The position numbers and the translations under genes are program-made. The notes under the pieces are model-generated. The model worked only from the letters and a program-made list of their open reading frames with translations, was not told the origin of the DNA and ran no database searches. Shown in pieces: positions 1 through 64,000 of a stretch of 64,000 nt of DNA. The stretch is from Gemmobacter fulvus. GTDB taxonomy: Bacteria; Pseudomonadota; Alphaproteobacteria; Rhodobacterales; Rhodobacteraceae. How positions within the stretch are numbered: position 1 is the stretch's first letter; each line of letters starts with the position of its first letter. Where the stretch lies: the NCBI RefSeq assembly GCF_018798885.1, contig NZ_CP076366.1, forward strand, positions 2,501-66,500, read 5' to 3'.

Positions 1-1166
1 CTGCTGATCGAGGCCCCGGTCAGACCGGGGTTGATGTCCTTGAGCAGTCTGGTGCCTGCGGTGCTGCCATCCGAGATCCACAGCTCTTGCCCCAGCGTGC
101 CGTTATTGGCGGCAAGGATCACCCGGCCGGTATCGCCCAAGGCGGCGATCTGCCCCTGCCCACCGGACATTGACGATCCCGCGCCGCCAAGGATGTCCAG
201 CACCCGCTTGGTGCCGCCGCCGCTGCCATTTGTCACCCAGAGCTCGGTACCACTGCTGCCGTCATTGGCGGTGAAGAACAGCTTGCTGCCCGCGCTGGTG
301 AAGCCGTTGACAGACGAGCTGCCTGCGCCGGGGTTGATGTCCTTCAGCACCTGGGTGCCATTGGCCGTGCCATCGGAGCGCCAGAGCTCAAAGCCGCTGC
401 CCGCCGTGAAGGCAGTGAAATACATCACGCCGTCATGGGCGAAAAAGTTGTTCGGGTTTGACGTGCCCGCGCCCGGGTTGATGTCCTTCAGCAGCAGGGT
501 GCCGTCGGCGGTGCCATCGGTCACCCACAGCTCCTGCCCGCTGCTGCCATCATTGGCCGAAAAGAACAGCTGATCGCCCAGCACCGCCGTCTTGTTGGTG
601 GTCACATTGCCCGAGCCGCCGCCCGGATTGATGTCCTTCAGCATGAAGGTGCCGAATTCGCTGCCATCCGAGATCCACAGCTCGGTGCCATTGATGCCAT
701 CACTGGCCGAGAAGATCAGATTGCCGTTCAGCGCGGTCAGGCTGTTCAGGTTGGAGCTGTTGGCCCCCGGCAGGATGTCCTTCACCAACACCGTGCCCGC
801 CTCGGTGCCATCGCTGCGCCACAGCTCATAGCCATTGATGCTGTCATGGGCGGCGAAATACACCGTGTCGCCCACGGTTGTCAGGGCATAGGGGGCCGAG
901 GAGTTGGGGCCAAAGTTGATATCGGCCACCCGCACCGTGCCATCGGCGGTGCCATCGGTGGTGAACAGCTCGAACCCTGCCACGCCGTCATTGCCCAGAA
1001 AGAACACCGTCTCGCCCAGCAGGGCCGTCTCGATGCTGCCCAGCCCGTTCGAGGCCCCCGGGAACAGATCGCCCACCAACTCGGCCGCAAGGCCGCTGCC
1101 GTCGGTGGTGTAAAGCTCGTAGCCCAGCGTGCCGTTACTGGCGGTGAAGATGAGTTTGTAGGTCAT
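1..1166 (-). CDS. ELWxxDGT-repeat (hyalin-like) surface/secreted protein, partial
   Basis: This is the N-terminal part of a gene that runs off the left edge. The minus-strand frame is open from the ATG at 1166 to position 1. It starts MTYKLIFTASNGTLGYEL and consists of about eight units of roughly 49 residues, each with an ELWxxDGT-like core (ELYTTDGS, ELFTTDGT, ELWRSDGT, ELWISDGS, ELWVTDGT) followed by a GTxxVKDINPG-like strand. This is the ELWxxDGT repeat seen in large bacterial surface proteins and probably forms a beta-propeller or stacked-strand fold. There is no N-terminal signal peptide, so if exported it would need a C-terminal (type I) signal outside the window. A GAGG Shine-Dalgarno sequence precedes the ATG. 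It is divergent from hmuS. Function unknown; adhesion is a guess. Confidence 0.75.
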   Translation of the reverse strand, partial: MTYKLIFTASNGTLGYELYTTDGSGLAAELVGDLFPGASNGLGSIETALLGETVFFLGNDGVAGFELFTTDGTADGTVRVADINFGPNSSAPYALTTVGDTVYFAAHDSINGYELWRSDGTEAGTVLVKDILPGANSSNLNSLTALNGNLIFSASDGINGTELWISDGSEFGTFMLKDINPGGGSGNVTTNKTAVLGDQLFFSANDGSSGQELWVTDGTADGTLLLKDINPGAGTSNPNNFFAHDGVMYFTAFTAGSGFELWRSDGTANGTQVLKDINPGAGSSSVNGFTSAGSKLFFTANDGSSGTELWVTNGSGGGTKRVLDILGGAGSSMSGGQGQIAALGDTGRVILAANNGTLGQELWISDGSTAGTRLLKDINPGLTGASIS

Positions 1167-1511
1167 CGGATACCCTCATATGCGTCATGAAAAATTGGGA
1201 AATAGGGCCTCCACGATGCCACGCGGCACCGACCCGGCAAAGAATGTTCTGCCCGGCGCAAACGGGCGGCGGGTTCAGGTCTTCCTTCTTTGCCGGGCTG
1301 TGACGGGCTTTGCCGAACGGAGGGCGGCACTTTTTCCTGAGTTTTTTCATCAACAGATGCGCGCACCTCTTGCATCGCCCCCGTGGCCGCGCCTATCAGA
1401 ACAGCAGTGCCCGCCCCCGGCGGGCACATGCCGCCAGCCATGGGCCCGCAAGGCCCCCCGCCAGTCAGGCCCATTCGCATCGCATTTGCCCCTGCATTGG
1501 CTGGAAGACAC
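1167..1511. other. Divergent intergenic region between the ELWxxDGT gene and hmuS
   Basis: About 345 bp without a credible gene. It must hold the leftward promoter for the ELWxxDGT gene and any promoter for hmuSTUV. I see no convincing -35/-10 pair and no copy of the AT-rich palindrome found before the first haemophore gene. Open frames here are short and lack good ribosome-binding sites. Confidence 0.5.
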
Positions 1512-2591
1512 ATGACCCTGACCCCGACCGAGATCCGCGCCCTGCGCGCCGAAACCGCCAAGGCCCGCGCCCGTGACTTCGCACAGGCCAATGGTCTGAC
1601 CGAAGCCGCCCTCGTGGCCGCCCATGTCGGCCATGGCGCCACCTGCATCGACCCGGCCCCCACGCGGCTGGTGCCGATGATCGAGGCGCTTGGCGATGTG
1701 ATGGCGCTGACCCGCAATGAAAGCGCCGTGCATGAACGGCGCGGCACCTATACCGGCTTTGGCGGCGGCGGCAGTGCCGCCATCGTGCTGGGTGACGAGA
1801 TCGACCTGCGCATCTTTCCGGCGCATTGGGCCACGGCCTTTGCGGTGGAGGAACCCGGCGAGGAGGGCGCGGTGAAGCGCAGCCTGCAGGTGTTCGATGC
1901 GCATGGCGAGGCAGTCCACAAGGTGTTCCTGAAACCGGAAAGCGATGTGGCAGCCTTTGCGGCGCTGGTCGCGGCGCTGCGCCTGCCCGATCAGGCCGAC
2001 ACCGTTTTCACCACCCCGGCCCCGGCCCCGGAAGGCCCGCGCGCCGATCCCGCCCGGCGCGAGGCGCTGCTGGCCGACTGGGCCGCGATGACCGATACCC
2101 ATCAATTCGTGCGCATCATCAAACAGCACAAGATGAACCGGCTCGGCGCCTACCGGCTGGCGGGGGCGCCCCATGCGCAGGCGCTGGCGCGCGATGCGGT
2201 AACGCGGGCGCTGGAGGCTTCGGCGGCGGGCGGCTTTCCGATCATGATCTTTGTCGGCAATCGCGGCTGCATCCAGATCCATTCCGGCCCGGTGCAGCGC
2301 ATCGTGCCGATGGGCCCCTGGATCAATGTGCTGGATCCGCGCTTCAACCTGCATCTGCGCGCGGATCACATCGCCGAGGTCTGGCTGGTGGAAAAACCGA
2401 CGCGCCGCGGCCCGGCCGTCTCGATCGAGGCCTTTGATGCGGCGGGCGAGCTGATCCTGCAGATGTTCCCCAAACGCGCCAGCGAAGAAAGCGCCGAAGG
2501 GGTAGATCAGTGGAATGCCATGGCGCGCGGTCTGGCCAGTGGGGCCCCCGCGCCGCAGACCCCGCCGCAAACCGAGGTGGTGCCCGCATGA
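1512..2591 (+). CDS. hmuS: HmuS/HemS-family hemin-degrading or haem-trafficking protein
   Basis: Cytoplasmic protein that takes haem from the HmuUV importer and degrades or hands it on. Its 359 aa match the family length. The family's two homologous halves are visible: the first has TRNESAVHERRGTYTGF, the second DTHQFVRIIKQHKMNRLGAY, then CIQIHSG and NVLDPRFNLHL, which are HemS/ChuX signatures. The frame is open from 1383, but ATG 1512 is preferred because it has GGAAGA just upstream and begins at the usual MTLTPTEIRALRAE. Its stop overlaps the hmuT start (ATGA), so hmuSTUV form one operon. Catalysis rather than binding is not proven by sequence. Confidence 0.93.
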   Translation: MTLTPTEIRALRAETAKARARDFAQANGLTEAALVAAHVGHGATCIDPAPTRLVPMIEALGDVMALTRNESAVHERRGTYTGFGGGGSAAIVLGDEIDLRIFPAHWATAFAVEEPGEEGAVKRSLQVFDAHGEAVHKVFLKPESDVAAFAALVAALRLPDQADTVFTTPAPAPEGPRADPARREALLADWAAMTDTHQFVRIIKQHKMNRLGAYRLAGAPHAQALARDAVTRALEASAAGGFPIMIFVGNRGCIQIHSGPVQRIVPMGPWINVLDPRFNLHLRADHIAEVWLVEKPTRRGPAVSIEAFDAAGELILQMFPKRASEESAEGVDQWNAMARGLASGAPAPQTPPQTEVVPA

Positions 2592-3421
2592 TCCGCGCGG
2601 CTCTCGCCCTTCTGCTGCTGCTGTCCGCCCCGGCCGGGGCCGAGCCGCAGCGGGTGGTCGCCCTGGGGGGCACGGTGACCGAAATCGCCGCCGCCCTCGG
2701 CGCGGCGGACCGGCTGGTCGGCCGCGACAGCACCTCCACCTATCCGGCGGCGGTGCAGGCGCTGCCCGATGTCGGTTATCTGCGCGCCCTCTCTGCCGAA
2801 GGCGTGCTGTCGCTGGACCCCGATCTGATCCTGGCCGACCCGGATGCCGGCCCGCCCGAAGTGGTGGAACAGCTCAAGGCGACCGGCCTTGCCTATATCG
2901 AGGTGCCGGGGGCCTATGATGCCGCAGGCGTCGCCGGGCGGATCACCACCGTGGCCGAGGCGCTGGCGCGCCCCGCCGAAGGGGCAGCGCTGGCCGCCGG
3001 GGTCAGTGCCGCGCTGCAAGCGGCCGAGGCCCGCGCCGCCGCGATTCCGGCCCCGCGCAAGAGGGTGATGTTCATCCTGTCCTTGCAGGGTGGGCGCATC
3101 ATGGCCGCAGGCCAGAACACCGCCGCCGAGGCCATTCTGGCGCTGGCCGGGGCCGACAATGCGCTGACCGGCTTTGACGGCTACAAACCCGTCACCGAAG
3201 AGGCGGTGCTGGCCGCCGCCCCCGATGCGATCCTGATGATGGACCGGGGCGGCGATCACGCCACCGCCGAGGCCGATCTCTGGGCGATGCCCGCGCTGTC
3301 CGGCACGCCCGCCGCCACCACCGGCACGCTGATCCGCATGGAGGGGCTGAAGCTGCTGGGCTTTGGCCCGCGCACCCCCGAGGCGGCGCAGGCGCTGCAT
3401 GACGCGCTCTACGGGGGCTGA
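2588..3421 (+). CDS. hmuT: Periplasmic haem-binding protein of the HmuTUV ABC importer
   Basis: Class III (TroA/BtuF-like) substrate-binding protein that delivers haem to HmuU. It has 277 aa with a clear signal peptide (hydrophobic LALLLLLSAPAGA, cleavage near GAEPQR). The family segment VVALGGTVTEIAAALG follows, then ALPDVGYLRALSAEG; the Tyr in the latter aligns with the haem-ligand Tyr of Yersinia HmuT, and LSLDPDLILA comes next. The start codon overlaps the hmuS stop by four bases, indicating translational coupling. Confidence 0.92.
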   Translation: MIRAALALLLLLSAPAGAEPQRVVALGGTVTEIAAALGAADRLVGRDSTSTYPAAVQALPDVGYLRALSAEGVLSLDPDLILADPDAGPPEVVEQLKATGLAYIEVPGAYDAAGVAGRITTVAEALARPAEGAALAAGVSAALQAAEARAAAIPAPRKRVMFILSLQGGRIMAAGQNTAAEAILALAGADNALTGFDGYKPVTEEAVLAAAPDAILMMDRGGDHATAEADLWAMPALSGTPAATTGTLIRMEGLKLLGFGPRTPEAAQALHDALYGG

Positions 3422-3424
3422 GCC

Positions 3425-4489
3425 ATGACGGGCCAATCCTTTCCGGCCCCACCCCTTCCCGCCCGGCTGTGGCCGCTGCCGGTTCTGCCGCTGCTCTGGC
3501 TGCTGCTGGCCTCCATGGCGCTGCTGGCGCTGACCACCGGATCCTCGGGCGTGTCCCCGCTGCGGATGCTGGGGGCGGCCCTGTCGGGCGAGGGTGTGGC
3601 CGCGCGCGACTGGGTGGTGCTGACCGGCATCCGCCTGCCGCGTCTGGTGGCGGGGGCGCTGGTCGGGGCGGCGCTGGCGGTCTCGGGCGCGCTGATGCAG
3701 GGGCTGTTCCGCAATCCGCTGGCCGATCCGGGGCTGATCGGCGTGGGCGCCGGGGCCGGGCTGGGCGCGGTGACCGCCATCGTGCTGGGCGGGCTGCTGC
3801 CTCTGGGCCTGCTGGCCACGGTCGGCGCCCATCTGCTGCCGGTCGCGGCCTTTCTGGGCGGCTGGGGGGCCACGCTGATCCTGTGGCACCTGTCTCGCGC
3901 AGGCGGGCAGACCTCGGTCGCCACCATGCTGCTGGCCGGTATCGCGCTGGCCGCCTTGGCCGGGGCGCTGACCGGGCTGCTGATCCAGATCGCGGATGAC
4001 CAGCAGCTGCGCGACCTGACCTTCTGGAACATGGGCTCGCTCTCCGGCATCGGCTGGCAGCGGCTGGCCGTCGCTGCCCCGTTGATCCTGCCGGTGCTGC
4101 TCTTGTCGCCCCGGCTGGGGCGCGGCCTGAACGCGCTGTCGCTGGGCGAAGCCCCGGCGCAGCACATGGGCATCGAGGTGGAGCGGCTGAAACGCTGGAC
4201 GGTGCTGTCGGTTGCGGCGGCCATCGGCGCTGCGGTCGCCATCGCGGGCGGCATCGGCTTTGTCGGCATCGTGGTGCCGCATCTGCTGCGGCTGGCGGGC
4301 GGGCCGGATCACCGGACCCTGCTGCCGCGCGCCGCTCTGCTGGGGGCGGCGCTGCTGATCGGGGCCGATGTCATCGCCCGCGCCATCACCCCGCCCGCCG
4401 AACTGCCGATCGGCATCATCACCGCCTGTTTGGGGGCGCCGGTGTTCCTGTGGATCCTGCTGCGCCGCGCCCGCGCAGGCGAGGTGTGA
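3425..4489 (+). CDS. hmuU: Haem ABC transporter permease, FecCD family
   Basis: Inner-membrane permease of the haem importer, 354 aa, very hydrophobic, consistent with the ten-helix BtuC/FecCD fold. Visible family segments are GIRLPRLVAGALVGAALA, GALMQGLFRNPLADPGLIG, FWNMGSLSG, and the ATPase-coupling loop ALSLGEAPAQHMGIEV, then GFVGIVVPHLLRL. It starts three bases after the hmuT stop. A homodimer with two HmuV subunits is expected from the family. Confidence 0.95.
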   Translation: MTGQSFPAPPLPARLWPLPVLPLLWLLLASMALLALTTGSSGVSPLRMLGAALSGEGVAARDWVVLTGIRLPRLVAGALVGAALAVSGALMQGLFRNPLADPGLIGVGAGAGLGAVTAIVLGGLLPLGLLATVGAHLLPVAAFLGGWGATLILWHLSRAGGQTSVATMLLAGIALAALAGALTGLLIQIADDQQLRDLTFWNMGSLSGIGWQRLAVAAPLILPVLLLSPRLGRGLNALSLGEAPAQHMGIEVERLKRWTVLSVAAAIGAAVAIAGGIGFVGIVVPHLLRLAGGPDHRTLLPRAALLGAALLIGADVIARAITPPAELPIGIITACLGAPVFLWILLRRARAGEV

Positions 4490-4490
4490 C

Positions 4491-5261
4491 ATGCTCGAGG
4501 CCCGCAACCTGCATCTGCGCCATGGCGCGCGCAGCCTGATCCGCGATCTGGAGTTCACCGCCGCCCCCGGCCGGATCACCGCCATCGTCGGGCCGAATGG
4601 CGCGGGCAAGACCACGCTGCTGCGCGCCCTGACCGGCGAGACCGACATGGGCGAGGTCCGGCTGAACGGGCTGGCGCTGCGCGGCATGGCCCCGGCCCGG
4701 CTGGCCCGGCTGCGCGCGGTGCTGCCGCAAAGCCTGGCGCTGGCCTTTCCGTTCCGCGTGGCCGATCTGCTGCGCATGGGGCAGGAGGCGGGCGATTGCG
4801 CCGCGCAGCCGGGGCTGATCGAGGCGGCGCTGGCCGAGGTCGGTCTGGCCGGGTTCGGCCAGCGCATCGTGACCAGCCTGTCGGGTGGCGAACAGGCGCG
4901 GGTGCATCTGGCGCGGGCGCGGGCGCAGGTCTGGCAGCCGGTCGGGCCGCAAGGCCCGCGCTGGCTGCTCCTGGACGAGCCGGTGGCCAGTCTCGACATC
5001 GGCCATCAGGTGCTGGTCATGCGCCGCGCCCAGGCCTTTGCCGATGCGGGCGGCGGTGTGGTGGCGGTGATGCATGATCTGAACCTGACGGCGGGCTTTG
5101 CCGATGAGGTCGTGCTGCTGGGCCATGGTGCATTGCTGGGCGCAGGCCCGCCCGCCGCCGTGCTGACCGAGGCGGCGCTGTCGCAGGCCTATGGCTGTGC
5201 GATGCGGCTGAACACCACCCCGGCGCAGGGCCTGTTCGTGCTGCCACAGATGGTGGGTTGA
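4491..5261 (+). CDS. hmuV: Haem ABC transporter ATP-binding protein
   Basis: Cytoplasmic ATPase that drives HmuU, 256 aa. Walker A is GPNGAGKTT (residues 34-42), the ABC signature is LSGGEQARVHLARA, Walker B is WLLLDEPVASLD, and the switch His lies in VMHDLNL. An open frame extends upstream to 4368, but ATG 4491 begins one base after the hmuU stop and gives the standard N-terminus MLEARNLHLRHG. It is the last gene of hmuSTUV. Confidence 0.95.
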   Translation: MLEARNLHLRHGARSLIRDLEFTAAPGRITAIVGPNGAGKTTLLRALTGETDMGEVRLNGLALRGMAPARLARLRAVLPQSLALAFPFRVADLLRMGQEAGDCAAQPGLIEAALAEVGLAGFGQRIVTSLSGGEQARVHLARARAQVWQPVGPQGPRWLLLDEPVASLDIGHQVLVMRRAQAFADAGGGVVAVMHDLNLTAGFADEVVLLGHGALLGAGPPAAVLTEAALSQAYGCAMRLNTTPAQGLFVLPQMVG

Positions 5262-5282
5262 CCGGGCGCAGAGGGGTGCGGG

Positions 5283-5318
5283 TAATTTGTTGACAAATTA
5301 ACTAAGCTTAATTATCCC
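5283..5318 (+). promoter_or_regulatory. Candidate haem/iron-responsive promoter and operator before the first haemophore gene
   Basis: An AT-rich island in GC-rich DNA. It contains a perfect 18-bp palindrome (5283-5300; arms TAATTTGT and ACAAATTA around TG) that covers a consensus -35 TTGACA at 5290-5295. A second, overlapping inverted repeat (AATTAA...TTAATT) runs into the probable -10 region near 5309-5315. A repressor bound here would block the -35. Position suggests iron or haem control of the haemophore-receptor genes. The regulator cannot be named from sequence. Confidence 0.5.
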
Positions 5319-5388
5319 CACCGCATCCACATGCAGCCCGCTCTCCCGCCAGTCAGCATGTTTCACCCCTGACGGACGGGACAGAGAC

Positions 5389-6423
5389 ATGACGCTGACC
5401 ATCGACGCGAGCGCCACTTCGGGCGTGAACTTCGCCACCTATATCACCGATTATTTCGCAGGCTTCGCCAGCGCTGCCACCAGCTTTTACGGCGGCACAC
5501 CTGACCGCGCCTTTGGCGGCACCTATTACATGAATGGCGATCAGGTTCTGGCCCGGCTGACCGCCGAAGGGGCCGAGGCCCCCGCCGACGCCGCCGTGCT
5601 GCTGGAAGGCGAGGATCTGGCCTATGACATGATCCACCACGGCGCGAGCTATGGCCATGGCATCAGCGGCACGCTGGACCGTGTGACCTTCGGCGCTTGG
5701 GTCGAGGGCACCACCACCGGCACGCAGGGCACCGGAGAGGCCGGGCTGATCCGCGGTTTTGCCGAAGGGCTGGTGATCGAGGGTTTCGATCTGACCGCCG
5801 CCCCCGGCGCGGGCAATGACACCGCCACCAACAAGGTCTATGCGGCCTATAGCGCGGCGCGCACGCTGGATGCCGGGCTGCTCTATGACCTGATCAAGGA
5901 CAATGCGGTAGAATTCACCGGCTCTGCCGGGGCCGATACCATGGCGGGCTACGGGCTGGACGATGTGCTGCTCGGCAATGCCGGCAATGACAATCTGCAG
6001 GGCAATGGCGGCAATGACCTGCTGCTGGGCGGGCGCGGCCGGGATGTCGTGCTGGGCGGCAGCGGCAGCGACACGCTGCACGGCGGCAGCGGCGATGACC
6101 GTCTGGGCGGTGGCGCCGGGGCCGATATCCTGTCGGGCGGGGCCGGCAATGACCGGCTGACCGGCGCGGGCGGGGCTGATCGGCTGACCGGCGGCGCGGG
6201 CGCAGATGTCTTCGTGTTCGGCGCCTCGGCCGGGCGCGACACCGTCACCGATTTCGACACCAGCACCGACCGTCTGGATGTCAGCGGCATGGGCGTGGCC
6301 GGGCTGGCGGATTTCGCCATCACCGAAACCGATGAAGGCGTGACGCTGGCGCATGGCCGCGTGGCGATCACCCTGCTGGGCCTGACCGAGGCCGATCTGT
6401 CGGACGGCCTGTTCCTCGTCTGA
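5389..6423 (+). CDS. HasA-type haemophore fused to RTX repeats (copy 1)
   Basis: 344-aa predicted secreted haem scavenger. Residues 1-175 resemble HasA: VNFATYITDYFAGFA at the start, LLEGEDLAYDM with Tyr79 aligned to the haem-ligand Tyr75 of Serratia HasA, His83/84 near the position of HasA His83, then YGHGISGTLDRVTFG. No clear equivalent of the His32 ligand loop is seen. Residues 178-270 are glycine/aspartate nonapeptide RTX repeats ([19 protein letters not shown]) that bind Ca2+ and mark type I secretion substrates; the C-terminus is hydrophobic (DGLFLV). Classical HasA lacks RTX repeats, so this is a fusion. No N-terminal signal peptide. It lies after hmuV and before the haem receptor; a second such protein follows. 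Confidence 0.8.
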   Translation: MTLTIDASATSGVNFATYITDYFAGFASAATSFYGGTPDRAFGGTYYMNGDQVLARLTAEGAEAPADAAVLLEGEDLAYDMIHHGASYGHGISGTLDRVTFGAWVEGTTTGTQGTGEAGLIRGFAEGLVIEGFDLTAAPGAGNDTATNKVYAAYSAARTLDAGLLYDLIKDNAVEFTGSAGADTMAGYGLDDVLLGNAGNDNLQGNGGNDLLLGGRGRDVVLGGSGSDTLHGGSGDDRLGGGAGADILSGGAGNDRLTGAGGADRLTGGAGADVFVFGASAGRDTVTDFDTSTDRLDVSGMGVAGLADFAITETDEGVTLAHGRVAITLLGLTEADLSDGLFLV

Positions 6424-6434
6424 CCCCTGCCTGC

Positions 6435-6464
6435 GGGCGGGGTGCCCTCACGGGTGCCCCGCCC
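6435..6464 (+). terminator. GC-rich stem-loop after haemophore copy 1
   Basis: Eight-bp arms GGGCGGGG (6435-6442) and CCCCGCCC (6457-6464) twelve bases after the haemophore stop. There is no T-run, so it may act as an attenuator or mRNA-stabilising hairpin that raises haemophore output relative to the receptor. Confidence 0.45.
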
Positions 6465-6510
6465 CTGCCCTTTCGCAGGCCCCTGCCCGTCAGGGTCTGC
6501 CCGAGACCGG

Positions 6511-8520
6511 ATGGATGCCATGCCCCGCACATCGCCCCCTGCGCCCGCTGACCGGAGCCTGCTTCCGGCGCTGATCCTGCCCGTCCTGATCCTGTCGCCG
6601 CTGCTGGCGCCGATGGCCCGGGCAGAAGAGCCAGTCCAGCAAGAGCCGGTCCAGGAGGTGGTGATGGAGGCGATCATCCTGCGCAATGCCCGGGACGAGG
6701 CCCCCACCGCCACCAATCCCACCGCCACCAGCACCACCGAAACCGGGGCGCAGCCGCGCGGGCTCGACAGCCTGCTGCGCGACATGGCGGGGGTGACGAC
6801 CCAGGGCGGATCCGCCGCCGAGGCCGAAACGGCGGTGAACATCCGCGGATTGCAGGATCATGGCCGTGTCGCCGTCACCCTTGATGGCGCGCGGCAGAAC
6901 TTCGCCCGCGCCGGTCATGGCGCGAATGGCAGCTTTGCGCTGGATCCCGAAATGCTGCGCTCGGCCACGGTGACGCGCGGACCGGGGGCGGCCACCGGGG
7001 CGATTGCCGGGGCGGTGGCGCTGCGCAGTGTCAGCGCCGAAGATCTGATCCCGGCAGGCGAAACCCAGGGCGGCGAGCTGCGGCTGCGCTATGGCCGCCT
7101 GTCCAGAAGCCCTACCCTGCATGCCGCCTGGGCCAGCCAGCTTGGCGCGGATGCCGATCTGACCTTTGCCGCCACCCGCAGCGAGACCGGCGATTACCGC
7201 GACGGTGATGGCAATCTGGTGCCCGCCGGGCAGCGCAGCCAGTCGGGCCTGCTCAAATTCGGCTGGCGTCCCGATGCCGATCACAGCCTGACCCTGAGCG
7301 GCAGCCTGCTTGACCGCAGCTATATCACCGGGCGGCAGACCTCGGTGCCACGCGACACCGATCTACGCAGCGGCATGCTGGTGCTCGATCATGTCTATGA
7401 TCCCGACAGCGATCTGCTGGCGCTGCAGACCACGCTCTATCGCAGCGGCATGGAGCTGGATCAGACCAGCCTCGATACCAGCCTGACCCCCACCGGCGAG
7501 AGCCGCGCCTATCGCACCGAAACCACCGGCCTGCGGGTGCAGAACCACGCGCTGTTCGATCTGGGCGCGACCGCGCATGAGCTGACGCTGGGGCTGGAGG
7601 CCTTCGAGGACAAGGTGACCACCCGCGACAGCGCGCAGGCCAGCCTCACCCCCTCGGGCCAGCGCCGGGTCTGGGGGCTGAGCGCCACCGACCGCATCGA
7701 GCTGGGCGACAGCACGCTGAGCTTTGGTCTGGCCGCCGAAGGCTACAGCCTGCGCAGCGCGGCCGGTGGCAACAGCGGCACCAGCCTGTCACCGCGCCTC
7801 GCGCTGGATCAGCCGCTCAGCGACACGCTCACCCTGCATCTGGCGCTGGCCCAGGGGTATCGCCCGCCCGCGCTGAGTGAATCTCTGGTCGATGGCAGCC
7901 ATCCCGAACCCGCCGATTTCGCGGTGCGCCCGAACCCGAACCTGAAGGGCGAACGCGCCACCTCGGCCGAGTTGGGCCTGAGCTACAGCGGCGACAGCCT
8001 GCTGGCCGAGGGCGATCAGCTGACCGCCCGCGCCACGCTGTTCCGCAACACCGTGTCCGATTACATCGGCATGGTCTGGGTCGGCTCGGTCTTCACCGGC
8101 TATTACCAATACCAGAACATCAACCGCGTGCGCATCGAAGGGCTGGAGCTGGAGGCCGATTACGAACGCGACGGGCTGTTCGCCACGGTCTCGGCCCAGC
8201 ATCTGCGCGGCATCGACCTCGATACCGGAGCAGAGCTGTCGCGCGTGGCCCCCGACCGGCTGGTGCTGACCGCCGGGCTGCGGCGCGGCGCGGATGACGA
8301 GATCGGTGCCCGCCTGACCACCGTTGCCGCCAAGACCGCAGGTGATCTGAGCGCGGGCAGCTGGACCACGCTGGATCTGTTCCTGACCCGGCCGCTGGGC
8401 GACAGCGCCCTGCTCGCGCTGTCGGTGAACAATGTGCTGAACGACACCTATACACCCCATCTCGAAACCCAGCCCGCGCCCGGACTCAACATGCAGGCAT
8501 CGCTGTCGATCCGCTTCTGA
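6511..8520 (+). CDS. TonB-dependent outer-membrane haem/haemophore receptor (HmuR/HasR type)
   Basis: 669-aa outer-membrane beta-barrel that imports haem using TonB energy. The signal peptide ends near PMARAEE. The plug domain follows (LDSLLRDMAGVTTQGG, NIRGLQDHGRVAVTLDGARQ, VTRGPGAATG). The haem-receptor signature is present: YRPP near residue 450 (FRAP-like), His464, then NPNL at 475-478, the arrangement of the conserved extracellular-loop His in HemR/HasR proteins. The barrel ends in SIRF with the terminal aromatic. ATG 6511 is preferred to the upstream in-frame start at 6442, which lies inside the stem-loop. Flanked by the two haemophores, so HasR-like haem handover is likely. No HasI/HasS-type signalling extension is evident. 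Confidence 0.9.
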   Translation: MDAMPRTSPPAPADRSLLPALILPVLILSPLLAPMARAEEPVQQEPVQEVVMEAIILRNARDEAPTATNPTATSTTETGAQPRGLDSLLRDMAGVTTQGGSAAEAETAVNIRGLQDHGRVAVTLDGARQNFARAGHGANGSFALDPEMLRSATVTRGPGAATGAIAGAVALRSVSAEDLIPAGETQGGELRLRYGRLSRSPTLHAAWASQLGADADLTFAATRSETGDYRDGDGNLVPAGQRSQSGLLKFGWRPDADHSLTLSGSLLDRSYITGRQTSVPRDTDLRSGMLVLDHVYDPDSDLLALQTTLYRSGMELDQTSLDTSLTPTGESRAYRTETTGLRVQNHALFDLGATAHELTLGLEAFEDKVTTRDSAQASLTPSGQRRVWGLSATDRIELGDSTLSFGLAAEGYSLRSAAGGNSGTSLSPRLALDQPLSDTLTLHLALAQGYRPPALSESLVDGSHPEPADFAVRPNPNLKGERATSAELGLSYSGDSLLAEGDQLTARATLFRNTVSDYIGMVWVGSVFTGYYQYQNINRVRIEGLELEADYERDGLFATVSAQHLRGIDLDTGAELSRVAPDRLVLTAGLRRGADDEIGARLTTVAAKTAGDLSAGSWTTLDLFLTRPLGDSALLALSVNNVLNDTYTPHLETQPAPGLNMQASLSIRF

Positions 8521-8544
8521 TCGCAGCTCTGGAAAGGACAGACC

Positions 8545-9669
8545 ATGACCCTCCGCATCACCCTGACCGCCGATCCGGCCACTGGCAAGGGCGTCAATTT
8601 CACCGCCGCCCTGGCCAGCTATTTCGCGGATTTCGTTCCCTATCAGATGCCCTGGTTCCTGGAACCGACCGGCAGCCGCGAAACCACCCAGATCCTGCAT
8701 CTGGACACGCCGGTGGCCGGGGCCGAGGCCCAGACCCGCGTGGTAGTGCTGGATGGCGAGGATTTCCTCTATACCTTCTCCAACCACACGGTCAGCGGCA
8801 CGATCGACACCATCCGTCTGGCCACGCTGGGCAAGGCCTGGGATGCGACGGCGGAGGATCTGGCGCTGAAGGGCGGGCTGATCCATGGCGTGCAGACCGC
8901 CATCACCATTGACGGGCTCGGCATCGACAATGCACCGGGCGTGGCGGGGGATGTGCATGCAATCGTGGCCGGGCTGATGGGCGGCGGGCCGGATGGCAAC
9001 AGCGTCGATGCGCAGCCGCTCCTCGATCACCTCTGGGCCGAGGGCCATCTGGTGAAAGGCTCCACCGGGGCCGATACCCATCTGGGCACCGCCTTTGGCG
9101 ATACGCTGCGCGGTCTGGGCGGCAATGACACGCTGAATGGCCGGGGCGGCGCGGATCTGCTGCAAGGCGGCGCCGGGGCCGACCGGCTGAGCGGCGGGGC
9201 CGGGGCCGATACCCTGTCGGGCGATGCCGGGGCGGACAGCCTGCTGGGCGGCGCGGGCAATGACCGGCTGAGTGGCGGCGCCGGGGCGGATGTGCTGACC
9301 GGCGGCGCGGGGGCCGATACGCTGTCGGGCGGGGCCGGGGCGGATCGCCTGACCGGCGGCGCGGGCGGCGATACCTTCGTCTTTGCCAATGCGGCGGCGG
9401 CGCGGGGCGATACGATCACCGATTTTCGCGCGGCCCAGGGCGATGTGATCGACCTTTCGGCCCTGGATGCCGATGCCGGTCTGGCGGGCCATCAGGCGCT
9501 GGAGTTCCTGGGGCGCGGGGCCTTTACCGGCGCGGGCGGCGAACTGCGCCTGCTGAGCGGCAAGGGCTTTGTGCAGCTGGTGGCGGATCTGGATGGCGAC
9601 CGTCAAGCCGATTTCCGCATCACGCTGACCGGGGCGCCCAGCGTTCTGGCCGACGATCTGCTGCTGTAA
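8545..9669 (+). CDS. HasA-type haemophore fused to RTX repeats (copy 2)
   Basis: 374-aa relative of the haemophore at 5389. The HasA-like part (about 1-160) has [33 protein letters not shown] with Tyr76 aligned to HasA Tyr75 and His81 aligned to His83, and [15 protein letters not shown] like the VHQVVYGLM region of HasA. His52 (ILHLD) is a possible second ligand, but this is uncertain. An RTX block (about 165-275; [11 protein letters not shown] units) follows, then a C-terminal domain ending DDLLL. A GGAAAGGA ribosome-binding site and only 24 bp separate it from the receptor, so they are co-transcribed. The two haemophores differ enough to suggest divergent specificity or affinity. Confidence 0.8.
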
Positions 9670-9738
9670 ACCGCGCGCCCGCCGCGCACCCCGGCAATTG
9701 CGCTTGGGTCCGGCGGGCTTCCCCGGCATAGTGGCGGG

Positions 9739-10809
9739 ATGGCCCTGCCCCCCTCTCCCTTCCCCCGGTTTGACACTGGCCCTGAGCCCGATGATGACGG
9801 CTGGCCCGGCGATGATGACAGCGCCGGGGCGGATCTGTGGTTCCTGCCCGGACCCGAGGCCGAAGACGACACCCCCGCCTTTCCTGTGGCCGCCGCGCCA
9901 CCGATCCCGCTGTTCGATCCCGCCGAATGGCAGCGGGCGCAGGCGGCCCAAAGCGCTGATCTGGCCGCGCTGGCGCTGCGCTTCGGCATCTTGGGCGAAC
10001 GGATGCGCGGCGCGCCCGCGGGCTGGCCGCAGCGGCTGGCCCTGCTGGAGGTGGCGGATCTGGGCTGGTGGGCGGGCGAGCGCATCGCCGCAGATCGCCT
10101 GGCGCTGTGGCTCGGCCTGCGGCTGACCGGGGCGCAGCAGGATGCGCAGGCGCTGGCCCGGGCCGGCTGGGCCGCGCGGCGGCTGATGGGTGGGCCGCCG
10201 CCAGATGCCGGGGGCTGGCAGGCCGGGCTTGCCGCCTTTCTGGGCCGCGCGGCGGGAGAGAGCGGCAGCGCCGCCGCCTTGGCCGAGGTAATGGCACCGA
10301 TGGGCGGGCTGCATCCGCTGGTGCAGGCCTGCCTGCTGTTCCATGCCGCCCGGCTGCTGCGCCCCGGCCCGACCGGCGATATCGAGGCCGCCATTCTGGC
10401 CGCGCGCCATGGCGCAAGCTGCCTGCCGCCCGAGGCGGGGGCGCTGTTCCTGCCACTGGCGCTGGCGGGATCAGCGGGTCTGCGCGCCCATGGCAGCGCC
10501 GAGGCCCGGCTGGCGGGCTGGCTGCGCGGGGCCGAGGCCGCCTGCCACAGCGCGCTGGCGCATCTGACCCGGCTGAGCGCCTGGCAAGACCGGGCGGCGG
10601 CAGCGCTGGCCGATCTTCAGGGCCGCACGCCGCAGGCGATGCAGGCCGCGCTGATCAGCTGGCCTGCCCTGTCCGTGCCGCTGGCCATGGCCGACAGCGG
10701 CGCGAGCCGCGCCGCCGTGCAGCGCAATCTGGATCTGATGCAGGCGCGCGGCCTGATCCGCGAGATCACCGGCCAAAGCCGTTACCGGGTCTGGGCCGCC
10801 CGGATCTGA
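9739..10809 (+). CDS. Unknown protein with C-terminal winged-helix DNA-binding domain
   Basis: 356 aa. I do not recognise the whole protein. It has an acidic, proline-rich N-terminus (to about residue 55) and a helical Ala/Leu/Trp-rich middle. The C-terminal ~60 residues look like a winged helix (SWPALSVPLAMADSG, ASRAAVQRNLDLMQARGLI, REITGQSRYRVW), similar to the HTH that ends DUF1612-type proteins of Rhizobiales and Rhodobacterales. Its end overlaps the convergent diguanylate cyclase gene by 28 bp. Role unknown; a regulator is possible. Confidence 0.6.
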   Translation: MALPPSPFPRFDTGPEPDDDGWPGDDDSAGADLWFLPGPEAEDDTPAFPVAAAPPIPLFDPAEWQRAQAAQSADLAALALRFGILGERMRGAPAGWPQRLALLEVADLGWWAGERIAADRLALWLGLRLTGAQQDAQALARAGWAARRLMGGPPPDAGGWQAGLAAFLGRAAGESGSAAALAEVMAPMGGLHPLVQACLLFHAARLLRPGPTGDIEAAILAARHGASCLPPEAGALFLPLALAGSAGLRAHGSAEARLAGWLRGAEAACHSALAHLTRLSAWQDRAAAALADLQGRTPQAMQAALISWPALSVPLAMADSGASRAAVQRNLDLMQARGLIREITGQSRYRVWAARI

Positions 10810-11717
10810 GGACGCTCCGGCCCGTCGGCCTCCACCCGGTCGAAGTCCGACCTGTCCCGGCCCTCGGGCGGGGGGATCCGGCTTTGCGCGACAACCCGGT
10901 TGCGCCCCTCGGCCTTGGCCTGACGGCAGGCGGCTTCGGCCATGGCCAGCAGCGTGGCCAGCGGCCGTTCTTCGGCACTGGCGGCAACCCCGATCGACAC
11001 GCTCACCGGCTGCGCCCCGGCCTGCACCTGCCGATGCACACCCTGGCGCAGCCGTTCGGCCACGCTCTGCGCCACCTCCGGCCCGGCCCCCGGCAGCAGG
11101 ATCACGAATTCCTCGCCGCCATGCCGCGCCGACAGATCACCCTGCCGCAGCGCCGCCCGGATCGCCTCGGCCACATCATGCAGCACCCGGTCGCCCATGG
11201 CATGGCCCAGATCGTCATTCACCGCCTTGAAATGGTCGATATCCAGATAAAGCAGCCCGCCCCGCACCGGCCCCCTCACCTGCCGCGCCAGCCCGCGCCG
11301 GTTCAGCAAACCCGTCAGCGGATCCGTCTCGGCCGCCCGGGTGCTGGCATCGAGCCGCTGCCCCACCGCCAGCATCAGCCGGTTGGTGCGCGCCATCAGC
11401 CGCCCCACCTCATCCTGAAACTCGCCGGGCAGCAGCGGTGCCGCCCCCTCGGCCTCGAACAGGCGCAGCGTGGTTTCGATCCGGTAGAGCGGCTGCATCA
11501 CCGCCCGCAACGCGAGCAGCGTGGCCACGGTGCCCAGCAAGGTCGCGGCGAGCAACAGCAGCAGCACATCCAGATGCGCCGACAGCGGCCCCGCCCCGAT
11601 CAGCACCTTGCCGATCAGCACGATCAGCGGCAGATGGATGCCCAGAAAGGCCAGCAGAAACATCTTGGCGGTAAAGCTGCGCGGAAACAGCCGGTTGAGC
11701 CAGGTATAAAGCCGCAT
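10782..11717 (-). CDS. Membrane-anchored diguanylate cyclase (GGDEF)
   Basis: 311 aa that should make cyclic di-GMP from GTP at the inner membrane. Two transmembrane helices (about residues 17-40 and 55-75) are followed by a short linker and a GGDEF domain beginning TDPLTGLLNRRGL, with metal-binding YLDIDHFKAVND and an intact catalytic HGGEEF. No RxxD inhibitory site precedes the domain. Start 11717 is chosen because GGAGGA lies just upstream; an in-frame ATG at 11732 is the alternative. It is downstream of the bufferin operon on the same strand, separated by a hairpin. Cyclic di-GMP usually promotes polysaccharide and biofilm production, which fits the rest of the window. Confidence 0.93.
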   Translation of the reverse strand: MRLYTWLNRLFPRSFTAKMFLLAFLGIHLPLIVLIGKVLIGAGPLSAHLDVLLLLLAATLLGTVATLLALRAVMQPLYRIETTLRLFEAEGAAPLLPGEFQDEVGRLMARTNRLMLAVGQRLDASTRAAETDPLTGLLNRRGLARQVRGPVRGGLLYLDIDHFKAVNDDLGHAMGDRVLHDVAEAIRAALRQGDLSARHGGEEFVILLPGAGPEVAQSVAERLRQGVHRQVQAGAQPVSVSIGVAASAEERPLATLLAMAEAACRQAKAEGRNRVVAQSRIPPPEGRDRSDFDRVEADGPERPQIRAAQTR

Positions 11718-11770
11718 CACTCCTCCGCACATGGGCGGGCCTCCGGGACCGTGGCCCGATCCTGCCCTGC

Positions 11771-11788
11771 AACCCTTTACAAAGGGTT
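11771..11788 (-). terminator. Perfect 18-bp hairpin at the end of the bufferin operon
   Basis: Arms AACCCTTT and AAAGGGTT around AC, overlapping the stop codon of the DoxX gene. No T-run, so a weak or Rho-assisted terminator between doxX and the diguanylate cyclase gene is the cautious reading. Confidence 0.4.
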
Positions 11789-12263
11789 ACAGACCACGCC
11801 CTGCCGCCACAAGGGGCGGTCTGCCGTCCGGGGCCGGCTCCAGCCCCAGCAGATGGTCCAGCGACAGCCGCCCCGGCCCGGCAGCGATCAGCCCCAGACA
11901 GCAGGCCGCCCAGAGCCCATGGGTCACCCAGGCCTCCGGGTAGACAAAGGTCTGGATCACCAGCGTCATCACCAAGAGCGCCAGCGCCGCGCCGCGCGTG
12001 GCCAGCCCCAGCACCAGCAGCACCGGCAGCACATGTTCGGCCAGCGTGGCCAGCACCGCCGCCCAGTGCGGCGGGATCAGCGGCAGCGCATATTCGTATT
12101 CAAACAGCACATAGGTGGCCTCGGTGATGCGCAGCCCCTCCACCTTGGTACGGGCCGAGGCGAAGAACACCGCCGCCGGAAACAGCCGCAGCAGCAGGGC
12201 GGGCAGATCCCAGGGCAGGGCGGCACAGAGCCGGTTGAACCGGATCAGCAGGGGGCGGATCAT
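11787..12263 (-). CDS. bufD: DoxX-family membrane protein of the bufferin operon (BufD-like)
   Basis: 158-aa inner-membrane protein with four predicted helices ([72 protein letters not shown]), typical of DoxX. DoxX members commonly close DUF2282/DUF692/DUF2063 operons. It overlaps the DUF2063 gene by four bases (ATGA). Its exact biochemical role in bufferin systems is not settled. Confidence 0.85.
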
Positions 12264-13069
12264 GGTGTGTCTCCAGAAAGGGGAAGGGGGTCAGAGGGAG
12301 GTGCCACCAGCACCCCCGCCCGCGCCAGCCGCAGCAGGATCGCGCCCGGATCATGGCCGGGCTGGTCGCGCTGCGCCGCAGCCCCCGCCTGCATCAGCGG
12401 TGCCCCGGCCAGCAGCGCCGCGACAAAGGCCGCATCGCCCGGTGCCAGCCGCCAGACCGGCACCTCCTGCGCCGCCGTGCGCAGGATCAGCGCCACTTCC
12501 GGCACCGCAGGATCCACCGGATCCGCGCCACCGCCCGGCTGATGCCGGGCCCAGATCGACACGATGGCATGGGCGCTGCGCAACAGCGTGACCGAAGGGT
12601 GCAGCGCCACGCGGGCCACATCGGCGCGCGCCGCCAGCTGCGCCAGATCCGCCGGGCCCAGGGCTGCCCCATCAGCGGCATGATAGGCCTGCCCGCGCGC
12701 CAGTTCGAGCCGGGCGACATCGGCCAGATAGGGGAGACCCGCCAGCGGCGCAAACCCGGCCAGAAACGCCGGAAACTCGGCACCCCATTGATGCAGGATC
12801 GGGCTCTGTGGCGGATGGGCGGTGCTGAACAGCGGTGCCAGCGCGGCAAAGAATTCGTCCCCCAGCAATTGCGCGATCACCGCAAAACGGCTGGCCAGTG
12901 CCCGCGACAGGCTCTGCGTCACCGTATTGCGATAGACGGCAAAGCGCAGCGCCGCCTCCTCCGGGGCCGAGGCGCATATCCCGGGCGGCAGTCCGCCCTG
13001 GACCAGCCCGGCCTGAAACGCCGCCAGAAACCCGGCGTGACCGGCAGGTGGCTCAGCAGGCAGCGGCAT
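12260..13069 (-). CDS. bufC: DUF2063 protein, bufferin maturation partner (BufC-like)
   Basis: 269 aa. The N-terminal half carries the DUF2063 signature ([69 protein letters not shown]). DUF2063 proteins pair with the DUF692 enzyme and are thought to present the precursor peptide to it. The frame is open to 13180, but ATG 13069 is preferred: it gives a normal N-terminus and a 17-bp overlap with the upstream gene rather than a long one. Confidence 0.88.
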
Positions 13070-13967
13070 GACGCGGCCCCCCTCGGGCGGCCAGATCCGC
13101 CGCCGCCAGACCTGCCGCCGCCAGAATCCCCCCTGCCCGGGCCGCCTCGGCCAGAAGCTGCGGGAAGTCGGGCAGATCATTGTCCCATTCGATCAGCGTC
13201 GGCTGCGCGCCGATCTGCGCGATCACCTCTGCATAAAGCGCCCAGACCGGATCGGCGACCGGCCTGTCATGCGCATCAATCAGCAGCGGCCCCGAAGGCA
13301 GCGCCTCGGCCGCATGGCCGCCCAGATGGATCTCGCCCACGGCGTGCAGCGGGAAATCATCCAGATAGGCGCGCGGATCCTGCCGGTGATTGGTGCAGGA
13401 CACAAAGACATTGTTCACATCCAGCAAGAGACCACAGCCGGTGCGCCGGGCGATCTCGGCCAGAAACGCCGTTTCGGGAATGCTGGATTGCGCGAACAGC
13501 AGATAGGTGGAGGGGTTCTCCAGCAGCATCCGCATCCCCAGCGCCTCTTGCACCTGATCGATATGGTCACAGACCAGCGTCAGGGTTTCGGGCGTATAGG
13601 GCAGCGGCAGCAGATCGTTCAGATAGGCCGCGCCATGGCTGGACCAGGCCAGATGTTCCGAAAAGCTCTCGGGCTGATAGCGGTCCACCAGTGCGCGCAG
13701 CCGGGCCAGATGCGCCGGGTCCAGCCCGCGCGCGCCCGCAACCGGCAGGCCGCCGATCGACAGGCCCACCCCATGCAGCGACAGGCCGTAATCGGCACGC
13801 AGCGCCGCCAGCATGGCATGGGGCGGCCCGCCCGCCCCCATGTAATTCTCGGCATGCACCTCAAAGAACCCCAGCGCCGGGCGCAGGCCGCGGATGGCTG
13901 CAAAATGTTCGGGTTTGAAGCCAAGGCCGGGCAGCGGGGGCAAGGTGGAAGCAGGGGCAGGCAGCAT
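13053..13967 (-). CDS. bufB: DUF692 multinuclear non-haem iron oxidase (MNIO), bufferin-modifying enzyme (BufB-like)
   Basis: 304-aa TIM-barrel enzyme that in known systems oxidatively modifies cysteines of the BufA precursor using a multi-iron centre. Family motifs in order: [20 protein letters not shown] (about 34-44), [61 protein letters not shown] and LIEWDNDLP. These supply the conserved His/Asp/Glu iron ligands. Start 13967 is chosen because AGAGGT lies upstream and the family N-terminus follows; the frame is open to 14060. It sits directly downstream of the precursor gene. Confidence 0.93.
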
Positions 13968-14056
13968 GGCAGCACCTCTGATCGGAGAAGGGTGGGGTGA
14001 TCGGGGAAAGAGGGGGGAATGTGGCCGGGGGATCCGCTGTCCCCCGGCCTGCGGTC

Positions 14057-14329
14057 TCACATCTTGACCGGCTCCAGGCTGCCCATGCCATGCGGGGTCT
14101 GCATGGTGGTGCAGGTGCCCGCCGGCACCAGCTTCCAGGCATTGCCCTGATAATCCTTGGTCGCGGTGCCCGCGCAGCTGGTTCCGGGGCCCGCCGCGCA
14201 GTCATTCTGGCCCGCCATGGCCACACCATAGCATTTTTCCATCTCGCCCTCGGCGGCCGCCTGGCCTGCGGCCAGGGTCAGGGCGGTGGCCAGCGAAGCC
14301 GTCAGGCTAAGGGCAGTGGTCATCTTCAT
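14057..14329 (-). CDS. bufA: DUF2282 bufferin-type RiPP precursor (BufA-like)
   Basis: 90-aa periplasmic precursor peptide. The signal peptide is residues 1 to about 26 ([20 protein letters not shown], then AAA before EGE). The mature part has four cysteines at 33, 44, 52 and 73 in EKCYGVA, NDCAAG, TSCAG and AGTCTT, the DUF2282 pattern. In characterised bufferins, cysteines are converted by the MNIO enzyme and the product binds copper in the periplasm; that is inferred here. GGAGGACGATCC precedes ATG 14329, which settles the start. First gene of bufABCD. Confidence 0.9.
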
Positions 14330-14383
14330 GGATCGTCCTCCGGGATATGGGCCGGACCTCATGTCCGGGCCTCCGAAGATCCA

Positions 14384-14409
14384 TTCGCCGCCCAGCCCCC
14401 CGGCATTAC
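14384..14409 (-). promoter_or_regulatory. Candidate ECF (SigF-like) promoter of bufABCD
   Basis: On the minus strand, TGTAAT with its GTAAT at 14409-14405, then 17 nt, then CGAA at 14387-14384, about 55 bp upstream of the bufA ATG. A second GTAAC lies nine bases further upstream (14418-14414). This resembles the GTAAC-N16-CGAA element before the sigma gene in this window and the -35 GTAACC / -10 CGAA promoters reported for Caulobacter SigF. The match is imperfect (GTAAT, spacer 17). Confidence 0.45.
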
Positions 14410-14460
14410 ACGCGTTACAGACGGTCACGAACTGGTGTTCATCCGCCCCTCGTGCCCGGG

Positions 14461-17199
14461 TCAGATAAACAGGAAATCCGCAACGCCAAGCTCTTGCGCA
14501 TCGACATTCTCGAATGTCAGACGGGTGCCTCCCGTACCGACCAGCACAACGGCGCGCGATCCCTGGTCCAGGATGGTCAGCCCCTCAAATCCACGCGCCA
14601 GCCCGGAAATGACGACGACATCACTGCCGATGACGAAATCATGCAGCACGTCTCGTCCCGACGTCCTGCCGAAATGGAATTCGTCCCGACCGCCGCCCCC
14701 CCAGAGCGCATCGTTTCCAGCCCCGCCGAGCAGCGTATCCGCCTGCAATCCGCCATAGAGACTGTCATCCTCGGTCCCGCCGGACAGACGGTCCCTGTCT
14801 GCCCCGCCGAACAGCTCATCATGGCCCGCATCCCCCGTCAGCCGGTCCTCGCCAAGGCCGCCATACAGGGTATCGCCACCGGTCTGCCCGTTCAGCGTGT
14901 CATTGCCATCATCGCCATAGAGGCTGTCCTGCCCCTTGCCACCAGAGACCAGATCCGCATTGGCCCCGCCCCGCAGCCTGTCCTGTCCGTCCCCACCGGA
15001 CAGGCGATCCTGGCCTGCCCCGCCGAACAGCTCATCAGCCCCGTCTTCCCCCAGCAGCCGATCATCATCGACGCCGCCATAGAGTGCATCGTCTCCGGCC
15101 TGCCCTCTCAGGGTGTCATCCCCGCCATTGCCATAGAGCCGGTCCCCCGAACCGCCCCCATAAAGGTCATCATCATCGGTGCCACCGTAAAGCCGGTCCT
15201 GCCCGTCCTGCCCCCTGAGCAGGTCATCGCCATCGCCGCCATACAGCGAATCTGCCCCGATACCGCCTGTCAGCGTGTCATTTCCACCGGCCCCATACAG
15301 CCGGTCGCTGCCATTGAGGCCGCGCCGCAGATCAGCCCCCGGGCCTCCCGTCCAGATGACGGGACTGTCCTGCCCATCGTCCAGATTGCTGAGCCCGACC
15401 GGGGCAACGACCAACCCGTCATAGGCGGGATCCGAAGAGACCACCGCAGTCAGAAGATCAAAGACCACGGCCCCATCATCGCGGTAATCATCAAGACCCC
15501 GGATATGCACCTCTTGCCACTGGTCCCAGTTTTCGGCATCAAAAACCAGATTTGCGGTTTCCACGACAGCTTCCGACGGATCCGACACAGAAAAACTCAG
15601 CATGACGTCACTGACCGGGCGTGTCGCCAACCGCATCAGGACAACCGCCCCCGAACCGTCTTCACCCGTGGTGCCATCACCCAGCCGCGTCGCCACGACG
15701 GGCCCCCCCGCCACAGGCGCCACGGCATCGCTGTGCAGAAGCTCGACGGTCCCGTGCCCGTCGGTATACCGGGCCCGCACAGAGATCTGGGTGAACAGAT
15801 CCTCCAACGCGAGGGCATAGGTGGCGCTGGTCTGCCCTGCGATCGCAACACCGTCGTGATACCATTGAAACTGCCAGGATCCCGCTGAAATCCCGTCACC
15901 ATCCGTGATGGAGGAGACATCCGCTTCCAGAATCTGCCCCAGCACAGCGTCTCCGGCAATCTCGACCGACCCCGCCGGAATATCGTTGCGGCCGAACACC
16001 TGTGCGTAAATGCCGGTGCCCGAGCCATCCTGCCCATCGGACACCCAGGCCACTTCGAAGGCCCCTCCCTCAAGCGCGGTGACCACAAATGCGTTCTGAT
16101 TGCCCTGGCTGTGGCTGTTGACCCGAAAAGCGGCCCCCAAGGCGGTACCTTCACCCGAAAAGACCTGCGCAAAAACGCCGGACAGGGACCCATCGGGGGC
16201 CGTCCAGACCACGACAAATCCGCCATCCTCCAGCGCCGTCAAAGAGCGCCCGGGCAATGTCAGCGGGTCACCGACTGCATTGCTGTCTGAATCGTATATC
16301 TGGGCGGAAATCTGCGCACCGGATGCGGCGGTCGACGCGACGACAAAACCGCCGCCCTGCAGGACCGTTATCGCCGGACTGCGGGCATCGAATGTGGCCC
16401 CTTCGGCCACCCCCTGCGCGTCAAAGGCCTGTATATGCGTCACCGGATTGAAATAACTGCTCCGCCAGGCAAGAACAAACCCTCCATCCGGCAAAACCGT
16501 GACATCGGGAAAGGCCACGGATGGATCATCAAAGATATAGTCCCCGACCAAGGCAGCCTCGCCAAGCGGGTCCCCGTCGGCATCCCGCAACCGCATGAAC
16601 ACCCCACCCCCGGCACTCCGGTCGGTCCAGGTTTCCAGGATCTGGCCGTCAGCAAGGGCTGTCATATCCGTCTGCGCGACACTGCCCGCAAAGATATCGG
16701 AACGTTGGCTGCCATCGGCATCCACCAGCATGCCAAAGGTATTGCGCGGCCCCATATGGTCTTCCCACACCATCCAGGTGACCAGAAAGCCGCCATCGGC
16801 AAGCGGCGACACCGTGGGGGCCACGATAGACAGGAAGTCCGGCGGTGGAAACGGGCCGATCTGGATTTTCACCGGCTCTCCGTCCACGCTGCCATCTGCC
16901 TGAAAGAACTGCACTTCCAGCTCCCAGGAGGACACGCGGAACCGCGCGTATCCGTCGCCGCCCGGCACGATCAGCCCGCTGCCCTTGCTGGCAAGGAATT
17001 CACTTGCGAGGACAGTCCCGTCCCGGTCCTGCAGGACACCATATCGTCCGGACTGTGATGAGGAGTACCAGGTGATGATCTGGCGGCCATCTGCCAGCAC
17101 CATGATATCGGGGCTGTGTTGTGCCCCTGCGGTCGTGGAATTCAACCGCATTTCCGGGCCATCGGCATAAGGGGTCGGCAATGAAATGATCTGTGCCAT
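14461..17199 (-). CDS. Large RTX calcium-binding secreted protein with beta-propeller-like repeats
   Basis: 912 aa. The N-terminal ~430 residues hold repeated blades ([69 protein letters not shown]), a common arrangement in alphaproteobacterial type I secreted proteins. An Ig-like segment follows ([15 protein letters not shown]), then a beta-rich domain. About residues 616-836 contain roughly 20 RTX nonapeptides ([20 protein letters not shown]). The C-terminus (GVADFLFI) is the usual hydrophobic type I ending. Start 17199 is chosen because GGAGGT lies four bases upstream. It sits between bufA and the divergent sigma gene. No catalytic domain seen; matrix or adhesin role is possible. Confidence 0.88.
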
Positions 17200-17393
17200 C
17201 AGCACCTCCACAATACAGGTCTCACGTCGCGCAGGCGCAACGGGATGAAATCAGGCAAGGCCCACAGCATGACATCCGCAGCGCCATAAGGATACGCCCC
17301 GCATCTTCCCAAGACCATGACAGCCCGGAAACCACTTTCGCATGATGGGCAGGCCCGGCGCAGACAATTTTTACGCATGCGCGCCATCCTGCT

Positions 17394-17418
17394 GTAACAC
17401 GGGGCCCGCGGCGGCGAA
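17394..17418 (+). promoter_or_regulatory. Candidate autoregulatory ECF promoter of the sigma factor gene
   Basis: GTAAC at 17394-17398, a 16-nt spacer, and CGAA at 17415-17418, matching the SigF-type consensus known from Caulobacter. It lies immediately upstream of the sigma gene, as expected for autoregulation. The predicted transcription start would fall only a few bases before ATG 17431. Confidence 0.5.
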
Positions 17419-17430
17419 GTGAAAGGCAAG

Positions 17431-17976
17431 ATGCAGAACAGCGACACCGACTGGGCCGGGCTGATGCGGGCGGCCATTGCGGGGGACGGGCAGGCCTATG
17501 CCCGGTTCCTGCATGCGGTCACGCCGGTTCTGCGCCGGATCATCCGGGCGCGCGGCCAGGCGCTGCCCCCTGACAGCCATGAGGATATCGTGCAGGAGGT
17601 TCTGCTCGCCCTTCATCACAAGCGCCACACCTGGGCCCCGGATCAGCCGATCCGACCCTGGATCTATGCGATCACCCGCTACAAGGTGGTGGATGCCTTC
17701 CGCCGCCGGGGCCGGGCGCTGCATCTGCCGATCGAGGATTTTGCCGAGGTGCTGGAAGGGCCCGCAGGCCCCGACCCGCTGGCGCTGCGCGATGCCGAGG
17801 CGCTGATCTCTCAGCTGGATCCGCGCGCCGCCGATGTGGTGCGCGCGATTTCGCTGCGCGAAGAACCCGTGGCCGAGGTCGGCGCGCGGCTGAACCTGTC
17901 GGACGGGGCCGTGCGCGTGGTGCTGCACCGCGCGCTGAAACGTCTGGCCGAACTGGGCCGCAGGGGAGAGCCATGA
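17431..17976 (+). CDS. ECF RNA polymerase sigma factor (SigF-like)
   Basis: 181 aa. Region 2 is HEDIVQEVLLALHHKRHTW with WIYAITRYKVVDAFRRRGR; region 4 is PVAEVGARLNLSDGAVRVVLHRALKRLAEL. It overlaps the next gene, an NrsF-type anti-sigma factor, by four bases; this pairing defines the ECF group of Caulobacter SigF, which responds to heavy metals and controls DUF2282/DUF692 genes. The neighbouring bufABCD operon is the obvious target. ATG 17431 has AAAGG upstream; an in-frame GTG at 17419 is the alternative, and would make the message nearly leaderless given the promoter position. Confidence 0.9.
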   Translation: MQNSDTDWAGLMRAAIAGDGQAYARFLHAVTPVLRRIIRARGQALPPDSHEDIVQEVLLALHHKRHTWAPDQPIRPWIYAITRYKVVDAFRRRGRALHLPIEDFAEVLEGPAGPDPLALRDAEALISQLDPRAADVVRAISLREEPVAEVGARLNLSDGAVRVVLHRALKRLAELGRRGEP

Positions 17977-18614
17977 GCACCGAAGACCTGATCCAGAGAC
18001 TGGCCGCCGCCGCTGCCGCCACCCCACTGAACAGCCGGGCCATTCCGGGGCTGGCGCTGGCGGGGCTGGCGCTGGCGGCGGTGCCGATGCTCTGGGCGCT
18101 CGGGCTGCGGCCCGATCTGGCGGCAATCCTGGTGCAGCCGCTGCTCTTGGCGAAATCGCTGCTGCCGCTGCTGCTGGCGCTGCCTGCCGGGGCGGCGGCG
18201 CTGCGCCGGGCCCGACCGGGTGCGCCCCCGGCCTCTGGCCTGATCTGGCCCGGGGGGGTGCTGGCGCCGCTGCTGGCCGCCGCCCTGTGGCTCTGGGCGC
18301 TGGCCGTCACACCCCGGGCCGATTGGGGCGGCGCACTGATCGGCCAGACATTGCCGCAATGCCTGGCCGCGATCGTGACACTGTCGGCCCTGCCGCTGGC
18401 GATCAGCCTCTTTGCCCTGCGGCGCGGTGCCAGCACCACGCCGCATCTGTCGGGGGCGCTGGCCGGGTTGGCCTGTGGCGGCATCGCCACCGCCGCCTAT
18501 GCGCTGCATTGCACCGAGGATCACCCGCTGTTCTACATCACCTGGTATGGCTGCGGCATCGGCCTGTCGGCCGGTCTCGGGGCGCTGGCCGGGGGCAGGC
18601 TGTTGCGCTGGTGA
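17973..18614 (+). CDS. nrsF: NrsF-type (DUF1109) membrane anti-sigma factor
   Basis: 213 aa with about six transmembrane helices (GLALAGLALAAVPMLWALGL; LLLAKSLLPLLLALPAGAA; GGVLAPLLAAALWLWALAV; LAAIVTLSALPLAISLFAL; ALAGLACGGIATAAYAL; GIGLSAGLGALAGG), matching DUF1109/NrsF. The cytoplasmic N-terminus STEDLIQRLAA should hold the sigma factor at the membrane until a metal stress signal releases it. The segment LHCTEDHPLFYITWYGCG contains Cys and His residues that could sense metal; known NrsF proteins rely on cysteines. Start overlaps the sigma stop (ATGA). It abuts the convergent DUF2793 gene. Confidence 0.88.
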   Translation: MSTEDLIQRLAAAAAATPLNSRAIPGLALAGLALAAVPMLWALGLRPDLAAILVQPLLLAKSLLPLLLALPAGAAALRRARPGAPPASGLIWPGGVLAPLLAAALWLWALAVTPRADWGGALIGQTLPQCLAAIVTLSALPLAISLFALRRGASTTPHLSGALAGLACGGIATAAYALHCTEDHPLFYITWYGCGIGLSAGLGALAGGRLLRW

Positions 18615-20095
18615 TCAGACCCAGCGCCCGATGGCGGTCAGCCGCGCCACATCGGCGCGCAGCGCATCGGCCTTGTCGCGCAGGGTGAAGCTCGCGCTTG
18701 ACACCCGGGGCGGCATCCAGCACCAGACAGGACAGCACATTGGCCAGCGCCACCCCCGACAGCCGCGGCACCGCCGCGAAGGCCGCGGGATAGACCCAGC
18801 TGGTCGGCCCCGAGGTCGCCCCGGACTGGGTCTGGGTGCAGATCTGCGTGCCATCGGCAAAGCGCACATACTCGCCATTGGCATTGCTGCCGCGCTCCAT
18901 CACCGCGCCGGTGGGCAGGCCCGCGCTCTGGCTCACCGTGCCCAACAAACGGCCCGAATGGGACATCTCGTTCCAGCGCGACCAGCCTGCCGCCCCCTGC
19001 GAACGAAAGAACATCTGACCATGGCCCGCGCCGACATAGGTGCAGAAGATCTGTGTCCAGTTGGTCAGCGAGCGCCGCAGATTGAGCAGCGCCCCCGCCG
19101 AGGAAACCGGGTAATTGTTGCCCGATGTATTGCTGGCTGTGGAATTGAAATAGGAACAGCCCGCTGCCCAGCGTATCGAGATTGTCTGCGCTGCCCAGCG
19201 GGATCGGTACGCCCAGCCCGAAATCCCCGGTTTTCAGCAGCCGCCCCGCCGTGGTGTCGGTGGTGCCCTGCGTCACCGCCGTGCCCGCCAGCGGTACCGA
19301 CAGCGACAGGGCACTGGCGCTCAGCAGCGCGCGCTGGATGCCGCCAGTGGCAAAGCCGATCTGATCCGCCGCCGGACGGCAGAGGCCGGTATCGGCATCG
19401 CCGGCAAAGCCGAGGCCCGGTGCCCCCGCCGATCCCTGTGCCACCAGCAGCCCCTGCGGCGCCAGCACCCGGCCCGTCTCGGCCTCGGCGCGCAGGGCCT
19501 CGGCAAAGCTGCCGCCATCGGCACTGACCTTGACCGAAAAGTCATTGCTGCCCACCAGCCCCAGTTCGGCCCGGCCGGACCAGCCGCTCTGGAACAGCAG
19601 GCTGGCCGTCGCACCCGGACCGGCCTTGTTGATCTTCATCTGATGCCCGTCGCCCACATGGCTGAACAGCGTGGCCGCCGCCGCCACCGCCACACGGTTG
19701 GTCGCATCGGCGCTGGTATTGATGCCCAGTTCAGAGAACAGTTGCGGCTCTTCAACCGGGGCGCGCCAGTGCACGCCGTCAAACACCACCGTCACCGCCT
19801 CGGCCAGAACATGCGCCGACCAGCCCGGCTGCGGCGCAAAGAACTGCCAGCCCCCGGCCTCGTGCAGGGCAATCGCGCCCTCTTGCCCGGCCCAGGGCCC
19901 GCCCGCCTCGGCGGCCACGATATACCGCGCCCCTGCCCCGGGGGCTGCGGGCGGCACGGTCAGGCTGCGATCCGTGACCACCAGCTGCACCAGCACATCC
20001 AGCAGCCGCAGCGCCTCGTTATGCGTGACGTGTTTCTGTGCCTGTGAAGGCTGGATATAAGGCAGGTTCAGCACTGCCGAGACATCATCGGGCAT
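18615..20095 (-). pseudogene. DUF2793 phage-tail-like protein with two frameshifts
   Basis: The N-terminus (LNLPYIQPSQAQKHVTHNEA, LVVTDRSLTVPP, YIVAAEAGGPWAG) is the DUF2793 signature, found in prophage and GTA-like tail or surface proteins of Rhodobacterales. The protein is spread over three frames. Near 19155 the frame must shift to read SYFNSTASNTSGNNYPVSS through GHGQMFFRSQGAAGW and ANVLSCLVLDAAP; near 18705 it must shift again to finish SSASFTLRDKADALRADVAR. Each shift is explained by one extra base in a short homopolymer (AA at 19155-19156, CCC at 18704-18706 on the plus strand). This is either decay or two sequencing indels. Corrected length is about 493 aa. Confidence 0.8.
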
Positions 20096-20332
20096 CCAAA
20101 AGACCTCGCGGAGGGAAAGGGGGCCAGTCTAGGGCGGGATTGGTTACCCTGCCCGTGAAGACAGCGCGCGCTGGTCGGCCTGCTGGCGCAACACCGCCGG
20201 TTGCGGCCCCGGGCCACCCGCCCCCGGCAAAAACCCTGTGACAACCCCCGCCCCGCCGCCTATGTTCGCGCAAAGCCTTTTCCGCAGGTCTGGCCAATAC
20301 CGCCCGCCTGCCTGACGCCCAGAGAGACCCTG

Positions 20333-21865
20333 ATGCCCCTGCCTGATCCTGCCCTCACCGCCTCCGGCACCCTTGTTCATATCGGGGCCGGCAGCGGAGA
20401 GCGGCTGGCGGCACAGCAAAGCTCCGGCCTGTCACGCATCGTGCTGGTAGAGCCGGATCCCGAACTGGCCGCCGCGCTGATCCGCCAGACCCGCGACGAA
20501 CCCCGGATCGAGGTGCTGCCGCTGGCGGTGGCTGGCGCAGATGGCGAGGCCACGCTGGAGGTGATGAATTTCCCCGATCTGAGCAGCCTGCGCCGCCCGA
20601 ATGCGGCTCTGCGCGGCCTGTTTCCGGGGTTGCGCGCCCGCGCCCAGCCGGTGGTCGAGGTGCTGTCGCCCGCGACGCTGCTGGCCCGGCTCGGCCCGCT
20701 CGACCAACCGCTGCATGTGATCCTTGAAGCAGCGGGCGCCGAGCAGGAGATCCTGACCGGCTGGAAGGCCGCCGGGGCGCTGGCGCAGATCGACCGGCTG
20801 GAACTGCGCTGCGGCGAAGAGCCGTTCCATGACGGGGCCGCCGGACGCGCCGCGCTGGAAAGCTGGCTAGTCGCCGAAGGGTTCGCGCTGGACCGCCGCG
20901 ATCAGACCGACCCGGACTGGCCGGTGCTGCATCTGCGTGCCGATGCCCATGCCCGCGCCCAGACCGCCGCGCTGACCGAGGCCCGCACCGCCCTGCAGGC
21001 GCTGGAAAGCCGGGCGCAGCAGGCCGAAACCGCGCTGACCGAGGCCGAGGCGCGCGCCCATGCCGCAGCCGCCAGCGCCGCCACCCGGCTTGCGGCGCTG
21101 GAACAGAGCCTTGCCGAGGCACAATCGGCCCTCGCCGCCAAGGACGCCAGCCTGAGCGAGGCCGAGGCCCGGATCAGCGGCACGACCGACCGCGCCACCA
21201 GCCTCGACACGGCGCTGGCCGAGGCGAAAATCGCGCTGGCGACCAAGGCCACCGCGCTGGCCGAGGCCGAGACCAAGCTCAAGGCCGCAACCGAACGTGC
21301 TGCGACCCTCGACAAGACCCTTGCCGAGACAAAAGCCGCGCTGGCGGCCAAAGCCACCGCGTTGACCGACGCCGAGGCCAAACTCAAAGCCGCCACAGAC
21401 CGCAGTGCCGCCCTTGACAGAACCCTGACCGAGACAAAAGCCGCACTGGCCAGCAAGACCACCTCCCTGGCCGAAGCGGAAAAGCTGGCAACCAGCCGCA
21501 GCACCCGCATTGCCGAGCTGGACAAGACCATCGCCACGCTGCGCAACCAGCTCTCGCAGGCCAATGAGGATCTGAGCCGGAATGCGTTTGATCTGCGCAG
21601 TACCCGCAATGAGCTTGGCCTGGCGTTGCGACTTCAGACGACCGCTCAAAGCGAGCTTCAGGAGCTGCGGCAGCGCTATGAGGCCGTGCAAGCCATCAAG
21701 CAGGAACAGGATGACCTGCTGCGGCAACTGACCCCCCGCCTGCACGAAGCCGCCCGGCAATTGCAGAACTTCGCGCTTGCAGAGGCAAGTGCCGCTGAGA
21801 CCGCGCTGAGGCAACAGCCCAGCAAAGCTCTGCCCGGAAAAAAGGCGAGGAAAATCAAGGCATGA
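20333..21865 (+). CDS. FkbM-like methyltransferase domain fused to a long coiled coil
   Basis: 510 aa. Residues 1-205 resemble an FkbM-type SAM methyltransferase: VHIGAGSGERLAA for the SAM loop, IVLVEPDPELAAALI for the acidic ribose-binding strand, VLPLAVAGADGEATLEVM and HVILEAAGAEQEIL. Residues about 205-480 are an Ala/Glu/Lys-rich coiled coil, including three 35-residue units (LDxTLAETKAALAAKATAL type) encoded by 105-bp tandem repeats, and the basic tail GKKARKIKA. The frame is open from 20201; ATG 20333 fits the domain start. First gene of the polysaccharide locus; it may O-methylate a glycan, with the coil acting as scaffold. Activity is inferred. Confidence 0.7.
   Translation: MPLPDPALTASGTLVHIGAGSGERLAAQQSSGLSRIVLVEPDPELAAALIRQTRDEPRIEVLPLAVAGADGEATLEVMNFPDLSSLRRPNAALRGLFPGLRARAQPVVEVLSPATLLARLGPLDQPLHVILEAAGAEQEILTGWKAAGALAQIDRLELRCGEEPFHDGAAGRAALESWLVAEGFALDRRDQTDPDWPVLHLRADAHARAQTAALTEARTALQALESRAQQAETALTEAEARAHAAAASAATRLAALEQSLAEAQSALAAKDASLSEAEARISGTTDRATSLDTALAEAKIALATKATALAEAETKLKAATERAATLDKTLAETKAALAAKATALTDAEAKLKAATDRSAALDRTLTETKAALASKTTSLAEAEKLATSRSTRIAELDKTIATLRNQLSQANEDLSRNAFDLRSTRNELGLALRLQTTAQSELQELRQRYEAVQAIKQEQDDLLRQLTPRLHEAARQLQNFALAEASAAETALRQQPSKALPGKKARKIKA
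21200..21465 (+). repeat. 105-bp in-frame tandem repeats in the coiled coil
   Basis: Three degenerate copies of a 35-codon unit beginning LDTALAEAK, LDKTLAETK and LDRTLTETK. They encode heptad-like Ala/Lys/Glu helix and could vary in copy number by slippage or recombination. Confidence 0.7.
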
Positions 21866-21941
21866 TCCTCTGCCTGCATAGCCAGCACCTCCTCGCGGCG
21901 CAGCGGCGCACAGAGATGAGCCCGTTGAGAAAGACTCGGCA

Positions 21942-24170
21942 ATGAGCAAGACAAAGCGCAAGTCGAAAGATGCGGCCTCCAAGAGCAGGGCCGCTCAAAA
22001 TCCGATTCTGTCCGATCTGCCGCAGACATATGCCCAGATCGCGCCGCAGACTGCCGCAGCTCTCGCCCAAAGCATCGAAGAGGCGCTGACCCTGCTGTCT
22101 GGCCGCACGCGCCATATGGAACTTCAGGCCGATATGCTTGCCGCACATCAGGCGGCGCCCCTGCCCAGCCTGCTGGCCCGATGCGAATCGCTGCTAGAGG
22201 CACAGAACGGCTCACCCGCCGCCCCGCTGCGTCTTGTGCATGGCTTTGCCTGCACAGGGGAGGCGGAATTTGCGGCACTGCTCGGCTTGGTGCCCAATCT
22301 TCGGCTGCTGCCGGGCCTGGACCCGTTTCATACCTTCGCCGGCGCCGGAATGGCACCACAGCCCAGCGATATCTTTGGCCAGGTGCTGGCACAGCCTGCC
22401 GCATCGCAGATGCAGACGGACAGCCGGGCCATGCAGGAAGACGCTGTCAGCGCCGCGCTACACGCCCTCCACGCCGGGCATGAGCGGCAGGGTCTCCATC
22501 TGATCATGCGGTGCTACAGCCAGTCCCGCTACGACGCCGCACCCGCAGGACCAGACCTGCACCGACTGCTCGAATCCTCTCTGGCCGGGGCTGAAGCCCC
22601 TCCAGTCTGCGGTCTGGTCATGGTCTGCCATCCGCTGCTGTCCTACCTGCGGGCGCAGGCACGCGGGCAGCTGCATTTCCAGCCGACAAGTCTGGAAAAT
22701 TACGCAATGCGCTATCTGGCCTTTCTGGCCGATCATGCTGCCCTGCCGATCATCACGGCCGAAGATATCGCCGATGCCCCTGAGCGCAGCCTGCACTGGA
22801 TCGCACAGCATCTGCACCTCACGCTGCCGGATGATCTGGCCGCCCGGATCGAACTGGCCACCGCTCTTGCTCCCCAACGCTCGCCTGAAGCCGTCCCGGG
22901 ACTGCTGCTTGTCTATGGCGATGGCACCCCCGCGACCGAAGAGCCCCTGGACAGCCCCGCATACCTGACCCTGTGTGATCGGCTTGGCTATGCGCCCGAC
23001 AAGTTGCCAGCAACGGCACACCCTTCCGCCCAGACGGATGCCATGCCGCCTACCGCCCCGCGCCGGGCGCTGCCATCCCATGCGTCCGGCAACTCACGCG
23101 CCCGGCTCAGTAGTTTTCTGCCCCTGCTCGCGCGGGTCACCCGGGATACAGCACAGCCCTCCCCCTTGTTGATCCCTGCCGCACAGCTTCTGGATGTCAG
23201 CGATCTGGTCAGACTTGTAGAAACCTGTCTCGACAGGCCGGAAGGATTTTACGAAGCACTGGATCAGACCTCCCGGCAGCTGCCGCCGCAGGACAGCGCA
23301 TTGCTGTTCCTGAGCTGTGCTGCCCATTTTGCCGCAAAGGGCGAAAACATTCATGCTCTGGGTCTGTTGGCCGAAGCGACAGATACCATTCCTGCCGATG
23401 CGCGCCCGCTGCGCCTGCTGGCCGCCGATCTGTATCTGCGGCTGCGCAAACCGGATATGGCGCTGACCTTGCTGTCAGGCGATGCCCTGAGTGGCCCGTT
23501 GCAAATGGGTGCCCCGCAGCGTCAGGCGCTGCAAGCCGCCATCGGCAATCATGCGCCTGCTGCGGTGTCTGAACATGGCCATGCCCTGCTTCTGTCGCAC
23601 CTGGCCGCTCACCCCCCGGTGCCCGCCGCAGACCGGCCCCGCGTGATGATCGAGATCGGCACCACACGCGAGCGTGTGCCCGGACAGGGCTCTACGGAAA
23701 AACTGGCCCGCTATTGCGCCGAGCACGGCATGGAATTCATCACCGTCGATATGGACCCGCGGAATTCCGCTGTCGCCCGCCGCATGTTCCGGCGACTGGG
23801 TCTGCCCTTCCGCGCCGCCACGGCCAAGGGCGAGGATTTTCTTGCCGCGTGGCAGAGCCAAATCGATTATGTGTTCTTGGATGCCTATGATTTTGACCAT
23901 GGCAAGCACAGTGAACTGCGCCAAAGCCGATATGAAAGTTTCCTCGGCAGCCGCATTGAGGATGCCCAATGCCACAAGATGCATCTCGACTGTGCCGTCA
24001 GCCTGGTTGAAAAGCTCGCCCCTGACGGGGTGATCTGTTTCGATGACACTTGGCTTGATGCGGACAAGGCCTGGACCGCGAAGGGCAAAACCGCGATGCC
24101 CTATCTGCTTGCGCATGGGTTCCGTGTTCTGGAAGCGCATAATAACGCGGCCCTGCTTCTGCGTGGATAA
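21942..24170 (+). CDS. Large multidomain protein: degenerate sulfotransferase-like region plus SAM methyltransferase
   Basis: 742 aa. A basic N-terminus (MSKTKRKSKDAASKSRA) is followed by a region (about 90-330) reminiscent of P-loop sulfotransferase-like proteins (LRLVHGFACTGEAEFAALL, HWIAQHLHLTLPDDLAARI) but without an intact P-loop. Residues about 400-540 are helical, perhaps TPR-like (LFLSCAAHFAAKGENIHALG). The C-terminus (566-742) is a class I methyltransferase: VMIEIGTTRER, FITVDMDPRNSAVAR, YVFLDAYDFDHG, LAPDGVICFDDTW, as in Methyltransf_24 proteins of glycan clusters. Base composition is somewhat less GC-biased than its neighbours. Likely a glycan-modifying enzyme; substrate unknown. 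Confidence 0.65.
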   Translation: MSKTKRKSKDAASKSRAAQNPILSDLPQTYAQIAPQTAAALAQSIEEALTLLSGRTRHMELQADMLAAHQAAPLPSLLARCESLLEAQNGSPAAPLRLVHGFACTGEAEFAALLGLVPNLRLLPGLDPFHTFAGAGMAPQPSDIFGQVLAQPAASQMQTDSRAMQEDAVSAALHALHAGHERQGLHLIMRCYSQSRYDAAPAGPDLHRLLESSLAGAEAPPVCGLVMVCHPLLSYLRAQARGQLHFQPTSLENYAMRYLAFLADHAALPIITAEDIADAPERSLHWIAQHLHLTLPDDLAARIELATALAPQRSPEAVPGLLLVYGDGTPATEEPLDSPAYLTLCDRLGYAPDKLPATAHPSAQTDAMPPTAPRRALPSHASGNSRARLSSFLPLLARVTRDTAQPSPLLIPAAQLLDVSDLVRLVETCLDRPEGFYEALDQTSRQLPPQDSALLFLSCAAHFAAKGENIHALGLLAEATDTIPADARPLRLLAADLYLRLRKPDMALTLLSGDALSGPLQMGAPQRQALQAAIGNHAPAAVSEHGHALLLSHLAAHPPVPAADRPRVMIEIGTTRERVPGQGSTEKLARYCAEHGMEFITVDMDPRNSAVARRMFRRLGLPFRAATAKGEDFLAAWQSQIDYVFLDAYDFDHGKHSELRQSRYESFLGSRIEDAQCHKMHLDCAVSLVEKLAPDGVICFDDTWLDADKAWTAKGKTAMPYLLAHGFRVLEAHNNAALLLRG

Positions 24171-24319
24171 TGGCGCTGGGAAGAGGCAACAGCACACTCT
24201 TGGCGACAACAGGCACAGCCCCCATATCACTTGCGCATGCCCTGGCCCCATCCGGTCGCGGGGGCCGCGCGTCTATGTGTTTCCGTCTCTGTGCCCCTTT
24301 ATAGAGTGATCGCCATACC

Positions 24320-25003
24320 ATGCCTCAACTGACCCGCTTTCAGGATCTGCATCGCGGCGAAAGGGCCGTGATCGTCTGCAACGGCCCCTCGCTCAATCAG
24401 ATGGATCTGAGCTTCCTGCGCCATGAGTTGGTGATTGGCCTGAACAAGATCCATCTCGGGATGGAGCGCTTCGGTTTTGCACCGCGTTATCTGGTGGCGG
24501 TGAATGCGCGGGTGGTCAAACAGGCCCGGGCAGAGCTGGCGGCGCTGACCGCGATCAAGTTCATCGGCGCGCGGGCGGCGGCCCATCTGCCAGAGGATGC
24601 CTTCACCTATCATGTGCCGGTGCTGAATCCGCCGGTGGTGTTTTCGCGCGATCTGACGGTCGGCGTGCGCGAAGGCGGCACCGTCACCCATGCCGCGCTG
24701 CAGATCGCCTGGTATATGGGGTTCACCGAGGTGGTGATCATCGGCATGGACCACCGGTTCACCTATCAGGGCGCACCGCATGAGACGCGATTCCTCGACG
24801 GTCCGGACCCGAATCATTTCAGTGCCGATTACTTCGGCAACCAGTCTTGGGACAATCCGGATCTCGCCCGCTCCGAGGCCTCTTATGCCGAAGCCCGCCG
24901 GGTCTATGAAGAAACCGGGCGCCGCGTCCTTGACGCAACCCTGGGTGGTGCCTGTCAGGTCTTCCAAAAAGCGGATTACCGACAGGTTTTCGACGTAAAC
25001 TGA
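24320..25003 (+). CDS. DUF115 (MptE-like) glycan-cluster protein
   Basis: 227 aa. Begins with RGERAVIVCNGPSLNQMDL, the GNGPSL motif of DUF115 proteins, and continues with FAPRYLVAVNARVV, AWYMGFTEVVIIGMDHRFTY and DPNHFSADYFGNQSW, all family hallmarks. DUF115 includes archaeal 6-hydroxymethylpterin diphosphokinase and Maf-type proteins of flagellin or surface glycosylation; the gene context favours the latter. The same domain recurs in the 1066-aa fusion protein at 27828. A stem-loop follows the stop. Confidence 0.82.
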   Translation: MPQLTRFQDLHRGERAVIVCNGPSLNQMDLSFLRHELVIGLNKIHLGMERFGFAPRYLVAVNARVVKQARAELAALTAIKFIGARAAAHLPEDAFTYHVPVLNPPVVFSRDLTVGVREGGTVTHAALQIAWYMGFTEVVIIGMDHRFTYQGAPHETRFLDGPDPNHFSADYFGNQSWDNPDLARSEASYAEARRVYEETGRRVLDATLGGACQVFQKADYRQVFDVN

Positions 25004-25006
25004 CAT

Positions 25007-25031
25007 CTTGGGCCCCTGCCTGCGGCCCAAG
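25007..25031 (+). terminator. Stem-loop after the DUF115 gene
   Basis: Perfect 8-bp stem CTTGGGCC / GGCCCAAG with a 9-nt loop, four bases after the stop codon. No T-run follows, so termination is probable rather than certain. Confidence 0.5.
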
Positions 25032-25190
25032 CGGTTCAGAACACAACTCTGCCCAATTTTCAGCCATTCCGCCTCTGGCGCCGCGTTTCCTGCGGAAACC
25101 CGCCCAAAATTGCGGTGAAGGTCGTAATTTATGGACAAGTTCCTGCCACAGGTCTATTCGGAGGGCGTATTCATAATCTGTTGTTACGTG

Positions 25191-25228
25191 TCTCCTGGAT
25201 GTTCCGGGATCTCCTGGATGTTCCGGGA
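25191..25228 (+). repeat. Perfect 19-bp tandem duplication upstream of a glycosyltransferase gene
   Basis: Two adjacent identical copies of TCTCCTGGATGTTCCGGGA in the 260-bp gap before the GT2 gene at 25264. It could be a duplicated operator or a slippage product. The rest of the gap shows no gene. Confidence 0.75.
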
Positions 25229-25263
25229 ATCAATTTGTACCGCCCTAACGTGGAGAACAAATC

Positions 25264-26226
25264 ATGCGCGCAAGTATTGTGATCCGCACTTTGAACGAAG
25301 CCCAGCATCTCGACGACCTGCTGGTGATGATCGGCCGCCAGCAGACCCCCGGTCTGGAGGTGGAAACCGTTCTGATCGACTCCGGCTCGACCGATGGCAC
25401 GCTCGAGATTGCCCGCCGGCATGGCTGCCGGATCACCCATATCACCAAGGCCGAGTTTTCGTTCGGACGGTCGCTGAACCGCGGCTGCGCCGCTAGCACC
25501 GGCAATATCCTGGTGTTCATTTCCGGCCATTGTGTGCCGGTCAATGTGCATTGGCTGCAAAACATGTGCCGCCCGCTGATCGAAGGCCGGGCCGCCTACA
25601 GCTATGGCCGTCAGATCGGCGATGATGACAGCAATTACAGCGAACACCGGATCTTCGCCAAATACTTCCCCGACCATTCGGCGGTGCCACAGACCGGCTT
25701 CTTCTGCAACAATGCCAATTCGGCACTGCTGCGCAATGTCTGGGACGATCATCCTTTCGATGAAACGCTCACCGGGCTCGAGGATATGGATCTGGCCAAA
25801 CGTCTGGTCGGACGTGGCATGAAGATCGCCTATATCGCCGAAGCGCCGGTGTTCCACCACCATCAGGAAAGCTGGGCCTCGGTGCGCCGCCGCTTTGAAC
25901 GCGAAGCGCTGGCGCTGCGCACGATCATGCCCGAAGTGCAGCTCACGCCGCTGGATCTGCTGCGCTGCCTGGCCACCAGTGTCACCGGCGACTGGCGCGC
26001 CGCCGCGCGCAATGGCGTGCGCTCGACCACCCGGCTCGACATGCTGCGCTATCGCTGGAACCAGTATATCGGCTCTTACAAGGGCAATCACGAACACCGC
26101 CGCCTGTCGCTGAAAGCGAAAGAGCGGTTCTTCTACCCACATGTCAATGAAAAGGCCGCACAAGATGACTGGCTCGGGCCGCTGCGTCGCACTCCTCCCC
26201 ATGAAAGCCAACAGCCAGAGGGTTAA
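25264..26226 (+). CDS. Family 2 glycosyltransferase
   Basis: 320-aa GT-A enzyme, predicted cytoplasmic. It starts with ASIVIRTLNEAQHLDDLL, then TVLIDSGSTDGTLEIARRHG (nucleotide binding), FSFGRSLNRGCAASTG, LVFISGHCVPVN in the place of the DxD loop, NNANSALLRN and the catalytic LTGLEDMDLAKRL. The DxD is replaced by SGH, as in some rhamnosyl- or uronosyl-transferase relatives. It overlaps the following cytidylyltransferase gene by about 60 bp, so the two are probably co-expressed. Confidence 0.9.
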   Translation: MRASIVIRTLNEAQHLDDLLVMIGRQQTPGLEVETVLIDSGSTDGTLEIARRHGCRITHITKAEFSFGRSLNRGCAASTGNILVFISGHCVPVNVHWLQNMCRPLIEGRAAYSYGRQIGDDDSNYSEHRIFAKYFPDHSAVPQTGFFCNNANSALLRNVWDDHPFDETLTGLEDMDLAKRLVGRGMKIAYIAEAPVFHHHQESWASVRRRFEREALALRTIMPEVQLTPLDLLRCLATSVTGDWRAAARNGVRSTTRLDMLRYRWNQYIGSYKGNHEHRRLSLKAKERFFYPHVNEKAAQDDWLGPLRRTPPHESQQPEG

Positions 26227-26869
26227 GGGCAAGAACTTCCGGCCCTTGCACGGCAAACCGCTGTTCCGCTGGATCCTGGATGCGCTTCTGGCCATCGACG
26301 AGATCGACGAAGTGGTGATCAATACCGATGCCCGTCATATTCTGGCGGAGAACGGCCTTGTCGAGGGCGGGCGCGTGCGCATCCGCGACCGCAAACCCGA
26401 ACTCTGCGGCGATACCGTGTCGATGAACCTGATCCTCGCCGATGATATCGCGGCGGTGCCGGCCGACACCTATCTGATGACCCATACCACCAATCCGATG
26501 CTCAGCGCCGAGACGATCCATGCCGCCCTCGCGCGCTACAGCGCCGGTCTGGCGGCAGGCACGGCGGATTCGCTGTTCACGGTGAACAAGATCCAGACCC
26601 GGTTCTACCGCGAGGATGCGAGCCCGGTGAACCACGACCCCGACAACCTGATCCAGACCCAGGATCTGGAGCCGTGGTTCGAAGAAAACTCCAACCTCTA
26701 CATCTTCTCGGCCCCCAGCTTTGCCACCACGAAAGCGCGCATCGGCAAGAAGCCCCTGCTGCATGTGATGGACAAGATGGAAGCCGTGGATATCGACACC
26801 CCGGAAGACTGGGCGCTGGCCGAAGCCGTGGCATCGCTGCGCAGCCCCCGCAAAGAGGCCGCCGAATAA
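26165..26869 (+). CDS. Acylneuraminate/CMP-sugar cytidylyltransferase family protein
   Basis: 234-aa NeuA-like enzyme expected to activate an acidic sugar with CTP. Visible motifs: VALLPMKANSQRVKGKNFRP (CTP loop with Ser, Arg and Lys), GKPLFRWILDALL, VVINTDARHILA, RIRDRKPELCGD, YLMTHTTNPMLS, ending MEAVDIDTPEDWALAEAV. ATG 26165 is preferred; ATG 26141 and 26147 are alternatives. No synthase for a nonulosonic acid is in the window, so the sugar cannot be named. Confidence 0.85.
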   Translation: MTGSGRCVALLPMKANSQRVKGKNFRPLHGKPLFRWILDALLAIDEIDEVVINTDARHILAENGLVEGGRVRIRDRKPELCGDTVSMNLILADDIAAVPADTYLMTHTTNPMLSAETIHAALARYSAGLAAGTADSLFTVNKIQTRFYREDASPVNHDPDNLIQTQDLEPWFEENSNLYIFSAPSFATTKARIGKKPLLHVMDKMEAVDIDTPEDWALAEAVASLRSPRKEAAE

Positions 26870-27796
26870 ATGAAAGACGTTCTTGTTACCTGCCCGCCGA
26901 TGCTGGGCCAGATTGGCCTGTTCATGGACTATGCTGCCGAACGCGGGCTGAAGCTGCACCCCGCCAAGGTTACCCAGACTCTGAGCGAAGACGAGCTGAA
27001 GGCACTGCTGCCCGGCTATGATGGCTGGATCATCGGTGATGACCCGGCCACCCGCGCGGTGTTTGCCGCAGGCCAGACCGGTCGGCTGACCGCAGCGGTG
27101 AAATGGGGCATCGGCGTCGACAATGTCGATTTCGCGGCTTGCAAGGATCTGGGCATTCCGATCATCAATACCCCGATGATGTTCGGGGCCGAAGTGGCCG
27201 ATGTGGCCACCGCCTTTGTGATCGGCCTCGCGCGCGAGCTGTTCCTGATCGACCGCAGCGTGCGCGCGGGCGGCTGGGTCAAACCGGCGGGCATCAGCCT
27301 TGTGGGCCGTCGCTGCGGCGTGGTCGGGCTTGGCGATATCGGCCGCAACACCGTCACGCGCATGCAGGCGCTGGGGCTGAAGGTCGTGGCCTATGATCCG
27401 GGCGTGCAGGGCGATGCGGGCATTCCTGGTCTGGAACGCGCCGCCTGGCCCGAGGCGGTGGAAGATCTGGATGTTCTGGTGTTCACCTGCGCGCTGAACA
27501 AACACAATTTCCACATGCTGAACGCCGAGGTTCTGGCGCGCTGCAAACCCGGTATCCGCATCGTCAACGTGGCCCGCGGCCCGCTGATCGACGAGGCGGC
27601 GCTGATCGCCGCGCTGCAATCGGGCCATGTCCATTCCGCCGCCCTGGATGTGTTCGAGGTGGAACCGCTGCCGATGGACAGCCCGCTGCGCCAGATGGAA
27701 CGCTGCATCTTCGGCACCCATAACGGCTCCAACACCATCGACGGCGTGATCCGCGCCAGCCACACCGCCATTGACCGGCTTGCCGGTTTTTTCTGA
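26870..27796 (+). CDS. D-isomer-specific 2-hydroxyacid dehydrogenase
   Basis: 308-aa NAD-dependent dehydrogenase. The Rossmann motif GVVGLGDIGRNTVTRM and the catalytic Arg (NVARGPLIDEAAL), Glu (LDVFEVEPLP) and His (FGTHNGSN) are all present. It starts immediately after the stop of the cytidylyltransferase gene. With that neighbour it may prepare an acidic or glyceryl building block for the polymer; substrate is inferred, not shown. Confidence 0.9.
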   Translation: MKDVLVTCPPMLGQIGLFMDYAAERGLKLHPAKVTQTLSEDELKALLPGYDGWIIGDDPATRAVFAAGQTGRLTAAVKWGIGVDNVDFAACKDLGIPIINTPMMFGAEVADVATAFVIGLARELFLIDRSVRAGGWVKPAGISLVGRRCGVVGLGDIGRNTVTRMQALGLKVVAYDPGVQGDAGIPGLERAAWPEAVEDLDVLVFTCALNKHNFHMLNAEVLARCKPGIRIVNVARGPLIDEAALIAALQSGHVHSAALDVFEVEPLPMDSPLRQMERCIFGTHNGSNTIDGVIRASHTAIDRLAGFF

Positions 27797-27827
27797 TCGC
27801 AGACCAAGACCAACGGGATTTCTAAAG

Positions 27828-30800
27828 ATGACGCAAAAAGTCCTGCTCCTCACGGATAGCCGGGGCGTTCACAAGCCCGCGGGTTCCACGCATCAGCTGT
27901 ATGCAGAGCGCCTTGCAAAAACGCCCGGCATACAGCTCACCTCCCTGCGTTGTCCCTATAAATGGACAACCATCCCCGATCTCCTGCATGTGCTCGATAC
28001 TCTGGGCGCAGACAAGTTCGACCATGTCATCCTGCATGGCGGGATCGTCGATCATTCTCCCCGCGGCCAGTCCAGCATGATGGAAGGCCTTCTTGACCCG
28101 GTGGAAGTTACACCGGAGCAGGAGGTGCAGAGCCTGCTGGCCTCGCGTGATTTCAGCAAAAAGAAGATCGTCAACAAAAAGCGCCCCCTTCTGGAAGCCA
28201 TCTTTGGCAAAAAGGCCGTTGCCGAGCATTTTTCGACACCTTTTGCAGAGACATATGAAGGCGAAGCCACAATCAATCTCTATAGCAAAGAGATGTTGCA
28301 GAATGCTCTGCTGCCCAAGCTTCAGGCCATTCCGAACCTGATCTTCATCAGCTCCAACACGTTCGCCCGTGGCTGGGAAGGCGACTATCCCAAGCCGCGC
28401 CCCGAAAATATCTACATGATCGAAGACTATTCGCGCATCCTGTGCGAAGGCCTGCCCCGGACCATCAATCTGCACCAGTGGAATGAAACCCAAGTGCGGA
28501 AGTTCACCTGTGACAACCTGCATCTTACCAAAGAGGGCAGTGACTGGATCTATCTGCGCGTTCTGGAAGAGCTTGGCCTGCGCAAGCGGGACTATTTCGT
28601 GAATCGCCGATCCATCTGGCCGCCGAAAACACCAACCCCCTGGCCTTTGGCCGGGGTGGCAGATCCTGCGGCACTGAGCTCGATCAAGATGGAACAGCAA
28701 TCCCCGCTGTCTGCCAGGAACGTGGACGATCTGCGCAAGAAGATGGGGGTTGGCACCGGACCGCTTGCCAGCCTCGTCATCGGCTTCCGCTTCGGGGATG
28801 ACGGCGATGACAGCCGCCGCGAGAACATGCGGCATCTGGTCGGCTATCTGCAGAATACCTATCCTGATGCCTTCGACATCCTGTTGGTGGAACAGGACAA
28901 GACCCGCAAGTTCGATGCCGATGGCGTCTTTGCAGACTGCCGCTACGAATTCCTGTACAACCCGAATGCCTACAACCGCGGCTGGCTCTATAACGTTGCC
29001 GCAAAACACTTCACCATGGCCAAAGTCGTGGGCTTCCTTGATACGGATGTCATTCCGGGTGCAAATTTCCTGGATTGCATCCTCGATTGTCAAAATGATT
29101 TCGACATCATCTCTCCCAATCGTAGCCTGTTCTATGCCAGCGAGGCCCAGACCGAAGTATTCCGCAACACGGGCCGCTTCGACGCCTTTCCGGTGACCGA
29201 AGCCAGCATCAAGAACCCGACGACCCTTGCGGGCGGGATGCTGGTCGTGAACCGCGAAAGCTTCCTCTCCATCGGCGGCTTTGAGCAGTATGTCGGCTAT
29301 GGCTGCGAGGATCGCGCACTGGACGTGACGATGTTCGCCCTGCTGCCCCCCCACCGAGTGCGGATGGATTCACAAGCCTATTTCCACCAGTATCATCCGA
29401 TCGTGGAATCCGAACGTGCCTATTTCCGTGACATCTATAATCACATGGCCGAACATTACCGCTGCGAATATTCGCCCGGCCTGTCGGTGACGGATTATAT
29501 CCACAAGAACTGCTGCCATTCCGGGCCCGAAAAGGTGGCAGAGCTGCGCGACCTGCGCCTGCCGCATATCGGCGATCCCGATCTGTATCACGAGAATGCG
29601 CATGTCACGGTGAATGGCCTGCCGGGCCATCTGGCCACGCGCATCAAACTCGTGAAAGTGGAAAAGACCGAGCCGGTCTTCCCGCCAGAATGTGATGGCG
29701 TGAAACCCTATAATGACTCGGAAGAGCTGACCGGGAAATTTGCCAATGCCTGGGCCCCTGCGGTCAAGCGCGAGATCGCCGTCGACGACACGCGGCAATT
29801 GCAGTTTTTCTACAACCGTTACAAAGGTAAACGCTGCTTTATCATTGGCAACGGTCCGTCACTCAACGAACATGATCTTTCGCTGCTGAAGAACGAGTAC
29901 ACCTTTGCCGTGAACTCTTTCTACTACAAGACGCGGGAAACCGGCTTTGCACCCACATTCTTCGTGGTCGAGGACAGTTCGGTCATCAAGGAGAACCACG
30001 AAGAGATCGTCGCTTATGAGACGCCCTTCAAGTTTTTCCCGACGATCTATCAATCGCTGCATCCGAAACGGCCGGGAACCTATTTCTTCCCGCTCAATCG
30101 CGGTTTTTATGACAAGTTCAGCCCGAACTATGCCATTCCGCGGTTCTCCACGGATATCTCGAAGGTCGCTTATTGCGGGCAGTCCGTCACCTATGTGAAC
30201 CTTCAGCTCGCCTATTTCATGGGCTTCACCGAAGTTTACCTGATCGGGATGGACTTCAACTATATCATTCCGGCCTCCCATGCCCGCAAAGGCGATGTCC
30301 TGACCTCTGACACGGATGATCCGAACCACTTCCACAAGGATTATTTCGGCAAGGGCAAGACCTGGAAAGACCCGAAACTCGACCGTGTGCTGATGAACTA
30401 CAAAATGGCACGGCTCGTGTACGAATGTGCGGGACGCCAGATCTTCAACGCCACCAAGGGCGGGCATCTGAACGAATTCGAACGGGTGGATTATGATGGC
30501 CTCTTCGGGGGGGTAGACCGACGGTTCGCGCGTGAACCGCTGGATCTTACGCGCCCTGATGAGGCCTGGTCAAAGCTGCGCTATCCGCCGACACCGCCTG
30601 CGGCAAAACCTGCCCCTGCGCCGGCGGCCCCGCCCGCTGCCGTGTCGGCAGAGCTCGAACAGCTGCAGAAAAACTACAAGACCCTGCACGCCCATGCCCA
30701 GAAGCTTGAAGCCCGGCTCGCCGCACCGGCGGCGCCCAAACTGGCCGAGAGCGGCGATCCGCTGGAACGGCTGGCGGCCAGTCCGGCGGCAGAGGCGGGG

Positions 30801-31028
30801 GTGCTGTTGCTGCGCTCCTGCGCCTCGGCGCTGTTGCTTGATCCGGTTTCCGGGCTGAACCGGCTGGATACGGATCCGGCGCTGGCGGCGGCCGTGGCGC
30901 GGGCACTGGCGGCCCTGCCCGAAGGCGATGCCCTGCGCGGGCATTTCCAGCGGGTGCACGCCCATGCCGAGGCACAGCGCAAGGCCCGCCCCCGCACCAC
31001 CGAGACGACGGTCGGGGCCGCGCAATGA
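27828..31028 (+). CDS. Trifunctional fusion: SGNH-like, glycosyltransferase and DUF115 domains
   Basis: 1066 aa. (1) Residues 1-260 look SGNH/GDSL-like: [13 protein letters not shown] at the start, [24 protein letters not shown], and [12 protein letters not shown] near 229 in the place of the DxxH block. (2) Residues about 309-560 resemble GT2/GT7C transferases: [62 protein letters not shown]. (3) Residues about 669-895 are DUF115: [62 protein letters not shown] Pro/Ala linker (about 919-945) and short coil finish the protein. The fusion suggests assembly and esterase/transferase editing of one glycan. Start ATG 27828; the frame is open to 27771. Confidence 0.78.
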
Positions 31029-31056
31029 GCGCAACGCAGGCCCGGGGTCGCGCCGC

Positions 31057-32151
31057 ATGACGCGGCGCGCCCTCATCACCGGCATCACCGGGCAGGATGG
31101 CTCTTATCTGGCGGAACTTCTGCTGGAAAAGGGCTATGAGGTGCATGGCATCAAACGCCGTGCCTCGTCGTTCAACACCCAGCGGGTGGATCATCTCTAT
31201 CAGGATCCGCATCTGGGCGATGGCCGCTTCCGGCTGCATTACGGCGATCTGACCGATGCCTCGGGCCTGACCCGGATTCTGGCGGAAACAGAGCCGCATG
31301 AAGTGTATAATCTGGGCGCGCAAAGCCATGTCGGGGTCAGCTTCGAGGCCCCCGATTACACCGCGCAGGTCGACGCGCTTGGCACTCTGCACCTGCTGGA
31401 GGCGATCCGCTTTCTGAAACGCGAGGGCGAGACGCGCTTTTACCAGGCCTCCACCTCGGAGCTTTATGGCCAGGTGGCCGAAGTGCCGCAGACGGAAACC
31501 ACCCCGTTTCACCCGCGCTCGCCCTATGGGGTGGCCAAGCTCTATGCGCATTGGATCACGGTGAATTACCGCGAGGCCTATGGGCTCTATGCCTGCAATG
31601 GCATCCTGTTCAATCATGAAAGCCCGCGCCGAGGCGAGACCTTCGTGACCCGCAAGATCACACGCGGTCTGGCCCGCATCGCCCAGGGGCTGGAGCCCTG
31701 CCTTTATATGGGCAATCTCGACAGTCTGCGCGACTGGGGCCATGCGAAAGATTATGTGCGCATGCAGTGGCTGATGCTGCAACAGGATGCGCCCGAAGAT
31801 TTTGTCATCGCCACCGGCGTGCAGCATTCCGTGCGCGACTTCGTGACCTGGGCTGCGACGGATCTGGGCGTCACCCTGCGCTTTGAGGGCAATGGCGTGG
31901 AGGAAGTCGCGGTGGCCGAGAGCGTGACTGGCGATCTCGCCCCCGGCATCCGGGCAAGCGATGTGGTGCTGCGCATCGATCCGCGCTATTTCCGCCCTGC
32001 CGAGGTGAACACCCTCCTGGGCAACCCCGCCAAGGCCCGCGCCAAACTCGGCTGGTCGCCACAGATCACCGCCCGCGAGATGTGCGCCGAAATGGTGGCG
32101 GCAGATCTGATGCTGGCGCGACAGGAACGGACGGCACGAGAGGCTCAATGA
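31057..32151 (+). CDS. gmd: GDP-mannose 4,6-dehydratase
   Basis: 364-aa SDR enzyme that converts GDP-D-mannose to GDP-4-keto-6-deoxymannose, the first step to GDP-L-fucose. NADP motif [19 protein letters not shown], then [33 protein letters not shown], the catalytic STSELYG and [10 protein letters not shown] (YxxxK), and [16 protein letters not shown]. The frame is open from 30928; ATG 31057 gives the canonical start. GDP-fucose synthase follows after one sulfotransferase-like gene. Confidence 0.96.
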
Positions 32152-32272
32152 CCAGATCCGGGCACATGCGCCTCACCGCGACGACAGCACGACTTGCAGG
32201 TTCAGGGATGATCCTCCAAAATCCTCTGCCCATCCGACTGTCGAAACAGGTTGCCGATTCAGGGGCGCAGTG

Positions 32273-33031
32273 ATGTCTGCTGAAACTGTCTGCATCATCA
32301 ATTCCATCCCGAAATCCGGCACCTATTTCACCGGGGCTCTGCTGGACCAGGCCGGGCTGCGGTCCACCGGCTATCATCTGCGCAACCAGCATTATTGGGA
32401 TTGGACCCGCGCCGGATCGCTGGAAGAGATCATCCGTGACCCACAGGCGTTCCGCAGCAGCAGCACCCTTGCCGAAACGCATAGCCTGATCGGGGCGGGC
32501 TATACCTATGCCCATCTCGACCACACCGCCGAGGCAATCCAGCATCTGGCGGCTGTTCCGGCATTGCGGCACCTGTTCCTGATCCGGGATCTGCGCGCCT
32601 GCCTGCTGTCGTCGATGCGCTTTGCCGAACAGCGGCAGCAGGCGCAGTCTCCGGCCACGCCGCGCCCGCCTCTGAGCCCCGAGCGGTTCTGCGGCTTTCT
32701 GGAGACCGCGTGCAAACCCTTCATGGACGGGGCGGCACGGCAGATTGGCTGGAAAGACCATCCCGGGGTCGGGGTGTTCCGCTTTGAAGATCTGGTCGAA
32801 GCCCCTGATCCGGCGCTGCGGGCCGAAAGCTGCCGCCGACTGCTGGAGTTTTGCGGTATCGCCGTGGCGGATGCTCTGGGGATCGCAGATCGGGCCATCG
32901 CCACCCCCACCCGCACCTTTTCGGGCAGCCTCTCGGATTGGCGCAGCGTCTGGAATGCGGCCGCACAAGAACAATTTGTGGCCGCAGGTGGGCCCGCCCT
33001 GAATTCGGCGCTGGGATATGGACATGACTGA
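32273..33031 (+). CDS. P-loop sulfotransferase-like protein
   Basis: 252 aa. The 5'-phosphosulfate loop [14 protein letters not shown] is intact, and [20 protein letters not shown] matches the 3'-phosphate motif (RDxR..S). FRFEDLVE and a late [14 protein letters not shown] segment follow the sulfotransferase pattern. It probably transfers sulfate from PAPS to a hydroxyl of the polymer; no PAPS synthesis gene is in the window. Start ATG 32273 (a GTG precedes it directly). It sits between gmd and fcl and overlaps fcl by 14 bp, so sulfation and fucose supply are linked. Confidence 0.82.
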
Positions 33032-34007
33032 CGCGCCGCAGACCATCTTTCTCGCCGGGCATCGTGGCATGGTCGGCAGCGCCCTCTTGCGCAAGCTGGA
33101 GGCCCGGCAGGCGGCGGGGGCGGCGATCCATATCGTGACGCGGACCCGGGCCGAGCTGGATCTGACCGATGCGGCGGCGCTGCGCGCCGTTCTGGCGCAA
33201 ACCCGCCCGGATGTGGTGATCCTGGCCGCCGCAAAGGTGGGCGGCATCCATGCCAATGCCACCTGCCCGGCCGAGTTCATCCACGACAACCTGATGATTG
33301 CCTGCAACGTGATCCATCAGGCCCATCTGGCGGGGGTGCAGCGGCTACTCAATCTCGGCTCCTCCTGCATCTATCCGCGCGCGGCGGCGCAGCCGATGGC
33401 CGAGACGGCCCTGATGACCGGCCCGCTGGAGCCGACCAACGAACCCTATGCCGTGGCCAAGATCGCGGGCATCAAGCTGTGCGAAAGCTACAACCGGCAA
33501 TATGGCCGCGATTACCGCTCGGTCATGCCGACGAATCTCTATGGCCCGGGCGACAATTTCCACCCCGAAACCAGCCATGTGCTGCCCGCACTGCTGCGCC
33601 GCTTCCACGAGGCGGTGCAGAGCGGTGCCGCCGAGGTCACCATCTGGGGCAGCGGGCAACCAATGCGGGAATTCCTGCATGTCGATGACATGGCCGAGGC
33701 CAGCCTGTTCGTGCTGGATCTGCCACAGGCCGCCTATGCCCGCGAAACCGAACCGATGCGCAGCCATCTCAATGTCGGCACCGGCACCGATCTGGCGATT
33801 GCCGATCTGGCGCGGATGATCGCCGCCATCACCGGCTTCACCGGCCAGATCCGCTTTGACACCTCCCGCCCCGATGGCACTGCGCGCAAGCTGCTGGATG
33901 TGTCGCGGCTGGCCCGGCTGGGCTGGCAGGCACAGATTCCGTTGCAGCAAGGGCTGGCCGCGACTTATGACTGGTTCCTGACCCATCAGGACACTGCCCG
34001 GCGCTGA
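33018..34007 (+). CDS. fcl: GDP-L-fucose synthase
   Basis: 329-aa epimerase/reductase that makes GDP-L-fucose from the Gmd product. NADP motif [18 protein letters not shown]; family motifs [22 protein letters not shown], and catalytic [16 protein letters not shown] (YxxxK), then [11 protein letters not shown] and [12 protein letters not shown]. Alternative start at 33024. Together with gmd, manC and manB it completes a GDP-fucose pathway. Confidence 0.95.
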
Positions 34008-34031
34008 GGCCAGGCATGCGGAGGCACCAGC

Positions 34032-35477
34032 ATGACCCAGATGATCCATCCCGTTCTGCTCTGTGGTGGCTCCGGCACCCGGCTCTGGCCGCTGTCGCGC
34101 AAAAGCTACCCCAAGCAATTCGCGCAGCTGACCGGCGATGAAAGCCTGTTTCAGGCCTCGGCCCGGCGGCTGTCCGGCGCGGATTTTGCGGCACCCCTGG
34201 TGGTGACGGGCAGCGATTTCCGCTTCATCGTGCTGGAACAGCTGGCCGCCGTCGAAATTGCCCCCAGCGCCGTGCTGATCGAACCGCAGGCGCGCAATAC
34301 CGCACCCGCCATTCTGGCCGCCGCTTTGGCGCTGGAGGCACAGGCCCCCGGCGCGCTGATGCTGGTAGCCCCCTCCGACCATGTGGTGCCCGATGCGCCG
34401 CGCTTCCGCGCCGCCGTGCAGGCCGCCGCCGCCGCCGCCCGTGCCGGGCAGATCGTCACCTTCGGCATCCGCCCGGACCGCGCCGAAACCGGCTATGGCT
34501 GGCTGGAGCTGAGCCGGCCCAGCCCCGATTTCGCGCCGGAGCCGCAGCCGCTGCGCCGCTTTGTCGAAAAACCCGATGCTGCCACGGCACAGGCGATGCT
34601 GGCGGATGGGCTGCATCTGTGGAATGCGGGCATCTTCCTGTTCACCACCACCACGCTGATCGCGGCCTTTGCCGCCCATGACCCCGCCATGCTGGAGCTG
34701 GTGCAGGCCGCCACCGCTGCCGCCCAGCCGGATCTGGCCTTCACCCGGCTGGCCCCAGAACCCTGGGCCCGGCTGGCCGATATTTCCATCGATTACGCCG
34801 TGATGGAAAAGGCGGCCAATCTGACCGTGCTGCCCTATGATGGGCAATGGTCCGATCTGGGTGGCTGGGAGGCGGTCTGGCGCGAGGCGGGGCCGGATGC
34901 GACGGGCGTGGTGACCCATGGCCCCGCGACAGCGATCGACTGTGAAAACAGCCTGTTGCGCGCCGAGGCCGACACGGTGCAACTGGTGGGCATCGGGCTG
35001 AAAAACATTGTGGCCATTGCCATGCCCGATGCTGTGCTGATCGCCGACAAGGACCGGGCGCAGGATGTGAAACTGGCCGTGGCCAGCCTGAAGGCGCAAG
35101 GCGCGTTGCAGGCCGAAAGCTTTCCCCGCGATTACCGGCCCTGGGGCTGGTTTGAAAGCCTCGCCATAGGCTCGCGCTTTCAGGTGAAACGCATCGTGGT
35201 GCATCCGGGCGCGGCGCTCAGCCTGCAAAGTCATCATCACCGCGCCGAACATTGGGTCGTGGTCGAGGGCACCGCCCGGGTGACGATCGATCAGGAGGTC
35301 CGGCTGGTGACAGAAAACCAGTCGGTCTATATCCCGCTCGGCGCAGTGCACCGCATGGAAAATCCGGGCAAACTGCCGATGGTGCTGATCGAGGTGCAGA
35401 CCGGCAGTTACCTCGGCGAGGATGACATCATCCGCTATGAGGATGTCTATGCGCGCGGTCAGGGGGCCAAGGGGTGA
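34032..35477 (+). CDS. manC: Mannose-1-phosphate guanylyltransferase / mannose-6-phosphate isomerase
   Basis: 481-aa bifunctional enzyme. The N-terminal nucleotidyltransferase has LLCGGSGTRLWPLSRKSYPK, LVAPSDHVVPD and RFVEKPDAATAQ; the C-terminal cupin has RPWGWFESLAIG, LSLQSHHHRAEHWVVVEG and YIPLGAVHRMENPG. It supplies GDP-mannose to Gmd. Length matches the CpsB/ManC family. Confidence 0.95.
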   Translation: MTQMIHPVLLCGGSGTRLWPLSRKSYPKQFAQLTGDESLFQASARRLSGADFAAPLVVTGSDFRFIVLEQLAAVEIAPSAVLIEPQARNTAPAILAAALALEAQAPGALMLVAPSDHVVPDAPRFRAAVQAAAAAARAGQIVTFGIRPDRAETGYGWLELSRPSPDFAPEPQPLRRFVEKPDAATAQAMLADGLHLWNAGIFLFTTTTLIAAFAAHDPAMLELVQAATAAAQPDLAFTRLAPEPWARLADISIDYAVMEKAANLTVLPYDGQWSDLGGWEAVWREAGPDATGVVTHGPATAIDCENSLLRAEADTVQLVGIGLKNIVAIAMPDAVLIADKDRAQDVKLAVASLKAQGALQAESFPRDYRPWGWFESLAIGSRFQVKRIVVHPGAALSLQSHHHRAEHWVVVEGTARVTIDQEVRLVTENQSVYIPLGAVHRMENPGKLPMVLIEVQTGSYLGEDDIIRYEDVYARGQGAKG

Positions 35478-35511
35478 CGGACCGGCCCTGCAGATCCCCC
35501 GGATTTCCCTT

Positions 35512-35527
35512 GTTTCGCGTGCGAAAC
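35512..35527. other. parS-like palindrome, copy 1
   Basis: GTTTCGCGTGCGAAAC, a 7-bp inverted repeat around GT, extended to 18 bp by flanking T/A. It lies in the gap after manC. One of five copies of GTTTCGCRYGCGAAAC clustered around parAB. Confidence 0.6.
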
Positions 35528-35660
35528 AGCGGTGAAACTTTGGGCAGAACACAGGTCGCCCCGGTTGTAGTCACAGGCGGAACAGGCGAAAAGCACGATA
35601 CGGGGCACCCGGCGGTCCATGCGGCACCACCGGATGACTTTCGACAAGCAGAGGCACAGA

Positions 35661-37298
35661 ATGAGCGATAGCAGCAAACCTTCTTCCGATGTGGACGCCG
35701 TGCCGACGGTCGCGCTGTTCTGCGCGCCCGGCACGCCGCCGGAAACTGCGGCCCCCCTTGCCGCAGCGGCAGAGGGGCGGCTGGCCATTCTGGCCTATGA
35801 TCCGGCGGTGATTGCCGCCGCACTGGCCCGGGGGCAGCGCGCGGTGCTGCTGTGGCAAAGTGCGCGCGAGGCGCTGGCACAGGCCTTGCAGGCCGGGCAG
35901 GCCCCGGCAGCGGCGCTGGCGGATTGGGAGACCATGGCCTCGGATCTGCTCGCGCTGTATCGCCGCAACCGGCGCGGGCTGCTGCTGGTCTGTGCCGACC
36001 TGCTGACCGAGGGTAGCCCCGCCGATCTGGACGGGCTGCGCACGCAGCTGGGGCTGACCGCCGCCCTGCCCGCAGCGCCCGCCCCCGGCCCCGATCCGCT
36101 GCCCCGGCTGCTGGCCGATCTGGCCGTGCCCCGGCTGGGCGGCCGACTGCGCCAGGTGCTGACCGAACTTCAGGCCTCCAGCCTGGCACCGCTGCCCGCC
36201 GATCTTGCCCCCGAGGCGCTGGACCGCGCCGCGCAGACCCTGCAGGATCAGGACGAGATTCTGGCGCTGCATCAGGCGCAGTTGCAGCACCTAGACGGCA
36301 ATGTGCAAAGCCTGCTGGCCGAGGTCGTGCATAAGCAGGGCTTCACCGCCGAAACCGCCCGGCTGACCACCGAATTTGCCGCCATCGGCGCGCAGCTGGC
36401 AGCCGAGACGCAGCGCAGCCTGCACCTGACTGCCGAACGTGATGCGGCCCGTGCCGAGCTGGCCAAGGCCCAGACGGCCACCCAAGCCGAAAAGACCCGC
36501 GCCGCCGCCCTGACTGCCGAACGCGATACGGCCCGCGCCGAGCTGACCAAGGCGCAGGCGGCCACGCAGGCCGAAAAAGCCCGCGCAACCAGCCTGACCG
36601 CCGAACGCGATGCCGCCCGCGCCGAACTGACCAAGGTGCAGGCGGCCACGCAGGCTGCGGCACAGGCCGCCGCCAAGGCCGAAAAGGCCCGCACCAGCGA
36701 GGCGGTAAAGGCCCAGACCGCGACGCAGACCGAGATCGCGCAGCAGCGGCAGCGGCTGGCCGCACAGGATAGCGAGCTGCCCCTGCTGCGCGCCCAGATC
36801 GAACAGCTTCAGGCCGAGGCCGACCGCCATCTGACCACCACAGCCCCGGATACCGCCGACCTGCGCAGCCTGGCGCAAGAGGGCGACCGGCTGCGCGAGG
36901 CGCTGATGCAGTCGGAAAAGGCCGTGTCGCGCGCTCTGGCCGAGGCCCGGGCCGAAGCCGAACGCCGCGCCCGTCTGGAAGCGGATCTGGCGCGCAGCAC
37001 TGCGAGCCTGCAGGCGCTGCACCGGCAGGATCAGGATCTGATCGCCGCGCAGGACACCATCCGCCAGCTGACCGGCGACAGCGCTGGCCTGCTGGAGGCG
37101 CTGGCCAGCGGAACCGCCGCACTGGCCCAACTGCAGGCGCGCGAAGCCGCATTGGTGCAGGATCTGGCGGCCAGCTCGGCCCAACTGGCCATGCTGACCG
37201 AAGAGCGCGACCGGATGCTCGCCTCGCGCTCCTGGCGGGTGACGCGGCCCCTGCGCAGCGCCCATCGTGCGATCCGCCCCAAACCGCCTGAAGCCTGA
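35661..37298 (+). CDS. Coiled-coil polysaccharide-locus protein with C-terminal SRSW motif
   Basis: 545 aa. An N-terminal alpha/beta-like domain (about 1-170; VALFCAPGTPPETAAPL, AILAYDPAVIAAALA, GLLLVCADLLTEG) resembles degenerate sulfotransferase-type proteins without a P-loop. A long coiled coil follows (about 200-520) with three 28-residue repeats starting LTAERDAARAEL. It ends in ASRSWRVTRPLRSAHRAIR, a signature common at the ends of glycan-biosynthesis glycosyltransferases and methyltransferases. Start ATG 35661; the frame is open to 35619. Probably a scaffold or chain-length factor; no enzyme activity can be assigned. Confidence 0.65.
   Translation: MSDSSKPSSDVDAVPTVALFCAPGTPPETAAPLAAAAEGRLAILAYDPAVIAAALARGQRAVLLWQSAREALAQALQAGQAPAAALADWETMASDLLALYRRNRRGLLLVCADLLTEGSPADLDGLRTQLGLTAALPAAPAPGPDPLPRLLADLAVPRLGGRLRQVLTELQASSLAPLPADLAPEALDRAAQTLQDQDEILALHQAQLQHLDGNVQSLLAEVVHKQGFTAETARLTTEFAAIGAQLAAETQRSLHLTAERDAARAELAKAQTATQAEKTRAAALTAERDTARAELTKAQAATQAEKARATSLTAERDAARAELTKVQAATQAAAQAAAKAEKARTSEAVKAQTATQTEIAQQRQRLAAQDSELPLLRAQIEQLQAEADRHLTTTAPDTADLRSLAQEGDRLREALMQSEKAVSRALAEARAEAERRARLEADLARSTASLQALHRQDQDLIAAQDTIRQLTGDSAGLLEALASGTAALAQLQAREAALVQDLAASSAQLAMLTEERDRMLASRSWRVTRPLRSAHRAIRPKPPEA
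36426..36677 (+). repeat. 84-bp in-frame tandem repeats
   Basis: Three copies start at 36426, 36510 and 36594, exactly 84 bp apart, each encoding LTAERDxARAEL plus a Gln/Lys-rich remainder. They form coiled coil. Confidence 0.85.
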
Positions 37299-37314
37299 CG
37301 GCCCCTGCCGTCAG
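37295..37314 (+). terminator. Perfect hairpin overlapping the stop of the coiled-coil gene
   Basis: CTGACGGC / GCCGTCAG with loop CCCT; the TGA stop lies in the left arm. No T-run. Possible terminator before the next gene at 37403. Confidence 0.5.
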
Positions 37315-37402
37315 ATATGCCATCAGATCCTGTGCCATGTCCGCATCAGGCCCCCCGTAACCGACAGACATCTCCCGGCCATACAGCAGGGAAAGGACCG
37401 CA

Positions 37403-37936
37403 ATGACCCATAATCTCGACCTGGGCCCCGATGCCGGGGCCAATCACCTTCTGGCCCTGCTGCGCGGGCTGAGCTTTTCCGGACCTGTCGCCTCGGACAG
37501 CCCACTGCTGCCCGGCCTGTTCTTCTCGCTCGATCCCGAGAGCAGCACCCAGCTGCGCTGCCACAGCACCCCCGGCATGATGGTGGAGGCCGAATTCACC
37601 GTGGCCCGCCCCGGCCGCTGGATGGCGCTGCATATCAATCTGAGCGAGGCCGACCTGCGCGGGCGGCAGGTGCTGGGCGTGGTGTGCAAATCGCACAGCC
37701 CCGCTGCCACCACCTTCCGGCTCTGCCTGCGCTCGGGGCGCGAGGGCGGCTTCACCGATACCTTCTTCCGCAAGACCGTGGTCGCCTATGCCGAAACCAG
37801 CACCCATCTGGATGCGCTGATGCTGGATGCCGAACCGGGCCTGCCCCCCGAGGCACCCTGGCGCGAACTGGTGCTGTTCTTCCGCCCGGAAACCAGCAAG
37901 ATCACCCTGCAGGATCTGCGGATCTTCATCGTATGA
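37403..37936 (+). CDS. Hypothetical protein of the polysaccharide locus
   Basis: 177 aa, not recognised. It is rich in predicted beta strands (MMVEAEFTVARPGRWMALHI, VLGVVCKSHSPAATTFRLCL, WRELVLFFRPETSKITLQDL), suggesting a jelly-roll or carbohydrate-binding fold. No signal peptide. Its stop overlaps the start of the following glycosyltransferase (ATGA), so it is translated with it and may bind or position the acceptor. Confidence 0.7.
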   Translation: MTHNLDLGPDAGANHLLALLRGLSFSGPVASDSPLLPGLFFSLDPESSTQLRCHSTPGMMVEAEFTVARPGRWMALHINLSEADLRGRQVLGVVCKSHSPAATTFRLCLRSGREGGFTDTFFRKTVVAYAETSTHLDALMLDAEPGLPPEAPWRELVLFFRPETSKITLQDLRIFIV

Positions 37937-38919
37937 CCCTCTCGCTTGTCATCCCGGTCTGGAACGACCCCGAAGGGCTGTGCCGCCTGCTGGTGCAGGT
38001 GCAGGGGATGGCCTGTTTCCACGAGATCCTGATTTCCGACGATGCCTCCGATCCGCCCTGCGGGCCGCAGATGCCGGGCCTGCCCGCCGCGGTTGCCGCC
38101 GATCCGCGGCTGATCTGGCTGCGCAGCGACAGCCAGCGCGGCGCGGGCCATGCCCGCAACATCGCGCTGGACCGAGTGCAGGGCAGCCATGTGCTGTTCT
38201 TCGATTCCGATGATCTGTTCACCGCCGAGATCACCGATCTGGTGCAGCACCTGGACCAGCTGCCGCCGGATCTGCGCGATTATGATTTCTGCCTGTTCCG
38301 CCATGTCGACAGCCGGGTGCGCGCGGCGGGCGGTTATGGTCCGCTGGCCGGCGATGAACGCTATTGGGATGCCGCCGGGGCCACCGAGGCCCCGGCCCCG
38401 CTGGGAACCGCCGCCGCGACCCAGATGTGCCGCATCGCCGCCTATCCATGGAACAAGATCTATCGCACCGCCTTTCTGCGCGACAATGGCATCCGCTGCA
38501 CCGAAATTCCGGTGCATAACGATGTCGAGCTGCATTGGATGAGCTTTTTCAAGGCGCGGCGCATGCTGATCTCCAGCCTGATTTGCTGCGAACATTTTGT
38601 CGTCGATGCGGGTCAGCGCCTGACCAACCGCAGCGGGCGCGAGCGGTTCGAGGTGTTCCGCGCGCTGGAGGCCTTGCAGCACGAATTGCTGCGCAACCGC
38701 CATCTGCCCGACTATGCCGAACCCTTCATCGAATTCTACACCCGGCTGTTCGGCTGGATCACCGACACGCTGGAGCCGGATCTGCGCGCCGCCTTCACCG
38801 CGCGCAGTCGGCAGTTCCTGCTGGATCACCTGCCCGAGCCGCTGTTCACGCTGATCGCGCTGCGCAGGCCCGATGTCGCGGCCCGCATCACCCGCCTGCT
38901 GACGGAGCGTCCGGCATGA
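37933..38919 (+). CDS. Family 2 glycosyltransferase
   Basis: 328-aa GT-A enzyme: LSLVIPVWNDPEGLCRLL, EILISDDASDPPC, GAGHARNIALDRVQGSHV, the DxD loop LFFDSDDLF, and AYPWNKIYRTAFLRDNGIR. A long upstream open frame overlaps the previous gene; ATG 37933 coupled to its stop is the real start. It also overlaps the next GT2 gene by four bases. Confidence 0.9.
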   Translation: MTLSLVIPVWNDPEGLCRLLVQVQGMACFHEILISDDASDPPCGPQMPGLPAAVAADPRLIWLRSDSQRGAGHARNIALDRVQGSHVLFFDSDDLFTAEITDLVQHLDQLPPDLRDYDFCLFRHVDSRVRAAGGYGPLAGDERYWDAAGATEAPAPLGTAAATQMCRIAAYPWNKIYRTAFLRDNGIRCTEIPVHNDVELHWMSFFKARRMLISSLICCEHFVVDAGQRLTNRSGRERFEVFRALEALQHELLRNRHLPDYAEPFIEFYTRLFGWITDTLEPDLRAAFTARSRQFLLDHLPEPLFTLIALRRPDVAARITRLLTERPA

Positions 38920-40100
38920 GACATTCCTTCATTGTCACCACCTATAATATCGACAGCTATATCACCCGCTGCCTGGACAGCCTGCGCCCCTGCACCCGTC
39001 CCGGCGACGAGATCATCGTGGTGGATGATGGCTCGACCGACGGCACCGCCGAACGGGTGGAGGCGCTGCTGGCGGCCGGCGGCTTCGGCCCCGAGGTGAC
39101 GCTGCGCCCGATCCTGCTCGGGGCCAATACCATCGGCGGCGTGGGGATTCCCGGCAATATCGGCATGAGCGCGGCTGAGGGCGAGGCGGTGTTTTTCGTC
39201 GATGGCGATGACTGGCTGGAACCCGACGGGTTTCTGGCCTGCCGCCGCGCCTTTGAAAGCTCGGGTGCCGATATCCTGCTCGGCAATTACATGGAATATG
39301 ACGAACAGGCCGGTCAATCGCGCCCGCCCGCCGATGCCCGGCGCTGGTCGGGGCTGGCCGCGGCGCAGGATGCCACCGCGCGGCAGCGGTTTGCGCTGGC
39401 GCTGATTGCCGTGCCCTGGCGCAAATTCTACCGGCGCAGCTTTCTGCAGGAACATCGGCTGAAATTCCCTGAAGGCAATTTCTTCTTTGAAGACAATCCC
39501 TTCCATTGGGAGGTCTGCCAGAAGGCGGGCTCCATCGCCTTTCTGGACCGCATCCTGTGCCAGCACCGGATCAACCGCCCCGGTCAGACCATGGCCTCGA
39601 CCGGGCAGGAGCTGGGCGCCTTTTTCACCCATTACGAGACGATCCGCAGCCGCCTGCCCGCAGGCGATGCCGGCTTACAGGGCGCAGCCCTCGACTGGCT
39701 GATCAACAACATGGCTTGGCATGTGACCCGGCTGCACCCCGAGGCGCGCTGGCCCTATGCCAATCGCGCCGCCGAGGTTCTGGCCAGCTGCCCCGCCGAT
39801 CTCTGGGCCGGGGCGCGGCAGCGGTTCCTGACCACCTCGATCGGCGGCATGGCCGAGGCGCTGCGCCGGGGCGAGATTGCCGCCGTGGTCTCGGCCTGGA
39901 ACAGCGATCACCTGCGCCGCCAGATCAGCGATCTGGGCAACCGGCTCAGCACGCTGCAGGCCAGCGTCACCACATTGCAAGATGACGACAAGACCCAGGC
40001 TGCGCGGCTCGACGGGCTGCGCCAGATCGCGGAATTCAGCGCCCTGAAAGCGCTTGCCCGGGGCTTCGCCCCCGATGACCAGACGGAGACCCCCGCATGA
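38916..40100 (+). CDS. Family 2 glycosyltransferase with C-terminal coiled coil
   Basis: 394 aa. SFIVTTYNIDSYITRCLDSL, EIIVVDDGSTDGTAERVEAL, GNIGMSAAEGEAVFFVDGDD (DxD), VPWRKFYRRSFLQEHRLKFP and FFFEDNPFHWEVC form a canonical GT2 catalytic domain. The last ~70 residues (RRQISDLGNRLSTLQASVTT) form a coiled coil. Overlaps its neighbours by four bases on both sides, giving a tight run of transferases. Confidence 0.9.
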   Translation: MRHSFIVTTYNIDSYITRCLDSLRPCTRPGDEIIVVDDGSTDGTAERVEALLAAGGFGPEVTLRPILLGANTIGGVGIPGNIGMSAAEGEAVFFVDGDDWLEPDGFLACRRAFESSGADILLGNYMEYDEQAGQSRPPADARRWSGLAAAQDATARQRFALALIAVPWRKFYRRSFLQEHRLKFPEGNFFFEDNPFHWEVCQKAGSIAFLDRILCQHRINRPGQTMASTGQELGAFFTHYETIRSRLPAGDAGLQGAALDWLINNMAWHVTRLHPEARWPYANRAAEVLASCPADLWAGARQRFLTTSIGGMAEALRRGEIAAVVSAWNSDHLRRQISDLGNRLSTLQASVTTLQDDDKTQAARLDGLRQIAEFSALKALARGFAPDDQTETPA

Positions 40101-41299
40101 AACTCGCCCTGCATATCGGCACCCCAAAAACCGGCACCACCACGCTGCAACGCTGGTTCGCGCAGAACCGCACGGCCTTGCAGGCACAGGGGGTGATCTA
40201 TGCCCAAGCACCGGGGGCCGAAAACCACCGCAAGCTGATGGCCTATGCCCGCGACACCGACAAGCCCGATGGCAGTTTTGCCGGCTTCGGTATCCATGGG
40301 CCCGAAGATCACGCAGCCTTCCGCGCCGGGCTGGAAACCGCGCTGGCGCAGGAGGTGGCCGCCCATCCCGGTGCCCGTGTCTGGGTGATGTCGAACGAGC
40401 ATATCTTCAGCAAGGTCATCACCCGCCCGATGGCACGGCGGCTGAAAGACCTGCTGACCCCGCATTTCAGCGAGATTACTGTCTATCTGCATCTGCGGCC
40501 ACAGCTGGATCTGATGATGTCCAATGCCTCGCAACTGGCCCGCATCGGGCGGCAGATGTCGCGCGTGGAAATGACCCGGCCGGGCATCAGCCCCGAAAAC
40601 TACTTCTTTGGCTACGACCGCTTTCTGACCAATTGGGAAGCGGTGTTCGGCGCACGCAACATCCGCCTGGTGCCGTTCCGCCGCACGCCCGACATGACCC
40701 GCTTCCTGCAGGCCGAGCTGGGCATCGACACCAGCACCCTGCCCGCCGCCGCCCGCGAGAACACCGGGCTGGACTGGCGCGCCATCGCGCTGGCCAATGT
40801 GGTGAACCGCAGCCTGCAGGCCGCCGACGTGGCCCCCCTGCCCGATTTCCATCTGGACTCCATGCCCGGCACCGAGCGGATCCAGCCTGGTCTGGCACTG
40901 GCGCAAGAGGTGCAGGCCCGTTTCACCGCCAGCAATGCCGCGCTGGCGGCCCGCCGCTCCGACATCACGCTGGAAGATCTGACCCCCGATTGGTCCGCCT
41001 ATGCGCCCGAGGGCAATCTGCATCTGGTTGATGCGCCCTGTGTGTTCGAGGCGCAACTGGGCCATATGGTGCGCCGCTTTGCCGGCGACGTGGCGCTGGA
41101 AACCTGGCGGCGGCATCTGGCCGAAGGCAAGCTGGCCGCCCTGACCGGCGATGCCGCCGGTGTTTCGCGCGCGAAACGCCAGATGGAACGGCTGGCAACC
41201 CGGCTGACCAGCCTCGGCGTGGCGCTGCCCGCAGCCCCGGCCCCGCGGCCCGCCCCGACGCAGACAGCACCGGCGCAGACGGGCACCGGCACCGCATGA
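40097..41299 (+). CDS. P-loop sulfotransferase-like protein of the glycan locus
   Basis: 400 aa. Opens with LALHIGTPKTGTTTLQRWF, an intact P-loop typical of sulfotransferase-like proteins in capsule clusters. VWVMSNEHIFSKVI and ITVYLHLRPQLDLMMSN (the 3'-phosphate-binding position has R but a variant context) follow. The C-terminus is an Ala/Pro-rich tail. It contains one parS-like palindrome in its coding sequence (41162-41177). Sulfate transfer is plausible but not certain; related proteins are often annotated only as hypothetical. Confidence 0.68.
   Translation: MKLALHIGTPKTGTTTLQRWFAQNRTALQAQGVIYAQAPGAENHRKLMAYARDTDKPDGSFAGFGIHGPEDHAAFRAGLETALAQEVAAHPGARVWVMSNEHIFSKVITRPMARRLKDLLTPHFSEITVYLHLRPQLDLMMSNASQLARIGRQMSRVEMTRPGISPENYFFGYDRFLTNWEAVFGARNIRLVPFRRTPDMTRFLQAELGIDTSTLPAAARENTGLDWRAIALANVVNRSLQAADVAPLPDFHLDSMPGTERIQPGLALAQEVQARFTASNAALAARRSDITLEDLTPDWSAYAPEGNLHLVDAPCVFEAQLGHMVRRFAGDVALETWRRHLAEGKLAALTGDAAGVSRAKRQMERLATRLTSLGVALPAAPAPRPAPTQTAPAQTGTGTA
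41162..41177. other. parS-like palindrome, copy 2 (inside a coding region)
   Basis: GTTTCGCGCGCGAAAC within the sulfotransferase-like gene, where it encodes part of GVSRAKRQM. Confidence 0.6.
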
Positions 41300-42318
41300 T
41301 CCGCATCCTGCCCTTCGGGGCATTCCACAACCGCCAGCCGCTTGCCTATGCGCCGATCCGGGCGCGGCTGGCGGGGCCGGTGGAACTGGTCGACACGCCG
41401 TCAGAGGCGCAGATCCTGCTGATCAGCCATCACAAGGATCTGGAGCTTTATGGCACGCGCCTGCTGCGCCTGCTGGCGGCGCGCCCGGCGCTGCGGGTGG
41501 TGCTGCTGTCAGAAGAGCCGTTCTGGGACAGTTGCTGGGCCCCCGATCCGTTCAGCCGGTATCAGGGCTTTGCCACGCCGGAAGGCGTGCTGCCCTATGC
41601 GGTGCTGAACCATCATACCTCGGCGATCTACCGGGCGCAGCGCATCCCGTATTTCCTGCTCACCGATCCGCGGTACATCGCCCATTACCGGCCGCTGTTT
41701 GACCGCAACGCCGGGCGCAGCGCCGCCGAATGGCTGGCGCATTTCCGCGATGTGCCGCTCGATGCGGGGTTCATAGGCGAAAAGCGCAGCCATGACCGCC
41801 ACAACCCCGCCTTCCCGGCGCAGGATGTCTGGGGGTTGAGCGTGTTTCGCAGCCGCTTCACCCATCTCTGCACGGCGGGCCGGGTGCTGCGGGCGGGCAA
41901 GGGCTGGTCGGACGGGCCGCCCCGGCAGGAACTGCCCGACTGGCACGCCGACAAGCTTGCCCTGCTCGATCTGCGCTGCCGTTATGTGGCGGGGTTCGAG
42001 AACACCCATCAGGCAGATTACCTGTCGGAAAAGATCTATGACGCTTTCGCAGTGGGGGCGGTGCCGCTCTATGTGGCAGGCAAGACCCATGCCGTGCATC
42101 GGCTGGTGGGACCTGCGGGCTGGCTGAACTTCTATGCGCCGCCGCCGAAAGCCACGGCCTTCGATCCCCGCCGCCGGGTGACGGCCCCCGAGGCCGCCGC
42201 TTATGCGGCAGTCCAGGCCCGTCTTGCCACGCTGTTTCAGGATCCCGCCGCAACAGAGACGGAACTGGACCGCCTGACCACGGCCTTGGTTGCCGAATTC
42301 CGCCGGTTGCTCAGCTAG
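41296..42318 (+). CDS. GT10-family (alpha-1,3-fucosyltransferase-like) glycosyltransferase
   Basis: 340 aa. The C-terminal half has CRYVAGFENTHQADYLSEKI then YDAFAVGAVPLYVAG, the GT10 donor-binding signature (FEN...DYxxEKxxxAxxxGxVPVY). GDP-fucose is the usual GT10 donor, and gmd, fcl, manC and manB lie in the same locus. The N-terminal half (RILPFGAFHNRQPL, VVLLSEEPFWDSCW) fits the acceptor domain. No transmembrane anchor. Overlaps the previous gene by four bases. Confidence 0.8.
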   Translation: MIRILPFGAFHNRQPLAYAPIRARLAGPVELVDTPSEAQILLISHHKDLELYGTRLLRLLAARPALRVVLLSEEPFWDSCWAPDPFSRYQGFATPEGVLPYAVLNHHTSAIYRAQRIPYFLLTDPRYIAHYRPLFDRNAGRSAAEWLAHFRDVPLDAGFIGEKRSHDRHNPAFPAQDVWGLSVFRSRFTHLCTAGRVLRAGKGWSDGPPRQELPDWHADKLALLDLRCRYVAGFENTHQADYLSEKIYDAFAVGAVPLYVAGKTHAVHRLVGPAGWLNFYAPPPKATAFDPRRRVTAPEAAAYAAVQARLATLFQDPAATETELDRLTTALVAEFRRLLS

Positions 42319-42339
42319 CCCCCGTAAAGGAACCCTCAC

Positions 42340-43710
42340 ATGCCGCTGACCTGCTTCAAAGCCTATGACATCCGCGGCCGGCTGGGCCTTGATCTTGACG
42401 AGGGCATTGCCCACCGCATCGGCCGGGGCTTTGCCCGGGCGCTGGACGCGCGCCTGGTGGTGGTGGGCCGCGATTGCCGCGCCTCGTCTGACGCGCTGGC
42501 CGAAGCGGTGATGGCCGCCCTGATCGCCGAAGGGGCCGAAGTGCTGGACCTCGGGCTTTGCGGCACCGAAGAAATGTATCACGCCACCACGCATTTCGCC
42601 GCCGATGGCGGAATCGAGGTCACGGCCTCGCACAATCCGATGGATTACAACGGCATGAAGATGGTGCGCGCCGGATCGGCGCCGCTGGATGCCGCAACCG
42701 GCCTGGCCCGCATCCGCGCGCTGGCCGAGGCGGATGATTTTGGCCCGGCCCGCCCCGGCGGTGCCCGCCGCGATGTCGCCGTCGAGGCCCGCGCCGCCTA
42801 TGTGCAAACGGTGATGTCTTTCGTCTCTGTGCCTGCGCTTTTGTCGCTGAAAATCGTGGTCAATGCCGGCAATGGCGCGGCAGGCCCCAGCTTTGACGCC
42901 ATCGCTGCGGCGCTCGCCGCCCAGGGCGCGCCGCTGGAGATCATCCGCCTGCATCACACGCCGGATGGCAGCTTCCCCAATGGAATCCCCAACCCGCTTC
43001 TGCCCGAAAACCGCCCCGTCACCGCCGAGGCAGTGCGCGCCGCCGGGGCCGATCTTGGCCTCGCCTGGGATGGCGATTTTGATCGCTGTTTCTTTTTCGA
43101 TGCCGAAGGCCGCTTCATCGACGGCGAATATATCGTCGGCCTGCTGGCAGAGGTGTTTCTGGCCAAGGAGCCGGGCGCGCGCATCGTGCATGACCCGCGT
43201 GTGATCTGGAATACTCAGGATGTCGTGGCCCGGGCGGGCGGCATCGCGGTGCAGGCGCGCACCGGCCATGCCTTCATCAAACAGGTGATGCGCGATGAAG
43301 GTGCTGTCTATGGCGGCGAGATGTCGGCGCATCACTACTTCCGCGATTTCTGTCACTGTGACAGCGGCATGATCCCCTTCCTGCTGGTAATCGAGTTGAT
43401 GAGCCGCAAGCGCGCGGCACTGGCCGATCTGGTGGCGGCGCGGCAGGCGGCCTTTCCATCCTCGGGCGAGATCAACTTTCACCCGCACGATCCGCAGGCC
43501 GCCATTGCAAGGGTGCGCGCGGCCTATGAGCCGCTGGCCACATCTGTAGATGAGACCGATGGGCTGAGCTTTGCCTTTGCCGATTGGCGGTTCAATCTGC
43601 GCAGTTCCAACACCGAACCCGTGGTGCGCCTGAATGCTGAAAGCCGGGGCGATGCCGCCGCACTGGCCAGCCGGGTGGCCGCCCTTCAGGCCCTGTTGAC
43701 CGAGGGCTGA
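42340..43710 (+). CDS. manB: Phosphomannomutase
   Basis: 456-aa alpha-D-phosphohexomutase interconverting mannose-6- and mannose-1-phosphate for ManC. Four active-site loops are visible: phosphoserine VTASHNPMDYNG, Mg2+ AWDGDFDRCFFFD, sugar specificity YGGEMSAHHYFRDF (GEMSAH), and phosphate binding NLRSSNTEPVVRLN. GEMSAH favours mannose/glucose. Last gene of the locus before parB. Confidence 0.94.
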   Translation: MPLTCFKAYDIRGRLGLDLDEGIAHRIGRGFARALDARLVVVGRDCRASSDALAEAVMAALIAEGAEVLDLGLCGTEEMYHATTHFAADGGIEVTASHNPMDYNGMKMVRAGSAPLDAATGLARIRALAEADDFGPARPGGARRDVAVEARAAYVQTVMSFVSVPALLSLKIVVNAGNGAAGPSFDAIAAALAAQGAPLEIIRLHHTPDGSFPNGIPNPLLPENRPVTAEAVRAAGADLGLAWDGDFDRCFFFDAEGRFIDGEYIVGLLAEVFLAKEPGARIVHDPRVIWNTQDVVARAGGIAVQARTGHAFIKQVMRDEGAVYGGEMSAHHYFRDFCHCDSGMIPFLLVIELMSRKRAALADLVAARQAAFPSSGEINFHPHDPQAAIARVRAAYEPLATSVDETDGLSFAFADWRFNLRSSNTEPVVRLNAESRGDAAALASRVAALQALLTEG

Positions 43711-43731
43711 ACCGGCCCGGATGCCGGCTGT

Positions 43732-43747
43732 GTTTCGCACGCGAAAC
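43732..43747. other. parS-like palindrome, copy 3 (between manB and parB)
   Basis: GTTTCGCACGCGAAAC, the best copy: perfect pairing continues to 13-bp arms (GGCTGTGTTTCGC on the left) over 43726-43753. It lies between two convergent genes, so it may also act as a bidirectional terminator hairpin. Confidence 0.65.
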
Positions 43748-43759
43748 ACAGCCGATGCG

Positions 43760-44782
43760 TCACCATTCCTGCGTTTTCAGCCAGTCCAGCAGCCGGGCGC
43801 GCAGCGCCGCATCGGCCTTGACGCCCTCCAGCACCAGTCGCCCCGAAGCATGGGTCGACAGCCGCAAACCGGGCAGGGGCTCCTCCACCAGAATAGTCTC
43901 TGTGACGGCGGTTAGAGCCGCTTTTTTGGCCGCGTCCCCGCTCAGCCGCGCCAACTCGGTCGCTGCATCCGCCGCAGGCTCTGCCGCCAGCGCCGCGCGC
44001 AGACGCGGGCCCAGCTGCGGATCGGCCTCCAACGCCTTGGCAAGCTGCAAGCCGAACCGCTCGCTCATCGCTTCGGGAAAGCGCAGCACCCCGTCCAGTG
44101 CCTGCACGATGCCCAGGAACGAGCCGATCTTGGACCGCTTCGCCCGCGAGGCACTGCGGAACAGATCGCGCAGCGCGTCCTTTTCGCTGGCATAGACACC
44201 GATTTCTACCGCCTTGGCCACGATGCGCGCGCGTTCATAGAACGACAGCCCGACCCGGATCTCGTTTTCTTCGACCATCGCCAGATAAGCTTCCGAGGCC
44301 TGATCCGGTTTGCGCAGCAGCGCCAGGACCGTGGCGAACTGCGCCGTATCCCCGGCCTCGTCGCGCAGGATGCTCAGCGCCCGCAGCCGCCGCCAGCCCG
44401 AGATCAGGCCATAACGCCCGCCGTCCAGCGCCACCACCTCGATCGGCGTCTGCTGGCCGCGCAGGCGCAGGCTTTCGATCAGCGCCGTCATCTCCTCGGG
44501 ATCGGCGGCCAGCCGGTCGCGCACCAGATGCCCGGCCTCGACCTGATCCAGCGGCAGCGCGATCACCAGCCGTCCGCCTTCGCGCGCCGCCCGCAGGGTT
44601 TCGGCCATTTCCTGCATGGCGGCCGTGGCTGCCGCCGCACCCGCCATATCGGCAATCGGTGCCGACCGGGTATGCCCCCCGGCATAGCCGGAGGGATAGC
44701 TGGGGAAAAAGGCCTTGGTCTCCAGCACCGGCACCTCGTCCGGCTCGGCACCAAGGGGGGAAAGACGTTTGCGTTTGGCCAT
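43760..44782 (-). CDS. parB: Plasmid partition protein ParB (centromere-binding)
   Basis: 340 aa. ParB/Spo0J-type N-domain: IALPLDQVEAGHLVRDRLAA, SLRLRGQQTPIEVVAL, the arginine patch GLISGWRRLRALSILRD, and MVEENEIRVGLSFYERARI. A helix-turn-helix region (about 200-240) and a C-terminal dimer domain follow. It should bind the GTTTCGCRYGCGAAAC sites nearby and stimulate ParA. It lies downstream of parA, with one palindrome in the 107-bp gap. Confidence 0.93.
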   Translation of the reverse strand: MAKRKRLSPLGAEPDEVPVLETKAFFPSYPSGYAGGHTRSAPIADMAGAAAATAAMQEMAETLRAAREGGRLVIALPLDQVEAGHLVRDRLAADPEEMTALIESLRLRGQQTPIEVVALDGGRYGLISGWRRLRALSILRDEAGDTAQFATVLALLRKPDQASEAYLAMVEENEIRVGLSFYERARIVAKAVEIGVYASEKDALRDLFRSASRAKRSKIGSFLGIVQALDGVLRFPEAMSERFGLQLAKALEADPQLGPRLRAALAAEPAADAATELARLSGDAAKKAALTAVTETILVEEPLPGLRLSTHASGRLVLEGVKADAALRARLLDWLKTQEW

Positions 44783-44856
44783 GGCAGTCTCCGCTCAGGG
44801 GGCCGTCAGAAGGACGGCGGCGGGGTTAAAACGGGGCGAAGGCAGCGCCCGATCCG

Positions 44857-44872
44857 GTTTCGCACGCGAAAC
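44857..44872. other. parS-like palindrome, copy 4 (between parA and parB)
   Basis: GTTTCGCACGCGAAAC in the 107-bp gap between the parA stop and the parB start. Its position inside the par operon is typical of a plasmid centromere. Confidence 0.65.
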
Positions 44873-44889
44873 AGCGGGGGCCGAATACG

Positions 44890-46284
44890 TCACTGTGCGG
44901 CCTCTTGTGCCACAGCCAGCTCTTCGCGCCGCCAGCTTCCCAGGATCAGCGCTTTCACCGCTGCCCAGGTCTCATCGAAGGTTTCCCGACCGCGGGCATA
45001 GGTCTCGCGGTTGAAGTCGCGGTAATCGGCCTCATAGATGCCGCGCACCTGTTCGCCCGCCTGCCCGATCAGCGCGGTGAAATCCTGCCGGTGTGGCGAC
45101 AGGGTCTGCCCCAGCCAGCCCTGCATCAGCGCAGCCAGTTCGGCCTGCTGCGATCCGTCAAAGCGGGTGACGATGGCACGCACCGCATCCCATTCGAAAC
45201 TCAGCTCCGGCCGCCCCAGCGCCCGCGCAGCCATGTTCTCGCCCTCCTCGATCGAGCGGAAGGTGGAATGCAGCATGTCGAAGAACCGCCCGGTGGAATC
45301 GAACTCCAGAAACGAGGCGCCCATCGGTACCAGCAGGATATCGGCGGCGGCCAGCCCGTTGATGGTCAGATAGCCAAGGGCGGGCGGCGTATCGAGGAAG
45401 ATCAGATCATATTGATCGAGGATGCCATCAGCGGCCAGCGTCTCGGTCAGCGCATCCCACAACTTCCAGCCGCGCCCCTGCATGCGCCAGACCGGAATCT
45501 GGAACTCGGCCCAATAGAGGTTCAGCTGCGCCCCGATCAGGTCGATATTCGGCCAATGGGTTTTCTGCACCAGATCCTGCGCTTTGATCGGCAGCGCCTC
45601 GCTCAGCGTGTCATCCAGCGGGATCGGTGAATCGCCCCGGTCCAGACGACGCTGGTTCTCGATGCGCAGATGGCTGGCGTAATGGCGGGCCAGCAGCGGG
45701 AAGACCGTTTGCCATTCATCGGCCACGCGCCCGCCGAAGATCGAGGTCATCGAGCCCTGGCTGTCGAGGTCGATCACCAGCACGCGGTAGCCATCCAGCG
45801 CTGCCGACATCGCCAGATGCGCGCAGGTGGAGGTCTTGCCGACGCCGCCCTTGAAATTCGCCACCGCGAGCATCTTGGCGGGCAGGCCCTTGGGCCGGTA
45901 GGGCAGATAGGGTTTGGCCTTGGAGCCTTCGGCGCCGAAATGCGCGCGCAGCCGCAGCACCTCGTCGAGGGTGAACCATTTGGCGCCGCCCTCGGTTTCC
46001 GAAAGCCCCTGCGGCAGATCGGGGTTCAGCTTCAGCACCCGGCGAAAATGGGCCTGGGCCACCGGGATCAGGTAGCGGGTGATTTCCCAGGTGGAGAACA
46101 GCCGCAGGCTGCGGCTGCCGCTGGCATCGAGGCCACGCCCGGCCAGATCCTGCCGCCCCGCCTCGCAGGCCTTGGCGATGCTGCCGAAGCCCTCGGTGGT
46201 GGTCGGGCGACCCAGCCCGGCCAGTGCGAGATCGGGGTCGATGGCGAAATAGGGGGGCAGGCTGCCCAGCGGATCTGCTTTCAT
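44890..46284 (-). CDS. parA: Plasmid partition ATPase ParA
   Basis: 464-aa ParA with an N-terminal extension (about 130 aa, including FSTWEITRYLIPVAQAHFRR and AKWFTLDEVLRLRAHFG, a likely DNA-binding region for autoregulation) typical of plasmid type Ia. The deviant Walker A is NFKGGVGKTSTCAHLA, followed by VLVIDLDSQGSMTSIFG and IFLDTPPALGYLTING. It positions plasmid copies with ParB. It is transcribed away from rep; a 44-bp inverted repeat lies 12 bp upstream of the start. Confidence 0.94.
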   Translation of the reverse strand: MKADPLGSLPPYFAIDPDLALAGLGRPTTTEGFGSIAKACEAGRQDLAGRGLDASGSRSLRLFSTWEITRYLIPVAQAHFRRVLKLNPDLPQGLSETEGGAKWFTLDEVLRLRAHFGAEGSKAKPYLPYRPKGLPAKMLAVANFKGGVGKTSTCAHLAMSAALDGYRVLVIDLDSQGSMTSIFGGRVADEWQTVFPLLARHYASHLRIENQRRLDRGDSPIPLDDTLSEALPIKAQDLVQKTHWPNIDLIGAQLNLYWAEFQIPVWRMQGRGWKLWDALTETLAADGILDQYDLIFLDTPPALGYLTINGLAAADILLVPMGASFLEFDSTGRFFDMLHSTFRSIEEGENMAARALGRPELSFEWDAVRAIVTRFDGSQQAELAALMQGWLGQTLSPHRQDFTALIGQAGEQVRGIYEADYRDFNRETYARGRETFDETWAAVKALILGSWRREELAVAQEAAQ

Positions 46285-46295
46285 GCTCGCGGCCT

Positions 46296-46339
46296 CATAT
46301 GCTGCGTTTTCGTCAGTATACGCAAAAACACGGCATATG
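46296..46339 (-). promoter_or_regulatory. 44-bp imperfect inverted repeat, candidate parA operator
   Basis: Left arm 46296-46310 (CATATGCTGCGTTTT) and right arm 46325-46339 (AAAACACGGCATATG) pair at 13 of 15 positions around a 14-bp centre. It lies just upstream of parA, where type Ia ParA proteins repress their own promoter. Confidence 0.6.
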
Positions 46340-46550
46340 GAAGAAAAGACCGCACACGGCAGGAATTTTATAACTGATTCTGAGGCTTGGCTCTGCCTGT
46401 CTCGGCAATTTCGCGGCTTGTGCCTGGGGATCGGCGGGGGCTGCGCAGATTTTTTTCAGTTATGGGATGTTATCTTAAGTGTTACAGAGACAGAAGCCTT
46501 TCTGTAATGATCTGATATAAAACAAGAAAATACCCAAGTCTTGGGGCGTT

Positions 46551-46616
46551 GCGACTCTGAAACCACGCTGAGGCGACTCTGATCCCCCGAGCAGGTGACT
46601 CTGATCCGACAAAGCC
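46551..46616 (+). repeat. Three 22-bp iterons
   Basis: GCGACTCTGA at 46551 and 46573 and GTGACTCTGA at 46595, exactly 22 bp (two helical turns) apart. The second and third copies continue identically with TCC. They are the probable binding sites of the Rep protein for initiation and copy control. Confidence 0.78.
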
Positions 46617-46632
46617 GATGCTGGACGCGGAC

Positions 46633-46641
46633 TGTGGATAA
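46633..46641 (-). promoter_or_regulatory. Perfect DnaA box
   Basis: TGTGGATAA on the plus strand, i.e. TTATCCACA on the minus strand, the consensus DnaA-binding sequence, 17 bp after the last iteron. It suggests host DnaA helps open the origin. Confidence 0.75.
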
Positions 46642-46706
46642 CTCTAGGGTGGGTGTCACTGAAACCCCGATAGAAAACGGGGGCAGCGAAGGCCGAGGCA
46701 GGCAAT

Positions 46707-47753
46707 ATGGCAGGACAATTGACAGCCGGGGGGCGTGGCCCCCTCATGGCGCGTAGGCCGGTTGAACCGCCTGCGATCTGCGATCTGTTCATCTGCGATG
46801 TCTTTGCGGCCAGCCCCAAGGATGATCTGGGCACGATGGAACATCCGATCTTTTCGCTGTCCACTAAACCCGACCGCCGCATCCTGAGTTACGAACATAA
46901 CGGCGTCAGCATCGAGGTCACGCCTTCGGTGCGTGGTCGTGCGACGATCCATGACAAGGACATCCTGATCTTCTGCATCAGCCAGCTGATGGCGGCGCTG
47001 AATGCCGGGCGCGAGATCGGCCGCACGCTCCAGCTCAAGGCGCATGACCTGCTGATCGCCACCCAGCGCGATACCGGCGGCGACAGTTACCTGCGGCTGC
47101 GCGAGGCGTTCGAGCGGCTGGCGGGCACCCGCATCACCACCAATCTGGCCACCAATGGCGTCGAGGTCACCTCGGGGTTCGGGCTGATCGAAAGCTGGGA
47201 GATCCTGCGCCGCACCCGGGGCGGTCGGATGATCTCGGTCACGGTCACGCTGTCGGACTGGTTGTTTCGCGCCGTGCTGGGCCGGTCGGTGCTGACGCTG
47301 AGCCGCGATTATTTCGGGCTGCGCAAACCGCTGGAGCGGCGGGTCTATGAGCTGGCGCGCAAACATTGCGGCCGTCAGCCGGAATGGCGGGTCAGCCTTG
47401 CGGTGCTGCACAAGAAATCGGGTTCCACCGCGCCGGTGCGGGTGTTCCGCGCCGCGATCCGCAAGATGATCGAGGAGGCGCAGCTGCCCGATTACACGCT
47501 GAGCGAAGAGCCGGGCGATGTGATCCGGGTCAGCCGCCAGGGCCTGATCGAGGATGACAGCGCAAGCGGCCTGCTGCCGCCGTTCGACCCCGATGTGCTG
47601 GACGCTGCGCGCGCGCTGGTGCCAGGGGCCGATGTCTATGCGCTGGAGGCGGAGTGGCGGGCGTTCTGGGTGGCCTCGGGCCGGCCACGGCTGACCGCAC
47701 CCGATCGGGCGTTTCTGGGCTGGCTGCGCGGGCGCGGCGCGCTGGGGGCGTAA
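46707..47753 (+). CDS. repA: Plasmid replication initiator (RPA / RepA family)
   Basis: 348 aa of the replication initiator protein A family found on rhodobacterial plasmids. Landmarks: CDLFICDVFAASPKDDLGTM near the start, HPIFSLSTKPDRRILSYEHN, IHDKDILIFCISQLMAALN, RITTNLATNGVEVTSGFGLI, RDYFGLRKPLERRVYELARK and RVFRAAIRKMIEEAQLPDY, consistent with paired winged helices. It should bind the iterons upstream. Divergent rep versus parAB is the layout of RepA-type replicons in roseobacters. ATG 46707 is the first in-frame start; internal ATG 46746 is an alternative. Confidence 0.9.
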   Translation: MAGQLTAGGRGPLMARRPVEPPAICDLFICDVFAASPKDDLGTMEHPIFSLSTKPDRRILSYEHNGVSIEVTPSVRGRATIHDKDILIFCISQLMAALNAGREIGRTLQLKAHDLLIATQRDTGGDSYLRLREAFERLAGTRITTNLATNGVEVTSGFGLIESWEILRRTRGGRMISVTVTLSDWLFRAVLGRSVLTLSRDYFGLRKPLERRVYELARKHCGRQPEWRVSLAVLHKKSGSTAPVRVFRAAIRKMIEEAQLPDYTLSEEPGDVIRVSRQGLIEDDSASGLLPPFDPDVLDAARALVPGADVYALEAEWRAFWVASGRPRLTAPDRAFLGWLRGRGALGA

Positions 47754-47858
47754 CCCGGATCTTAAGGCCGCGCGCGCCGGGTTCAGGCGGTTTTCATGCC
47801 GGTTCGGAACAGTGCCGGGCAGGGGCCGCAGCCGCGCGCCCCTACCCGAGGAGGCCTC

Positions 47859-48164
47859 ATGCAGATCCGACTGACCCCGATGCGCAGCGATGCGCGCCTG
47901 ACCCTGCATCGTGCGGGCGATGTGTTGACCGTCAATGATGTGGTGCTGGATTTTTCCGCGATCCCCGAAGGGGCGGTGCTGCCGCGTGCGGCGGTGGCCT
48001 GCGATGCGCTGGCCTCGGATGTCTGCCGCGCGGCGGGTAGGCTGCATCTGACGCTGATCCTGCCGCATGGCGCGGATGCGCCGCAGGCCTGCCTGCACCC
48101 GGCCCCGCTGCTGTTGCTGGCCGATGGGCCGGTGCCGCTGCCGGGCGTGGAGGCTGGGGCATGA
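47859..48164 (+). CDS. Small phage-tail-associated hypothetical protein
   Basis: 101 aa (MQIRLTPMRSDARLTLHRAG; VVLDFSAIPEGAVLPRAAVA; RLHLTLILPHGADAPQAC). The same small beta-rich protein accompanies DUF4376 proteins in Rhodobacterales prophage or tail regions. GAGGAGG precedes ATG 47859. It overlaps the next gene by four bases. Function not established. Confidence 0.75.
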   Translation: MQIRLTPMRSDARLTLHRAGDVLTVNDVVLDFSAIPEGAVLPRAAVACDALASDVCRAAGRLHLTLILPHGADAPQACLHPAPLLLLADGPVPLPGVEAGA

Positions 48165-48541
48165 GCGCGGTGGATCTGAGCCAGCTTGTGCTGCCCGCCG
48201 CCCGCGCCGAACAGGCCCGCGCGGCGCTGCGGGCCGCGGTGACGGCCCGGCGCGACCGGGCAATTGCTGCGGGGCTGGTGCAGGAGGGGCTGGCCATCGC
48301 CACGGACGATCTGTCGCAAAGCCGCATTCTGGGCGCCGCCCTGTCGGCGGTGATCGACCCGGATCTGGTGCTGGGCTGGAAGACCGCCGATGGCCGCATG
48401 GTGCCGCTGACCGCGCCGCAGATCCTCGCGCTGGCCAAGGCGGTGCGCGCCCATGTGCAGGCCTGTTTTGACCGCGAGGCGGCAATCCTCGCCGATCTGG
48501 CGGTAGGCGGCACCCCGGATCTTGCGGCAGGCTGGCCCTGA
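48161..48541 (+). CDS. DUF4376-like phage-tail-type protein
   Basis: 126 aa, mostly helical: ARAEQARAALRAAVTARRDR, then SRILGAALSAVIDPDLVLGW, TADGRMVPLTAPQILALAKA and VRAHVQACFDREAAILADL, the order seen in DUF4376 tail proteins. Translationally coupled to the previous gene. The pair is probably a remnant of a phage or GTA-like locus, along with the DUF2793 gene at 18.6 kb. Confidence 0.75.
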   Translation: MSAVDLSQLVLPAARAEQARAALRAAVTARRDRAIAAGLVQEGLAIATDDLSQSRILGAALSAVIDPDLVLGWKTADGRMVPLTAPQILALAKAVRAHVQACFDREAAILADLAVGGTPDLAAGWP

Positions 48542-49426
48542 TCAGCGCCGTGCGGGATCGAGCAGCGACAGCAGATAGCTGCCATAGGCATTCTTGGCAA
48601 AACCTGCCGCCCGCGCCCGCAGCTGATCGGCACTGATCCAGCCCTTGGCAAAGGCGATCTCTTCCGGGCTGCCCACCTGCTGCCCCTGCCGCTCGGTCAG
48701 GGTGCGCACGAAGTTTCCGGCATCCAGCAGGCTGGCATGGGTGCCGGTATCCAGCCAGGCATAGCCCCGGCCCATCTGCTCGACCGACAGCAGCCCGTCG
48801 GCCAGATACATCTCCAGAAGCGAGGTGATCTCCAGCTCACCCCGCTCTGACGGGGTGACGGCGCGCGCGCGTTCCGGCGCGCTGCCATCAAGGAAATAGA
48901 GCCCGGTCACCGCATAGGGCGAGGGCGGGCGGGCCGGCTTTTCGATGATGGCGCTGACATTACCCTCCGCATCGAAGGCCACCACGCCATAGCGTTCGGG
49001 ATCGGCCACCCGATACCCGAACACGGTGCCGCCACTGGTTTTCGCATCCGCCCGCGCCAGTTGCTCCGGCAGGCCATGGCCGAAAAAGATATTGTCGCCC
49101 AACACCATGGCCGAGGGCGCCCCATCGAGGAACGCTTCTGCCAGCAGATAGGCCTGCGCCAGACCGTCGGGTGTGGGCTGCACGATATAGTGCAGCTGCA
49201 CCCCCCATTGGCTGCCATCGCCCAGACTGCGCTGAAACTGATCCTGATCCTGCGGCGTGGTGATGATGGCAATCTCGCGGATGCCGGTCAGCATCAGCAC
49301 GGACAGCGGATAATAGATCATCGGCTTGTCATAGATCGGCAGCAGCTGTTTGGAGATGCCGATGGTGATCGGATAAAGCCGCGTGCCAGAGCCGCCGGCG
49401 AGGATGATGCCCTTGCGTGCCGTCAT
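48542..49426 (-). CDS. rmlA: Glucose-1-phosphate thymidylyltransferase
   Basis: 294 aa; first enzyme of dTDP-L-rhamnose synthesis. KGIILAGGSGTRLYPITIG, IYDKPMIYYPLSVLMLTGIR, VLGDNIFFGHGL, VFGYRVADPERYGVV and YAWLDTGTHASLLDAGNFV are canonical. Last gene of rmlCBDA, starting one base after rmlD. Confidence 0.97.
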   Translation of the reverse strand: MTARKGIILAGGSGTRLYPITIGISKQLLPIYDKPMIYYPLSVLMLTGIREIAIITTPQDQDQFQRSLGDGSQWGVQLHYIVQPTPDGLAQAYLLAEAFLDGAPSAMVLGDNIFFGHGLPEQLARADAKTSGGTVFGYRVADPERYGVVAFDAEGNVSAIIEKPARPPSPYAVTGLYFLDGSAPERARAVTPSERGELEITSLLEMYLADGLLSVEQMGRGYAWLDTGTHASLLDAGNFVRTLTERQGQQVGSPEEIAFAKGWISADQLRARAAGFAKNAYGSYLLSLLDPARR

Positions 49427-49427
49427 G

Positions 49428-50276
49428 TCAGATCCCTTTCAATGCAGCCAGAACCCGGGCCAGCCCCTGCCGCCAATCGGGGGCGGTCAGGCCGAAATCC
49501 GTCTCTGTGCTGGCCATATCCAGCCGTGAATTCAGCGGGCGGCGCGCCGGGGTCGGATAGGCCTCCGAGGCGATATCCTCGACCGTCACCGAAAGCCCGG
49601 CCTGCCGGAATGTTTCGCGCGCGAAACAGGCCCAGCTGGTCGCCGGTGCCCCGGCATAATGATAGGTGCCGCCCGCCGCGCCTGCGCGCAGCGCTTCGGT
49701 GATCCGGAGCAGGGCAGCGGCGATCTCTGTGGCCGGGGTCGGCCCGCCGGTCTGATCGGCCACCACGCGCAGATGCGACCGTTCGGCCCCGAGCCGCAGC
49801 ATGGTCTTCACGAAATTCGTGCCATGGGCCGAAAACACCCAGGAGGTGCGCAGGATCACATGCTGCCCGCCCGCCGCCCGCACCGCCGCCTCGCCCGCCG
49901 CCTTGCTGCGACCGTAAACCCCCAGCGGGGCCACCGGATCGCCGGGCCGCCAGGGCGTGCTGCCCGATCCGTCAAAGACATAATCGGTGGAGATATGCAC
50001 AAAGGGGATGCCCAGATCGGCGCAGGCCCGGGCCAGTGCGCCGGGGGTCTGGCCATTCACCAGCCCGGCGATGTCGGGCTCGCTTTCGGCGCGGTCCACC
50101 GCCGTATAGGCGGCGGCATTGATCACCGCGCGGGCACCGCTGGCCCGCAGGGCGGCGACACAGGCGGCGGGGTCGGTCAGATCGGCGCGGTCGCGGCCCA
50201 GAAAAGCGGCCTCGGGCGCCAGGGCGGCCAGTTCCCGCGCCACCTGTCCGCTTTGGCCGAATACCAGAAGGCTCAT
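49428..50276 (-). CDS. rmlD: dTDP-4-dehydrorhamnose reductase
   Basis: 282-aa SDR enzyme for the last step of dTDP-rhamnose synthesis. [46 protein letters not shown] and [12 protein letters not shown] (YxxxK) are present. ATG 50276 overlaps the rmlB stop by four bases. A parS-like palindrome lies inside, encoding CFARETF. Confidence 0.95.
49612..49627. other. parS-like palindrome, copy 5 (inside rmlD)
   Basis: GTTTCGCGCGCGAAAC within rmlD, about 4.8 kb from parB on the side opposite copies 1 and 2. It marks the right edge of the cluster. Confidence 0.6.
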
Positions 50277-51313
50277 GCCCGCGTTCCCAGCCTGTCGCCC
50301 ACCCCGGCGCGCGCCTGCAGGGGCTGCCACCAGTCGGCATTGTCGAGATACCATTGCACCGTGCGGTTCAGCCCCTCTTCCACGCTGACCGAGGCGCGCC
50401 AGCCCAGCTCGTCGCGGATGCGGCGGGCGTCGATGGCATAACGGGCGTCATGGCCGGGCCGGTCGGTCACAAAGCGGATCTGATCGGCATAGGGCGTGGC
50501 CTTGGGGCGTTTGGCATCGAGGATCGCGCAGATGCTGCGCACGAGGTCGATGTTGCGCCGTTCATTGCCGCCGCCGATATTGTAGCTGCGCCCCACCGCG
50601 CCGCGCGTCAGCACCAGAAGCAGCGCCTCGGCATGATCCTCGACATAGAGCCAGTCGCGCACATTCTCGCCCGCGCCGTAGACCGGGATCGGCTTGCCCG
50701 CCAGCGCATTCAGGATCACCACCGGGATCAGCTTTTCGGGAAAGTGATAGGGGCCGTAATTGTTGGAACAATTGGTCAGCACCACCGGCAGGCCATAGGT
50801 CTCGCCCCAGGCGCGCACCAGATGGTCGGAGGCAGCTTTCGAGGCGGAATAGGGACTGCGCGGATCATAGGGCGTGTCTTCGGTGAACAGTCCGCTGGCC
50901 CCCAGACTGCCGAACACCTCGTCGGTGGAAATGTGGTGAAAGCGGAAGTCGGCGGGTTTGCCCTGCGCGCTCCACCAGGCCCGGGCCGCCTCCAGCAGGT
51001 TGAAGGTGCCGGCGACATTGGTGTCGATGAAGGCCGCAGGCCCGTCGATCGACCGGTCGACATGGCTTTCGGCGGCCAGATGCATCACCGCATCGGGGGC
51101 GTGTTGCGCAAAGATCCGGTCCAGGCTGGCGCGGTCGCGGATATCGGCCTGTTCAAACGCATAAAGGGCATTGTCAGAGACGCTTTTCACATTCTCCAGA
51201 CAGGCGGCATAGGTCAGGCAATCCAGATTGACCACCGCATGGCCGCGCGCCACCGCCAGCCGCACCACCGCCGAGCCGATGAAACCCGCACCACCCGTCA
51301 CCAGAATCTTCAT
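50273..51313 (-). CDS. rmlB: dTDP-glucose 4,6-dehydratase
   Basis: 346-aa SDR enzyme. NAD motif [51 protein letters not shown], catalytic [33 protein letters not shown] and [16 protein letters not shown] are complete. Overlaps rmlC and rmlD by four bases each. Confidence 0.97.
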
Positions 51314-51876
51314 GCGGCCTCCCAGGTGAAAGGGGTCTCGAAGGCGGCCAGCAGCGGCGCCCTAGCATCCTTGTCGGACAGGATCGCGTGGCCGGGTTCC
51401 AGCCCCCAATCAATGCCGATCTGCGGGTCATCCCAGCGCAGCGCGCCATCGCAATCGGGCGCGTAGTAATCGGTGCATTTATAGACGATTTCGGTGTCAT
51501 CCACCCGCGTCACGAACCCATGCAGGAAGCCGGCGGGGATCAGCAATTGCCGTCCGTTTTCGGCCGACAGTTCCACCCCCACCCACTGCCCGAAGCTGGG
51601 CGAGCCGCGGCGGATATCCACTGCCACATCCCACAGCACGCCGCGCCCGCAGCGCACCAGCTTGGCCTGCGCATGTGGCGGCGACTGGAAATGCAGCCCG
51701 CGCACCGTGCCGGCCCGGGCCGAAACCGAATGATTGTCCTGCACGAAATCAAGGTCGATCCCGGCCTCGGCCAGCCGTTTGCGGCTCCAGCTTTCGCTGA
51801 AGAAGCCGCGCGCATCGCCAAACCGCGCCGGGGTCAGGATCACCACCCCCGGCAAGGCTGTCTGTTCGATCTGCAT
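51310..51876 (-). CDS. rmlC: dTDP-4-dehydrorhamnose 3,5-epimerase
   Basis: 188-aa cupin epimerase. [40 protein letters not shown] with the catalytic His, [33 protein letters not shown] and [19 protein letters not shown] match the family. First gene of rmlCBDA; ATG 51876 is chosen over upstream in-frame starts because the family N-terminus begins there. Confidence 0.96.
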
Positions 51877-51885
51877 CCGCCCCCC

Positions 51886-51913
51886 CGTGTTGACAGGCCC
51901 GTGTTGACAGGCC
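51886..51913. repeat. Perfect 14-bp tandem duplication upstream of rmlC
   Basis: CGTGTTGACAGGCC occurs twice back to back (51886-51899 and 51900-51913), 10 bp upstream of the rmlC start. It may be a regulator site or slippage product affecting the rml promoter region. Confidence 0.75.
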
Positions 51914-52015
51914 TGCTGTGTCTGCCCCGTTCCCGCCTGTCTGCCGGAGCGAGGCGGCAGCGATATGACGCTGCCATGGCCAGAGCGGGGCAAACCCGCC
52001 TGCCTGTCCCCGGCC

Positions 52016-52909
52016 TCAGCCGTCGTTCAGAATGGTGCGGTGATACCGGCTCAGAAACACCAGCCCCGCCGCGATACAGGTCAGCGCGATCAGGAAGACA
52101 TAGACTGGGCTGACATAATCGGCGCTGTACATCGGATAGAAGCCGCGCCGCATCTCGCCGGTGACATGCAGCAGCGGGTTGTACCACAGGATGTCCTGCA
52201 GGACGCGGGGCATATCCTCATAGAGGATCAGCACGCCCGAGGCGAGAAACAGCGGTCGTGTGGCGATGGACCAGATCATCTCCCAGGTGGGAAACAGCCC
52301 GTTCAGCACGCAGTTCAGGCAGCCCACGCCCAGTCCCAGCGCCGCCGCCATCAGCGCCGCCATCAGGATCGGCCCGATCTGCAACACCGCCCCGGTATCG
52401 GTCAGGCTGATGATCGCGGTCAGCAGGATATAACTGACCATCATGCCGGTGAGGGTATTGAGCAGAAACCGCGCAATCACCGCATCGAGCCAGGTCACCG
52501 CCGGATACATCAGCAGCGGCCGCGAATAATTGAGACTGCGCGCCACCACATTCATCACACTTTGATAGAGTGTGAAGGGCAGGTGCCCGGTGGCATAGAA
52601 CAGCAGGAAGCTGGTGCCGAGTGCGGGGTGGCGCATCAGCAGCGAAAAGGCCAGCGCCATCAGCGCCACCGCGCCCAGAGGCTCCAGCAGCGCCCAGAGA
52701 TAACCGCCCGGCGAGCGGCCATAGCGCGTCGACATTTCCCGCAGGATCAAGGCGATGATGGTGCGACCGGTGGCAAAGGGCCGGGTCTGCACGCGCTTGG
52801 GTGCGGCCCCGACCGGCGGTGGCACGGCAGGCGCTTCGGCAGCCGTGCCAAAGGCGGGGGGCAGCAGGGCCTCGGGGGGCATTGTATCCTGGGCTGACAT
52901 TGGGGCCAT
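52016..52909 (-). CDS. kpsM: Polysaccharide ABC-2 exporter permease (KpsM type)
   Basis: 297-aa inner-membrane permease. After a Pro/Ala-rich N-terminus comes the family segment IALILREMSTRYGRSPGGYL, then WALLEPLGAVALMALAFSLL and about five further helices (LLNTLTGMMVSYILLTAIIS; ALMAAALGLGVGCLNCVLNG), YNPLLHVTGEMRRGFYP, and a last helix near the end. This matches Wzm/KpsM capsule exporters. It is upstream of rmlCBDA on the same strand and divergent from kpsE-kpsT. Starts 52909 or 52900 are both possible. Confidence 0.9.
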   Translation of the reverse strand: MAPMSAQDTMPPEALLPPAFGTAAEAPAVPPPVGAAPKRVQTRPFATGRTIIALILREMSTRYGRSPGGYLWALLEPLGAVALMALAFSLLMRHPALGTSFLLFYATGHLPFTLYQSVMNVVARSLNYSRPLLMYPAVTWLDAVIARFLLNTLTGMMVSYILLTAIISLTDTGAVLQIGPILMAALMAAALGLGVGCLNCVLNGLFPTWEMIWSIATRPLFLASGVLILYEDMPRVLQDILWYNPLLHVTGEMRRGFYPMYSADYVSPVYVFLIALTCIAAGLVFLSRYHRTILNDG

Positions 52910-53064
52910 ATCACCGCACTGGCGTTTCCGGCTGCTATTATGTAGAAGGAAAGGGCAGAGATCAAACCGGTTCATGCCGAGGCAAGGCTTTGAAGGAAAA
53001 TGAGAACCTCACGCCGGATGCCGAGGCCGGCCCTGATGCTGTGGCACAGGGCGGAGCTGGCGAC

Positions 53065-54516
53065 ATGCCGCAAGAGCCCCGTCCGCGCGCCCTGGCTGCC
53101 GCAGGCCCCCGGGCTGCGCTGAAAACCGCCGCCCGCCATCCGGGCGAAAGCGGCGAGGCCAGCGGCCTGCGCCGTCTGGCCGGTGCAGGCAAACGCGGCC
53201 CCGGCAAACCCGCAGGTCCGCGCGCCCGCGCCGCACAGGCGGCCCGCGAGGCCGCTGCTTTGGAAGAGGCGCTGGCCGATCCGAAAACAGCCCCGCCCGC
53301 CGACCCCGAACCCGAGGAAGAGACCGGCAGCAAGCGACGCAAGCGGGCCGAACGCGCGCCGCCCCCCGTGGTGGAGATCCGCCCGCTGGCCGTGACCGCC
53401 GAGATGCATCCGCGCCATCACGGGCTGATGATCAGTTTCGCGCTCATGGTGCTGGTGCCGGTGATCCTGGCGATGGTTTACCTCTGGACGGTCAGCGCCG
53501 ATCAATATGCCTCGACCGTGGGCTTTACCGTGCGGCGCGAAGAGGGTGGCTCTGCTTCGGCGGAATTGCTGGGCGGGCTTGCGCAATTCGCGGGCAGCAC
53601 CGGCTCGTCCGAGACGGATATCCTCTATGAATTCATCCAGAGCCAGGAAATCGTCGCCTCGATCGACGAACGCATCGGCCTGACCGATCTTTATGCCGAA
53701 CACTGGCCGGGCGATCCGCTGTTCTCGCTCTGGCCGGATGCCTCGATCGAGGATCTGCAATGGTACTGGAAACGCATGGTGCGCATTTCCTATGACCAAA
53801 GCTCGCATCTGATCGAATTGCGCGTGCTGGCCTTCGAGGCCGAGGATGCGCAGCGCATCGCGGGCGAGATCGTGGCCTCCAGCCAGCGCATGATCAACGA
53901 TCTGAACACCCAGGCGCGCGAAGACGTGATGCGTTATGCCAATGAGGATCTGGATGCGGCGGTGGCCCGGCTGAAGGCCGCGCGCGAGGCGCTGAGCCGG
54001 TTCCGCACCCGCACGCAGATCGTCGATCCGGCGGCGGATATCCAGGGCCGCATGGGCGTGCTGAACAATCTGCAACAGCAGCTGGCCGAGGCGCTGATCG
54101 AATATGACATCGTGCTGGGCACCACCAATGAGGGCGACCCGCGCCGCGTGCAATCGGCCCGCCGCATTGAGGTGATCCGCGACCGCATCGCCGCCGAACG
54201 CCAGACCTTCGCCACTTCGGATGATGTCGGCATCGCCGGTGAAAACTATCCGACGCTGATCGCCGAGTTCGAAAGCCTGACGGTCGACATGCAGTTTGCC
54301 GAAGAAACCTATCGCGCCGCGCTGGCCGGGGTGGATGTGGCGCGCGCCAAGGCCTCGCGTCAGACCCTCTATCTGGCGCCCTATATCAACCCGACCTTGC
54401 CGCAGACGGCAGAATTTCCGCAGCGCTTCGTGCTGGCAGGGCTGATTGCCCTGTTCCTTGGCATGGCCTGGGCGATCATGACCCTGGTCTATTACAGCAT
54501 CCGCGACCGGCGCTGA
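53065..54516 (+). CDS. kpsE: Capsule polysaccharide export inner-membrane protein (KpsE/Wzz-like)
   Basis: 483-aa polysaccharide co-polymerase-type protein. A long basic, Ala/Pro-rich cytoplasmic N-terminus (about 100 aa) precedes a transmembrane helix (LMISFALMVLVPVILAMVYL), then a periplasmic Wzz-like domain (DQYASTVGFTVRREEGGSAS, ILYEFIQSQEIVASIDERIG) with coiled coil (about 300-420), the PTLPQTAEFPQRF motif and a second helix (VLAGLIALFLGMAWAIMTLV). It bridges the ABC transporter to the outer-membrane export pore. An upstream TTG at 52990 with an AAGG site is an alternative start. Confidence 0.88.
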   Translation: MPQEPRPRALAAAGPRAALKTAARHPGESGEASGLRRLAGAGKRGPGKPAGPRARAAQAAREAAALEEALADPKTAPPADPEPEEETGSKRRKRAERAPPPVVEIRPLAVTAEMHPRHHGLMISFALMVLVPVILAMVYLWTVSADQYASTVGFTVRREEGGSASAELLGGLAQFAGSTGSSETDILYEFIQSQEIVASIDERIGLTDLYAEHWPGDPLFSLWPDASIEDLQWYWKRMVRISYDQSSHLIELRVLAFEAEDAQRIAGEIVASSQRMINDLNTQAREDVMRYANEDLDAAVARLKAAREALSRFRTRTQIVDPAADIQGRMGVLNNLQQQLAEALIEYDIVLGTTNEGDPRRVQSARRIEVIRDRIAAERQTFATSDDVGIAGENYPTLIAEFESLTVDMQFAEETYRAALAGVDVARAKASRQTLYLAPYINPTLPQTAEFPQRFVLAGLIALFLGMAWAIMTLVYYSIRDRR

Positions 54517-54532
54517 ACGGGGAGGCCGCGGC

Positions 54533-55192
54533 GTGATCCGCTTCGAGAACCTGTCGAAAAGCTTCCGGGTGGGCGACAGCCGAAAGGTGGTGGTCGACAA
54601 TCTGTCTCTGACCCTGCCTTCGGGCAAGGCGCTGGCCCTGCTGGGGCGCAACGGCGCGGGCAAATCGACGCTGCTGCAAATGGTATCGGGCACGATGCAG
54701 CCCGACCGCGGGCGTATCGTGTCGGATGGCACGATCAGTTGGCCGGTGGGCTTTGGCGGCTCGTTGCACCGCGATCTGACCGGCGCGCAGAACATCCGCT
54801 TCATCGCGCGGGTTTACGGCGTGGACACCGCCAGCCTGAGCGCTTTTGTCGAGGATTTTGCCGAACTGGGCAAACATTACCACATGCCGATCCGCAGCTA
54901 TTCGTCAGGGATGCGGTCGCGTCTGGCCTTTGGCGCCTCGATGGGGATCAAGTTCGACACCTATCTGGTGGATGAGGTGACCGCGGTGGGCGATGCCACC
55001 TTCCGCCGCAAAAGCCGCGCGGTGTTCCGCGAACGCATGAAGGATTCGGGCGCGATCCTGGTCACCCATGAAATGGGCCAGGTGCGCGAATTCTGCGATG
55101 CCGGGCTGATCCTGGAAAAAGGCCAGCTCTATTATTTCGAGGATCTCGACGAGGCGATCGAGGTGCATCAGGCGCTGATGGCGGCGGGCTGA
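54533..55192 (+). CDS. kpsT: Polysaccharide ABC exporter ATP-binding protein (KpsT type)
   Basis: 219 aa. Walker A LLGRNGAGKSTLL, the KpsT-type segment GTISWPVGFGGSLHRDLTGA, YSSGMRSRLAFGASM as ABC signature, Walker B YLVDEVTAVGD, and switch VTHEMGQVREF. It starts at GTG 54533 with GGAGG eight bases upstream. Works with KpsM. Confidence 0.95.
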   Translation: MIRFENLSKSFRVGDSRKVVVDNLSLTLPSGKALALLGRNGAGKSTLLQMVSGTMQPDRGRIVSDGTISWPVGFGGSLHRDLTGAQNIRFIARVYGVDTASLSAFVEDFAELGKHYHMPIRSYSSGMRSRLAFGASMGIKFDTYLVDEVTAVGDATFRRKSRAVFRERMKDSGAILVTHEMGQVREFCDAGLILEKGQLYYFEDLDEAIEVHQALMAAG

Positions 55193-55241
55193 CCGCCCGG
55201 CTGAAGAACCAATGCCGATGCCCCGCGACACACTGCCGCAA

Positions 55242-55272
55242 AACGGGCGCCGGAGACAATCCGGCGCCCGTT
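55242..55272. terminator. Strong bidirectional terminator hairpin
   Basis: Perfect 12-bp stem AACGGGCGCCGG / CCGGCGCCCGTT with a 7-nt loop between the convergent kpsT and protease genes. The arms begin and end in A/T pairs, with a short A-run on the left. Confidence 0.75.
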
Positions 55273-55297
55273 CAGAATCTGTGTTCGGGTGGACGGA

Positions 55298-58200
55298 TCA
55301 CACCACGAAGAAGTCGGCGTTGGTCACCCCGAGCCCGGCATTCAGCTGGGCAAAGCGGATGGCCGCCCCCGCGCCGGTGCCATCGGCATCGAAGAACAGA
55401 TTGCCGGTGTCGGTTTCATAGATGATCCGGTCCAGCGCATCCGTGGCCGCCCCCGTGAGGTTGGCCGTAAAGGCCGCTGCCGCCAGAGCTCCGTTGGCCA
55501 GACCGGCGAAGAACGTGTTTTCCAGCTCGATCGTATCCGCCGCCACGTTGAAGTCGAGGATGCGGTCCACGTTGGTGGCCCCGAGGGTGGAGTTGAAGAC
55601 GAAAGTATCCGCCCCATTGCCACCGGTGATCGTGTCGTTCCCGCCCTGACCATCCAGGCGGTTGTTTCCGGCATTGCCGTTGATGATCTGAGCTAGAGCA
55701 TTGCCTCTGAGGTTGATGGCCGCCACGCCGGCTCCTGAGGTCGTTGCCATGTATTCGATGTTGTCATCCACGGCGAGGGCGAAGCTGGCCGAGGTCAGGA
55801 CCCGGTCATACCCCTGACCAGCGTTCTCCAGAATGATCGCGGAGAAGTTGCTGATGCGGTAGATATCGTCACCGCTGCGACCTTCCAAGGTGTCGGCACC
55901 GGCACCGCCGCCATCGCTCAGCGTGTTGGCACCGTCATTTCCGGTGATCCGCTGGGCGAAACCATTGCCGGTGAGGTTCAGCGGTGTCACCCCTGCGCCC
56001 GAGGACGTGGTCAGCCATTCGATGCTGTCATCGCCCGCAAGGGTGAAGCTGACCGAGGAATGCAGGCGGTCATTGCCCTGGCCTGCTGCTTCCAGAATGA
56101 TCGCCCCGGCATGGTTGACGCGGTAGATATCGTCACCGCTGCGGCCTTCCAGCGTATCTGCCCCGGCACCACCGCCATCGGTCAGCGTGTTGGCACCGTC
56201 ATTGCCGGTGATCCGCTGGGCAAAACCGTTGCCGGTGAGGTTGATGGCAGCCAGACCCGCCCCCGAATTGGTGGTCAGCCATTCGATGCTGTCATCGCCG
56301 GCCAAGGTGAAGCTGACCGAGGAATGCAGGCGGTCATTGCCCTGGCCCGCCGCTTCCAGAATGATCGCCCCGGCATGGTTGACGCGGTAGATATCGTCAC
56401 CGCTGCGGCCTTCCAAGGTGTCGACGCCGGCACCCCCGCCATCGCTCAGCGTGTTGGCGGCATCATTGCCGGTGATCCGCTGGGCAAAGCCGTTACCGGT
56501 GAGGTTGATGGCGGCCAGACCTGCCCCTGAGTTGGTGGTCAGCAATTCGATGCTGTCATCGCCCGCAAGGGTAAAGCTGACGGCCGAATGCACCCGGTCA
56601 TACCCCTGACCTGCGGCCTCCACGAGGATCGCACCGCTGTTGTAGAGGCGGTAGGTATCATCACCCTGCAGGCCGGTCAGTGTATCATTTCCGCCGATCC
56701 CGCCATCATTCAGGTCATTGGCACCGGTATCGCCGGTGATCGAATCCGCATTGGTTGTGCCCACCACGTTTTCGACATTGAACAGGTCATAGGTGCCGTT
56801 CAGGCCGTACGAGTTTGGCATGAAACGATAGAAATTGCTGGTCAGGTTCACCTCGAAGGCTTCGGCATTGGCCGGATCGCGCATATCCAGCGTGTCTGTG
56901 TCATTGCCGCCATAGACATTGCCTGCGTAGTGGTAGCCGGTCAGCAGGAAGCGGTCATTGCCATCGCCGCCATAGAGGTCGTCCTTGTCGAGGCCGCCGT
57001 CGATCACGTCATTGCCGGTGCCGCCATAGATCGTGTCGAGGCCGCTGCCGCCGGTGATCGTGTCATTGCCGTCATTGCCCGACAGCACATTGGACACGCC
57101 GTCGCCGGTGATCGAGTCCGATCCGGTCGAGCCGACCACATTTTCCACGCTTTGCAGATCATAGGTGCCGTTGGAGCCTTCGCCGTTGGGCATGTATTCG
57201 TAAAGCTGCGCGGCCAGGTCGATCCGGTAGGGCACGGTGGTCAGGGCCGCACTCATGTCCAGCGTGTCGGTGCCGCTGCCGCCATAGGCATTGTCACCGT
57301 AATTGCCGAAGGACACGACAAAACGGTCATTGCCATCGCCGCCATAGCTGCTGTCCTTGTCCAGCCCGCCATTCAGCGTGTCATTGCCGGTGCCACCATA
57401 GAGCGTGTCCAGCCCCTGACCGCCAAACAACTCGTCTGCCCCGCGCATGCCGTGCAGCTGGTTGATCGCGCTGCTGCCATAAAGATCGTCATTGCCGTCG
57501 CCGCCGATCGCATGTTCGATATTGGTGAAGCTGACGCCCACCCCGTCGATCGAGCCTGCGACACCATCGAGACGGATCACCGAGTTCGAGGTGACAGCCG
57601 AGGCATTGACCGTATCGGTGCCGCCATTGCTGTCACTGATCGCCGTGGCATGGCCCGCGATACCGTCATAATCGGAATATTCGTTGGTGAAGACATAACG
57701 GTCATTACTCGAGGCCACGCCATAGGTGCGGATCACGATATCCGAGACCGTCAGCACATCTGTGCCGGTATCATCGACCACCCGCACTGTCCAGGTGCCC
57801 TGCGCGCGTTCGCCGCGGAAGGCCTGGCTTTCGAAGGTCCAGGTGCCGTTGTAATCGGTGCTGCCCGCCACATCGTCGATCAGCTCGCTCACCGTGCCAT
57901 CGGGCGAGATCAGATAGATCTCCATATCGGCGGTGAAGGTGGTCGAGAAGGTCATCTGCACGGTCACGCGTTCGACGATGTCGTCGAAGGCGGCATTGCC
58001 GCTGAAGCTCAGCCCGGTGGCATTGCCATCCGGGATCACCGTGGCCGAATTCAGCACATCCATCGTATTGGTGAATTCGTTCGTTGTTCTCTGGGCGCTT
58101 TCCCCGGTCAGCAGCCAGCTTTCCGCCATGCGCACGGCGGCATGGGCATCGACCAGGCCATAGCCGTAATCATTGCTGAAATGCTGCCCGCCGCCGTTCC

Positions 58201-59200
58201 AGGTATTGGCGGCATTCCAGCCCCAGGCATAGCGTTCCGCCCCGGCCAGACCGCCGCCGATGGCAGAGCCGACATGCTGCGACGAGGCGCCGAGGATCGA
58301 CTGCACATCGCGCCAGCCCAGCCCGGATTCGGCATCATACATCAGCGCCACCACCCCGGTGACCATCGGCGCCGCCGAGGAGGTGCCGTTGAAGCTGGAG
58401 GTGAAATCGGTGCTGTTATAACCCGCCGCGCCGACGCGATCGGTGGTCACCACCTGACCGGGGGTGCCGAAACCCGACACCAGCAGGGCCGCGCCATAGC
58501 TGGAATAGGACGACACAAAGCCATCCTGGTTGACGGCCGACACCACGATCTGGCGGGTGTCATTGGTCCAGTCATCGGCGTTCACGTCGTAATTGTCGCT
58601 GCGCGAGTTGCCAGCCGATTTGACGATGCTGGTGCCCAGACCGCCCCGGCCCAGCCCGACCGCATCGCGGATCGAGTTTTCGATCTCGTCAAAGCGCACG
58701 GCATTGTAACCGACGCCGAATTCGCTGTTCTCGTCATTGGCGATGCCCTGGCTGATGTTCATCACATCGCCATTGCGTTCGTCGCTGCCCGCAAAGAAGA
58801 TCGCATCGCGGATGTCCTGCAGCCACTGGTCGGAAATGAACCCGTAGGTGCGGTAGCCGACGATATTGGTGTCAAAGGCCACGCCCACCGCGCCGGTGCC
58901 GTTGGAGGCCGCACCAATGATGCCCGCCACCGCCGTGCCATGCGCATCGCTGGCACCGCCGAAAGCATCGGTCACATTGGTTTCAAAGTCGAAATCCAGC
59001 CCGATATTGTAGTTCGGCGCCAGATCGGAATGGGTGTAATCAAAGCCGTCATCAATGACGAAGACCCGCGTGCCCGCGCCGGTATAGGCCGGGCCCTCCG
59101 TCGGGTTCCAGACGCTGCGGACATTGAGATCAAGCAACCCGAAGGTGGGATTGCCAAGGTGCCATTGCTGAGACAGAAGCGGATCGGTCGGAAGTGGCAT
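55298..59200 (-). CDS. Secreted kexin-like subtilisin protease with P-domain and RTX/repeat C-terminus
   Basis: 1300-aa predicted extracellular serine protease. The catalytic domain (about 1-370) starts directly at DPLLSQQWHLGNP, the mature N-terminus of kexin-type convertases, without signal or propeptide. Triad: Asp50 (VFVIDDGFDYTHSD), His87 (SDAHGTAVAGI), Ser274 (NGTSSAAPM), with oxyanion Asn198 (KSAGNSR). A P-domain follows (about 385-500; ADMEIYLISPDGT, GTWTVRVVDDTG). The rest has RTX-type units (GGQGLDTLYGGTGNDTLNGG), four 88-residue repeats (about 847-1170), and a hydrophobic type I-like end NADFFVV. It probably leaves by type I secretion and folds with Ca2+. Substrate unknown. Confidence 0.92.
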   Translation of the reverse strand: MPLPTDPLLSQQWHLGNPTFGLLDLNVRSVWNPTEGPAYTGAGTRVFVIDDGFDYTHSDLAPNYNIGLDFDFETNVTDAFGGASDAHGTAVAGIIGAASNGTGAVGVAFDTNIVGYRTYGFISDQWLQDIRDAIFFAGSDERNGDVMNISQGIANDENSEFGVGYNAVRFDEIENSIRDAVGLGRGGLGTSIVKSAGNSRSDNYDVNADDWTNDTRQIVVSAVNQDGFVSSYSSYGAALLVSGFGTPGQVVTTDRVGAAGYNSTDFTSSFNGTSSAAPMVTGVVALMYDAESGLGWRDVQSILGASSQHVGSAIGGGLAGAERYAWGWNAANTWNGGGQHFSNDYGYGLVDAHAAVRMAESWLLTGESAQRTTNEFTNTMDVLNSATVIPDGNATGLSFSGNAAFDDIVERVTVQMTFSTTFTADMEIYLISPDGTVSELIDDVAGSTDYNGTWTFESQAFRGERAQGTWTVRVVDDTGTDVLTVSDIVIRTYGVASSNDRYVFTNEYSDYDGIAGHATAISDSNGGTDTVNASAVTSNSVIRLDGVAGSIDGVGVSFTNIEHAIGGDGNDDLYGSSAINQLHGMRGADELFGGQGLDTLYGGTGNDTLNGGLDKDSSYGGDGNDRFVVSFGNYGDNAYGGSGTDTLDMSAALTTVPYRIDLAAQLYEYMPNGEGSNGTYDLQSVENVVGSTGSDSITGDGVSNVLSGNDGNDTITGGSGLDTIYGGTGNDVIDGGLDKDDLYGGDGNDRFLLTGYHYAGNVYGGNDTDTLDMRDPANAEAFEVNLTSNFYRFMPNSYGLNGTYDLFNVENVVGTTNADSITGDTGANDLNDGGIGGNDTLTGLQGDDTYRLYNSGAILVEAAGQGYDRVHSAVSFTLAGDDSIELLTTNSGAGLAAINLTGNGFAQRITGNDAANTLSDGGGAGVDTLEGRSGDDIYRVNHAGAIILEAAGQGNDRLHSSVSFTLAGDDSIEWLTTNSGAGLAAINLTGNGFAQRITGNDGANTLTDGGGAGADTLEGRSGDDIYRVNHAGAIILEAAGQGNDRLHSSVSFTLAGDDSIEWLTTSSGAGVTPLNLTGNGFAQRITGNDGANTLSDGGGAGADTLEGRSGDDIYRISNFSAIILENAGQGYDRVLTSASFALAVDDNIEYMATTSGAGVAAINLRGNALAQIINGNAGNNRLDGQGGNDTITGGNGADTFVFNSTLGATNVDRILDFNVAADTIELENTFFAGLANGALAAAAFTANLTGAATDALDRIIYETDTGNLFFDADGTGAGAAIRFAQLNAGLGVTNADFFVV
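55690..56660 (-). repeat. 264-bp in-frame tandem repeats in the protease C-terminus
   Basis: The segment around AGATATCGTC recurs at 55861, 56125 and 56389, with a diverged copy at 56653: exactly 264 bp (88 codons) apart. Each unit encodes GDDIYRVNHAGAIILEAAGQ, a NLTGNGFAQRITGNDGANTL stretch and a DTLEGRSG motif. The middle copies are almost identical, indicating recent duplication or gene conversion. Confidence 0.88.
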
Positions 59201-59353
59201 GGGTCAGTCCTCCAAAAATTCAAAATCGCAACCGGGTGTCACCCCGCGCCGGGAATGCCGGCCTTGCGTCAATCAGGATCTTGCAGTGGTGCCCTGCGGG
59301 GGCGCAGGGCGGATGTTTCAGGGATGCGCGCGGGGCGGGCCGCGCGGCGGGGT

Positions 59354-59845
59354 TCAGTCCTCCAGCCCGAGTTCGGTTTCGACGATCAGCACCTGACCCC
59401 GGCAGCGGGTCGAGATGCCGTAAACCCCCTCCACAGCCACACGCCCGCCAATGGCGATGGCGGCGGACAGGAAGGAAACACTGTGCAGCGTGCCGTCATC
59501 GTCCCGGATCTGCGGGCAATCCACCGCGTTGCCTTCGGTTTCGCGGATGCCGCTGACCGTGATGCGGCCAGCCTTGCCGGAGATGGGTTGGGCCGTCATG
59601 TCATGCTCCTGTGCGGCGAAAGGGGGCGGGGCAGGCGGCAAAAGCGCCAGCCCCTGTGCCGCGACCGGCGCAGGGGTCAGGCCCGCCCCGAGCCAGACCA
59701 GACCCCAGATCCCAAGGCACAGGACAGTGCCGGAAGGGGCCAGACGGAGCCGGGCGCGGCGGGAACGGGCAGGCACGCAGAAAAGACATGCTCCGGAATG
59801 ACCCGGAGTTCGGACGTCGAAAACTGCCGGAGGCAGATGCGTCAT
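59354..59845 (-). CDS. Hypothetical exported/membrane protein
   Basis: 163 aa, not firmly recognised. It has an Arg-rich segment followed by one hydrophobic helix (SGTVLCLGIWGLVWLGAGL) ending TPAPVAAQG, which could be an uncommonly long signal peptide. The C-terminal ~75 residues (AGRITVSGIRETEGNAVDCP; LSAAIAIGGRVAVEGVYGIS; VLIVETELGLED) look like a small beta-barrel. GAGGATCGA precedes ATG 59845. It lies just upstream of the protease gene on the same strand; the two Cys residues could form a disulfide. A role as a protease inhibitor or chaperone is only a guess. Confidence 0.6.
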   Translation of the reverse strand: MTHLPPAVFDVRTPGHSGACLFCVPARSRRARLRLAPSGTVLCLGIWGLVWLGAGLTPAPVAAQGLALLPPAPPPFAAQEHDMTAQPISGKAGRITVSGIRETEGNAVDCPQIRDDDGTLHSVSFLSAAIAIGGRVAVEGVYGISTRCRGQVLIVETELGLED

Positions 59846-60354
59846 TCGATCCTCTAAATGCTTAATAAAAGACGAGAAAAACAGATAAAAAGCGGTCAAT
59901 CGTACGGTGCGGCCTTCCGCAAAACACAGGCGGAACCGGGCCAGAGCGGGCAGCAGACGAAAAAACAGACCAGAAAACAGCGACAACGCCGCTCCGCGCA
60001 TCGTCGGGGATCCGCTGATTCCTTGCAATGTGTTTTTTTCATGGTGATTGGGAGAGCGGGCGCGTGCAGTTCTCCCGGTGTTGGTGTGATTTCGGGGCCT
60101 GTCCCTTCCGGACACCCCCGGGCATGTCCTGTTGGATGGCATGGAAACAGCATGGGCTGCGGTGTGATTGCGTACCGCAAGGATATTGGGCAGATTGGCC
60201 AGAAGTTGCGGGTTTCCTCGTCATTGTGCCGAGGACGAGTGGAGAGATACGTGAGTCGCTTTCGCACCTGCATCGCAGTATCGAAAAGGGAGAGAGCGTG
60301 TTGACGCCCTCTATAACAGGCAGAATTTTTCGCGTCCGATAGCAAGGCCTTAGA
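59846..60354. other. Divergent intergenic region, less GC-rich
   Basis: About 500 bp between the leftward hypothetical gene and the rightward hydrolase gene. An open frame at 59858-60304 has no recognisable family, odd composition and poor codon bias, and is not called. The region probably holds promoters for both sides. Visibly more A/T than the surrounding DNA. Confidence 0.5.
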
Positions 60355-61317
60355 ATGTCACACCAGACCATGACGATAGATCAATTCATCGCAAGCCTGC
60401 GGGCAGAGGTGCTTCCCGTTGGGCGGGTAGATCTTCAGATTCCAGGATCCTCGGTGCCTTTGCCCGTCAATCTCCTGTCGACGTCACCAGGCAACAGTAC
60501 CGTCTGCTATACGTTTCACGGGGCAGTGAATCAGACAGTCCGGAATCTGCCTGTGTTCTACGGCAGTCAGTTTGTGACTGCATTTCCAGGCGCCATGACC
60601 TTGATTTCCATCGCAGATCCGGGCCTGCGACTTTCACAAGACACATTGTATACTTGGTATGCAGGTGATGAGGCATGTGCAACACAGGCCGCCATTCACC
60701 AGCTTTGCGCGGGGATCTCTGAGCAGTTGCGGCCGCGCAAGACAGTTTTCATCGGGGGCTCTTCTGGCGCACATCCCGCCTTACTGCATTCGCATGCTGT
60801 ACCCGGCAGCATATGTCTCTCTGTCAACCCACTGGCCTCTATTTCCGCATACCCGACAAACCTGCAGAGATATGCTGCACTCTGCTGGCCGGGACGGCCA
60901 GTGGAGGATATTGGCAAGCTGATTGCAGACGATGTTTTCGGGCGATACGCGGCAGGCTATGATAACAAGGTCATCGTGCTGCAAAATTGCATGGACCCGC
61001 ATCTCAAGACGCAGATCCTTCCCCTTGCCGCAAGTCTGGCGCGGCAGCCAGATGCAATTTTCTTGTCTGAATTCTTCAAGGACTATCTTGGGCATTCTTA
61101 TCCGCCCGGGCCATTGAATGCCTGGCTGGCTGCTGTGATAGGTGTCGAGGGAGGCGCTCTGCCAGAAATCGCCGAGATGGCAGTACGGCGCAGCGACGCA
61201 AAATCCGCCCTGTCCGGCAAGGCAGATATGTCCAAGACATCCACGCGGGCTGCCGACCCAGAAAAATCCCAACTCGCCGACCGTATTGCAACGGATCTTC
61301 TGAGGAGCGCAACATGA
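60355..61317 (+). CDS. Alpha/beta-hydrolase-fold protein paired with GSCFA
   Basis: 320 aa. Possible hydrolase features: TFHGAVNQ (His55, oxyanion-hole-like), nucleophile elbow FIGGSSGAHPALL (GxSxG with Ser136), and a late His in YLGHSYPPG. No signal peptide. The fold resembles glycan-cluster hydrolases or acyltransferases that lack a clear family name. Its stop overlaps the start of the GSCFA gene. Lower GC and different codon usage suggest later acquisition. Likely edits acyl groups on a glycan; inferred. Confidence 0.65.
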   Translation: MSHQTMTIDQFIASLRAEVLPVGRVDLQIPGSSVPLPVNLLSTSPGNSTVCYTFHGAVNQTVRNLPVFYGSQFVTAFPGAMTLISIADPGLRLSQDTLYTWYAGDEACATQAAIHQLCAGISEQLRPRKTVFIGGSSGAHPALLHSHAVPGSICLSVNPLASISAYPTNLQRYAALCWPGRPVEDIGKLIADDVFGRYAAGYDNKVIVLQNCMDPHLKTQILPLAASLARQPDAIFLSEFFKDYLGHSYPPGPLNAWLAAVIGVEGGALPEIAEMAVRRSDAKSALSGKADMSKTSTRAADPEKSQLADRIATDLLRSAT

Positions 61318-62354
61318 CTGTACAGAACCCTTATCGCACGCAACCGCCGAAGGCGTTCTGGCGTTCTGGCGTGGCAGATGTGCATTTTGCAGATATGAGA
61401 GAGCTCAGCCATCCGTTGAGTCTCCGTTCGGATGATCGCATCGCCACGGCAGGCAGTTGTTTCGCCCAGCATATCGGCCGCGCCTTGCGGGAACGCGGAG
61501 CGAATTATCTGGATCTGGAGCCTGCTCCCGCCTATCTCAGCCCCTCGGAGGCATCCGAGAACGGGTTCGGGGTCTATTCCTGCCGTTATGGCAATCTCTA
61601 TACGGTCCGGCAGTTGCTTCAACTGGCGCGTGAGGCAACTGGCCGGTTCGAGCCGGAAGAGATCGTGTGGCAGAAGGGGGACCGTTTCTTTGATGCCATG
61701 CGCCCTTCGGTGGATCCTGTCGGGCACAAAGATCCTGAAACGGTTCTTGCGCTACGCCAAGAGCATCTGAAAAAAGTGCGGCAGATGTTCGAGCAGCTGA
61801 ATGTGTTCGTCTTCACATTGGGTCTGACAGAGGGGTGGACAAATGCAGACGGCAGCACGGTCTTCGCTACCTGTCCTGGGACTGTGGCCGGAGCCTTCGA
61901 ACCAGAGAAATACCGGTTCAAGAATTTCAGCCATAGTGAAATTCTTTCGGATTTCAAAGCTTTTCATGAAATACTGATGGAGCTCAATCCTCATGCGCGG
62001 GTATTGTTGACCGTCTCGCCCGTTTCATTGGCAGCGACGGCGTCAGCGGAGCATGTCCTAGTGGCGAACACTTACTCCAAGGCAACTTTGAGATCAGTCG
62101 CGGGTGAACTGGTGGCAAGCTTGCCGGGTGTGGAATATTTCCCGTCTTTTGAAATCATCACAACGCATGCCAACCATGGATCCTTTTATGAGCCGGATAT
62201 GCGGAGTGTAAATCTCTTCGGGGTGCATCATGTGATGGAACACTTCTTCCGGTCGCTGACCTTTGTGCCAGGAGAACTGCACAAGGTATCCGCGCCAGAA
62301 GAGCATAATGCCATTATTTGCGATGAAGAGAAACTTGCAGACTTTCAGAGCTGA
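61314..62354 (+). CDS. GSCFA-domain protein (SGNH-like esterase/acyltransferase)
   Basis: 346 aa. The defining motif GSCFAQHIGRAL lies at residues 47-58 after a typical N-terminal lead. NGFGVYSCRYGNLYTVRQLL, VFVFTLGLTEGW, VLLTVSPVSLAATASAEHVL, ANTYSKATLR and YFPSFEIITTH are all GSCFA signatures. GSCFA proteins are related to SGNH/GDSL hydrolases and occur in polysaccharide loci; activity is generally unproven. Coupled to the preceding hydrolase (ATGA overlap) and similarly low in GC. Confidence 0.88.
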   Translation: MTVQNPYRTQPPKAFWRSGVADVHFADMRELSHPLSLRSDDRIATAGSCFAQHIGRALRERGANYLDLEPAPAYLSPSEASENGFGVYSCRYGNLYTVRQLLQLAREATGRFEPEEIVWQKGDRFFDAMRPSVDPVGHKDPETVLALRQEHLKKVRQMFEQLNVFVFTLGLTEGWTNADGSTVFATCPGTVAGAFEPEKYRFKNFSHSEILSDFKAFHEILMELNPHARVLLTVSPVSLAATASAEHVLVANTYSKATLRSVAGELVASLPGVEYFPSFEIITTHANHGSFYEPDMRSVNLFGVHHVMEHFFRSLTFVPGELHKVSAPEEHNAIICDEEKLADFQS

Positions 62355-62487
62355 ACGCCCCGCCCCCAAGATTGCATTTTGGCGCAGTATAGCGTCATAG
62401 AGCGGGCGCAAAACTGTGGCAGACAGCGGAGGCACTTGATGAAAAACCTCCTAACAGTTTGATAATGTTCAGAAAGGTCTATAACAG

Positions 62488-63474
62488 ATGACGCAGACAG
62501 TGCTGGTGACGGGCGGAGCAGGATATATCGGGGCTCATGCCTGCAAGGTGCTGAAGGCTGCGGGATTCACGCCCGTCACCTTCGACAATCTCAACACCGG
62601 CTGGCAGGACGCGGTGAAATACGGCCCCTTCTTCAAGGGCGATCTGATGAACCGCGCCGATGTGGATGCGGCCTTTGCCCAGTATCAGCCGGTGGCGGTG
62701 CTGCATTTCGCCGCCCTCAGCCTGGTGGGCGAAAGCATGACGGATCCCGGCAAATACTGGCGGGTGAATGTGATGGGCGCGCTCAACCTGATCGAGGGCG
62801 CGCTGGCGGCGGGCTGCAAGAATTTCGTCTTTTCCTCGACCTGCGCCACCTATGGCGATCAGGACGGCGTGCTGCTGGACGAAGACTCGGTGCAGCGCCC
62901 GATCAATTCCTATGGTGCCAGCAAACGCGCCATCGAGGACATGCTGGCCAATTTCGGCGCGAGCCATGGGCTCAACCATGTGATCTTCCGCTATTTCAAC
63001 GTGGCAGGCTGTGATCCCGAGGGCGAGATCGGCGAACAGCATGTGCCCGAAACCCATCTCATCCCGCTGATGCTGGATGCGGTGGCGGGCAAGCGTCCGG
63101 CGCTGACGGTGTTCGGATCGGATTACCCCACCCGCGACGGCACCTGCATCCGCGATTATGTGCATGTGATGGATCTGGTGGCGGCGCATGTGCTGGGCCT
63201 GCGCTGGCTGCTGGACGGGCGCGGCAACCGGGTGTTCAACCTGGGCACCGGCACCGGCTTTTCGGTGCGCGAGGTGATCGACCATTCGCGCGCCGTCACC
63301 AACCGTGATGTGCCGATCGTGGAGGGCGCGCGCCGGGCGGGCGATGCGGTGGCGCTGGTCTCGGGATCGGCCCGCGCGATGCAGGAACTGGGCTGGGAGC
63401 CGACCCGCTCCAACCTGCGCGACATGATCGGCGATGCTTGGACCTGGGCCCAGGGCAAGGGCTACAGCGCCTGA
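62488..63474 (+). CDS. galE: UDP-glucose 4-epimerase
   Basis: 328-aa SDR epimerase interconverting UDP-glucose and UDP-galactose. NAD motif VLVTGGAGYIGAHACKVL, FDNLNTGWQDAVKYGPF, VLHFAALSLVGESMTDPGKY, FSSTCATYG, catalytic YGASKRAIEDML, RYFNVAGCDPEGEIGE and DGTCIRDYVHVMDLVAAHV are complete. Provides UDP-galactose for polymer synthesis. Composition returns to the GC-rich norm. Confidence 0.96.
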   Translation: MTQTVLVTGGAGYIGAHACKVLKAAGFTPVTFDNLNTGWQDAVKYGPFFKGDLMNRADVDAAFAQYQPVAVLHFAALSLVGESMTDPGKYWRVNVMGALNLIEGALAAGCKNFVFSSTCATYGDQDGVLLDEDSVQRPINSYGASKRAIEDMLANFGASHGLNHVIFRYFNVAGCDPEGEIGEQHVPETHLIPLMLDAVAGKRPALTVFGSDYPTRDGTCIRDYVHVMDLVAAHVLGLRWLLDGRGNRVFNLGTGTGFSVREVIDHSRAVTNRDVPIVEGARRAGDAVALVSGSARAMQELGWEPTRSNLRDMIGDAWTWAQGKGYSA

Positions 63475-63517
63475 TCTGCCGCCCCGCTGCTGTGTGGCGG
63501 GGGCAGAAAAAACAGCT

Positions 63518-63547
63518 GCCGCCCGGGAACCGATGCCCGGGTGCGGC
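63518..63547 (+). terminator. Candidate terminator hairpin after galE
   Basis: Ten paired bases (GCCGC CCGGG with CCCGG GCGGC, two-base bulge on the right arm) about 45 bp after the galE stop. The remaining ~290-bp gap before the next gene shows no other feature. Confidence 0.4.
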
Positions 63548-63767
63548 GTTGCGCCCTGAGGGTCGCGCCCGCTGCCTTCGGCATGGCGGTGCGGCCCTGC
63601 GGCCCGCAGGATGGCCAGACCACAGGGGAGGCCACCGGCATCATGCAGGATCAGGGAAGGGGCGAAGATCGGGGTCATCAGGTCGGCCCGTCTTTTGCCA
63701 TTCCTGTTTGTTCAGGCCCGATCCCCAGTCCCCCCTTCTCCATGACCCCCTCAGCGGATGACCCGGC

Positions 63768-64000
63768 ATGAATATCGACCTTGAGGCGGTATTTGCCGCC
63801 GCCCCTTCGCCCTTTGTGCTGCTGGACCGGGATCTGCGGATCATCTGGGTCAATGCGGCCTATCTGGAGGTGACGGGCCGCGCGCGGGCCGAAATTGTCG
63901 GGCAGATCCTGTCCGAGGCCTTTCCCGCGCCCGAGGATTCGGTATCGGACCGGATGCTGCGCGGCTCGTTCCGGCGGGTGCTGGCCAGTGGCCGCATCGA
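63768..64000 (+). CDS. PAS-domain sensor protein, partial
   Basis: The first 77 codons of a gene running off the right edge. MNIDLEAVFAAAPSPFVLLD and RDLRIIWVNAAYLEVTGRAR then EIVGQILSEAFP form a PAS domain of the kind at the N-terminus of rhodobacterial histidine kinases. What follows (kinase, GGDEF or HTH) is outside the window. Confidence 0.8.
   Translation, partial: MNIDLEAVFAAAPSPFVLLDRDLRIIWVNAAYLEVTGRARAEIVGQILSEAFPAPEDSVSDRMLRGSFRRVLASGRI

Follow-up and report, generated by a model that had tools for sequence, protein, structure and literature searches.

The window analysed here is a 64-kb stretch of Gemmobacter fulvus DNA that belongs to contig C6 (141,504 bases), which carries parB, parA, an RPA-type repA, and all five copies of the palindrome GTTTCGCRYGCGAAAC. 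The genes and the sites are collected in Table 1.

Table 1. Genes and candidate sites around parAB; coordinates are positions in the window.
Feature	Position	Strand	Remarks
parS candidate 1, GTTTCGCGTGCGAAAC	35512..35527	no strand	intergenic; outer T...A
parS candidate 2, GTTTCGCGCGCGAAAC	41162..41177	no strand	in ORF 40097-41299, close to its 3' end
phosphomannomutase/phosphoglucomutase-family gene	42340..43710	+	convergent with parB
30-bp perfect palindrome	43725..43754	no strand	core is candidate 3; between convergent 42340-43710 (+) and parB (-)
parS candidate 3, GTTTCGCACGCGAAAC	43732..43747	no strand	directly after parB stop, between parB and the convergent gene
parB, 340 aa	43760..44782	-	weak Pfam ParB_N 2.6e-4; NCBIfam RepB/ParB 1.4e-17 and 6e-12; all below cut-off
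parS candidate 4, GTTTCGCACGCGAAAC	44857..44872	no strand	parA-parB gap
parA, 464 aa, Walker ATPase, N-terminal extension	44890..46284	-	AAA_31 6.3e-29 at residues 137-336
repA, RPA-family replication initiator	46707..47753	+	PF10134 1.5e-96
rmlA (rhamnose operon)	48542..49426	-	TIGR01207 above cut-off
rmlD, carries candidate 5	49428..50354	-	PF04321 2.2e-93; TIGR01214 above cut-off; start codon uncertain
parS candidate 5, GTTTCGCGCGCGAAAC	49612..49627	no strand	inside rmlD, codons for FARET
rmlB	50273..51313	-	TIGR01181 above cut-off
rmlC	51310..51993	-	TIGR01221 above cut-off; start codon uncertain

The AlphaFold model of ParB had a pLDDT of 85.5. Its best match in Foldseek was with Noc (E of 1.5e-7), followed by KorB and ParB structures, and the TM-scores by query were low (0.22-0.30 in the top ten). 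Residues G129, R131, R132, and E171-R176, which may correspond to CTP-binding motifs, were invariant in 64 ParBs (63 of the 80 loci were used in the structure alignment). ParA and RepA were 82% and 69% identical, respectively, to those of D. shibae pDSHI02, and the N-terminal extension of ParA presumably binds DNA. The locus has the composition of a class Ia ParABS system, that is, a Walker ATPase domain with an N-terminal extension, a ParB-family protein with an N-terminal ParB domain and a helix-turn-helix (ParB_N being below cut-off and the fold predicted), and a repeated inverted-repeat site adjoining parAB.

All five matches to GTTTCGCRYGCGAAAC in the window were exact, and the search with up to two mismatches detected no further site there, which confirmed the five positions of the original prediction. 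In 100 dinucleotide shuffles of the window, with the same tolerance, the mean was 0.06 matches and the largest number was 1. In the whole genome (7 contigs, 4,677,627 bases) the exact copies were the same five, all on C6, and there were no copies with one mismatch; those with two mismatches outside the window amounted to 8 (one on C6) against 7 for the reversed control pattern. The chromosome had no copy, exact or with one mismatch, and an equal frequency of the motif there, which would have spoken against the prediction, was not observed in this genome. As had been described, two copies flank parB (43732 and 44857) and two fall within ORFs (41162 and, in rmlD, 49612). The sites span 14 kb, the outlying ones being located 8.2 kb (35512) and 2.6 kb (41162) from 43732 and 4.8 kb (49612) from 44857. 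The name sulfotransferase-like, first given to the gene at 41162, found no support: ORF 40097-41299 had no Pfam match at 1e-3. The proposed arms TGTTTC...GAAACA are present in three copies (35512, 43732, and 49612), while in the other two the outer T...A is incomplete; in a symmetric reading, nine of the ten outer bases in the window are pyrimidines and one, on the left of 44857, is G.

It had also been suggested that the palindrome is distinct from the chromosomal site, and this was the case, with three copies of the canonical parS TGTTTCACGTGAAACA near the chromosomal parB on contig C1. Both kinds of site, which coexist in this genome on different replicons, have in common the arms seen in most C6 copies and the ParB fold of the ParB/Spo0J partner; in contrast, the centre is GCRYGC in C6 and ACGT in the chromosomal site. 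A replacement of the chromosomal parS by the C6 palindrome was considered and rejected, given that 12 of the 13 genomes searched have the canonical parS, in each case no more than about 4 kb away from their best ParB_N match. In the remaining one of these 13, G133, it was not found, and the sole ParB_N match there is of the plasmid type.

When the palindromes near close ParB homologues were compared, the exact motif was found in 159 copies in 76 of 83 loci of relatives; these loci were selected by ParB similarity and their genomes are related, so that the counts are partly non-independent. In 67 of the 83 loci a site with any centre was located no further than 250 bp from parB, and in 16 there was none at this distance. 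The median distance to parB was 19 bp downstream and 72 bp upstream (83 loci and up to nine further ones). It was also possible to see that the position directly downstream of the parB stop, that of candidate 3, is often occupied in relatives. Among the perfect 7-2-7 palindromes of the loci, GTTTCGC was the first, in 77 loci (any centre), and CATCAGC the second, in 32, and the remaining 209 arrangements that the half-site letters allow occurred in at most one locus each. The seven loci devoid of the exact motif all carry variants, with one mismatch in L020, L049, L052, and L090 (the latter inside rmlD, away from parB), with a 1-base spacer in L032 and L046, and with CTTTCGC arms in L080. In 13 of 32 rmlD copies the site falls on the same codons, all 13 reading FARET; two near-duplicate loci from one MAG, L043 and L044, are both counted among these 13 and among the 83.

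The arms GTTTCGC are common to the two ParB clades, and the spacer has 1 or 2 bases. For 112 of 114 ParB loci the site was labelled, by majority in each locus, L044 and L086 being left out; of the weaker ParB matches listed, the analysis covered 20. In the tree, built with 68 of the 114 loci and the window, whether the outer base is a pyrimidine or a purine follows the two clades with one change, in a count that omits L038 (mixed sites), L080, L249, and L253 (no site), and the window itself. L042, assigned to clade 1 by similarity and not included in the tree, has a single site, whose outer bases are A and C, and fits the pyrimidine rule imperfectly. The spacer length changed seven times at most, and L023, L028, L038, and L132 carry both lengths. 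Within clade 2, position 242 was the only residue that separated 15- from 16-base sites, and weakly (R in 7 of 7, K in 13 of 18). In the G. fulvus cell itself, parS candidates with the 1-base spacer are located near the parB of the C2 replicon, and near the ParB of C5 there was one perfect palindrome, unrepeated. To judge from the sequences, the form of the C6 site would set it apart from both the C2 replicon and the chromosomal parS, and the ParB proteins may discriminate between these forms. A cell with two spacer forms is a natural setting in which to test how half-site spacing is read by ParB proteins.

These data bear on two other conceivable roles of the palindrome. If it were a transcription-factor operator, serving for instance the polysaccharide genes, it would be no centromere; the sites do sit among such genes, and KorB proteins, which are related to ParB and come from IncP-1 and IncU plasmids, double as global regulators (PMC7022226, in excerpt). 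However, two of the five sites are intragenic, the site stays beside parB in relatives despite varied gene neighbourhoods, and its form follows the ParB clade, which makes an operator very unlikely. The interval between parA and repA (46285-46706) lacks a copy as well, which also argues against the palindrome being bound by RepA or forming part of the replication origin, a role that the vicinity of repA and parA could suggest. We consider the latter extremely improbable, taking into account that there is no copy in repA either, that the sites flank parB and are spread over 14 kb, and that replicons with clade-2 ParB have the same arms.

The co-occurrence of palindrome and ParB was evaluated in 295 genomes. 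The 16-mer was present in 75 of the 84 genomes with a ParB at E<=1e-50, 7 of 28 at 1e-50 to 1e-35, 1 of 33 at 1e-35 to 1e-20, and 11 of 150 without ParB. The 1-base-spacer form (15-mer) was present in 20 of the 28 genomes with ParB at 1e-50 to 1e-35 and in 7 of the 150 without it. Both exact forms were absent from 5 of the 84 genomes whose ParB is close, and one or the other was present in 17 of the 150 without ParB at 1e-20. Two of the genomes without ParB at this threshold, G217 and G279, have nine 16-mers each, which speaks against explaining the sites simply by ParB. Together with the presence of the same palindrome by homologous parB and with the separate canonical parS of the chromosome, the co-occurrence across genomes favours the replicon-specific cluster of candidate ParB-binding sites that had been proposed.

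The 30-bp palindrome around candidate 3 folds as RNA into a strong hairpin (fold z of -4.8), and transcription end may be an additional role of it; an Rfam search with 6 loci gave no match at the gathering score. A terminator hairpin or REP-like repeat, foreign to partition, could account for this hairpin between convergent genes, as well as for the inclusion of the core of the site in a repeat of about 95 bp that is interspersed in G035 and for 11 of the 16 sites outside ORFs in G105 sitting between convergent genes. It is the 16-mer, however, that is the invariant part; it has no one-mismatch copy in its own genome, is also found within coding sequence (rmlD), and tracks ParB across genomes, and such a repeat is thus very unlikely.

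We propose that the palindrome is the parS of a ParABS system on a RepA-I-type replicon, with a probability of about 0.92. The evidence consists of the position of the sites, their conservation, their co-occurrence with ParB, and the predicted fold of this protein. As we infer, a ParB dimer would bind GTTTCGC-RY-GCGAAAC via its central helix-turn-helix and would then close with CTP into a clamp that slides, or spreads, onto neighbouring DNA, and ParA, bound to ATP and located on the nucleoid, would achieve segregation by separating the ParB-parS complexes before division. The five palindromes would very probably be the handles that pull the plasmid into both daughter cells, and so a candidate centromere, whose core would be the two sites at parB (43732 and 44857), the three outlying ones serving for additional loading, two of them from within coding sequence. 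It would provide a sequence-defined candidate centromere and a testable specificity code for widespread roseobacter plasmids with surface-polysaccharide genes.

By comparison with known systems, the KorB operators of IncP plasmids are likewise numerous on a single plasmid, where they are dispersed and serve a ParB-family protein, and KorB structures are among the best fold matches of the ParB model, although the operator sequence differs from the C6 palindrome. The best fold matches of this model are Noc structures, and the chromosomal copies in some relatives, which are dispersed, resemble the sites of Noc in this respect. Unlike Noc, the C6 ParB is encoded on a plasmid and is paired with a ParA, and sites spread over the host chromosome were seen only in some relatives and not in its own genome. 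The RepABC palindromes of Alphaproteobacteria are likewise short, near partition genes, and replicon-specific, sometimes with distant extra copies; three parS of pAMI4 are located 11.5 kb downstream of repC (PMC9040568, in excerpt), and RepABC-1 and RepABC-2 are separated by a single reciprocal base exchange (PMC5613091, in excerpt). The loose RepABC search pattern GTTNNNNGCNNNNAAC (PMC9040568, in excerpt) fits two of the five C6 copies (41162 and 49612) and the strict consensus GTTNNCNGCNGNNAAC fits none. C6 also differs from RepABC in having no repC in an operon with repAB, since the replicase by parAB is an RPA protein (PF10134) on the opposite strand, in having sites between parA and parB and beyond the end of parB, and in the two spacer lengths of its family of sites.

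C6 resembles the RepA-I biofilm plasmids of Rhodobacterales in its RepA-I-like repA, its parAB, and its complete rml set, with rmlA, rmlB, rmlC, and rmlD each above the NCBIfam cut-off; a Leisingera RepA-I replicon also has a complete rhamnose operon (PMC4148953, in excerpt). The replicase was assigned by its identity to the RepA of pDSHI02, pDSHI02 being RepA-I in PMC9426580 (in excerpt), where the 153-kb replicon of D. shibae is so termed. In the open literature searched, partly in excerpt and with subscription journals mostly outside its scope, no parS for the RepA-I type was found, nor any description of the C6 site, of which an earlier description is possible, and the four long site strings did not occur among the literature matches listed.

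The motif is absent from the chromosome of its own genome but not from that of some relatives, where, unexpectedly, the palindrome is scattered over the main chromosome. The copies away from parB amounted to 17 in G035, 19 in G105, 10 in G149, and 10 in G075; they are mostly outside genes and have the outer base of a resident plasmid ParB. We tentatively suggest, as a possibility somewhat less likely than its contrary, that in several Rhodobacterales lineages a plasmid-borne ParB of this family was adopted as a chromosome-binding protein, with parS copies over the main chromosome, mostly intergenic, that match the sites of the resident plasmid in their outer base and, in some genomes, also in their centre. 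The protein would then anchor the plasmid on the nucleoid or give order to the chromosome as Noc does, tying plasmid and host by shared sites. If the plasmid ParB binds the chromosomal copies, this would be one way in which a protein of segregation or folding becomes common to plasmid and chromosome, a move in the direction of a chromid.

The five sites of the 16-base palindrome GTTTCGCRYGCGAAAC (arms GTTTCGC, two-base spacer) that the original prediction placed at 35512, 41162, 43732, 44857 and 49612 were all recovered, and its claim that the window holds no other was borne out, with no sixth site at up to two mismatches. They are also the only exact copies in the whole genome, all on contig C6 (141,504 bases; C1 has 3,376,470). 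No copy with one mismatch was found genome-wide, and eight with two mismatches lie elsewhere, against seven matches of a reversed control pattern. With high probability, the five copies together form parS of a ParABS system of RepA-I type, whose genes are listed in the table and are followed by rmlA, rmlB, rmlC and rmlD. The pDSHI02 record measures 153 kb, matching the size stated for the D. shibae RepA-I replicon in PMC9426580. The predicted ParB structure (pLDDT 85.5) had Noc as its top Foldseek match in the PDB (E 1.5e-7), followed by KorB and ParB, all with low TM-scores. No description of this candidate parS was found in the literature searched, most subscription papers lying outside it; the site code and the chromosomal copies are the parts worth a specialist's testing. 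The site at 43732 is surrounded by a perfect 30-bp palindrome (43725-43754) flanked by convergent genes, which could also be a terminator. The sulfotransferase label proposed for the ORF holding the copy at 41162 was left unconfirmed for want of a Pfam match.

Partition genes and the ORF holding the site at 41162, in window positions
Feature	Position	Strand	Remarks
ORF holding site 41162	40097-41299		no Pfam match at 1e-3
parB	43760-44782	-	grouped with parA and repA
parA	44890-46284	-	82% identical to ParA of D. shibae pDSHI02
repA	46707-47753	+	RPA-family initiator; 69% identical to pDSHI02 counterpart

Among 295 genomes of the family, 94 have the 16-mer and 145 a ParB at E≤1e-20. The 16-mer is present in 75/84 genomes when the best ParB reaches 1e-50, in 7/28 between 1e-50 and 1e-35, in 1/33 between 1e-35 and 1e-20, and in 11/150 without ParB at 1e-20 (comparing the first group with all others, Fisher p is 2.5e-41, a value that overstates the independence of genomes). 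The reversed control pattern appeared in six genomes, one copy each. For the exact 15-mer, with its one-base spacer, the corresponding fractions are 35/84, 20/28, 2/33 and 7/150.

We also compared 83 ParB loci, namely the best 80 of at least 370 in relatives' contigs plus three plasmid regions. The exact 16-mer is found in 76 of these 83 (159 copies) and the palindrome with any centre in 77; the next commonest 7-2-7 palindrome, CATCAGC-NN-GCTGATG, occurs in 32, one copy per locus, and other arrangements of the letters of GTTTCGC in at most one locus each. In 67 loci parB has a site no more than 250 bp away (on both sides in 22, downstream only in 24, upstream only in 21), and in the other 16 it has none. 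Six whole plasmid records of relatives carry 1 to 4 copies apiece of the 15- or 16-base form; the window's five over 14 kb are therefore on the high side. One plasmid record, NZ_CP061940 (24 kb, labelled Bacillus velezensis), contains a match to the window's Rhodobacterales ParB, with 56% identity across 75% of that protein, and the label is likely a mislabelling or contamination.

An exact site at the same rmlD codons, reading FARET, was seen in 13 of 32 rmlD matches in plasmid loci (near-duplicates L043 and L044 included). Another locus, L090, has FARET with a one-mismatch site, and the remaining 18 have other residues (FAREI in 10); the residue is therefore tied to the site, which possibly arose once and was then inherited.

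The C2 replicon of the same genome encodes another ParB; it shares 51% identity with that of the window across 222 residues, and there is no 16-mer near its gene. Within this genome the 15-mer GTTTCGCNGCGAAAC, a palindrome with a one-base spacer, occurs at up to one mismatch on C2 only: at 61649 (exact), 63248 and 64048 (one mismatch each), which are 6649, 8248 and 9048 in the fetched locus L174 and lie 0.7 to 3.1 kb upstream of the C2 parB, and once more at 203633. The first three are candidate parS sites for this additional replicon of the cell. In 20 loci with weaker ParBs, the DNA up to 1.6 kb from parB carries mainly the 15-base form (one-mismatch variants counted) in 16, the 16-base form in 2 and neither in 2. 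In a 69-member ParB tree, the base just outside the arms is a pyrimidine in one clade and a purine in the other, a single change, in a count that omits L038 (mixed sites), L080, L249 and L253 (no site) and the window, with L042 outside the tree and without a clean pyrimidine fit. The split has SH-aLRT 99 on both sides; site length required up to seven changes.

Some relatives carry many exact copies: G105 22, G035 19, G133 18, G277 16, G092 and G149 14, G075 and G220 12 (the latter genome 75% complete), G293 11, G015 10, G217 and G279 9. Seven or more were counted in 11/84 genomes with ParB at 1e-50, in 1/28 and 0/33 of the weaker bands, and in 3/150 without ParB. The outer bases of dispersed copies were compared with those beside parB. 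On the largest contig of G149, as on that of G075, each of the 10 sites has centre AC/GT and outer T, resembling those on their own clade-1 plasmid contig (C5 in each); sites on G149 C4 differ (AT centre, outer G). In G015, four of the five sites outside the parB cluster share its GC centre, with outer T in all. Outer T was found in 3/3 sites examined in G133, of 16 away from parB. G105 has 19 sites on contigs other than that of parB; 30/38 of their outer bases are purines, matching its clade-2 ParB. Simple ORF calling, by which random positions fall outside ORFs at 0.17-0.42, placed outside ORFs 17/17 sites in G035, 16/19 in G105, 10/10 in G149, 8/10 in G075, 7/7 examined in G279 (of 9) and only 3/9 in G217.

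Of the 17 exact copies on the 3.79-Mb contig of G035, 14 have common flanks and so constitute an interspersed repeat some 95 bp long; this could also be a mobile repeat with the core in it by chance, a point against attributing these copies to ParB. The site adjoining parB on its 153-kb replicon has the same flanks. The 17 copies have mixed centres, yet 30/34 of their outer bases are T, whereas on C6, the other replicon of G035 with a ParB, the outer base is G. The repeat was seen on G035 C1 (L116-L126, L128-L130) and also adjoins parB on pDSHI02. Attribution of dispersed copies to ParB is weakened because G217 and G279, both rated complete by the tool, contain nine 16-mers each and no ParB of this family at 1e-20; the best match among the ParB_N regions retrieved from these two genomes was no better than E 5.7e-7. 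The majority of G217 copies being within ORFs was also counted against it. In G279, GTTGACAGCTGTCAAC adjoins another ParB (L184, 5758 and 7045); it is identical to the pAMI4 RepABC parS quoted in PMC9040568. Extra inverted arms around the core (for example AGGTCCG..CGGACC or GGTCAG..CTGACC) were observed on plasmids and chromosomes, in L023, L027, L028, L038, L222 and several of L195-L221.
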